This document shows positions 1 through 31,206 of a stretch of DNA of 31,206 bases, piece by piece. The notes below the pieces were generated by a model. That model saw only the letters and a list, made by a program, of their open reading frames with translations. It did no database searches and was not told the DNA's origin. The translations under genes and the position numbers were made by a program. How positions within the stretch are numbered: position 1 is the first letter of the stretch; each line of letters opens with the position of its first letter. The DNA lies in the IMG/VR virus record IMGVR_UViG_3300030102_001874, positions 1-31,206 of that record; one strand, given 5' to 3'. Origin of the DNA: a virus.

Positions 1-1496
1 AATCCGCTCGCGGCCGCGCGCTGAGCCTCTTGCTGACGAGCAAATTCGCCAAGAGCCGTCTGCTGGGCTCTGCCGAAGCCCTGAGAGCGAATCCCTGCAA
101 GGGTCTCTGCCAAGCCCCTGCCTAGCGCCTCACGGCGCTCTGCGGCTGTCAGGCGGGCTCTGGAACCAAAAGCAGACTCTCCGCCTGTCTGTATATCTCT
201 AGCTCGCTGAGCAATATCGGCCTGCTCTCCAGCCTCCAGAACATCTTCGATGGTTTGCTGAACCACTGATTGCTCAAACGGGTCATAAAACGCCTGAGTC
301 ATCGCAGGATCAAAAGCACCCGTAGCCTGACGCAAACGCGCCTCTGACTCCCCAAGTCGACCGCCAAGCCCAGCGGTGGCGCCTGCCGTCGTAAGCTCTG
401 AACCTGTCAATCCGCGATCAAGCCCGCCAATTGCACTCCGAAGTTGATTTGTGGCTACATCAAGGCCCGGCGCTAAACCAGCTAAAGCCGCCTGACGTTG
501 TGCCAACGAGCCGATCAAGTCTCGGCCGAATCGGTCGACGCCCCCAGACTCCACAGCCAAGGCGCGCTCAAGATCGGCACCAAGGTCGCCAACTGCGGCG
601 CCTTCAATACCAAGCGCGCGATCTAGCTCTGATCCAAATTGATCTCGTGCGCCAGACAGCGTGCCAGTGGCCTCGCGCACCCCTCTGCCTAGAGCCTGCT
701 CCGCCTGCTCAGCAAGCCCCTCTATAGCACCAAGATCTTCTCCAAATCTACCTGCCGCTCTGCGGCCGATATCCTGAAAGGCTGTCAGGTCACGACCAAA
801 TCGATCCGTCGCTTGCGTGGCGAGTAAATCTGCACGATCAACTCCACTCAGCAGAGACTCAAGGCCCAAGGCCCTGTTTGCCGCCGCCTCATCAGCGGCG
901 TCTTGAATTGCCGCTAAAGCATCCTCTTGCGTGCCAATTTGCGCGCCCAAGCCTTGGCGTAATGAGCCAAATGCGTCTTGGTATCCGCCCCTAAGCGCGT
1001 CTACCTGTTGCCCCAAAGCACTGCTGAGCTGAGAACCAGCGGAGCCGAAAGCGCTTTGGGCGGCTTTTAAAAAAGGCTGAATAGAGCCAATGTTTTGTTG
1101 TGCCAAATCCATCGCCGCCAATTGGCCTGCGCTGAGACCAGCTACAGGGGCTTGATAAACGATGGGCGTCCCGTCTGGGTTGAAAAAGACATTTTCAGAG
1201 GCTTGCATCGCGCCTTGGATAAAGCCCGGCTGATCTCCTAAACCAAACAACAACTGCTGAATGATCGGATCCATTGAGACATTTTGCTGGGCTACGCTTC
1301 CTACGAAAGCGCCGGGATCGAGAGTGCCTATGCCGCTTGAAGATGATGGCACAGAGACAACCGGAGTGTCCCCACCGCTTGCGTCCATGGCCGCTTGACT
1401 GTTTGCTTGCAAAATCGCTTCGAGTTCTTCTCTGGTTGGGGAGTCCACTTCGCCTGCCAGAATTTGCGCTGTTAAATCGCCCGGAAATTGACTCAT
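1..1496 (-). CDS. Putative internal virion / DNA-ejection protein, C-terminus beyond window
   Basis: An open frame begins with ATG at 1496 and runs 498 codons without a stop to the window edge, so the C-terminus is missing. The product is rich in Ala, Gly, Gln and Glu and is predicted mostly helical. Residues 231-330 carry a degenerate repeat built on RFGxDL, seen as DRFGRDL (231-237), GRFGEDL (249-255), DQFGSEL (285-291), GDLGADL (303-309) and DRFGRDL (321-327). Residues 403-445 (FYDPFEQSVV, later SAFGSR) resemble a motif I recall from ejection proteins of marine podoviruses. It lies one base after the stop of the 653-aa protein, last in the tail/ejection group. Role is inferred from composition and position. 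An internal core protein or a fibre-like structural protein are alternatives. Confidence 0.7.
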   Translation of the reverse strand, partial: MSQFPGDLTAQILAGEVDSPTREELEAILQANSQAAMDASGGDTPVVSVPSSSSGIGTLDPGAFVGSVAQQNVSMDPIIQQLLFGLGDQPGFIQGAMQASENVFFNPDGTPIVYQAPVAGLSAGQLAAMDLAQQNIGSIQPFLKAAQSAFGSAGSQLSSALGQQVDALRGGYQDAFGSLRQGLGAQIGTQEDALAAIQDAADEAAANRALGLESLLSGVDRADLLATQATDRFGRDLTAFQDIGRRAAGRFGEDLGAIEGLAEQAEQALGRGVREATGTLSGARDQFGSELDRALGIEGAAVGDLGADLERALAVESGGVDRFGRDLIGSLAQRQAALAGLAPGLDVATNQLRSAIGGLDRGLTGSELTTAGATAGLGGRLGESEARLRQATGAFDPAMTQAFYDPFEQSVVQQTIEDVLEAGEQADIAQRARDIQTGGESAFGSRARLTAAERREALGRGLAETLAGIRSQGFGRAQQTALGEFARQQEAQRAAASG

Positions 1497-1497
1497 G

Positions 1498-3459
1498 TCA
1501 AGCCCCCTTCGCCTGCGGCGGTCTGGCGAACTCGGAGAACAAATCCATCATTTTGTACATCATGTCGATGCCTTTTTCTTTGTCCTCACCCGCCATTGGC
1601 GTCAGGGTGACTATGCCGTCTTTATTTTTCATGTCGAAAGCGCCAGCTCCGCGCACTGCGCGGCCAGTCATCACAAACTCGCCATCTGACAGCATTGCAG
1701 GAATATCGTCACTGATCTCCGTGCCTTCACCGTTGATGTCACCAGTCATTCGGATGAAAAGCTCGCCATCCATGTCGCCACCTTCAGACCTATAAACCGC
1801 GCCGCCCTGATTAAACATGGGCACTGGTTGTGGTTGCGGCAACATCCCCGTGGGAGGCGTGTAATTTGGAAGCGGCATGGCTTCGTTAATGTCATTCGGG
1901 TTTGGCGCCAATAATATCTGACGCGGCGTAAATTGTTGGCCTGCGGGGATGGGTTGACCGCCGCTTAGCTTTGGGAAGTTATTAGGTAATAAGCCAAACT
2001 CAACAGGATTCGGTGCAGGCTGTCCCATCCTTCTCGCAATCTCTGCCTCAATGTTGTATCGGCCAGCCGCATTCATCTGTGTCAGAGGAGTAAGGGGAAC
2101 GCCTTTACGGTCCTTAGCTTCGTCGTAAGCCAGCTTGCCAAACAATCCAGCCAAGCCAGCGGTCCCAAGCAAGCCGCCGATTCCCATGCCGCCTTGACCG
2201 CCAAGGCCAAGCATAGATGCTAGTCCGCCACTGCCCTGCGGGCCTCCGCCTAAACCAAGGATGCCGCCAAGATTTTGCAAAACATTTTTGTTATCATCAC
2301 CGGCAAAAATAAACTCACCGATAGAGCCAAGAACACCTTTTCCGATATAAGGATTTTGAGCCAAAATTTGTTCTGGAGTTAGACCAGCTTCGCCGCCCTT
2401 TCTAATAATCTCTTGGATCTCTGGATTGTTTTGAGCCGCCTCAAATAATACTTCAGCCGCACTTTTGCCGCCGCCTCCAATACCAAAGGTTTGACCGAGG
2501 TTGCCTAGCAAACCTCTGCCATCCGCGCCCGGCATTGCATATTCATAGATACTGGAGCCTGTATTTTGCAAATTCCCTAAGAGGCCCACGTTGTCAGCGC
2601 CCGGCATAACATATTCATAAATGCTCCCCAAAATGTTGGAGCCGCTACCTGTTGGGCTAGTCAAACTTGAGATCCCTCCTGAGCCGGGGAAGCTAAAACT
2701 TCCGCCACCGAAGCCGGGTATTTTGAAGCCGCCGCCTCCGCCGGGCATGGGTGCGCCCAAAGCCGCTATTCCTGCCAGAGGATTGCCGCTTTTAAATGCG
2801 TCATAAGTATTGTACGCCTTCGAGACCATGGCCGCGTAAGGTTGCCATGGGCCCGGTATAAACTGAGCCACGTTGGCGACAGGTTTAATTACTTTTTTGG
2901 CTACTTTTTTGACCGATTTCCACGTTTTTTTGAACCAGCCAAATTCTTCCAATCCAGTAATCGGGTTGAGAGATGCGATCCCAGACCCCACGACATACTG
3001 CTCTGGGTCCAAATCAAGCTCTTCGAATCTTTCTCCGACTATGCGCTCAAAATCGGCATCTGCCATCATTTGTGGTGGCAAGACGACTTCGCCGGGCGCT
3101 AAGTGTGCCAATGTGGTGTCAGGTCCACGTCCAGCTTGAGAGAGTTGGACAGCCATGTCGGCCATTGGTGCTTGTGTCCCAACCTCTGCCGCTTGCGCAA
3201 GACCTGTTGCAACTTCGGCATCCAGCGGGTCTTCTGCCGTAGCGGCTGTATTCATTAGCTGGGCTATGGTTTCTCGTAGCCCCGCATTCGGGTCCACCGG
3301 CATTTCTGCGGACATTACAATGTCAGACTGAACTTGAGGATCCTGCAAATCAAGTGGGTTGGTGTCTACCTCTCCACCCTCCGCCATCATCATCGGTGCT
3401 TGTGGTTCCAACGGCATCCCAGCCATGGCAGAAATTCTTTGCTGAAGAAATTGGTTCAT
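1498..3459 (-). CDS. Gly-rich virion protein, putative ejection protein (653 aa)
   Basis: The start codon overlaps the stop of the upstream 105-aa gene as ATGA. Residues 118-128 hold LAPGEVVLPPQ and residues 591-600 hold SDGEFVMTGR, two motifs I associate with large structural proteins of marine phages. A Trp/Lys-rich stretch (175-193) is followed by a Gly-rich region (236-440) ending in a hydrophobic segment (424-444) that could enter a membrane. Three internal repeats occur at 279-300, 303-324 and 379-400, the first two both reading SIYEYxMPGAD then GLLGNL. The short motif AEGGEV (26-31) recurs as NQGGAV (550-555). The position after the tail hub and the membrane-like segment suggest a protein ejected with DNA; this is inference. 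Confidence 0.75.
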   Translation of the reverse strand: MNQFLQQRISAMAGMPLEPQAPMMMAEGGEVDTNPLDLQDPQVQSDIVMSAEMPVDPNAGLRETIAQLMNTAATAEDPLDAEVATGLAQAAEVGTQAPMADMAVQLSQAGRGPDTTLAHLAPGEVVLPPQMMADADFERIVGERFEELDLDPEQYVVGSGIASLNPITGLEEFGWFKKTWKSVKKVAKKVIKPVANVAQFIPGPWQPYAAMVSKAYNTYDAFKSGNPLAGIAALGAPMPGGGGGFKIPGFGGGSFSFPGSGGISSLTSPTGSGSNILGSIYEYVMPGADNVGLLGNLQNTGSSIYEYAMPGADGRGLLGNLGQTFGIGGGGKSAAEVLFEAAQNNPEIQEIIRKGGEAGLTPEQILAQNPYIGKGVLGSIGEFIFAGDDNKNVLQNLGGILGLGGGPQGSGGLASMLGLGGQGGMGIGGLLGTAGLAGLFGKLAYDEAKDRKGVPLTPLTQMNAAGRYNIEAEIARRMGQPAPNPVEFGLLPNNFPKLSGGQPIPAGQQFTPRQILLAPNPNDINEAMPLPNYTPPTGMLPQPQPVPMFNQGGAVYRSEGGDMDGELFIRMTGDINGEGTEISDDIPAMLSDGEFVMTGRAVRGAGAFDMKNKDGIVTLTPMAGEDKEKGIDMMYKMMDLFSEFARPPQAKGA

Positions 3460-3773
3460 GGCGTACTCACCGTTACGGTCCCTATACTGGCCGTCATTCC
3501 GAGCCCTGTCGCGTAAGACTGATGCTCGTACAAATTACGCAACACCGTGCCGTCAAAGGCTTGGTGTATCTCAAGCGTAGTATTGTAGATAATGGCTCCC
3601 GTGGCAAATTGCAGTTGGGAGATCTCTGTCGCGTTAAAGTGCGGCGAAATGCTAAAATCCACGCCGCCAAGGTTCAGCTCTAAAATCCTGATTAAGCGAT
3701 TAAACGTGTCTGCATCGACTTTATCATTAACCCGTGCGCTCAACGGTAGCCGAGTCGGTAGTAAGGCGCTCAT
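3456..3773 (-). CDS. Conserved small phage protein, tail/ejection region (105 aa)
   Basis: A 105-residue protein whose ATG overlaps by one base the stop of the 631-aa tail hub gene (TGATG) and whose TGA overlaps the next start (ATGA), so it sits in a coupled trio. It starts with MSALLPTRLPLSARVNDKVD, followed by a helical stretch (DTFNRLIRILELNL) and then a beta-rich half full of Thr, Ile and Gln. No signal peptide or membrane segment is visible. I do not recognise a named family. The fixed position between the tail hub and the putative ejection proteins suggests a minor virion component or an assembly factor, but nothing in the residues proves it. Confidence 0.7.
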   Translation of the reverse strand: MSALLPTRLPLSARVNDKVDADTFNRLIRILELNLGGVDFSISPHFNATEISQLQFATGAIIYNTTLEIHQAFDGTVLRNLYEHQSYATGLGMTASIGTVTVSTP

Positions 3774-5668
3774 TAACGCCTACCGCTTTGTTGCACATCG
3801 ACACGGGTAGAACCTAATCTCCATTTGTATCCAAGAGCGTCAGCGCCTGTCAGATCATCATCGCTCTCAAATCTCAAGACGATCTGCCTTGCCCTGCTCC
3901 TCAAATTTTTGAATTGAGTGGACCTTTCAATCTGTGATGTGCTTTCTGTAACAAGGGTATCGCCGGGGAAATCTCTCCTTTTCAGCACGAAATTTACCGC
4001 TGGATTATTGGACACTGACTGCGCCGTAATAAAATTAAAGTCTGGGATGATTTTTTTGACGAAGCTAAAGTTCTCTCCAGATGCCACATCAATATCTGCA
4101 CTTTCGACAAATACATTGGACATCGCGGAAGTCAAATTGTCATAACCAGATTCATGCTGGAAAACAAACTGCTGGGATGAGTCCGTTGCTGTCGCCAAGG
4201 GGGCGTCTTCGATCCCCGCGTCGAGCCACGCATATCGGACCAAACTGCCAATAGACCAGTGATTTTCTTCGTAGTTGTAGATGACGTAACGGCTTACCTC
4301 TTTCGTGTCGTCCTCTATGCTTGGATAGAAGAACCACATTTCTCCATATTCGGAGTTGAGACCCATGTGACATTTGAAGGCTTGGGTAAGGTCTAAATCG
4401 CTGAAAACGTACTCTTGCACCGAGCATGGCAGTTTTTGCACTGAGCCGTTGTAAACATAAAATCCTGTTTTTGATGCAAAAAATACACCGCCGGGCGCAG
4501 TGACGGCGGCTTTTGGGCTTACCAAGCCCGCCCCTTCATTGACCAAGTTCATGGAAAAGGTCAAGGGAGGGCCAATGAAAGCCATCGAATACAAGCTGGT
4601 ATCAGTCCAAATAAGGATTTCTTGACGGCTTTTTACAGCCCCTACGATAAAAGATCCGCTCGAAATCCGTAGCGATCCTGCGGAGTTAGTCGACAACGGC
4701 TCAAAATCCAACTCGTTCTCTGAGTCGGAAAAAGCCACCAGCATCGGATCTATCACCCCAGTTCTTGAGGAGCCGCTTATCGGATCGGCACCCAAAACAA
4801 TAAGGTGCCTGTCGATTTCAGAGGTAATAACTTGCAGTCCGGTCGTCGGCACTAAATTTGCGCCAGTGACAGTCGATAGATTAGCCGCTCTTGTGCCTAG
4901 CCCTGTGCTGTCGACCCAACGGAAAATGCCGCCACCCCTTGGATTAATAATTAAATTTTCGCCGAAGTTGTCGTGCGTCCAAATTCTGAGCTGGTTAACG
5001 TCAGATGTTGGTGAAGTAGAGCCCCACCCGCCATCACCCCATGTCCCGACTGACCAGCCCGTCGAGGCAAGATAAACGTCAAGGCCAACATTTATTTGAT
5101 ATGCGCCAACGACAGAGGATCCGCCGTTTCCGGTGTCAGAGGAGTTAGCTGTGACTGCTGAGCCAGCGGTGTCTTTGGCAGTGATTTCGTAGGTGTTAGA
5201 GCCGGTGACAAGGCTTATTTGATACTCTTGATTTAGAACTTCCGCAGTAATGTTGCCGCCTAAAGTAGCGGCGCCGGTAAAGGTCACGAAATCATTGTTG
5301 ACTGCACCGTGTCCGGTGTCGGTTACAGTAATAGTTGAGGAGCCGTTTGAAGCGGCAAAGGTCACATCTCCCGCGCCCGTTGTAGAGCGGATCGGCGTTA
5401 CATCGTTGTAGGCGTCGCCTTCTTCAATGTAATACTTGAATGTCGTGCCGAGTCCCAGATACCGAGTGCCGCCCAGCTCAATCCAGCTATGCAAAGCGCG
5501 GCAAATGCCAAGAAAGGCATCACTGCCCAACTTAACCCAGCCACCAATTTTTTCGACTCTGCCTTTGCGGAATCTAATAAGGTTGCCATCAACCCAGCCT
5601 CCCTTCGCCGAGTAATCTGTAGCCTCTTTGTCAATCCCCGGCTTGAAATCTAGCGTTTGGAGTGGCAT
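3773..5668 (-). CDS. P22 gp10-like tail hub / DNA stabilization protein (631 aa)
   Basis: Likely the tail hub that closes the portal channel after packaging and anchors the tail, as P22 gp10 does. The N-terminus (MPLQTLDFKPGIDKEATDYS, then GGWVDGNLIRFRKGRVEKIGGW) and the C-terminus (KWRLGSTRVDVQQSGRR) match the pattern I recall for gp10-type proteins: an N-terminal segment that binds the connector and a closing beta strand ending in GRR. The middle is beta-rich with repeated Trp/Gly motifs, consistent with a propeller. Residues around 95-185 form a Thr/Ser/Gly-rich domain that may be an inserted Ig-like fold. It follows neck block A by six bases and has no obvious Shine-Dalgarno sequence, so it may rely on coupling. 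Family call from motifs and context; no search was run. Confidence 0.8.
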   Translation of the reverse strand: MPLQTLDFKPGIDKEATDYSAKGGWVDGNLIRFRKGRVEKIGGWVKLGSDAFLGICRALHSWIELGGTRYLGLGTTFKYYIEEGDAYNDVTPIRSTTGAGDVTFAASNGSSTITVTDTGHGAVNNDFVTFTGAATLGGNITAEVLNQEYQISLVTGSNTYEITAKDTAGSAVTANSSDTGNGGSSVVGAYQINVGLDVYLASTGWSVGTWGDGGWGSTSPTSDVNQLRIWTHDNFGENLIINPRGGGIFRWVDSTGLGTRAANLSTVTGANLVPTTGLQVITSEIDRHLIVLGADPISGSSRTGVIDPMLVAFSDSENELDFEPLSTNSAGSLRISSGSFIVGAVKSRQEILIWTDTSLYSMAFIGPPLTFSMNLVNEGAGLVSPKAAVTAPGGVFFASKTGFYVYNGSVQKLPCSVQEYVFSDLDLTQAFKCHMGLNSEYGEMWFFYPSIEDDTKEVSRYVIYNYEENHWSIGSLVRYAWLDAGIEDAPLATATDSSQQFVFQHESGYDNLTSAMSNVFVESADIDVASGENFSFVKKIIPDFNFITAQSVSNNPAVNFVLKRRDFPGDTLVTESTSQIERSTQFKNLRSRARQIVLRFESDDDLTGADALGYKWRLGSTRVDVQQSGRR

Positions 5669-5674
5669 TTGGCA

Positions 5675-6103
5675 TTACGCCAGCCTGATGATCGCGCCCG
5701 TCGCTGTAGGAGACGGAAACACAACAGTGAAATTTCCTGCCGTCGATGTTTTATCGCCACCAAAATCCAAGGCACATACGGCTTTGTTCGACGCAGAAGA
5801 GTTGTAAATCAAAGCCCCTCTCGCCGTCACGGTTGCGGTCCCAAATGTAAGGTCTGCAAAATCACAAATAGCTGTTGTTCCAGAGGTGGTGGGCGTTACG
5901 CTTGTAAGATTGCTACCGCCTGAAGTGTAATTTGTTCCAGAGGACTGGCCGGTGGTAGTAAACGCTGTGGTGCTTGCGCCCAAAGTTGCCGAGCTTGTGT
6001 ACAAAGCCAACTTGAAAGTGTTTCCAGAACTAGCCGTGAAGTTATGAGTGCCCACAAGACACTCTTGCTTGAAGCTGGTGCAAATCGCAGAGGTAATGGC
6101 CAT
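5675..6103 (-). CDS. Small beta-rich virion protein, copy A (142 aa)
   Basis: A Thr/Ser/Gly-rich protein with alternating hydrophobic residues, predicted almost all beta. It shares long runs with the protein at 29319-29762: CTSFKQE, HNFT, TFKLA, VTPTTSGTTA, DFADLTFG, TARGALIYN and a C-terminus of the type AIIR(L/I)A. I recall this as a common small protein of marine phages annotated only as hypothetical or structural. One base separates its ATG from the TGA of the 96-aa gene. Lying between the adaptor genes and the tail hub, it is probably part of the neck or tail. Unlike copy B it contains extra Cys residues (for example at positions 15, 80 and near 110). Confidence 0.8.
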   Translation of the reverse strand: MAITSAICTSFKQECLVGTHNFTASSGNTFKLALYTSSATLGASTTAFTTTGQSSGTNYTSGGSNLTSVTPTTSGTTAICDFADLTFGTATVTARGALIYNSSASNKAVCALDFGGDKTSTAGNFTVVFPSPTATGAIIRLA

Positions 6104-6104
6104 G

Positions 6105-6395
6105 TCAAAGCTCCTTTAAAATATCTGCAAACTGTGTGTGGCCCTGACCTCGCAACGTCTGAGCAATCGTAGTCCGATCTGAAAAAATTGCGCTTTTCAT
6201 TCCTCGAAGAATAACACTATACACCTCATTCTTAAAAGCCTCTGCCTGCTGTCGAATGTGAGGTGGCGCATCCTCAGAAATCTGCAAAATTTTGTTGGTT
6301 GTAATCTCTGCCCAGAACTCTGGATCATGCCCGCCATGGTCTGAGGTGGCGACCATCACTTGTCCGAGAGTCGCCCCTATATTTTCACCCATCAT
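6105..6395 (-). CDS. Small helical conserved phage protein, copy A (96 aa)
   Basis: A 96-residue, mainly helical protein of unknown function. Its C-terminal half (QAEAFKNEVYSVI, SDRTTIAQTL, GQGHTQFADILKEL) aligns with the protein at 29764-30054, which has SDRTTVGNAL and a similar GHKDLAELIRRL ending. The conserved core is DxAPPxIRxQAxAxK followed by SDRTT. The N-terminal ~35 residues differ between the copies. Its ATG overlaps the stop of the 240-aa gene (ATGA), and it ends one base before the next start. A role as chaperone or minor neck component is possible but not shown by the sequence. Confidence 0.75.
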   Translation of the reverse strand: MMGENIGATLGQVMVATSDHGGHDPEFWAEITTNKILQISEDAPPHIRQQAEAFKNEVYSVILRGMKSAIFSDRTTIAQTLRGQGHTQFADILKEL

Positions 6396-7114
6396 CCCTT
6401 ATATGGCTCCGGTGCAGAAGGCATCTCGATGCGCTGGAAATCATACTTTTCTTGCGCTTCAGCAAATCGGGATTGATGACAGACGATCCACTGACCAGAC
6501 TGGTCCGTCAATGCCATCAGGGGATCTTCAAGACGGTGATATCCATAAAGACGCTCATGGGGGTCAACATTGCTGTCAAGTAGAGCAGATCGAGGACTTG
6601 CTCCAATACTAACGCCCTCACTGATGCAACGAGATATCCAGAACTCCACGCACCCTCGGCCCGCCTCTGCGAAGTGCAAGTTGTGCTTATAACTAAAATC
6701 CATGCCAAATAGGTCCATGTGGCCCACTCTGTTATAAAGACCAAATGCTATGGCATAAGCCACAGTGTTGTTCAAATATGCACATTTTTGGTCTTCAATG
6801 ACGTCGACAATAGGATATTCCACAATCGCGGGCACCCTATCATCAAGCTCGCACGAGTAAATCGGCTTATCAAACGTAGGCAACAGTTTACGCATGACGT
6901 CGGTTTGATTACCGGCATCATCAGTATCTAAATACCGAGATGCGGGGTCCATCATAAAAACGCGGTCACAATCAAAAACAGCTAAAGATGAGTTAATACA
7001 CCATACCTCGTCCCATTCTTTGCTATTTTCGACCGATATGACGTAATCGATTTGAGAGGCACCTAGCCCCAGAAGGGCAATTTTTTTGCCCTCCAGCTCC
7101 CTGATTTTTGACAT
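6392..7114 (-). CDS. Rossmann-like protein of unknown function, only in neck block A (240 aa)
   Basis: The N-terminus reads a short charged lead, then KKIALLGLGASQIDYV, a beta strand followed by a GxGxS turn as in nucleotide-binding Rossmann folds. Further features are DEVWCINSS, DRVFMMDP (near residue 50), YLNNTVAYAIAFGL, LFGMDFSYKHN and AGRGCVEFWISRC. This layout recalls the DUF115/MptE-like and sialyltransferase-like groups, in which a Rossmann core binds a nucleotide or nucleotide-sugar, but I cannot assign a reaction. It starts two bases after the adaptor stop and overlaps the next gene by four, so it is cotranscribed with structural genes. The equivalent position in copy B has no such gene: there the adaptor runs directly into the 96-aa gene. 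It may be a cargo gene or an enzyme acting on host glycans or nucleotides. Confidence 0.7.
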   Translation of the reverse strand: MSKIRELEGKKIALLGLGASQIDYVISVENSKEWDEVWCINSSLAVFDCDRVFMMDPASRYLDTDDAGNQTDVMRKLLPTFDKPIYSCELDDRVPAIVEYPIVDVIEDQKCAYLNNTVAYAIAFGLYNRVGHMDLFGMDFSYKHNLHFAEAGRGCVEFWISRCISEGVSIGASPRSALLDSNVDPHERLYGYHRLEDPLMALTDQSGQWIVCHQSRFAEAQEKYDFQRIEMPSAPEPYKG

Positions 7115-7116
7115 TT

Positions 7117-7764
7117 TTAAGTTACACCTATCCTCAATAAATCATAACGATATTCATCACGAGTCCCACGTCCCTCGCTGACGTTTTTCATTCTCGCGAG
7201 CCCTTCCTTGAACCGAGCCTCAAAGGTCTGCACAACCTCTGGCGGCTCCTTCAAAAACACTGCCGCCTCCACCAAAGCCCCATACAACAAGGGATCCGGG
7301 TGGTCGGTAGACAGCAAAGTGGTGCCCGAGTCGCCTTCTTGGGTCAAAGTGCCGGGCTTATGTAAGTAGTGGAGTTCGACCGTGTAGTTTGAGTTAGGCA
7401 CAGGTGAAAGCTCGAAGGCCGTGTCGTCAAACAAAGAATAATATTTTGGTCTTCCCTCGGTAGTGGCGTTCGGAGAGTATTGCTTAATGAAGCTGGGGTG
7501 CTTGAATTCCAAATAGTGATATACGTTGCTATCAATCACGGCCAGCGAAAATGGAGCATAAAAGTCTGAGGGCGTCGCCAAAAATCTCTTACTGGCTGTC
7601 ATAGTTCCGGTCACGTTTTGACGCTGTTCCGGTAACTCCACGTTTTTGAAAATACGATCCTCGCTCTCGCGAATGAATCTATCTAAATTAGCGTTAAAGG
7701 TGGTCTCGTTGACCTGCAAATAATCTTGGATTGTGGTTTTCAGGCTGGCAAGCGTAAAGCTCAT
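7117..7764 (-). CDS. Head-tail adaptor, copy A (215 aa)
   Basis: A phage head-to-tail adaptor of the kind found in phage SU10, forming a ring below the portal. Diagnostic N-terminal pattern: MSFTLASLKTTIQDYL, ETTFNANLDRFIRESEDRI, then FKNVELPEQRQNVTGT. The middle is beta-rich (APFSL, YYSLFD, ELHYLHKP) and the C-terminus is helical (LLYGALVEAAVFLK onward). It has the same length as its homologue at 30051-30698 and shares FIRxxExRIxKNVxL, APFSL, ELHY and LLYGxLxEA. The start codon overlaps the upstream stop as ATGA. The family name is from recall of the N-terminal motif; the structural role is well supported by context. Confidence 0.8.
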   Translation of the reverse strand: MSFTLASLKTTIQDYLQVNETTFNANLDRFIRESEDRIFKNVELPEQRQNVTGTMTASKRFLATPSDFYAPFSLAVIDSNVYHYLEFKHPSFIKQYSPNATTEGRPKYYSLFDDTAFELSPVPNSNYTVELHYLHKPGTLTQEGDSGTTLLSTDHPDPLLYGALVEAAVFLKEPPEVVQTFEARFKEGLARMKNVSEGRGTRDEYRYDLLRIGVT

Positions 7765-8084
7765 GTGATTGTCACCTCCACAGTTCCAACTGCGCTAGTA
7801 ATTTGGAAAGTGCTTAATTCCGCACCGAGTATACCATTACCTACATTTGTATACACCATGAAGAAGTTTCCGTCTCGTCCATCGCTAGAGGGGTCGACCC
7901 GTGCGTCTCTCACAGCCTCTGGATCATAGGTGGAGGGCTTTCTTTCCAGTTGTGGATGCTTTGGTGACCATTGATCTGGACCCACCAATAGGCCGTTCCA
8001 CGTCTTTTTCATGTCTCTCAGCTTGTACCGAAATCCAGTGATATCACAGATTCCATACGCATTTTTGCCGCCACTGAAGGACAT
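7761..8084 (-). CDS. Small conserved neck-region protein, copy A (107 aa)
   Basis: The N-terminal half carries the family signature: GKNAYGICDITGFRYKL, then W-GLLVGPDQW and PQL. The homologue at 30695-31054 has GKHAYGISDRSGFRYKL and MLVGPDEF. After residue ~50 the two differ, but both end in a short beta-like tail (VGTVEVTIT here). In related phages this small gene sits between the gp4-like connector and the adaptor, so it is likely a neck component or an assembly helper. ATG overlaps the upstream TAA by one base (TAATG) and the stop overlaps the next start by four. Function unknown. Confidence 0.8.
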   Translation of the reverse strand: MSFSGGKNAYGICDITGFRYKLRDMKKTWNGLLVGPDQWSPKHPQLERKPSTYDPEAVRDARVDPSSDGRDGNFFMVYTNVGNGILGAELSTFQITSAVGTVEVTIT

Positions 8085-8779
8085 TAAGCAATCCTGTAAA
8101 TGGTCAAGTCGGGAGCAACCCTGAATGACGCACGAGACTGATCCTGTGACAGGGCCCGCTCGAACTCCTCCTCATAAAGCTGTTTGAGCAAGGGCACCCT
8201 GTCTGGCACGCGCTTCATCGCTATGTAATATGCAAGACCGGCCGCAAGACAGGGGAAAAAACGAAACGGTATTTCTATCGTATCAGTGCCTACATCAGCA
8301 TCATCCATGCGGCTCAACACGTTCAGGTGCAAGGTGTAAGTAGAGTTTTTGTCAGGCGCAGGATAGACCGTAATCGTAGGACTTATCTGCTTGTCGATAA
8401 AATATTGATTTGGCTTGCCGGTGCTGGTCTTAGTTGCAATGTGAGCATACTCTGCCCGAGAAAGTTTTGTCAGCGGCAAGTCTGTGACCGTACCGGAGAC
8501 TGTCTCGCGCACAAATACGTCCAAGACATCGATGACCGACGTGGGATTTGTCGAATCAATCGTGTATACAATAGTATCTTTTACTGCACTTATTGTTTTC
8601 TGATTGATAGTCCACTGGTTTAATCCGCGATTGGCCCACTCTGCAAGCATGAGGTTGAGAGATCGCTGTGCCGTCTTGAGGTCATAACCAGTGCGAAGCT
8701 CAAGCCCACATCGCTCAAAGGCTTCCTCTACATAATCCGCTACATCTAACTCAAAATCTTTACTGCCGCTCGTCGCCAT
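8084..8779 (-). CDS. gp4-like head-tail connector, copy A (231 aa)
   Basis: Resembles the connector ring proteins that attach to the portal, such as P22 gp4 (tail accessory factor). The N-terminal half is helical (FELDVADYVEEAFERCGLEL, then AQRSLNLMLAEWANRGLNQW), the middle is beta-rich, and the C-terminal helices contain LAYYIAMKR and LYEEEFERAL. The last 50 residues match the partial gene at 31054-31206 at 29 of 50 positions by hand. I chose ATG at 8779; a GTG at 8788 would add three residues and has no better ribosome-binding site. The start lies inside the end of the 232-aa gene, so the two are coupled. Confidence 0.8.
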   Translation of the reverse strand: MATSGSKDFELDVADYVEEAFERCGLELRTGYDLKTAQRSLNLMLAEWANRGLNQWTINQKTISAVKDTIVYTIDSTNPTSVIDVLDVFVRETVSGTVTDLPLTKLSRAEYAHIATKTSTGKPNQYFIDKQISPTITVYPAPDKNSTYTLHLNVLSRMDDADVGTDTIEIPFRFFPCLAAGLAYYIAMKRVPDRVPLLKQLYEEEFERALSQDQSRASFRVAPDLTIYRIA

Positions 8780-9458
8780 CTTCAGCACCCGCGTAGAGAT
8801 TATTAAACACTTGATTCACATCTAGGGTGTAGTCTAAATCAGATTTTGAGTAATGGATATGCTGAGAGGGTCTGAAGTCAGGAGCGCCCTCTCCTGTCTC
8901 GAACCAAGCTGGATGTGTTACTCGCACTCGGTTGTTTGGCAACGCCACTATGTTACCTGTCCATGGTCCTGCGTCGAGCAACTCAAGGACGTGGCTTTGC
9001 TTATGCTGAGCGGGATCGTCGGCTATCTCGTTCTCCGCATAATCAACAGTGAAATAATACTTGGCGGGATACATCTCGCCGTCAATCATCGCAAGCCAAG
9101 GACACGGTGTAGCTCTGTCGAGCACGTAGACAGCGTGGTGATGAGAGCTACAATCCCATGGCTGAGCCGCCCAGACGGGCATTGGCTCAGGCCACTCATC
9201 CAGAGGAGTATCACCAACTAACGCAGTAATAGGCATACGAGCCCACATGGCACCGCCATGAACATTTGGCTCGTCGTCATCGTCGTAAGTCTCAGCTCCA
9301 GTAAAAATTAATTGGAAACTGAGACATCGAGTTGGCATTGTTGTGACGGCAATAGCCATAGCATGAATAAATTCGCCGTGGTATTGCTGATGGTTGTGCG
9401 TGTACTCCCTGCGTACCCAGCACTTAAAGTGCGGGATATTACTTTGCAAATAAGCCAT
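8760..9458 (-). CDS. Conserved phage protein of unknown function (232 aa)
   Basis: A 232-residue protein with a distinctive N-terminus (MAYLQSNIPHFKCWVRREYT) that I recall from many marine phages, where it is placed near the neck genes and unnamed. It is rich in His, Trp, Tyr and Asp, with clusters such as SSHHHAVYVLD, an acidic YDDDDEP patch and HIHYSK near the end, so metal binding is conceivable. No signal peptide or membrane segment. Its ATG directly follows the TAG of the 118-aa repeat protein, with GGGAGA upstream as a ribosome-binding site. It overlaps the connector gene. A virion or assembly role is inferred from position only. Neck block B is cut before this position, so whether it too is duplicated cannot be told. 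Confidence 0.75.
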   Translation of the reverse strand: MAYLQSNIPHFKCWVRREYTHNHQQYHGEFIHAMAIAVTTMPTRCLSFQLIFTGAETYDDDDEPNVHGGAMWARMPITALVGDTPLDEWPEPMPVWAAQPWDCSSHHHAVYVLDRATPCPWLAMIDGEMYPAKYYFTVDYAENEIADDPAQHKQSHVLELLDAGPWTGNIVALPNNRVRVTHPAWFETGEGAPDFRPSQHIHYSKSDLDYTLDVNQVFNNLYAGAEDGDERQ

Positions 9459-9815
9459 CTATCTCCCGTAAAGACCACTCTTCTTGTTTGACGGTGGCCG
9501 CATTCGCATTTTGCCGCCAGTAGCACCGCCCTTCGTTTTCATGGCGCCGCCTTTTGCCATGCCTTTTGTCTTCATGGCACCGCCTTTAGGCATTCCCTTC
9601 GTCTTCATGGCACCGCCTTTAGAATAACCCTTAGATTTCATTACACCCCCCTCTGCCATGCCTTTGACATCTTTCTTGCTCAAATATTCTCCGGCCTGCT
9701 TAATCATCTCATCCACGGAAGGGACTGATTTTTTGGCACTTTTGCTCTGCCGCAAAATCTTTGCTTTATCCTCCAATTTCAATTCTTTATCACTTTTTGC
9801 GCCTTTGCTTTTCAT
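9459..9815 (-). CDS. Basic repeat protein with 11-residue KGGAMKTKGM repeats (118 aa)
   Basis: Very Lys-rich throughout. Residues 1-50 look helical (ELKLEDKAKILRQS, VDEMIKQAGEYL). Residues 53-103 are a tandem repeat with an 11-residue period, with GG motifs at AEGGVM, SKGGAM, PKGGAM, AKGGAM and ATGGKM, separated by KSKGY or KTKGM. I chose ATG at 9815 because AGGAG lies seven bases upstream; a GTG at 9830 in a GTGA overlap would add five residues but lacks a binding site. No catalytic features. The basic charge suggests nucleic-acid or capsid-interior contact; that is inference. It is the last of four consecutive small basic genes. Confidence 0.7.
   Translation of the reverse strand: MKSKGAKSDKELKLEDKAKILRQSKSAKKSVPSVDEMIKQAGEYLSKKDVKGMAEGGVMKSKGYSKGGAMKTKGMPKGGAMKTKGMAKGGAMKTKGGATGGKMRMRPPSNKKSGLYGR
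9505..9669 (-). repeat. 33-bp in-frame tandem repeat
   Basis: About five units of 33 bases lie end to end at 9505, 9538, 9571, 9604 and 9637. Units at 9538, 9571 and 9604 begin on the plus strand with ttcatggc(g/a)ccgcctttt or a close variant; the outer two are more degenerate. Each unit encodes one 11-residue repeat of the basic protein. There are no unique spacers, so it is a coding minisatellite, open to copy-number change by slippage or recombination. Confidence 0.8.
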
Positions 9816-9826
9816 CGCCTTGCTCC

Positions 9827-10009
9827 TCACGATTTTGGGATACGGGTTTTTTTGCGCTTGCCTTCCATCATCGCGCCACAGCCACGTCCTTGAATCTCGA
9901 CATAACCGCCTTTGTTCAAATTGCGGGCAATCGCCTCGCCACGCTTTCGCTCATAGCCAGACAGCTTTCCGTCTTTATCCAAGTCAGCCTTCTTTTCGTC
10001 AATCTTCAT
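9827..10009 (-). CDS. Small basic protein with EF-hand-like loop (60 aa)
   Basis: Residues 9-20 read DLDKDGKLSGYE, which fits the 12-residue EF-hand calcium loop: D9, D11, D13, G14, K15 backbone, S17 and E20 at the last ligand position. The flanking RKRGEAIARNL could be the exiting helix. A second short motif NKGGYVEIQGRG (31-42) contains the xGGxV element shared with other proteins here, and the tail is basic. The ATG overlaps the upstream stop (ATGA). I have seen similar tiny proteins with a DxDGKLSxYE loop in marine phage structural operons, always unnamed. Calcium binding is predicted, not shown. Confidence 0.7.
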   Translation of the reverse strand: MKIDEKKADLDKDGKLSGYERKRGEAIARNLNKGGYVEIQGRGCGAMMEGKRKKTRIPKS

Positions 10010-10260
10010 TTGCGATGCCTCGCTGTCTTTTTAGCCACCTTCTTAGGTTGCTTCGAAAACTGTTTGCCTTTTTTGGTGTCCGCGCGCTTCTTCCTTGTAG
10101 TGGCCGCATATTCCTTGTCGGACATTGCCTTGATGGCCTTCTCTGGCAAATATCTCTCGCCCGTGGCCTTAGACCCTTGCGTGCTTGGCTTGCCAGACTT
10201 GGTTCGCCACTTTTGCTTTGTCCACTTCTTCAAGGACTTTTGTGACTTCTTCAGAGCCAT
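10006..10260 (-). CDS. Small highly basic conserved phage protein (84 aa)
   Basis: An extremely Lys/Arg-rich protein with a recognisable order of motifs: LKKSQKSLKKWTKQKW, RTKSGKPSTQG, GERYLPEKAI, YAATTRKKR, KKGKQFSKQPKK. I recall the same order in many marine phages and some large viruses, possibly Pfam DUF5872, but am not certain of the number. No membrane or signal segment. The ATG overlaps the upstream TAA by one base (TAATG), and the TGA overlaps the next ATG. High charge suggests binding to DNA or RNA or neutralising packaged DNA; this is inference. Confidence 0.75.
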   Translation of the reverse strand: MALKKSQKSLKKWTKQKWRTKSGKPSTQGSKATGERYLPEKAIKAMSDKEYAATTRKKRADTKKGKQFSKQPKKVAKKTARHRK

Positions 10261-10472
10261 TAGTCCTTGTATCCTCCCCCAGCTTTTTTGTATTCAGACG
10301 CCAGCATTTGGGCCTTCCGAGCCGACCATTGGCCGGGCCTTCCGCCCTTGCCGCCAGCTTTTATGCGGTTGAAAATCCTTTTTCGGAGGGTAGGCTTAGT
10401 GTAGTTGCCCGCCTCATTAACCCGAGATTTTGCCTTTTTCTTTGGCTTGGCCTTAGATTTAGCTCTCGGCAT
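10260..10472 (-). CDS. Small highly basic conserved phage protein (70 aa)
   Basis: Begins with a Lys/Ala/Pro tail (MPRAKSKAKPKKKAKS) resembling histone H1-type tails, then a conserved block: VNEAGNYTKP, LRKRIFNRIKAGGKGG, PGQWSARKAQMLA, YKKAGGGYKD. A strong AAGGAG lies seven bases before the ATG at 10472, restarting translation after a short gap from the 395-aa gene. I recall the block as frequent in marine phage genomes without a function. DNA binding is plausible from charge. It is the first of four adjacent small basic genes. Confidence 0.75.
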   Translation of the reverse strand: MPRAKSKAKPKKKAKSRVNEAGNYTKPTLRKRIFNRIKAGGKGGRPGQWSARKAQMLASEYKKAGGGYKD

Positions 10473-10483
10473 GAAATTACTCC

Positions 10484-11671
10484 TTAGCCCATGGCGCCCA
10501 TCATCGGCGCGTTCATTCTCGTGTTGTCCATCACAATTTTACTAGGCGCACGAACATCAACCTCACGATCTTGCATAGGCATCGTAGACTGCCTATATTC
10601 TGCGTCCGTCACAATCCCATCATTATTGAGATCGTGACCTTGTGCGATAGCCGCGCGTTGATTACCCATTGCTTCTTGGGCTGTCATTCCTCGGCCCATG
10701 AGTGCTGATAATCGCGCCATCCTATCTCTGAGATTGCCAATATCGATGCTTCCACCAAAAGGCAGAGAGATCGAGGCCCTGTCTGGGTTGTTTGCTAAAA
10801 ACGCATCAAGTCTTGCCTGTATCGCGGCTGGGTCCATCTGCGGCTGTTGCGGCGCAGGCTGTGCCATCTCTTGTTGCCGCTGGCGAATCATGTCCCTAAT
10901 CCTGTCAATTTGGCTCTGATCAAGGTTAAGGCCAAGCTTAGAGCCGCCAAAAAAGGGATTTGGCGTGGTCATTCCAGCGGATAAACCCGTATCAAACAAG
11001 CTCGACATCGGCGAAGAACCGCCCGTAACCCCTTGTGTAGTGTTTAACAAATTTTTGAATAAGCCAGTGGGTGCAGATCCGCTATCTCCCGACCCCTGTA
11101 TGCCGTCAAGCGCTCTCAAGTTTGCGCCCAGTTCAGTGATTCCGAGACGGGTTGGGAGCCTGCGGGGCCCTTGAATAGAGGAGATGAGGTTTGCAATTGA
11201 AACGGGCTCACGATCAGGTAATCCCATATTTTGATCTTGAGGGATCGTCCCCATGAGCTGAGCAATCACGCCTTGGTTCATATTGGAGCCTCCTTGAGGA
11301 ATTACTTGTCCGCCTTGTCTCATCATCGGCACATCTTGCAATTCACTGCCTCGCCGAAAATATTGGCTCAAATCACTCAAGGGCAGGTCAGACCGCACTC
11401 CAAAACCGCCTCTGGCGGTTCCAGCTCCGCCGCTAAGAGGCATCATTCCGCTCATGCCGCCGAAGGGCGTGCGGTTTGTCATTTGGCCGTCGCCCGTGCC
11501 CGCCGCTCCACCAGCGCCTGAAATCATTGAAGCAATTTCTGGTCCGTATCGAACTAACGCTCCAGCGGCAGGATTGATAAGCGAAATTATGCCTGCCGCC
11601 GCACCGCGAGGAGTGGTATAGCTCGAAACGATAGGTTTGATGCGGGTAAGAATCTCATCTTTTATGCTCAT
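10484..11671 (-). CDS. Gly/Met-rich phage protein with C-terminal EF-hand-like loop (395 aa)
   Basis: Low-complexity Gly/Met/Gln-rich protein of unknown function. Residues 1-60 include a hydrophobic, Gly/Ala-rich stretch (GAAAGIISLINPAAGALV). MMRQGGQVIPQGG (116-128) carries the xGGxV element. Residues 254-340 are helical with RIRDMIRQRQQEMA and a Pro/Gln linker. Residues 347-358 read DLNNDGIVTDAE, a good match to an EF-hand loop, followed by YRQ. The start has AGGAA upstream. The lack of folded-domain signatures and the place among head genes suggest a minor or internal virion protein. Other readings, such as a scaffold or chaperone, remain open. Confidence 0.7.
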   Translation of the reverse strand: MSIKDEILTRIKPIVSSYTTPRGAAAGIISLINPAAGALVRYGPEIASMISGAGGAAGTGDGQMTNRTPFGGMSGMMPLSGGAGTARGGFGVRSDLPLSDLSQYFRRGSELQDVPMMRQGGQVIPQGGSNMNQGVIAQLMGTIPQDQNMGLPDREPVSIANLISSIQGPRRLPTRLGITELGANLRALDGIQGSGDSGSAPTGLFKNLLNTTQGVTGGSSPMSSLFDTGLSAGMTTPNPFFGGSKLGLNLDQSQIDRIRDMIRQRQQEMAQPAPQQPQMDPAAIQARLDAFLANNPDRASISLPFGGSIDIGNLRDRMARLSALMGRGMTAQEAMGNQRAAIAQGHDLNNDGIVTDAEYRQSTMPMQDREVDVRAPSKIVMDNTRMNAPMMGAMG

Positions 11672-11680
11672 TTCATTTTC

Positions 11681-11965
11681 CTACCAAGCCTTACACGACC
11701 AGTATCTGGCCGAAAACTTGTCTTTTGCGGTATCGCATTTATGCCGTGCGCGGAAAGACTTACGTCTTGCGGGCTGGCTTTTCTTGATGGTCATTTTGCT
11801 ATCGCCATAACGCACGAGCTTGACCTCGTTTCCTTTTTTGGCGAGAACTGCGCTTTTTTTGGCTTTACCGGGCGTGCGCTTTGGCTTGTTGTAGCCAGCA
11901 AAAGTCTCCCCCCTGTAGCTTAATCGCCCAGAGGGGAGTCGCTTTACGTCTTTGGTCGTAGCCAT
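11681..11965 (-). CDS. Small basic conserved phage protein (94 aa)
   Basis: A strongly basic protein with two parts: an N-terminal LPSGRLSYRGETFAGYNKPKR and a conserved C-terminus YGDSKMTIKKSQPARRKSF, then FRARHKCDTAKDK and RYWSCKAW. The two Cys (77 and 91) and His75 could form a metal site or disulfide, but four ligands of a zinc site are not evident. I recall this C-terminal pattern (ARHKC to RYWSCKAW) in other marine phages. It starts three bases after the 134-aa gene stop with no clear ribosome-binding site, so coupling is likely. Function unknown. Confidence 0.75.
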   Translation of the reverse strand: MATTKDVKRLPSGRLSYRGETFAGYNKPKRTPGKAKKSAVLAKKGNEVKLVRYGDSKMTIKKSQPARRKSFRARHKCDTAKDKFSARYWSCKAW

Positions 11966-11968
11966 AAA

Positions 11969-12373
11969 TCAACCGTAACTCTTGATTAGCTCCAGAATAA
12001 TCATATAGCTGTCACCAGAAGAATGACCGACAGTTGTAAAGTCTAAGTCTCCAGTCTTTCCAGAGCCTGCATTATTAGGGATGCCAGAGAAATTAGAATA
12101 GTCGTGATGACCATTCGAGTTTTCTGACAACCCGATTGCCAAAACATTGGATGAGGCATCGAACTCAATCTTTACAGACATACCAGTACACTGCCACCAG
12201 ATCTTATTGATCGTGACAGCAGAGCACGCCTCTCCACGAGTGTTTGACGTTAAAGCAGAAACGTCGACTTTTTTGACTGCCGACTCACCTGTGCCATCGC
12301 TGGCATTGGTGAATTTCAAGACGGCTTTGCGTTCACCATCTTGAATAGTTTGCGAAGTGACTGCATCAGCCAT
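11969..12373 (-). CDS. Conserved beta-rich virion-type protein (134 aa)
   Basis: A Ser/Thr/Gly-rich protein with alternating hydrophobic residues. The N-terminal KAVLKFTNASDGTGES and VKKVDVSAL pattern is one I recall from small proteins encoded next to marine phage decoration or tail genes. It ends in MIILELIKSYG. A strong GGAGG sits six bases before the ATG, in line with high expression. There is no signal peptide. Located just after the jelly-roll-like protein and the capsid gene, it is probably a minor capsid or decoration component; direct evidence is lacking. Confidence 0.75.
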   Translation of the reverse strand: MADAVTSQTIQDGERKAVLKFTNASDGTGESAVKKVDVSALTSNTRGEACSAVTINKIWWQCTGMSVKIEFDASSNVLAIGLSENSNGHHDYSNFSGIPNNAGSGKTGDLDFTTVGHSSGDSYMIILELIKSYG

Positions 12374-12387
12374 GTGGAACCTCCAAT

Positions 12388-13098
12388 TTAGAGTTCGGTG
12401 CTGGCTGTGCGCTCTTTCATGGCCGTAACATAATCTACGGTCAGGACTTTTGCCGCCGCCGCGCCGTTCTGGATGCCAAAGCTAACGGTCAAATCCTCGT
12501 CATCAGGGGCGTTTGTAGAAACTACGGTGCCAACTTCGGTATTGTTCTGATAGACGTGAAACTTTTGATCTTTCGGATCATACATGAAACCAACCGTCAT
12601 AAAGGTGTCATCAGCCATGGCTGTGGGCAGATCCAGCGTGCTTTGAGTGCCGTCCTTTTCCACGATAAACGTAAGAGTGGTCGAGCCATCCGTAAGCAAA
12701 AAGAAAATGCCATCAGAAACATCCAACGGGCTGGTGTCGGTGATTTGTAAACCCATCACAACATCAGAGGCGTCAGCGTCAGAAGTCTTGAATCGCGCGT
12801 TGAAAGCCAACTGCTTTCCAGCCTCGTACTTAAAGCCTTCTTTGACAAGCTGAAGAAAATCGTTGTCGTTGTCGGCGTCATCATTCGTGATGACCAACAG
12901 ACCTCCGTCACCATCGCCTAGAGCTTCTGAAGCGTTGCCAGAGCCGCCCTCGGTGGTAGTGATTGTCCAATCACTCGCGAGGTAGGTGTCAAAATCGTTG
13001 TGATAGACGTGGTACTTGGCAGGGGCTGGCATCTTTGCGCGGCCCAACGTGCTACCAGCGCCTACGTTTGTAACGCCAGAAGTAAAGTGAGTTGTCAT
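12388..13098 (-). CDS. Putative decoration protein with lectin-like jelly roll (236 aa)
   Basis: After ~35 residues the chain reads as a beta sandwich of the concanavalin/LamG type: HNDFDTYLASDWTITT, an acidic GDGDGG loop, KQLAFNARFKT, DVVMGLQITDT, DGIFFLLTDGS, MTVGFMYDPK, KFHVYQNNTEVG. These alternating strands with a late YxNNxxVG turn are typical of such folds. It is the first gene after the capsid terminator and has AAGGAGA six bases before ATG, so high expression is likely. Its place beside the capsid gene suggests a head decoration protein that may bind glycans. The fold is inferred by eye. Confidence 0.75.
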   Translation of the reverse strand: MTTHFTSGVTNVGAGSTLGRAKMPAPAKYHVYHNDFDTYLASDWTITTTEGGSGNASEALGDGDGGLLVITNDDADNDNDFLQLVKEGFKYEAGKQLAFNARFKTSDADASDVVMGLQITDTSPLDVSDGIFFLLTDGSTTLTFIVEKDGTQSTLDLPTAMADDTFMTVGFMYDPKDQKFHVYQNNTEVGTVVSTNAPDDEDLTVSFGIQNGAAAAKVLTVDYVTAMKERTASTEL

Positions 13099-13141
13099 AA
13101 CAGTTCTCCTTGTGAACCAGCCGTTGCCCTATGCAATGACC

Positions 13142-13171
13142 ATTAGACTACGACAGTGTACTCCGAAACAA
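13142..13171 (-). promoter_or_regulatory. Weak sigma-70-like promoter candidate after capsid terminator
   Basis: On the minus strand a -10-like TCTAAT (13142-13147) lies 18 bases after TTGTTT (13166-13171). The -10 matches five of six consensus bases, the -35 only three. The site would restart transcription for the decoration-protein gene right after the terminator that follows the capsid gene. Weak by sequence; its position is the main argument. Confidence 0.25.
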
Positions 13172-13198
13172 AATAAAAAAAAGGGGCCCGCAGGCCCC
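13171..13198 (-). terminator. Rho-independent terminator after major capsid gene
   Basis: On the minus strand GGGGCC-TGCG-GGCCCC forms a six-base GC stem with a four-base loop (13183-13198). It is followed at once by eight T, then ATTTTG. It starts 22 bases after the capsid stop codon and precedes the next gene by about 70 bases. This is the only strong terminator I found in the window. Confidence 0.85.
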
Positions 13199-13219
13199 GA
13201 GGAGTGAACAAGGGGTGAC

Positions 13220-14137
13220 TTATGCCCCTTGAGAACCATAGATTCCACGCCAATCGGAGAAGCCGAAGCTGTAACGCTCGCGGGCTTTGTACCGAATGTT
13301 GTCCGTGGAGAAGTCAGGCTCCATGCTGGTCTCCATCGCGGTTCGCTGGAACATCTTGAGTCCTTCGCCTGCGTCAGTGACCGAGGTCAGCAGGAAGTAG
13401 GCATCAGGGTCATTCAGGTAGTGATTGACCGTGTAGCCTTGCGGAAGGACACCAGTGTTGCGAATCGCATTGATGTCATTGTCAGCAGTTCCAGAACGCA
13501 GAGTTGAGTTCAAGATTCTGTCAGCAACGAATACCAACTGCGGCGGTACAACCAACTTGGTCGCTTGAACCGAGATGGTCAAACCACGATCATCGGTGAA
13601 AGTGCTGATGTCAATCAGCGCGTCTTCCAGCGAAGTTTCGTTAAGGTCTGCCATCGTGGTCGCGCGATTAGCCAGCGTGCCACCACCCGCAAGTGGGTGT
13701 GCAGTAGAGATCAAAGGTTGCCCGTCACCACCAGCGAAGCTGGAGCTGAATGCGTTATTGAGAACATCCGCACCCTTGACCTCCTTGGTGTTTGCCATGG
13801 ATCGCGCAAGCGCTTTCACATAACGTCGACCAAGTGAGTCGTACAGATTGTCCTCGACTGCTTCAGCGGTGAGACTGAAGGCCAAAGCCAGCGTTTCGTG
13901 CGTATAGCGGGCCGTAAAGCCTTCTGAGGCGGTGTCGAAAGAGACACCAGCGCCTTCAGACTTAACCGGCGCACTGCCAAAGCCCGTGATCAAAACCTCT
14001 TCTTCAAAGGCGCGCTCAGAATCTTCAATGGCGAAGATTTCCTCGTACTCCCTATCGTAAGAGTCGTAGCTCATACCAAACAGTGCATTGAGGCCGGGCT
14101 CAAGCTCTTTGGCGAGTTGTGCTCGTGAAATAGCCAT
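13220..14137 (-). CDS. Major capsid protein, HK97-fold (305 aa)
   Basis: Most likely the major capsid protein. It starts MAISRAQLAKELEPGLNALF, with an acidic helical lead (YDREYEEIFAIEDSERAFEE), then a fold typical of Mu gpT-like/HK97 major heads: ARYTHETLALAFSLTAEAVED, a helix with RRYVKALARSMANTKEV, LISTAHPLAGGG, and a C-terminus with IRYKARERYSFGFSDWRGIYG. Evidence for the role: a perfect AAGGAGG seven bases before ATG, position after the scaffold-like gene, and a strong terminator just downstream. There is no sign of an N-terminal delta domain, consistent with a separate scaffold. Length is short but within range for this fold. Confidence 0.85.
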   Translation of the reverse strand: MAISRAQLAKELEPGLNALFGMSYDSYDREYEEIFAIEDSERAFEEEVLITGFGSAPVKSEGAGVSFDTASEGFTARYTHETLALAFSLTAEAVEDNLYDSLGRRYVKALARSMANTKEVKGADVLNNAFSSSFAGGDGQPLISTAHPLAGGGTLANRATTMADLNETSLEDALIDISTFTDDRGLTISVQATKLVVPPQLVFVADRILNSTLRSGTADNDINAIRNTGVLPQGYTVNHYLNDPDAYFLLTSVTDAGEGLKMFQRTAMETSMEPDFSTDNIRYKARERYSFGFSDWRGIYGSQGA

Positions 14138-14144
14138 CCGTCAG

Positions 14145-14151
14145 CCTCCTT
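14145..14151 (-). promoter_or_regulatory. Strong Shine-Dalgarno for major capsid gene
   Basis: AAGGAGG on the minus strand, seven bases before the ATG at 14137. It overlaps the end of the preceding 195-aa gene. It is the best ribosome-binding site in the window and fixes the capsid start, in keeping with the high copy number needed. Confidence 0.75.
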
Positions 14152-14737
14152 ATGCTAAGCCAGCGCCTTTAACACCTGCGATATGGTTCTGAATTACAAC
14201 CATAACATTGGTGTTAGCGCTCGCTACGTCGTCGTTGTCGGGATCTTGGCTGATGTCAATGGCCTTGAGAGGCAACGTCGTGGTAGTAGCACCAGTGGTT
14301 ACGTCAAGCTCCATGTTTGAACGGCCAGATGAGGTATCACCCGTGGTAGATTGGTCAACGATATCGAAGTTGCCGAAAAGATCGGCCACTGGGAAGGTAT
14401 CGTCTGCCTGCACCTCAAAAACAACATTGGGGTCATCAATGATGAACGCGATGATGTCATCTGCGGCTACAGCACCGGGGTAATGATTTGCGAAAATCTG
14501 CTCTTTCGAGGTTGGGTCCGTATACTGAACGCCGTTGAAGACACCAACGACAGGAACAGTAGAGGAGGCGGCCGCGCGAGATACAGTACCGCCAGTCAAT
14601 TGCTTAACCAAGTCACCTTGGAAAATCGCACCTGACTGGTTGTTGGCGATCCTATAACGCGATTGGCCTCCACTATACGGAGCGCCACCCATCATGCGGG
14701 CAGGTTTTAGTCCAAAAGCGGCATCTTTATTTGCCAT
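14150..14737 (-). CDS. Minor head / decoration-type protein (195 aa)
   Basis: The start MANKDAAFGLKPARMMGG and the beta-rich body (YRIANNQSGAIFQGDLV, VPVVGVFNGVQYTDP, IIAFIIDDPNVVFEVQAD, then GRSNMEL and NVMVVIQNHI) fit a family I recall directly upstream of capsid genes in marine phages. The FEVQAD core and the repeated short strands resemble trimeric decoration proteins, though this is by pattern only. ATG is preceded by AGGAG at nine bases. It ends next to the capsid start, with the capsid ribosome-binding site inside its last codons, so expression of the two is linked. Confidence 0.75.
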   Translation of the reverse strand: MANKDAAFGLKPARMMGGAPYSGGQSRYRIANNQSGAIFQGDLVKQLTGGTVSRAAASSTVPVVGVFNGVQYTDPTSKEQIFANHYPGAVAADDIIAFIIDDPNVVFEVQADDTFPVADLFGNFDIVDQSTTGDTSSGRSNMELDVTTGATTTTLPLKAIDISQDPDNDDVASANTNVMVVIQNHIAGVKGAGLA

Positions 14738-14749
14738 GCTTTAGCTCTC

Positions 14750-15217
14750 CTATTGCTTGCCAAAAGAAACACGGCTTGAGCGACTAGGATCATATTTAAC
14801 ATAACGGGAGTCAGCGGCGGTTTCATTGAACATATTGTTATCCAATGCCTCCTTCGCTGTTTCTGTCTTCTGAGCATAATGTTCATTACGCTCTTGAACA
14901 GTCTCCTCTGGAATCTTAGCCAGCAAAAGCCCTTCGTTATACACGACGCCTTCATGCCTTCCGTTGTCCAAGGTGGGCAACTGCCACTCAGGAGGGAGAT
15001 CCGTGCCACGCACCAATTCCCAACCTTCACGGATCCGACGCGAGACATTAGCTCGGTCTTCGCTTCCCATCATGCTCTCTCTGATCCACCTGTAAACGTA
15101 GCCGGGTGGTGCAGGGGGAGTTTCTAACTTCCGCACTGGACGCCATGGTTGTCGCCGAGCCTGATTAACGTGCGCTCCGCTTTCACGACTTTTGCGAGTG
15201 TTTTTTGCTTCTGTCAT
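14750..15217 (-). CDS. Conserved head-region protein (155 aa)
   Basis: A charged protein without membrane segments. Recognisable elements are RKLETPPAPPGYVYRWIRES, EDRANVSRRIREGWELVRGT, a central GVVYNEGLLLAKIPEE and a C-terminal SSRVSFGKQ. I recall the same order in marine phages between scaffold and capsid genes, unnamed. The ATG directly follows the TAA of the scaffold-like gene. Possible roles are a minor head protein or a helper for procapsid assembly; the sequence does not decide. Confidence 0.75.
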   Translation of the reverse strand: MTEAKNTRKSRESGAHVNQARRQPWRPVRKLETPPAPPGYVYRWIRESMMGSEDRANVSRRIREGWELVRGTDLPPEWQLPTLDNGRHEGVVYNEGLLLAKIPEETVQERNEHYAQKTETAKEALDNNMFNETAADSRYVKYDPSRSSRVSFGKQ

Positions 15218-16183
15218 TTACCTAGCTCCTCTCTGCTGGATTTTTTGCTTCTCACGAGCCACAGTCTTCAACCATTGGTCTTCAGACATATTGTGCGGCT
15301 TGAGTCCGCGAATCCTTTCGAGTTCGCTATTCGAGAAACGAACACCGCTTTGCTTTCCTCGTGATTGTTGCCGACCACTTGGCGTGGCTGAAGCGACTCT
15401 TTGCACGGCGGGTCGCGATTCACTTTCTGCGGCATCAGGAGCATCTTCGCCCCTGTTTAAATCAGGATACGCTTTTCCGATTCGGGAATCTAGTGCCTGA
15501 TAATAGTCTTCGCTATCAGGCTCATAGCCCTCATTCAGCAAGTTGAAGTGAGTAAAATAAGCAAACTGAGTCGCCTCTTTATTTTCCTCGCTTTCAGTGT
15601 CTCCATACCACTTATTTTTCTCATGCCAGCTCATGGCCTGCTCCGTGGGCTTGACTTCCTCTTGTGGAGCTTGTTGTACAGGCTGTTGATACTGCTGTGG
15701 CTGTAACAACTGCTCGGGCTGTTGCATTTGCTCAGGCTGAGCATATTGCGGATTTTGCTGGGCCTGTCGACTCTTGGCAGTATTTATTTTTTCTTTCTTA
15801 ATTGCTATTTCGTTTTTTAACGTAGTAGCTTGCGACATCAGATCGGCGTCGCCACTTGTCACCGCCTGACGATAAATTTCGTCCACTTGCGCTTCCTGCG
15901 CTTTTACCTTTTCCTCTTCCGCCAGAAGTGTGGTTTGTTGCTGTTGGACAGCAAAATTACGGAATTGTTGAAGCTCCTGCTCCTTTTGCTCAGCAAGTTT
16001 CAGCGCGGCTTCTGCTCGCTGTTCTGCCTCCCGAGTCTTCTGGTTTAACTTGTTAACCCTTCTTGAGACTCGCTTGGAATAATCGTCCAGCTCATCTTTC
16101 GCTACCTCCTGCTGTTCTGGCTCGTCAGAAATCTCGATCTGCACTTCTTCTTCAGGCTGTTGCTGTTCCGCGTTGTCAATCAT
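15218..16183 (-). CDS. Putative scaffolding protein (321 aa)
   Basis: Acidic N-terminus (EEEVQIEISDEPEQQE), then a long coiled coil (roughly residues 35-145) dominated by Glu, Gln, Lys and Ala, a Gln/Pro-rich linker (145-185), a conserved middle with YFTHFNLLNEGYEPDSEDYY, and a basic C-terminus (ERIRGLKPHNMS, then REKQKIQQRGAR). Acidic coiled coil plus basic C-terminal tail is the usual layout of phage scaffolds, where the tail contacts the capsid protein. Position between portal and capsid agrees. Its start overlaps the stop of the co-chaperonin gene (ATGA). No protease domain is seen, so scaffold removal is unexplained. Confidence 0.75.
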   Translation of the reverse strand: MIDNAEQQQPEEEVQIEISDEPEQQEVAKDELDDYSKRVSRRVNKLNQKTREAEQRAEAALKLAEQKEQELQQFRNFAVQQQQTTLLAEEEKVKAQEAQVDEIYRQAVTSGDADLMSQATTLKNEIAIKKEKINTAKSRQAQQNPQYAQPEQMQQPEQLLQPQQYQQPVQQAPQEEVKPTEQAMSWHEKNKWYGDTESEENKEATQFAYFTHFNLLNEGYEPDSEDYYQALDSRIGKAYPDLNRGEDAPDAAESESRPAVQRVASATPSGRQQSRGKQSGVRFSNSELERIRGLKPHNMSEDQWLKTVAREKQKIQQRGAR

Positions 16184-16590
16184 AGGATGCTCACTATATC
16201 GTCAGGGTTAAGGATTGTGCCGATTACTTCGTCATCGTTAATGATGCGAACCTCTGCGCCATCTTCTAATTTGAAGCGAGCACCAGAGTATCTACCGATC
16301 AAAATCCACTGCTTTTCACTACACCACGGTGTGTCTCCGTACTTTTCCGTGTCGTTATAGCAAAGCGGCCCCATTTTGACCACATACGCAACTACAGTGG
16401 CAAGCGCCTCTCGATCCATGGTTGCCTTAGTCAGGACGATACCGCCTTTCGACTTTGCAACCCCAGACCACGGCAAAACAAGCATCCGCCAACCTGTTGG
16501 ATCTGGCATTCGCTCGATAGCGCTTTTTTCTAAAAGATTTGGATCAAGAACAACTTGATCCGATTGAACGTAGGCTTCTTCAGCTCCCAT
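16180..16590 (-). CDS. GroES-like co-chaperonin (136 aa)
   Basis: A Cpn10/GroES-type protein. After a ~33-residue lead, GWRMLVLP starts the first strand. Residues 47-54 read SKGGIVLT, the same GGIVLT as the GroES mobile loop whose Ile-Val-Leu contacts GroEL; IVL is 51-53 here. Later strands include ATVVAYVVKMG and GRYSGARFKLEDGAEV, and the end (DEVIGTILNPDDI) parallels the GroES C-terminal strands. At 136 residues it is longer than bacterial GroES (about 97), mostly by the N-terminal lead and an insert near 75-95. The gene lies between portal and scaffold genes and overlaps both neighbours. By analogy with T4 gp31 it probably helps host GroEL fold the capsid protein. Confidence 0.8.
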   Translation of the reverse strand: MGAEEAYVQSDQVVLDPNLLEKSAIERMPDPTGWRMLVLPWSGVAKSKGGIVLTKATMDREALATVVAYVVKMGPLCYNDTEKYGDTPWCSEKQWILIGRYSGARFKLEDGAEVRIINDDEVIGTILNPDDIVSIL

Positions 16591-16775
16591 TACTTCTCCC
16601 TAAAGTAGTCTGAGATTTGCTCTTCGATCAAGGATAGCGCGGAAAGCTCACCTTGTATACTCTTGTACATTTCCATGTCCGAAAGTCGGCCACCCATAAG
16701 CGTTTCTTGAATCAAAGTGCGGCGTTCTTCGATGGTCCGTTTGATGCGGTGGGCAATATCAAGGTCATCCATCAA
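16590..16775 (-). CDS. Small helical conserved phage protein (61 aa)
   Basis: A short all-helical, charged protein (IAHRIKRTIEERRTLIQ, MGGRLSDMEMYKSIQGEL, IEEQISDYFREK) likely to form a helical hairpin or a short coiled coil. The start overlaps the upstream stop (ATGA) and the stop overlaps the next start (TAATG), so it is firmly embedded in the operon. I recall similar tiny genes following portal genes in related phages. Function unknown; an assembly cofactor is possible. Confidence 0.7.
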   Translation of the reverse strand: MMDDLDIAHRIKRTIEERRTLIQETLMGGRLSDMEMYKSIQGELSALSLIEEQISDYFREK

Positions 16776-16981
16776 TCAATCTCATAAAATCCAAGGCCCT
16801 TGGTAGCCGCACCGCCGCCTCTAATTTTTTTCTTGACACGCTTCACAAGACCGCCTTGCTTGTACTTTTCTGCACTTTTCAGGGCGATTGCTACGGCCTG
16901 ATCTTGAGACTTACCCGCTTTTTTTTCTTTGCGGATGTTTTCGCTTATAACTTTTTGGCTTTTTCCAGACTTCAGTGGCAT
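16772..16981 (-). CDS. Small basic phage protein, DUF6496-like (69 aa)
   Basis: N-terminal MPLKSGKSQKVISENIRKE followed by KAGKSQDQAVAIALKSA is the pattern of a small family I recall as DUF6496, frequent in phage head operons. It is basic and helical up to residue 40, then KQGGLV (41-46) carries the xGGxV element, and the tail is KKKIRGGG-rich. I chose ATG at 16981 because AGGAG overlaps the portal stop (TAGGAG) six bases upstream; a TTG at 16987 would add two residues. Function unknown. Confidence 0.75.
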   Translation of the reverse strand: MPLKSGKSQKVISENIRKEKKAGKSQDQAVAIALKSAEKYKQGGLVKRVKKKIRGGGAATKGLGFYEID

Positions 16982-16990
16982 AACCAACTC

Positions 16991-19498
16991 CTATTGTAAA
17001 GGGCCGTATTTAGCGGCCAGTTCTGTCAATTTGAGATCGGCCTGCTGTGCAAGCCTTTGTATTGCAAGGTCCATTTTTTCCGAGTTGCTGGCGTTAGTCG
17101 AATCAATTCTTTGCTTCGCAAGCTCAGCCTCCAAAAGTTTTTCGTTAGCGCGAGCTGTTTCGCGCAACTCGAATTGTTCTTGATCTTGCTCCATCTCTGC
17201 CTGACGTAGCGCCAGCTCTTGTTGCCTGATTGCGACCAAGGGATCTTCTTCGTTAGCTTGACCAATGCTCAAAAGAAACTCTTGCGTCAGTTGAGCCAAG
17301 ATGGGCGAAGAAGTCTGCTCGATAATCGCAGTCATTTGTTGTTGCATTGCTTGAATTTGATCAGGCGGCAATTGACCTGTAAGAGCCGCTTGCTCAAGTT
17401 GCGCCATTTGTTGTTCAAGCTCTGGTGGGATCTGTTTGGACGCGATCTCTGTCGCGAGAAATTGTAAATGTTGCATACAGTGAGCAATGATCAACGCTTG
17501 GATTTGCGGTGTTGTTTTGACAATCTCGGTCAAAAACAAGCTCCTATGAGCGTCAATGTGGGCACGATGGTTTTGATTTGGAAAAGCCTGTTGCGGCTGT
17601 CCCGCCAAAAGACCTGCGTTTTCCAGCCCCGCATCCACTGGCTGTGGCACGGGCGGCGGAGCGGGTGGCTGTAGCAAGCCTTCGACGTTATCAATGCCTA
17701 ACGCCGCATACATTCTTCGATAAGCCTCGTAAACGCCAGTCGGGCCATGCACCTGTGGATTAGATTGCACAAGCTGTAAAAGCTCTTGCGCCATCGTAAT
17801 TCTTTGGCTCTGACTGAAAATATTTGGATCGCTAACAGGAATAACATCTACCCTATTATCAAAATCCTCTACCTTGACCTCCGAGGGGCCTGATCCAGTC
17901 ATGTAAGGGTAAGACGGCGGTAAATAATCAGCGAAAACACGCGCCAAGAGCTGAAACTCAATGCGCTGGCTGTAATGTAGCCGTTTGTGTATTGCCGACA
18001 TGACTTTTGTGCCGCGCTCAAGCAGAGCTACGGTGGTGCCAACAGGCATTGCCTGATTCATGTCACCGACGTTCATGTCGGCGATAGATGCAAACCGCTT
18101 GCCAGACTCAACCAGCAACCCAAGCAAACTCATCAAGACATTACTGGGCTCTTTTATCGGCAACGGTATTAGATTCTCCCGCAAACTGCCGCCGGTCGTG
18201 TCAATATCTCTAAACTCGCCGGGTTGAAGAGGCTCATCTTCGTCTCTAATACGCATTCCACGGGCTTTGAAGCCCGCAGGCAAGTTGGCCAAGGTGCCAG
18301 CGTCAATTAGCTGTCTGAGGATCGACGTGCTTGCCTTTGCGAGTCCACCAATCATGTGACTCAGGCCAAGACCATAGAATCCAAGGCCCGGCAAGAATTT
18401 GTACTGCACAAAATAATTAATCTTTGTTTTGAGGGGATCAGACTCAAGGTAATTTCGGCGTATTGACAAGACTTTTTGACTTCTCTCGTCAATCGTCACG
18501 ATATATGGCAGTTTCAGGCCCGTAGGCTGTCCGTCTGGTCCTACATCCTCAAAGCCGACTAAATCCAGCACCGTATGGACCTCATAGACGACATGATCGC
18601 GCTGATCAATGCCGTCTGGCCCCATGCCTTGGATCTCATCTATTTCTTCTTCGATTTCGTCCCGATTTGGGACGTAAGTTCCGCTTTTTATGTCTACATC
18701 TGCATAAAATCCGTTGAGCTGTTGCTTACGGATTTCGTTTGATGACATTCTCAAAACATGAGTGACACGCTCAGCGGTCGTCAGGTCAGAAGCCTCATAA
18801 GGCACGACCAAATCTTGTGGCTCTACGAATTTTGACATGGCTCTGCTGACTGCCGTGTCGTAATACACCTTTTTGAACGCTGTGCCAGCTATAGGCAGGT
18901 AAAACAAAAGCATATCCAGCTCGGGGTCGAATTCTTGCATCACGTTGAGGATGTAGAAATTCATAAACTCTTCGACGCGAGTTGCCTGTGCTTCCGCTTC
19001 GGGGGTCCGCGCACCGACTACTTCGGTTTTCACGGGCCCTTTCGCGGGCAACATCTCTTTGTATGCTTGGGCTTGGAACTGCGTGACCGCTTCCGCCAAA
19101 ATTGGATGAATTACACCTGACGAGCCTTGAAACGGTGAGCTTCGCATCTCGTCAAATTTCATGCCGAGGTATTTCAAACCATCGACATAAGTCTTCTCCC
19201 AATCACTGCGGCTTTCCTTATCACTTTCGATGCTGGCAATCGTTTCTTTGGCCAAAATCATCAAGTCGTTTTCGTCAACGAGGTCAACAAGGTTGGCGTC
19301 AAACGGGATCGCTGGAGGGCTCTGTGGCGGAGCGTCAATTTCGTTATCCACAAGAATGCCATCTTCCGTCACCAAAATTTGTGCCGCTTCTCTGACTAGA
19401 TCTTGGCGGCTTGGCTCTGGGAACACCTCCATGGCGCGGCCCATAGGCATCACATCTGGGTTGGTATCTGTACCTAACTCTCTTTTCTCAATTGCCAT
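16991..19498 (-). CDS. Portal protein, P22-like (835 aa)
   Basis: The dodecameric portal ring through which DNA enters and leaves the head. Length and layout fit the large P22-type portals of podoviruses. Signature stretches: DWEKTYVDGLKYLGMKFDEM (about 99-118), SPFQGSSGVIHPILAEAVTQF (121-141), KEMLPAKGPVKTEVVG (147-162), and further on a stem/wing region including FLPGLGFYGLGLSHMIG. From about residue 640 the chain turns Gln-rich and helical and ends in a coiled coil (roughly 740-825), like the barrel of P22 gp1. ATG overlaps the terminase TGA by one base (TGATG). Position directly after the large terminase supports the call. Confidence 0.9.
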   Translation of the reverse strand: MAIEKRELGTDTNPDVMPMGRAMEVFPEPSRQDLVREAAQILVTEDGILVDNEIDAPPQSPPAIPFDANLVDLVDENDLMILAKETIASIESDKESRSDWEKTYVDGLKYLGMKFDEMRSSPFQGSSGVIHPILAEAVTQFQAQAYKEMLPAKGPVKTEVVGARTPEAEAQATRVEEFMNFYILNVMQEFDPELDMLLFYLPIAGTAFKKVYYDTAVSRAMSKFVEPQDLVVPYEASDLTTAERVTHVLRMSSNEIRKQQLNGFYADVDIKSGTYVPNRDEIEEEIDEIQGMGPDGIDQRDHVVYEVHTVLDLVGFEDVGPDGQPTGLKLPYIVTIDERSQKVLSIRRNYLESDPLKTKINYFVQYKFLPGLGFYGLGLSHMIGGLAKASTSILRQLIDAGTLANLPAGFKARGMRIRDEDEPLQPGEFRDIDTTGGSLRENLIPLPIKEPSNVLMSLLGLLVESGKRFASIADMNVGDMNQAMPVGTTVALLERGTKVMSAIHKRLHYSQRIEFQLLARVFADYLPPSYPYMTGSGPSEVKVEDFDNRVDVIPVSDPNIFSQSQRITMAQELLQLVQSNPQVHGPTGVYEAYRRMYAALGIDNVEGLLQPPAPPPVPQPVDAGLENAGLLAGQPQQAFPNQNHRAHIDAHRSLFLTEIVKTTPQIQALIIAHCMQHLQFLATEIASKQIPPELEQQMAQLEQAALTGQLPPDQIQAMQQQMTAIIEQTSSPILAQLTQEFLLSIGQANEEDPLVAIRQQELALRQAEMEQDQEQFELRETARANEKLLEAELAKQRIDSTNASNSEKMDLAIQRLAQQADLKLTELAAKYGPLQ

Positions 19499-20982
19499 CA
19501 GTAGTAAACCCTTCTATCTCGCCGCATTGGGTAAATATCCCTGTCATAGTCATCACCCAGCGACAGAAAGCCGCCCTGTCGGAAACGCATCAGCGCCATT
19601 GTTGCCGAATCACAGAAGTCATCGTGATCGCCGTAAGGAAAAGCGGCCATCTCCTCGATTACCTCTTCGGCAAAACCTTCATCTGGGGCCCAAACCATTC
19701 CAGACTCGAAAATTGGGGCCACAGAGTTCATTCTGGCAATCTTATCCTGCCCCCTGCTTGGTGTATAGGCGGTAACGGGGATGCCAATACGACGCAACTC
19801 CTGCGTCAAGGGCGTGCCGCTGGCTTTCGCCTCAATCAAAACGCAATCTGGCTCCCAATATTTGTATTCCTCCCACGCCAGCTTTTTGAGTTCTGGAAAA
19901 TCAGCACGCACTCGCTTTGCGTCAAGCAAAATAATTTGATCTGGCTCGCCATCTTGCGGTTTAAAAACAGCCCAAGTCGTTATCGCAGAGTAGTCGGCGG
20001 TTTCTTTCTTCGAGAATGCAGTGTCATAACTTTGTATGACATAGTTGTACTCGGGCACATAATCCTCGTGCCAGCGGCGCCACCAATCACGCTTTACAAT
20101 AGAACCTTCCTCGGCGGTTGGATCTTGCATCCATTGGGCATTCCACTTGGACAGCGGCAAAGATGCCTTGACAGACAAAAGCTCTTCTTTTTTCCAAAAT
20201 TCTGGCCATAAAGGGGCGTCTGAGTCAGGCATGATGGCGGGAAACTCCACCAACTCCCACTGATCGGCGTAATCGTCGCCCTGCTTCTTCAAAACCCGGC
20301 CTACGAGATCTTTGGTGCTCCACCTAGTCATTACTATGACAATAATACCGCCCGGCTGAAGACGCTGACGCGGGCCAGACGTGTACCACTCATATACCGA
20401 ATCCATGGCAGTAGGGCTCAAGGCGTCTTGTTCTGATACAGGATCGTCAATTATCAGCAAGTCTGCGCCTCGACCTGTGATTGCGCCGCCCACACCAGCA
20501 TAAAATGACTCTCCGCCCTTGCTGGTGGTCCACCTGCCCGCCGATTTGTTGTCGGCTTGAAGTTTCAGCTCGGGAAAAACAGTCGAGTATTCATCGGAAT
20601 CGATGATATTCCGCACTCTACGGCCAAATCTGACGGCAAGTTCCGCAGTGTGAGTGGTTTGAATTATTTTCAAGTCGCCCCTGAGCCCCATCATCCATGC
20701 TGGAAAGAAGGTAGAAGCAAATTCTGACTTTGTGTGTCTTGGCGGGAGGCAAACAATTAATCTTTTTAGCTTGCCCTGAGCGATGCGATTGAATTTTTCA
20801 CCAATAATACGATGATGTCGGCCCTCTACAAAATCGGGCCACTGACTCTTTACAAATTGTATGAAGTCTTTTTGACAAACTTCTTGTTTTTCAATTGTTT
20901 TATATCTGTCAAGTAGGGCGAGCGCTTCTTGTTGCTCTTGCTCAGACAAAATTTCGAAATCTTTTAAGGCTAAATTAGACAT
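19498..20982 (-). CDS. terL: Terminase large subunit (494 aa)
   Basis: The packaging motor: an N-terminal ATPase that drives DNA into the head and a C-terminal nuclease that cuts concatemers. Walker A-like LPPRHTKS is at 79-86, Walker B LLIIDDP at 175-181, and a coupling motif MTRW at 218-221. The RNase H-like nuclease shows D320 (QSYDTAFS), E384 (LIEAKASG) and D454/D455/D458 (HDDFCDS). I chose ATG at 20982, where it overlaps the lysozyme stop by eight bases (ATGTCTAA); an upstream in-frame start at 21099 lies deep inside the lysozyme gene and gives an unrelated lead. Length is typical. No small subunit gene is recognisable nearby. Confidence 0.92.
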   Translation of the reverse strand: MSNLALKDFEILSEQEQQEALALLDRYKTIEKQEVCQKDFIQFVKSQWPDFVEGRHHRIIGEKFNRIAQGKLKRLIVCLPPRHTKSEFASTFFPAWMMGLRGDLKIIQTTHTAELAVRFGRRVRNIIDSDEYSTVFPELKLQADNKSAGRWTTSKGGESFYAGVGGAITGRGADLLIIDDPVSEQDALSPTAMDSVYEWYTSGPRQRLQPGGIIVIVMTRWSTKDLVGRVLKKQGDDYADQWELVEFPAIMPDSDAPLWPEFWKKEELLSVKASLPLSKWNAQWMQDPTAEEGSIVKRDWWRRWHEDYVPEYNYVIQSYDTAFSKKETADYSAITTWAVFKPQDGEPDQIILLDAKRVRADFPELKKLAWEEYKYWEPDCVLIEAKASGTPLTQELRRIGIPVTAYTPSRGQDKIARMNSVAPIFESGMVWAPDEGFAEEVIEEMAAFPYGDHDDFCDSATMALMRFRQGGFLSLGDDYDRDIYPMRRDRRVYY

Positions 20983-21418
20983 CCTTCCAGTCGAGCCCCT
21001 GCCAGAGCAATCCTTCAGCCTTGCGGCGTCTTTTGAGCCCCTGTAAGACCTTTCCGTTTGATTTGTTCCAGCGGGCCATTTCACTGGGCACTTCGTCATG
21101 GTGCCCCTCGTTCAACTTTTTCAGGAGCGTGCTTTCACCAAGATTGGTAGGGCCCAAGTTGAAAGTCCAAGCAACGAGGGCATCAAATTGATCTTGATTG
21201 AGGCTTACCTCTACTAGCCGATCTACATAATCCTCGAAGTGCTTGAGATCTTCGAGTAACAAATATTCTGCTTTATCTTTAGTAATTTCATCGCCTTCTC
21301 TGACGCCCCGTGTGTGCCCATATCCGACAGTCCACACATTTGCACTGCATTGATATGCTTTTGTCTCACACCCCTCGAAATGTTTTATGAGGTCAATGCC
21401 CTCTTGCGATGTCCTCAC
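20975..21418 (-). CDS. Endolysin, T4-type lysozyme (GH24, 147 aa)
   Basis: Cleaves the beta-1,4 glycan bonds of peptidoglycan at the end of infection. The catalytic triad has the classic spacing: E15 (HFEG), C24 nine residues on, T30 six further (VWTVGYGHT). Cys in place of the usual Asp also occurs in some other phage lysozymes such as that of P1. The rest of the domain is present (LNQDQFDALVAWTFNLG, then STLLKKLN). No signal peptide or SAR segment is visible, so the enzyme should be cytoplasmic until a holin opens the membrane. Starts with GTG at 21418, AAGGA upstream, overlapping the previous stop as GTGA. Confidence 0.92.
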   Translation of the reverse strand: MRTSQEGIDLIKHFEGCETKAYQCSANVWTVGYGHTRGVREGDEITKDKAEYLLLEDLKHFEDYVDRLVEVSLNQDQFDALVAWTFNLGPTNLGESTLLKKLNEGHHDEVPSEMARWNKSNGKVLQGLKRRRKAEGLLWQGLDWKDV

Positions 21419-21615
21419 TCCTTTTTGCCGCTACCCAAGAACAGCCCAAAGGCGCCGGTTAGAGCGCCGGTCATTACTGAGACTAACGCCGCCTGCTCCG
21501 GATTGGGATCAGGTAAATCCATAAACCACTCAACGACACGGTACGTCATAAAAATCATCACAAACATGACCAGCCGAGGCAATATTCTCCACTGATCAAG
21601 TATTTCTGGTCTCAC
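21415..21615 (-). CDS. Small two-TM membrane protein of the lysis cassette (66 aa)
   Basis: Two hydrophobic segments (about 11-30 and 40-61) joined by a loop DLPDPNPEQ. The N-terminal MRPEILDQWRILPRL and the PDPNPEQAA loop match small membrane proteins I recall next to holins in marine phages. It starts with GTG at 21615 in a GTGA overlap with the three-TM holin and is likewise coupled to the endolysin. The short basic tail (GSGKKE) fits a hairpin with both ends in the cytoplasm. It could be a second holin or an antiholin. Confidence 0.75.
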   Translation of the reverse strand: MRPEILDQWRILPRLVMFVMIFMTYRVVEWFMDLPDPNPEQAALVSVMTGALTGAFGLFLGSGKKE

Positions 21616-21983
21616 TTTCCTACGCCTTTGACTCTTTCAAATGACCTTGCGCCTCCCAACCCAAGCATTCCCAAGAGAAGCGGCATCATCACCCCGGCGT
21701 CTGCTTGCGGCACCTCAACTCCAAATCCTGCGGCGAGGGGAGAAATCAAAAAGTTGACCATCAGCCCCAGTACGCAGGTGTAACCGGCTAGGGGGCGCCA
21801 ACTTGATTGAAACCAGTTCCCCTTCGCATCGAGCTTTAGTACCTCAATCTGCTGGAGCGCAATCTCCTGAGCATGGCGCTCTGACATGGTGGCGATGCTG
21901 TGGGCGAGCTTAGCCTTCTCATCCGCATCAGGAATAAACTTGTCAAGTAACCCCGTGACAGGGCCTATCAATGCTTGCAACAT
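21612..21983 (-). CDS. Holin, three-TM superfamily type (123 aa)
   Basis: Likely the holin that permeabilises the inner membrane. Residues 17-52 form an amphipathic charged helix (DADEKAKLAHSI onward), then NWFQSSWRPLAGY (56-68) marks the start of the membrane region, with hydrophobic segments about 64-88 and 97-112, and LGLGGARSFERVKGV at the end. The WxxSxWRP and LGxGxxRxxEK pattern is that of the GTA/3TM holin family (PF11351 as I recall). ATG overlaps the upstream TAA by one base. Position just ahead of the endolysin agrees. Confidence 0.85.
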   Translation of the reverse strand: MLQALIGPVTGLLDKFIPDADEKAKLAHSIATMSERHAQEIALQQIEVLKLDAKGNWFQSSWRPLAGYTCVLGLMVNFLISPLAAGFGVEVPQADAGVMMPLLLGMLGLGGARSFERVKGVGK

Positions 21984-22192
21984 TAATCGTCATCCTCCGG
22001 TAAAAACCGCCCTTTGGCGTCCCTTTTTCTTTTTTTCTGGAAGAGATCTTGCACGGTCTCAGTCTCCCAAATGCGTATCAGCGTCCAGATAATTGTAAAA
22101 AGCGCGGCTAAAGGCGGCAGAATAGCCGCTACCGTGCCGACGGCCGTTGCGACGGAAACTGTGTCTACAACTTGCTTCATATCCTCTCCCAT
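21983..22192 (-). CDS. Small membrane protein, possible second holin (69 aa)
   Basis: A hydrophobic stretch covers residues 9-41, broken by PP at 26-27, so it may be one long or two short helices; the C-terminus is charged (KKRKRDAKGRFLPEDDD). Length and build recall class II holins such as T7 gp17.5. Two starts are plausible: ATG at 22192 with GGAAGG six bases upstream, and an in-frame ATG at 22180 with GGAGAGG just before it. The longer form adds MGED, i.e. two acidic residues, at the N-terminus. Ends in a TAATG overlap with the three-TM holin. Confidence 0.75.
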   Translation of the reverse strand: MGEDMKQVVDTVSVATAVGTVAAILPPLAALFTIIWTLIRIWETETVQDLFQKKRKRDAKGRFLPEDDD

Positions 22193-22194
22193 GA

Positions 22195-22566
22195 CTAACC
22201 TTCCGACCAGCCATCATCTTCATCAGTATATTTACCGTCACCATTCGTGTCGCACGATCTTTGGAATGTCTGCATACCAAATGTGTAACCCTCACTCCAC
22301 GGGACATACTGCTTGCACCACTCATGCGAGCCGGGTTGCAATCCGTCCCATGGCGTTTCGATGTAATCTCGTTTGGTGTTAGGTGCTAGCACTCTGAAAT
22401 ACACGTCTCCAGAAGAATACTCGCGCTTTACAAAAACTATTTCATGAGTGACATAGGCTTCTTCTCGCCGCTCCAGCGTGTAAGTAGAACCATCCTCATA
22501 GTCAATATACGTTTGCGCCAAAACGGCAGGAGAAAAAATTAAAGCGAGCAGAATGGTTCTAAGCAT
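22195..22566 (-). CDS. Small secreted protein with EF-hand-like loop (123 aa)
   Basis: A clear Sec signal peptide (MLRTILLALIFSPAVLA, cleavage likely before Q18) is followed by a beta-rich domain of about 85 residues and a C-terminal DTNGDGKYTDED (106-117), matching an EF-hand calcium loop except that the last ligand is Asp. Cys84 and Cys105 could pair in the periplasm. The signal peptide lacks a lipobox Cys, so this is not a standard outer-membrane spanin. It is the first gene after the 69-base gap that holds a promoter candidate. Function unknown; its place ahead of the holins suggests a role around lysis or the cell surface. Confidence 0.75.
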   Translation of the reverse strand: MLRTILLALIFSPAVLAQTYIDYEDGSTYTLERREEAYVTHEIVFVKREYSSGDVYFRVLAPNTKRDYIETPWDGLQPGSHEWCKQYVPWSEGYTFGMQTFQRSCDTNGDGKYTDEDDGWSEG

Positions 22567-22606
22567 GATTCAATCCTCAATGTCGAGTCTTCCAAATTTG
22601 CACAAT

Positions 22607-22634
22607 ATCATAACTAGTATGTAAAATCTTACAA
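22607..22634 (-). promoter_or_regulatory. Sigma-70-like promoter candidate with inverted repeat, upstream of lysis genes
   Basis: On the minus strand TTGTAA (22629-22634) and TATGAT (22607-22612) are separated by 16 bases. The -10 element matches five of six bases, the -35 four of six. The -35 is part of a perfect inverted repeat, TGTAA-GATT-TTACA (22620-22633), which could be an operator half-site pair. It lies in the second-longest gap of the window, about 40 bases before the 123-aa gene, well placed to drive the lysis-terminase-portal genes. Confidence 0.4.
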
Positions 22635-22635
22635 C

Positions 22636-23106
22636 TCACTCTTCGTCGTTAAGCGGGTTGTCAAGAATTCTTTCGATGCGTTTTTCAAGATCATCCCGCA
22701 TGGTCCGAAGCTCTTGATTAATGTCTCTCAGGGAGTCATTGACCCTCTCTTCTAGCGCATAAACGTCGTCCCTAAGTTCTCTCGTAGCCTCAGCAACTGT
22801 GTCATCGGTGTTCCGTGCGATCGACTCAACAACGTCTATATCAGCTTGTAGCCGATCCAGTTCTCTTTCGAGAGCAGTAGTCAACGACTCAACATTACCC
22901 ATCTTCGTGTCGATCACAGCTAGGGCCTCGTCATAGGCACTAAAATCAGGCGAGACGTACTCAGTTACAGCCTGCTCGGCAGTCAATAGGCGCTGATACA
23001 GTTCAAAGCCACCCCACATAGCGGCTAAAATGCTACCTAGAAACGGTATTGCAAGCAGTAACTTACCGCCCGAAACCTTTAATCCCGCAAATTCTATTTC
23101 TGCCAT
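22636..23106 (-). CDS. Membrane-anchored coiled-coil protein (156 aa)
   Basis: One N-terminal hydrophobic segment (about 15-36: LLLAIPFLGSILAAMWGGF) is followed by a long acidic coiled coil (about 55-150), as in ESLTTALERELDRLQADIDV and LRTMRDDLEKRIERIL. The topology, one TM and then a coiled coil, is that of an inner-membrane spanin, but there is no partner lipoprotein and the gene precedes the endolysin instead of following it. Its ATG lies 13 bases inside the end of the 612-aa gene. Alternatives are a membrane tether for the exported proteins or a superinfection factor. Confidence 0.7.
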   Translation of the reverse strand: MAEIEFAGLKVSGGKLLLAIPFLGSILAAMWGGFELYQRLLTAEQAVTEYVSPDFSAYDEALAVIDTKMGNVESLTTALERELDRLQADIDVVESIARNTDDTVAEATRELRDDVYALEERVNDSLRDINQELRTMRDDLEKRIERILDNPLNDEE

Positions 23107-24932
23107 TGAATGTCCACCAAATCTTTATATGTGTCTGAGCCACCAATCCTAAGCACACCAAAGGGATCTACCCGTGGGGCGTTATTTGGATAAACCTGAG
23201 TATTTTTGTAAAACTCGTCGCGGTCAGAAAGGTCAACGTCATACTCGTCAAACGCTAGGTTATTAGATATTAAAAACACTGCGACGCTTTGATCTGTAAA
23301 GCCGCCTGTCTCAGATAGCGTGTCCAATTGATTGTCAATACTTTGCTCCACCTGCGCTTGGCTCATGGTTTTAATAGCCACAGTGGCCTTTTGAACCATT
23401 CTCTGCTCTTGAATGGTTGGCTCGTCGATTTCAAAGCGGCTAAAGTCTGGGGGCTGTGAGCTTAAAAACTGACCAACACTCTGCCCTGTAGCCAGCGCAT
23501 CATTGAAGTCATCTTCAAACTGCGCCTGTGCTGGTGGGGCTACATCAACGGAGGCCATACTATTCGACTGTTGTTGTTGAGACTGTTGTATCAAAGATTG
23601 AGCAATTTTGGTTTGTTCCGTCGCCATCTGCCAGTAGTTCCCAGCACCAGTTTGACTAACAACCTGTGCCACTTGTTGCATTGGCTCTGATTTTTGCGAC
23701 CTGCTTGCTTGATTGCTTGATTGCGCTGACTGCTCTGCCACAAGCGATAAAGCTATTCCGACTACATCAACGACAGGTCTTGCAGCGGTGCGAACAGACT
23801 CCGCGACGGGTTCTGGGCGTGTTGCCGCCGCGACCTCCATAGGCGTCACTTGTTTTTCTCTGGCAGGAGGTTCTAACAGCGCCTCTTGCCGCAGAGGCAT
23901 GGGTTCTGGGCTTTGGAGCCTTGTTACCCTCGCGACCTCTGCAATAATTTCATCTGGTTCGGCCTGTCTTAGTTTCTTTTCTTCTTTCTTTGGCTCAACC
24001 TTTTTTTTCTTTTCCAAACTAGGCAAAGACTCAATCGTTTCAATTGGCCCTTCAACAGCCTCTAAATACATTATCTCAGGGTTCTGCGGAGGTGCATCGT
24101 CTGCACGAGACCTAGCTTCAGGGGGCGCGCCAAACATTTCAGTTTCTTGCGGCGTGTTTTGGTAAGCTTGCGGCGGCTCAGCCTGCTTCAAGGCCCGTGG
24201 TTTACCCGTCCTGTCGGGCTGGTCTAAGTACAGGAAATCGTCAGGAGAATCACCGAATACAACATTTGTGGCCTGTTCAGCAAAAGTCGGAGGCTTTGGC
24301 TCTTCCGCCGCCTGTAGTGCGGCAACTGCTTCTGCGTAACCCGCACAGGACGGGTCATTAAGAGGGTTTGAGCAATCAGGCAAAATAACGGGGTTAGTGT
24401 TCACAGGAGTATAGATGGCTATCACAGACGGGTTTCGGACTGTTGGCCCGTAGTATCCAGCCCAAAACCCACGATCTATGCCCTCTATTTGCAAAGCAAC
24501 AGCCTCATAAGCACTGCCAAAGTCATAAACCTCAGAGCCACTAAAAGTCTGCCACTCTGTAAAAAAGTCTCGCCTGTTTAACACCTCACGAACATCCTCA
24601 TCGCCCGCTAGATTTGTCACAGCAAGAAAGGCTTGTAGCTCATCCTGAGTTCCATTCGGATCTGCACAATTACCACCGATCTGATTATTGCAGTTCATTA
24701 GGGCATCAAACGACCAAGTGAGCGTGAGTATCTGTAGCGGGTCGTACTGCGGCAAAAGACCGCCAGCAGTCACTTCGCCCGTCTGAAAGCTGTATCTGTA
24801 AGTGCCTGCCGCCGCATTGAATGCCACATTATTCGACGCCTGCGTGAGCGTGACTAGATTTTCACTCGTTTGCGTCTGACCGTACCCAGCACCAGCGTAA
24901 AAAAGAAGTAAGGCACCTGCAAAACGCTTCAT
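23094..24932 (-). CDS. Exported protein of unknown function (612 aa)
   Basis: I chose ATG at 24932, which gives a signal peptide (MKRFAGALLLFYAGAGYG, then QTQT); an upstream start at 25037 would bury it behind an unrelated lead inside the previous gene. Residues 20-220 look like a folded beta-rich domain with two Cys pairs (CNNQIGGNC and CSNPLNDPSC). A Pro/Glu/Lys-rich linker (about 225-370, with EKKKKVEPKKEEKK) and a Gln/Ser-rich helical part (about 400-480) follow, then a C-terminal domain ending GGSDTYKDLVDIQWQK. It begins one base after the stop of the 302-aa exported protein. I recall similar pairs in marine phages with no function. It may act in the host envelope or be mounted on the particle. 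Confidence 0.75.
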   Translation of the reverse strand: MKRFAGALLLFYAGAGYGQTQTSENLVTLTQASNNVAFNAAAGTYRYSFQTGEVTAGGLLPQYDPLQILTLTWSFDALMNCNNQIGGNCADPNGTQDELQAFLAVTNLAGDEDVREVLNRRDFFTEWQTFSGSEVYDFGSAYEAVALQIEGIDRGFWAGYYGPTVRNPSVIAIYTPVNTNPVILPDCSNPLNDPSCAGYAEAVAALQAAEEPKPPTFAEQATNVVFGDSPDDFLYLDQPDRTGKPRALKQAEPPQAYQNTPQETEMFGAPPEARSRADDAPPQNPEIMYLEAVEGPIETIESLPSLEKKKKVEPKKEEKKLRQAEPDEIIAEVARVTRLQSPEPMPLRQEALLEPPAREKQVTPMEVAAATRPEPVAESVRTAARPVVDVVGIALSLVAEQSAQSSNQASRSQKSEPMQQVAQVVSQTGAGNYWQMATEQTKIAQSLIQQSQQQQSNSMASVDVAPPAQAQFEDDFNDALATGQSVGQFLSSQPPDFSRFEIDEPTIQEQRMVQKATVAIKTMSQAQVEQSIDNQLDTLSETGGFTDQSVAVFLISNNLAFDEYDVDLSDRDEFYKNTQVYPNNAPRVDPFGVLRIGGSDTYKDLVDIQWQK

Positions 24933-24933
24933 G

Positions 24934-25842
24934 TTACATACGCCTTTCTGGCGTGGGCACTCGCTCTGGATAAGTTTCCCACAGAGCCTTGGCCTCATCG
25001 CCAATCTGGCCCTCAATTGGGCAAGGGGTTCCAGCATCCATCATGCTTGACCAAACTCGATAGTCTTGGCACATCAGGCTGACAGCGGCGACCCGCATCC
25101 CCATGTCATACAAGGTTTTGCTGAGCTTGATTCTTTCGCAGTTCTTGTCGCGCACAGATTTGCCAGTTGAAAATCCCAATATCTGCGTCTGTACAGCCCC
25201 TGAAATCCCCGTGGTGCAAAGGTCTTGGCTGTAACTACTGCCTATTGATGGCGCTATCGCGCTTGGTGGCGGAGAGTTTATGTCCTGCGTGATTCTCTGT
25301 GTTGAATCACTGGTAGAGTTGCTGGTCGAATTGCTGTTGTTGGTGTTGACGTTGTTGTTGTTCGAGGTTACCTCGGACGTAGAGTTGCTGGTCTGATTGA
25401 TCGTTGTGTCAGACGTTGACAAGCTAACACTGTTGCTGTTGCTAGTGCTCGTATTCTGATTAATGTTCGTAGCAGTGCTAACCGAGGTATTGTTGTTGGT
25501 GTTGTTATTAGTGTTTGTATTGATATTCGTGTTGTTATTGGTGGCGTTGGTGTTGTTATAGTTTCGAATAAAACCGTTGTAATTGGTATCGTTGATATTT
25601 TGATTCAGGTTGGTGTTGCTATTGATCGTGCTTGAGGTCGAATCAATAACTGACGTATTCACATTTGTGTTGACGTTCGTGTTTGTAGACGTACCCGTGT
25701 AGGTCGTCGTATTTGCATTATTGTTGGTATTGGTAGACGTATTGGTAGATGACGACGTTGTATTTATATTGGTCGTCGTTTCATCACCTAGCGATAGGAC
25801 AGGCCACAAAAAACACGCAGTGATAATTAATAATCTTTTCAT
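24934..25842 (-). CDS. Exported Asn/Thr-rich repeat protein with conserved Cys domain (302 aa)
   Basis: ATG at 25842 gives a signal peptide (MKRLLIITACFLWPVLSLG) and has GGAAA just upstream; a start at 25875 would overlap the previous gene and hide it. Residues 21-189 are almost only Asn, Thr, Ser and Val/Ile in short NTN and NNT runs. After SPPPSAIAPS comes a conserved C-terminal domain (about 200-290) with LCTTGISGAVQTQ, NCERIKLSKTLYDMGMRVAA, MCQDYRVW and AGTPCP, with Cys at 209, 235, 258 and 274 that may form two disulfides. I recall this domain from many marine phages. The repeat tract resembles adhesin stalks or solenoids. Function unknown; surface or periplasmic location inferred. Confidence 0.78.
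   Translation of the reverse strand: MKRLLIITACFLWPVLSLGDETTTNINTTSSSTNTSTNTNNNANTTTYTGTSTNTNVNTNVNTSVIDSTSSTINSNTNLNQNINDTNYNGFIRNYNNTNATNNNTNINTNTNNNTNNNTSVSTATNINQNTSTSNSNSVSLSTSDTTINQTSNSTSEVTSNNNNVNTNNSNSTSNSTSDSTQRITQDINSPPPSAIAPSIGSSYSQDLCTTGISGAVQTQILGFSTGKSVRDKNCERIKLSKTLYDMGMRVAAVSLMCQDYRVWSSMMDAGTPCPIEGQIGDEAKALWETYPERVPTPERRM
25276..25782 (-). repeat. AAC/ACC-rich low-complexity tract encoding Asn/Thr repeats
   Basis: The minus strand reads largely as AAC, ACC, ACA, ACT and AGC codons; on the plus strand this shows as gttgttgttg and gtgttgttattgg runs. There is no fixed unit longer than three to six bases, so it is cryptic simple sequence and not a minisatellite. Such tracts can gain or lose codons by slippage in frame. 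Confidence 0.75.
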
Positions 25843-25856
25843 GTGATTTCCACATT

Positions 25857-26354
25857 TTACGGCTTTTCGGGCCATGTAATGGTGCTGGGAAAATCTGTCT
25901 GTTGTGGCACATCACGCAAAGCCTGCCTGTACGTTGCCATATCGTCCGACATGGTGACATCAGACAAACCATAATGGTCTGTTTCCGCTAACAAAAGATC
26001 GCGCTTAGAGCGTTCTTGGGCGGCTAAGTACGCAGTATTTGCCGCATCGTAAGCATCTTTCTGGTCCTGTACAGTAACTGTGTTTCCTTCGTCATCCTCG
26101 TACTCACTGAACATATCCTGCTCTGTCCATGCGTACACCCAGTTACCATTAGAATCTTGTACAGCACCGTCGCGCACTACGACTTTATAGTCACCAGAGG
26201 GCGCTGGCTTAGGTGATTCCAGCACTGGATCGACATTCAAGGCGTCAAAAGTGCTTTCACCCCAGACTTTTGGGAAGCTCATATTTTTGTTTTCAGCTTT
26301 CAACTCGGCGTCTGTCTTAATTTCGCCGCTTGTTCGATTTCTGTATTCAGGCAT
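25857..26354 (-). CDS. Tail fibre assembly chaperone-like protein (165 aa)
   Basis: The C-terminal third fits the phage tail assembly chaperone family (PF16778 as I recall): RDLLLAETDHYGLSDVTMS, then YRQALRDVPQQTDFPSTITW, where R-LL-tD-LsD and YRqaLRDvp-FP-WP are the signature positions. The N-terminus (PEYRNRTSGEIKTDAELKAE) is also typical of copies in marine phages. It directly follows the two fibre-type genes, with AGGAG before ATG, matching the usual fibre-then-chaperone order. Predicted role: folding or trimerisation of the 666-aa or 316-aa fibre; it may remain on the particle. Confidence 0.8.
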   Translation of the reverse strand: MPEYRNRTSGEIKTDAELKAENKNMSFPKVWGESTFDALNVDPVLESPKPAPSGDYKVVVRDGAVQDSNGNWVYAWTEQDMFSEYEDDEGNTVTVQDQKDAYDAANTAYLAAQERSKRDLLLAETDHYGLSDVTMSDDMATYRQALRDVPQQTDFPSTITWPEKP

Positions 26355-26365
26355 AGTTGATTCTC

Positions 26366-28366
26366 CTATGCTATTGCGTAAAAAATGTATTTGCCGCCAG
26401 AGTTGTTAAGTGCCGCTGGCGCTGATGATGTGACTGTAAACCCACTAGACAACGGGTCTATATAGTCAGTGTTTGTGACTTGCGCGTCAGTTGAGTTCAG
26501 CAGTAGATACGGATCATCACCAGCAACAATGCCTCGTAAAGAATCGTACAAGTACCAATCGCCGCTACCGTCTGTACGCTTAAGTATCACAAACCTAGCA
26601 CCCGCGCTAAAGCCGCAGTCAACATTCACATTTGAACCTGTACCTGTGTAAGTACCGATCTTTGATATTCCCGGAACGCTGGCAAATAAATAATTAACGT
26701 ATGTCCAACCGGCATAGTTTACGTCGGCGTTTCCTCCACTACTGTTTCCAGCGTATGTAATTGTTGTATCTGTTACATCTTGGGTAAGCCATGCACTAGA
26801 ACTGTAATCGCGGTCGTAAAATGAATTAGTCAACTGCAAATATGCTTGAGCAAAGTCTCCAGCATAGTCATTTGTGTTGCTTAATGAAGGAAAAATAACG
26901 CCCCAATTTCTAATATTGTTTCTAGTTTTTGCTATTATCATCTCAGGTTTGACACCTAGATTATGGTTCACAGTTAAAGCCGCATTTGTTCCCGTATAAG
27001 TCACAACATCGAAGAAACCCGGTGCTCTACGAAATCCCCATACGTGATACGCGGCACTACTGAAATAATCCATCATCCCATTCATGTAGTCCCACGCAAT
27101 AGAAGTGCCTGTTGCTTCTGCGCTGGTAGAATTAGTAAACATATATTGAGGCCCAGTAAGCCTGCTAAATATATAGTGGCCGTCTGATGAGCCATTAATT
27201 GCTTTTTGAATACCCATGTCTGGCGGAAAGCCAAGAACATAACTTGGACTTACGCTATCACTTCGGCCAGCTACGCTGTTGTACAAATCAGTAGCCGCAA
27301 ACTCTGATGCTGGCTTATGGGGTCGGCGGATGGCCATGTAGATGTAGTCTCTACTTGCGGCATTTATTTGTCCCCCCGTGCCTGTCAGCTTGAACCCATT
27401 GGCGTGTAGTTCGATGTAGGATGTAGAGCTTGAGCTGGACTCTGCATTGTAGGAATTCCATGCAATTGATGCATCAGCCCCAACTCCAGAGGCATCGGGC
27501 GTCACTATCCCACGCATAGAGTCTAAAACTATCCAATCCTCACTGTGAGTAGCGCACTTAATTAGAACAAATTGAGGCTCAAATCCAAGATCAATATCTG
27601 GCTTGGTAGAGGTGTTACCCGTGTAATAACCACACTTAATAATAGCTTCGTCAGAATTTTCGCCAAAGTCTTGGGCATCGTGGGCGAATAGGTAGGCTAC
27701 ATAGTTTTGGCTTGATGTTCCGGTTTCAGCACTTCCGCTAACCGTAAACTGAGTGGAAGTAGGGGACTGAATGTAACCCGTGCCAGCAATAGCATCATTT
27801 TTGTTGAGCTTCAGAGTTGACTGACTGCCTCCGCTTTCTCCTCCTGATACAGAGGACAAACTTCTGTGCCATACAGCCCAATTCCTACTATCCGAAAGAT
27901 TCTTAATGATAATCATCCCCGGCGTCGAGCCTAGATTATGCGATACATTGGTTGGTGATCCGCTGGGCGTGTAGGTAACAACATCAAAAAACCCCGGTTG
28001 CTTGCGGAATGTCCAAGAAGCTATAGGCTGGTTGTTTTGACCTACCTCGTTTCCATTTCCTATCGTAAAACCAGAGCTTGTAAAACCTGTTATTCCAGAC
28101 GTATCAGTGCTCTCAGCAGACGTAGCATTAGAATATAAAGTTTTTGATCCTCCTCTAACTGTGTCTACAAGAAAATGATTATTGCCTAACGCTCTATGCT
28201 TAACCCAAACCAACCCGCCTTCACCAGAAAGGTCAATGCCGTTGGTTATGGTTCTTGAAGAAGAGGTATCACCCGTGTACACAAACGTCGAGAACACATC
28301 GTCAACGTAAACCGGATCTTCTGTAGCACCAGCGCCTGCAAGTACTTTTAGCGCAGAATTACTCAT
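26366..28366 (-). CDS. Fibre/appendage protein with repeated GYYTGxGxxxxxxxLGFxP-type modules (666 aa)
   Basis: A Ser/Thr/Gly-rich protein made of related modules. Strong starts are at about 125 (GFFDVVTYTPSGSPTNVSHN), 245 (CGYYTGNTSTKPDIDLGFEP), 449 (GFFDVVTYTGTNAALTVNHN) and 568 (KIGTYTGTGSNVNVDCGF), each followed by a strand MIIIKN or FVLIK, then W and often LYDSLRGI and SGFTV. A partial module lies near 24-70. The module is one I know from marine phage fibres (DUF7483-like). Position between a fibre-tip type gene and the fibre chaperone supports a receptor-binding or baseplate role. ATG overlaps the upstream stop (TAATG). The repeats offer a route for domain shuffling. Confidence 0.8.
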   Translation of the reverse strand: MSNSALKVLAGAGATEDPVYVDDVFSTFVYTGDTSSSRTITNGIDLSGEGGLVWVKHRALGNNHFLVDTVRGGSKTLYSNATSAESTDTSGITGFTSSGFTIGNGNEVGQNNQPIASWTFRKQPGFFDVVTYTPSGSPTNVSHNLGSTPGMIIIKNLSDSRNWAVWHRSLSSVSGGESGGSQSTLKLNKNDAIAGTGYIQSPTSTQFTVSGSAETGTSSQNYVAYLFAHDAQDFGENSDEAIIKCGYYTGNTSTKPDIDLGFEPQFVLIKCATHSEDWIVLDSMRGIVTPDASGVGADASIAWNSYNAESSSSSTSYIELHANGFKLTGTGGQINAASRDYIYMAIRRPHKPASEFAATDLYNSVAGRSDSVSPSYVLGFPPDMGIQKAINGSSDGHYIFSRLTGPQYMFTNSTSAEATGTSIAWDYMNGMMDYFSSAAYHVWGFRRAPGFFDVVTYTGTNAALTVNHNLGVKPEMIIAKTRNNIRNWGVIFPSLSNTNDYAGDFAQAYLQLTNSFYDRDYSSSAWLTQDVTDTTITYAGNSSGGNADVNYAGWTYVNYLFASVPGISKIGTYTGTGSNVNVDCGFSAGARFVILKRTDGSGDWYLYDSLRGIVAGDDPYLLLNSTDAQVTNTDYIDPLSSGFTVTSSAPAALNNSGGKYIFYAIA

Positions 28367-29316
28367 TAGCCCATGGCCTGACCGGCAGTGAAGCCGTAGT
28401 AGGTTGTTCCACCGTCAATAGTTAGGAATACAAAGACATCGACGCCGTTATTAGTGGTCGTGAGTGTAGGCGCTGTAGCCGCCGCCCAATCAACACTGCC
28501 GGGCCATGTGATTGTTCTAGCAGAAGAATCTTGAATGACCTTCAAGACAAAAGCAGATGCTCTTCCTGACGCGGCAGGATTGCTGAATGTGTAGGTCACA
28601 TTCTCAGTCAGATCATGCTCAAACACATTGCCATCGCGCAGATTGATCGTGGCCGCGTTGGAGCTAGAGGTGACACTCGTTACCTCGTCGATGGTGCCAT
28701 TATCAAAAGACACGACACCGTTGGCATCTGAAGTAACAACCCCTGACGCCTGAGTCAGCCCCAGCGTGTCTGGTAGCTTGACCGTGTAGGTAGCCGCCGC
28801 ACTGTGCGCTGGGCCTTGGACGGTAACGCCGTGCGAATTGCTTTCACAATTAAACCGTATGGTGCCCGCGTTCGTGTTTCCGTACAGCTCAGTAAAACCC
28901 GTGCCGTTTGGAAACAACTGAATGTTGCCGTTGGTGTCCGTAGACTTAATTGCATTTGCATTAAGTTCAAGGTTTTCTATCAGGACAGAGCCGTCGGACT
29001 CTTCATACACCGCCTTGTCAGCAGGGTAGGTCAAAATAACATCTTTTGTCCCTGCGGAAAAGTTGACTGCACTATTGCTGTTGGAACTAGATAAAACTGT
29101 AGTACGAGTTATCGTGTTCCCACTACTAGCATAAGTGCCAAGACCCACCTCAAAGGCAAGGTTTGTATTATCAATGATTGCGTAATACGTCGTATCTGCA
29201 TTAGATAACACAGAAGAAAAAGTGCGGAAATTTGGCTGTGCTCCAGCCAAAGAAATCGCACCAGTGCCCGTCGAGGTGGTGGTTTCTTTTACGCGATCTT
29301 TTACGACTAAAGCCAT
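28366..29316 (-). CDS. Tail fibre-like structural protein (316 aa)
   Basis: The N-terminal MALVVKDRVKETTTSTGTGA and AGAQPNFRTFSSVL patterns, then YYAIIDNTNLAFEVGLGTY and TLTRTTVL-like strands, match the attachment domain I recall at the head of many phage fibre proteins. The rest is beta-rich with repeats of short strands (LFPNGTGFTELYGN, GVTVQGPAHSAAATYTVKLP) and a C-terminal domain with YTFSNPAASGRASAFVLKV and ITWPGSVDWA. Such domains usually occur in trimeric fibres. It begins two bases after the stop of neck block B's last gene, tying that block to the fibre genes. No enzymatic motif is seen. Confidence 0.75.
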   Translation of the reverse strand: MALVVKDRVKETTTSTGTGAISLAGAQPNFRTFSSVLSNADTTYYAIIDNTNLAFEVGLGTYASSGNTITRTTVLSSSNSNSAVNFSAGTKDVILTYPADKAVYEESDGSVLIENLELNANAIKSTDTNGNIQLFPNGTGFTELYGNTNAGTIRFNCESNSHGVTVQGPAHSAAATYTVKLPDTLGLTQASGVVTSDANGVVSFDNGTIDEVTSVTSSSNAATINLRDGNVFEHDLTENVTYTFSNPAASGRASAFVLKVIQDSSARTITWPGSVDWAAATAPTLTTTNNGVDVFVFLTIDGGTTYYGFTAGQAMG

Positions 29317-29318
29317 GA

Positions 29319-29762
29319 CTATGCAATCCTGATAATAGCGTTAGACGCGTCTGCCGCAGGGAATACAATGGTAAAATCACCCGAACTGGATGACTTATCC
29401 GCACCAAAATCCAAGACCACTACGGTGTCTGTTGTACCAGAGCCGCCAGATGTGGTTGTGTTGTATATAAGTGCTCCACGCGCCGTCAGTGTTGACGAGC
29501 CGAATGTGAGGTCGGCAAAGTCGGTCAAAGCAGTAGTCCCAGAAGTGGTTGGAGTCACATTGGTTAGTGTTCCGCCTCCGGCTGAGTAACCTGTCCCGCT
29601 AATCTCATTAGACGTTGTATACGCTGTAGTTGCCGCATTAAATGAAGCACTATTGGTGTACATTGCCAGCTTGAAGGTGTGCGCGCCGTTTGTAAAATTG
29701 TGAGCGCCAATAAGCAGTTCTTGCTTAAAGCTGGTACACATGAAATTTCCTGAAAAGGCCAT
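29319..29762 (-). CDS. Small beta-rich virion protein, copy B (147 aa)
   Basis: Homologue of the protein at 5675-6103: CTSFKQE, HNFT, TFKLA, VTPTTSGTTA, DFADLTFG, TARGALIYN and VLDFGADK are shared, with a seven-residue Gly/Thr insertion near residue 105 and four fewer Cys. I chose ATG at 29762, preceded by AGGAG at eight bases and aligned with the start of copy A; an upstream ATG at 29810 adds 16 unrelated residues inside the 96-aa gene. Predicted all-beta. It directly precedes the fibre genes, so this copy may serve the fibre side of the tail; that is inference. Confidence 0.8.
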   Translation of the reverse strand: MAFSGNFMCTSFKQELLIGAHNFTNGAHTFKLAMYTNSASFNAATTAYTTSNEISGTGYSAGGGTLTNVTPTTSGTTALTDFADLTFGSSTLTARGALIYNTTTSGGSGTTDTVVVLDFGADKSSSSGDFTIVFPAADASNAIIRIA

Positions 29763-29763
29763 G

Positions 29764-30054
29764 TCATAATCTCCTGATAAGTTCAGCCAAATCTTTATGC
29801 CCCGCATCAAGCAAAGCGTTACCGACAGTCGTCCTGTCGCTTTGAACAGCCTCGTTCATATAAAAAACAAGAACCGCTCGTAAATGATCTTTATATGCGA
29901 TTGCTTGATCCCGAATCGCAGGGGGAGCAGTGTCCGAAACACTGAGAAGCTTGTCTAAGCACCGTTCAGCAACCTCTTCAGGAGTGAAGCCACGATGTTG
30001 GGTGGTCTGAACTTCAACCATTCCGGGGGATAGTGTAACTCCTTCAAACTTCAT
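29764..30054 (-). CDS. Small helical conserved phage protein, copy B (96 aa)
   Basis: Same length as copy A at 6105-6395. Shared features are TAPPAIRDQAIAYKD (DxAPPxIRxQA in both), SDRTT and a C-terminal GHKDLAELIRRL. The first ~35 residues differ from copy A apart from a few positions. The start overlaps the adaptor stop (ATGA); here the adaptor and this gene are adjacent, with no Rossmann-like gene between. Function unknown. Confidence 0.75.
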   Translation of the reverse strand: MKFEGVTLSPGMVEVQTTQHRGFTPEEVAERCLDKLLSVSDTAPPAIRDQAIAYKDHLRAVLVFYMNEAVQSDRTTVGNALLDAGHKDLAELIRRL

Positions 30055-30698
30055 TGTTTAGGCCTTATTAGCATTCCGGTCATGTATTGATCGGTCACTT
30101 CCTTAGACTCCCCAAACTGTTTTAGTCCCGCTAACGCATTTTGCAATTGAGAGGCGTACAGACCCAATACGTCCTGTTCACCTTTCATAAAAATATAAGC
30201 TTCCAACAAACTGCCGTAAAGCAGGGCCAAAGGCGCATTCTCACTAAGCCAAGATTGAGCCGAGTCCGCCAAACTGGTCAAACTGGCGGGGCGGTAGTAA
30301 TAATGAAGTTCTGCCACTAAAGAGGCGTCCGGAGTTGGCCCCAAAATAAAATTTGAACTATCGAAAAGCGCGTAATAACGCGGTGTTCCCGTAGTGCTTT
30401 CGTTTGGATTGAACGCTTGAACAAAATTAACGTCTTTAAATTCAACAAATACTTTTGACGAAGACACCTCAAAGGACAACGAAAACGGCGCAAGAAAGTC
30501 TGTTGGGCAATCTAAATATTTATTCGACACGGTAGATGTGCCGAGCACGTTTTTACGAAATTCAGATAATTGGACGTTTTTAAGTATGCGTTCTTCTGCG
30601 TTACGAATAAAAATAGGGATATTTGTGACAAACGTAGTTTCGTCGTTTTCCGTGTAATCTTGTATCGCCTGTTTTAGCTCGCCGTATGTAAAACTCAT
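30051..30698 (-). CDS. Head-tail adaptor, copy B (215 aa)
   Basis: Homologue of 7117-7764 with identical length. The diagnostic N-terminus is present: MSFTYGELKQAIQDYT, ETTFVTNIPIFIRNAEERI, then LKNVQLSEFRKNV. Shared later stretches include APFSL, YYALFD, ELHYYYRPASL and LLYGSLLEA. The fold expected is a helical bundle with a beta-rich middle, forming the ring between portal and tail. It overlaps both neighbours by four bases. Whether both adaptors are built into particles, or only one, cannot be told from sequence. Confidence 0.8.
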   Translation of the reverse strand: MSFTYGELKQAIQDYTENDETTFVTNIPIFIRNAEERILKNVQLSEFRKNVLGTSTVSNKYLDCPTDFLAPFSLSFEVSSSKVFVEFKDVNFVQAFNPNESTTGTPRYYALFDSSNFILGPTPDASLVAELHYYYRPASLTSLADSAQSWLSENAPLALLYGSLLEAYIFMKGEQDVLGLYASQLQNALAGLKQFGESKEVTDQYMTGMLIRPKQ

Positions 30699-31054
30699 GA
30701 GACTGTCACCGTAACTGAACCCACCGCGCCGGTTAAAGCGTCGGTTGCATCAATTTCTGACGGTAGCTCGGCCACACCAGCGGTGGCCCAATTGCCATTA
30801 CCCAAGTAACGAATACCGTTTGTGGTTTTAACTAAAAAAGCACTGGTTGGGTTGTTAGGCTGTGGTCTAGGGTTAAGGAGCGCCTGCGGGTCCGGCCCCG
30901 TTCTGCGAGGCTGTAGTTGAGGTTGCTTAGTCTCAAATTCATCTGGACCCACCAACATGCCCGTCCATTCGCGCTTCATTTCGTTTAGTTTGTAACGAAA
31001 CCCCGAACGATCAGAAATACCGTAAGCGTGTTTTCCTGTAGCAAATTTAGCCAT
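30695..31054 (-). CDS. Small conserved neck-region protein, copy B (119 aa)
   Basis: The N-terminal GKHAYGISDRSGFRYKLNEM and W-GMLVGPDEF, PQLQP match the copy at 7761-8084 closely; the C-terminal half is different (a GIRYLGNGNW strand and GAVGSVTVTVS end) and 12 residues longer. I chose ATG at 31054, which overlaps the upstream stop (TGATG); a TTG at 31057 would add one residue. No function known. Confidence 0.8.
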   Translation of the reverse strand: MAKFATGKHAYGISDRSGFRYKLNEMKREWTGMLVGPDEFETKQPQLQPRRTGPDPQALLNPRPQPNNPTSAFLVKTTNGIRYLGNGNWATAGVAELPSEIDATDALTGAVGSVTVTVS

Positions 31055-31206
31055 CAACTAAGCCTTAAATAAGCCATGGACGGCTGTATGTTGAGCGAAG
31101 CACGATCTCTATCCTCAGATGCCGCTCGCTCAAACTCTTCCTCATAGACTGCTTTGAGAAGCTGTACACGATCCGGGGCACGTTTAATAGCGAGGTAGTA
31201 TGCGAG
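31054..31206 (-). CDS. gp4-like head-tail connector, copy B, C-terminal fragment only (50 codons seen)
   Basis: An open frame enters from beyond the right edge and ends with TGA at 31054, overlapping the next ATG. The 50 visible residues begin LAYYLAIKRAPDRVQLLKA and continue YEEEFERAASEDRDRAS, matching the C-terminus of the connector at 8084-8779 at 29 of 50 positions with no gaps. The N-terminal ~180 residues are outside the window. The good ungapped match and reading-frame coupling argue it is an intact gene, not a remnant. Confidence 0.8.
   Translation of the reverse strand, partial: LAYYLAIKRAPDRVQLLKAVYEEEFERAASEDRDRASLNIQPSMAYLRLS

Follow-up and report, generated by a model that had tools for sequence, protein, structure and literature searches.

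The window analyzed here is a stretch of 31,206 bases from the 35,694-base virus record IMGVR_UViG_3300030102_001874. It contains a phage neck operon (neck A), in which an ORF of 240 amino acids at 6392..7114 on the minus strand, starting with ATG, is placed between the gene of a neck adaptor and a 96-aa gene. The original prediction had singled out this gene, its position and its coupling by overlap to the next gene; all three are confirmed in the ORF list with translations, since the protein carries both quoted motifs, KIALLGLGAS and LFGMDFSY, the adaptor stop at 7117 lies 2 bases upstream of the 240-aa gene, and 4 bases are common to the 240-aa gene and the 96-aa ORF. In a second neck (neck B), the adaptor and the 96-aa ORF abut directly with a 4-base overlap and nothing between them, again as claimed. 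In a Pfam profile search, both adaptors match PF24175 (SU10_adaptor), with E values of 5e-26 (neck A) and 2e-23 (neck B). The features are summarized in Table 1.

Table 1. Features of the two necks and of the 240-aa protein in window coordinates.
Feature	Position	Strand	Basis or remark
240-aa alpha/beta protein, predicted member of the GT42/GT29-Maf-MptE-TPK-SteA fold group	6392..7114	-	ORF, relatives, model, fold matches
GLGASQ, residues 16-21, loop after first strand	7052..7069	-	G18, S20, and Q21 invariant in 38/38
GMDFSYKHNLH, residues 137-147, after strand 6 with flexible loop; candidate active-site loop	6674..6706	-	alignment and model; putative function
Adaptor of the lineage-A neck (SU10_adaptor), ending 2 bases before the 240-aa gene	7117..7764	-	ORF and PF24175
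96-aa gene, uncharacterised family, 4-base overlap with the 240-aa gene	6105..6395	-	ORF
142-aa gene, phrog_644	5675..6103	-	PHROGs match
Neck-operon gene of 107 aa (phrog_28581), preceding the adaptor	7761..8084	-	PHROGs match
Second adaptor-like gene of neck A	8084..8788	-	PF24175, weaker match
Lineage-B adaptor, comparison neck without the 240-aa gene	30051..30698	-	ORF and PF24175
Lineage-B 96-aa gene, adjoins its adaptor	29764..30054	-	ORF
Approximate break point, probable chimeric join	25880..25900 (about 25,890)		identity to twin record G001 drops from 100% to about 62-85%

Further genes are associated with the neck. Besides the adaptor, the neck-A operon holds a second SU10_adaptor-like gene. 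A 232-aa gene (8760-9458) inside the structural cassette matches phrog_3704 ("ferredoxin", auxiliary metabolic), a label that looks doubtful, and a counterpart is present in module B. Next to the neck, the ORF at 9459-9830 is rich in Lys, Gly, and Met and repeats GGAMKTKGM-like units; the long alignment with the twin record described below is interrupted around it.

The two necks had been regarded as two copies of one structure; the comparison with other records does not bear this out and suggests instead that two lineages, rather than paralogous copies, are joined in a probably chimeric record. The twin record G001 (55,098 bases) is 99.3% identical to the window over 1-9608 and over 9825-26391, and the identity is 100% in each 100-base slice within 25,000-25,799, 98% in the following slice, and 62-85% thereafter. 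G001 possesses one adaptor only, and the region to the right of the break comprises fibre genes and other ORFs. The best matches of the window slices from 29,000 to 30,599 are the B-type contigs L089 or L088 (up to 96%), and module B continues beyond the window with a second 232-aa-type gene, a second adaptor-like gene, and a partial second capsid gene. The adaptors of lineages A and B are about 43% identical. One adaptor is present in each of 15/15 A-type and 12/12 B-type records, and two are present in 1 of the 383 loci examined, which is the window itself. Because identity to G001 is lost near 25,890, G001 has a single neck, and one adaptor is found elsewhere, the record is probably chimeric, joining sequence of two related phages from two deep lineages. 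A genuine virus carrying two structural modules, in which the 240-aa gene would mark one of two paralogous necks, is very unlikely: the stretch between the necks contains no N, and the only gap noted in the record (10 N at 31207-31216) lies beyond both necks, as such a virus would have it, but G001 goes on without a second neck after the identity ends, and the adaptor counts likewise speak against it. The two necks of this public record are thus not to be taken as a duplication.

Relatives of the 240-aa gene are numerous in viral contigs, where at least 600 stretches match its patterns; among the 600 listed, 599 were confirmed as relatives. The carriers (lineage A) are uncultured phages, most of them marine, and form a large group. 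In genome contigs, relatives occur in 2 of 40 stretches, on MAG contigs titled Trichodesmium and Maricaulis (L168 and L169); both adjoin the 96- and 142-aa neck genes, one also the adaptor, and they are probably misbinned phage contigs. When loci were collected with the gene itself, the adaptor was in view at 77/80 loci and at 63/66 new loci, and the 240-aa gene directly follows it in all 140; these counts exclude six loci where no adaptor was in view (L011, L044, L061, L188, L212, and L226), and L081-L087, L168, and L169 are excluded from the presence counts. Furthermore, surveys of the best 80 loci each were seeded with adaptors, which leaves the lineages between A and B thinly sampled. With A-type adaptors, the 240-aa gene was found in 72/72 loci with room for it among 76 new loci (query L077; four loci were too short after the adaptor) and in 80/80 loci with room (query L072), at least seven of these A-type loci (L237, L239, L240, L245, and L312-L314) being contigs already in the gene-seeded set. 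With a B-type adaptor, it was found in 0/78 loci with room (two were too short); in 65 of these loci the 96-aa gene comes directly after the adaptor, and in 13 the 142-aa-type gene does. The latter 13 loci, without a recognisable 96-aa gene, are L128, L130, L132, L134, L135, L138, L139, L140, L141, L142, L143, L154, and L155.

The gene is likewise absent from the outgroups surveyed. It was found in 0/80 loci seeded with the HTVC027P adaptor, 79 of which have a 142-aa-type gene at most 100 bases after the adaptor, and in 0/78 new loci seeded with the 142-aa-type gene of DSL-LC04, 76 of which have 100-450 bases between adaptor and 142-aa-type gene and hence room for a 96-aa gene. Among the named phages HTVC027P, HTVC023P, DSL-LC04, 023Pt_psg01, CRP-901, ctpbd312, and GB2A, no 240-aa-type gene follows the adaptor, and a whole-genome search found such a gene in 0/7, with the positive control G001 detected; in 12 B-type records it was found in 0/12, with 4/4 A-type positive controls found in the same search. 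From 363 full adaptors, one tree was built with 81 representatives (90% threshold) and another with 32 representatives (80% threshold) plus six named phages (38 rows). The presence of the gene needs one change on both, the outgroup root being weakly supported (77/37). As the outgroups are without the gene, gain is simpler than loss, and the simplest history that the sequences suggest is that lineage A gained the gene once, at its base, between the adaptor and the 96-aa gene; the original prediction, "gained in one copy or lost from the other", is narrowed accordingly to one change with gain favored. That prediction was also to fall if the gene proved fixed at this position in all relatives as a known neck component: the gene is indeed fixed within its clade, but it is not a known neck component. 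It appears as a clade-defining core gene of an uncultured phage lineage related to the group of HTVC023P/HTVC027P and CRP-901, whose genomes are about 52-61 kb long.

Enzymes within purely structural phage operons are usually taken as cargo, and a cargo gene had been suggested here. The organization of the loci indicates otherwise. The spacing to the adaptor is -1 in 177/290 loci and -4 in 65/290, a 4-base overlap with the 96-aa gene is found in 161/290, and overlap or near-abutment is kept on both sides of the 240-aa gene. The median dN/dS is 0.050 for the 240-aa gene (624 pairs), compared with 0.065 for the adaptor, 0.076 for the 142-aa gene, and 0.145 for the 96-aa gene, and across 268 loci, whose G+C ranges from 36 to 63%, the G+C content of the gene tracks that of the adaptor with a mean difference of 0.012. 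The many relatives and the purifying selection establish that the ORF is genuine, far beyond chance. The patchy presence expected of a cargo gene (moron) was not observed, as the gene occupies 152/152 adaptor-seeded loci with room and its presence needs one tree change. A sporadic cargo gene is therefore ruled out by fixation in both A-type surveys, coupling on both sides, and strong purifying selection, and the adaptor-like median dN/dS marks a core gene; the protein is probably a core particle-assembly enzyme of the lineage rather than a passing cargo gene. An ORF resembling an HNH homing endonuclease by eye (L534:1296-1907) separates the 96-aa gene from the 142-aa gene of the neck in 1/78 loci and, in contrast to the fixed 240-aa gene, has the appearance of a mobile insertion.

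Searches with sequences and profiles do not place the protein in a known family. The window protein and 21 members match no credible Pfam, PHROGs, or NCBIfam family; PF01973 or PF06002 was matched at E ≤ 10 by 0/21 members, the window protein alone gave no match to PF01973, and phrog_9598 was matched by 3/21 members (best E 0.0058). Sequence searches of the PDB yielded no match, and with P0001 as the query the sole match was P0001 itself. Profile comparison gave a probability of 9.8% with bacterial PF01973 domains and 0.6% with one such domain, and an HMM search of bacterial PF01973 ORFs gave weak local matches only, at the TV...LFGxD stretch. PF01973 was found in 0/5 phage records, and PF06002, used as a GT42 yardstick in alphaproteobacterial genomes, in 0/385, but in the controls likewise in 0/14. 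A search of 50,697 phage records yielded a single credible sequence relative, XAN61349.1 of Microcystis phage Mvi-Yong1342-1 (24% identity over 172 residues, E 0.04; profile comparison probabilities 95 and 93; genome search E 4.1e-7), whose gene differs in its location, being not in the neck but just upstream of the adjoining small terminase gene. XAN61349.1 (L082:5905-6708) was deposited as a "type 11 methyltransferase", a name that is probably wrong because the protein is distantly related to the 240-aa family.

By contrast with the profiles, structure prediction leads to a known fold group. The second model, based on 38 sequences, has a pLDDT of 87.0 and a pTM of 0.82 (first model, 21 sequences: pLDDT 76.6). 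Foldseek gave eight matches at E ≤ 0.001 for the second model, namely five CstII chains, one human ST8SiaIII, one HPPK, and one SteA; the best is the GT42 enzyme CstII with a CMP-sugar analogue (1ro7; E 1.5e-4, TM about 0.47), and TM-scores to known enzymes are about 0.4-0.5. In VIA-align, rows 1-25 all fall within the same fold group (Z 11.9 to 6.8; next row 5.8), with Z scores of 11.9 for HPPK, 11.6 for Maf, 10.8 for SteA, 10.4 for TPK, 10.3 for CstII, and 7.3 and below for GT29. Rows within 1 Z count as ties, so the group and not any single member is the result. Individual alignments comprise 146 residues with an rmsd of 2.8 for 8sd5 (Z 11.9), 163 and 3.2 for 5mu5 (Z 11.6), 149 and 3.5 for 9hmy (Z 10.8), and 156 and 3.5 for 1ro7 (Z 10.3); GT42 chains align over 146-170 residues with 14-17% identity, versus 119-146 residues and 10-15% for HPPK/TPK. 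In BFVD, predicted folds of uncultured Caudovirales match at 20% identity or less, several of them named MptE-like, the best being the unnamed protein A0A6J5RL04 (E 7.6e-10, TM 0.58/0.54). The predicted fold is thus well supported as a nucleotide-binding alpha/beta fold of the sialyltransferase/Maf/MptE-HPPK/thiamin-pyrophosphokinase/SteA group. The Rossmann-like fold proposed from the sequence is upheld by the model and its matches, and the leads named for a profile and structure search (DUF115/MptE and the sialyltransferases) are exactly the group that Foldseek and VIA-align retrieved, whereas no profile matched. The protein represents a new family in a known fold group, and no such enzyme was found described at this place in the literature searched.

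Conserved residues were mapped on an alignment of 38 representatives down to 45% identity. In the loop after strand 6, G137, D139, and Y142 are invariant (38/38) and H147 is kept in 37/38, as is N41; D56, P57, R60, and D63 after strand 3 are invariant in 38/38. The stretch of lowest model confidence, 142-150, holds the conserved Y142, N145, H147, A149, and E150 and might be a mobile active-site loop. The positions after strand ends show no significant excess of invariant residues (P 0.11), and the share of invariant residues is similar in the adaptor (18%) and the 240-aa protein (16%); conservation as a proof of catalysis was dropped on these grounds.

Comparison with the members of the fold group reveals both likenesses and differences. 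GT42 sialyltransferases (CstII/Cst-I, PF06002) have, according to the model, the same fold, with a Gly-rich loop, a GxD motif, and then a His, like the 240-aa protein, although the latter has no PF06002 match and about 15% identity, and the lid of CstII is longer than the 8-position span from D139 to H147. H147 and N41 may lie where CstII has His188 and Asn51. The Maf flagellin glycosyltransferases (central domain PF01973, 5mu5) also have this fold and work beside a self-assembling structure; however, Maf comprises three domains (PMC11339370), whereas a single 240-aa protein without a PF01973 match is present here, and most strong PF01973 frames are about 600-1200 aa. The GxGPS loop after strand 1, by which the bacterial PF01973 members were chosen for this comparison, is replaced by GLGAS in the window protein (G18 and S20 invariant, no Pro), and a GxD after strand 6 with a downstream His is present, in an order that looks similar by eye in bacterial PF01973 sequences. 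MptE-type HPPK of Methanocaldococcus and thiamin pyrophosphokinase have the same fold, but with 10-15% identity, fewer aligned residues, and kinase motifs that were not recognised here. SteA, an actinobacterial cell division regulator working with SteB, has the fold of its C-terminal domain in common with the 240-aa protein at 6% identity. SteA is not known as an enzyme. It is reported to be a putative phosphonucleotide-binding protein with a conserved pocket without known catalysis that matches those of TPPK and CstII, and GDP or UDP stabilise the Corynebacterium protein (PMC12977500).

The favored explanation, with a probability of roughly 0.38, is that the protein may be a glycosyltransferase that uses nucleotide sugars and modifies a virion protein while the particle is assembled. 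A single acquisition would have placed the gene between those of the adaptor and the 96-aa protein, where it was then kept, and its product would be synthesized alongside the late structural proteins. A nucleotide-activated donor, perhaps a CMP-sugar, would bind in the cleft formed at the Gly-rich and GxD...H loops, and its sugar would be passed to a virion protein as the particle forms, in the way that Maf glycosylates flagellin. Precedents are given by Maf, which has a pfam01973 domain like Cst-II and O-glycosylates flagellin from CMP-activated sugars (PMC11339370), by mycobacteriophages, whose capsid and tail tube are glycosylated by their own glycosyltransferases (PMC12363180), and by HTVC023P-type phages, in which three glycosyltransferases were identified (PMC9599517). 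From these and from SteA, we infer the transferase activity, its donor, and its acceptor; the fold and the ligand site are predicted from the model and comparison. The modification of virion or host surface sugars suggested in the original prediction would be compatible with the fold. Against the favored reading, no sequence family ties the protein to a glycosyltransferase, the fold also serves pyrophosphokinases and SteA, and the TM-scores of about 0.4-0.5 are low.

The main rival, unlikely though it is in itself, is a non-catalytic use of the fold, in which the protein would bind a nucleotide, a glycan, or only its neighbors as a neck assembly factor or a minor virion part. Fixation in the neck operon with coupling to the adaptor and the 96-aa gene, a selection level equal to that of the structural neighbors, and the high rank of SteA (Z 10.8), a regulator with the same fold and putatively phosphonucleotide-binding, are in line with such a role; however, lineage B and the outgroups form the adaptor-96-aa-142-aa neck without the 240-aa gene, which is thus not needed for that architecture, and the number of polar positions that are invariant, along with a loop His that is nearly so, fits it poorly. 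GT42 enzymes make cell-surface glycans, and the same Foldseek and VIA-align evidence would suit a glycosyltransferase acting on host surface glycans, e.g., for a superinfection block, rather than on the virion. This is quite improbable for a gene that is coupled inside late structural genes and fixed rather than sporadic, in loci whose range of G+C suggests varied hosts with varied surfaces. A pyrophosphokinase-like enzyme of the pterin or thiamin type, which might provide the particle with a cofactor, is highly improbable. With the first model, Foldseek matched MptE-type HPPK alone at E ≤ 0.001, and HPPK tops VIA-align for the second, and several viral models of the same fold are named MptE-like, but GT42 leads Foldseek with the better model, and the Z differences under 1 are ties. 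Furthermore, HPPK/TPK kinases have a metal-binding Asp motif, which is not obvious in the DPASR stretch of the 240-aa protein.

The gene is as constrained as the adjoining adaptor, and since it marks one of two related lineages whose necks otherwise have the same gene order, it provides a natural comparison of necks with and without it. It is a doubtful, broader proposal that the whole widespread uncultured lineage may glycosylate its own neck or tail via a one-domain Maf- or sialyltransferase-like enzyme using host CMP-sugars (such as Kdo or nonulosonic acids). If true, it would mean that an enzyme is fixed in the virion morphogenesis of aquatic phages and that the fold group has a new family. 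If the protein modifies the particle, abundant aquatic phages would join the mycobacteriophages, in which virion glycosylation has been shown, and the modification could be sought in virome proteomes.
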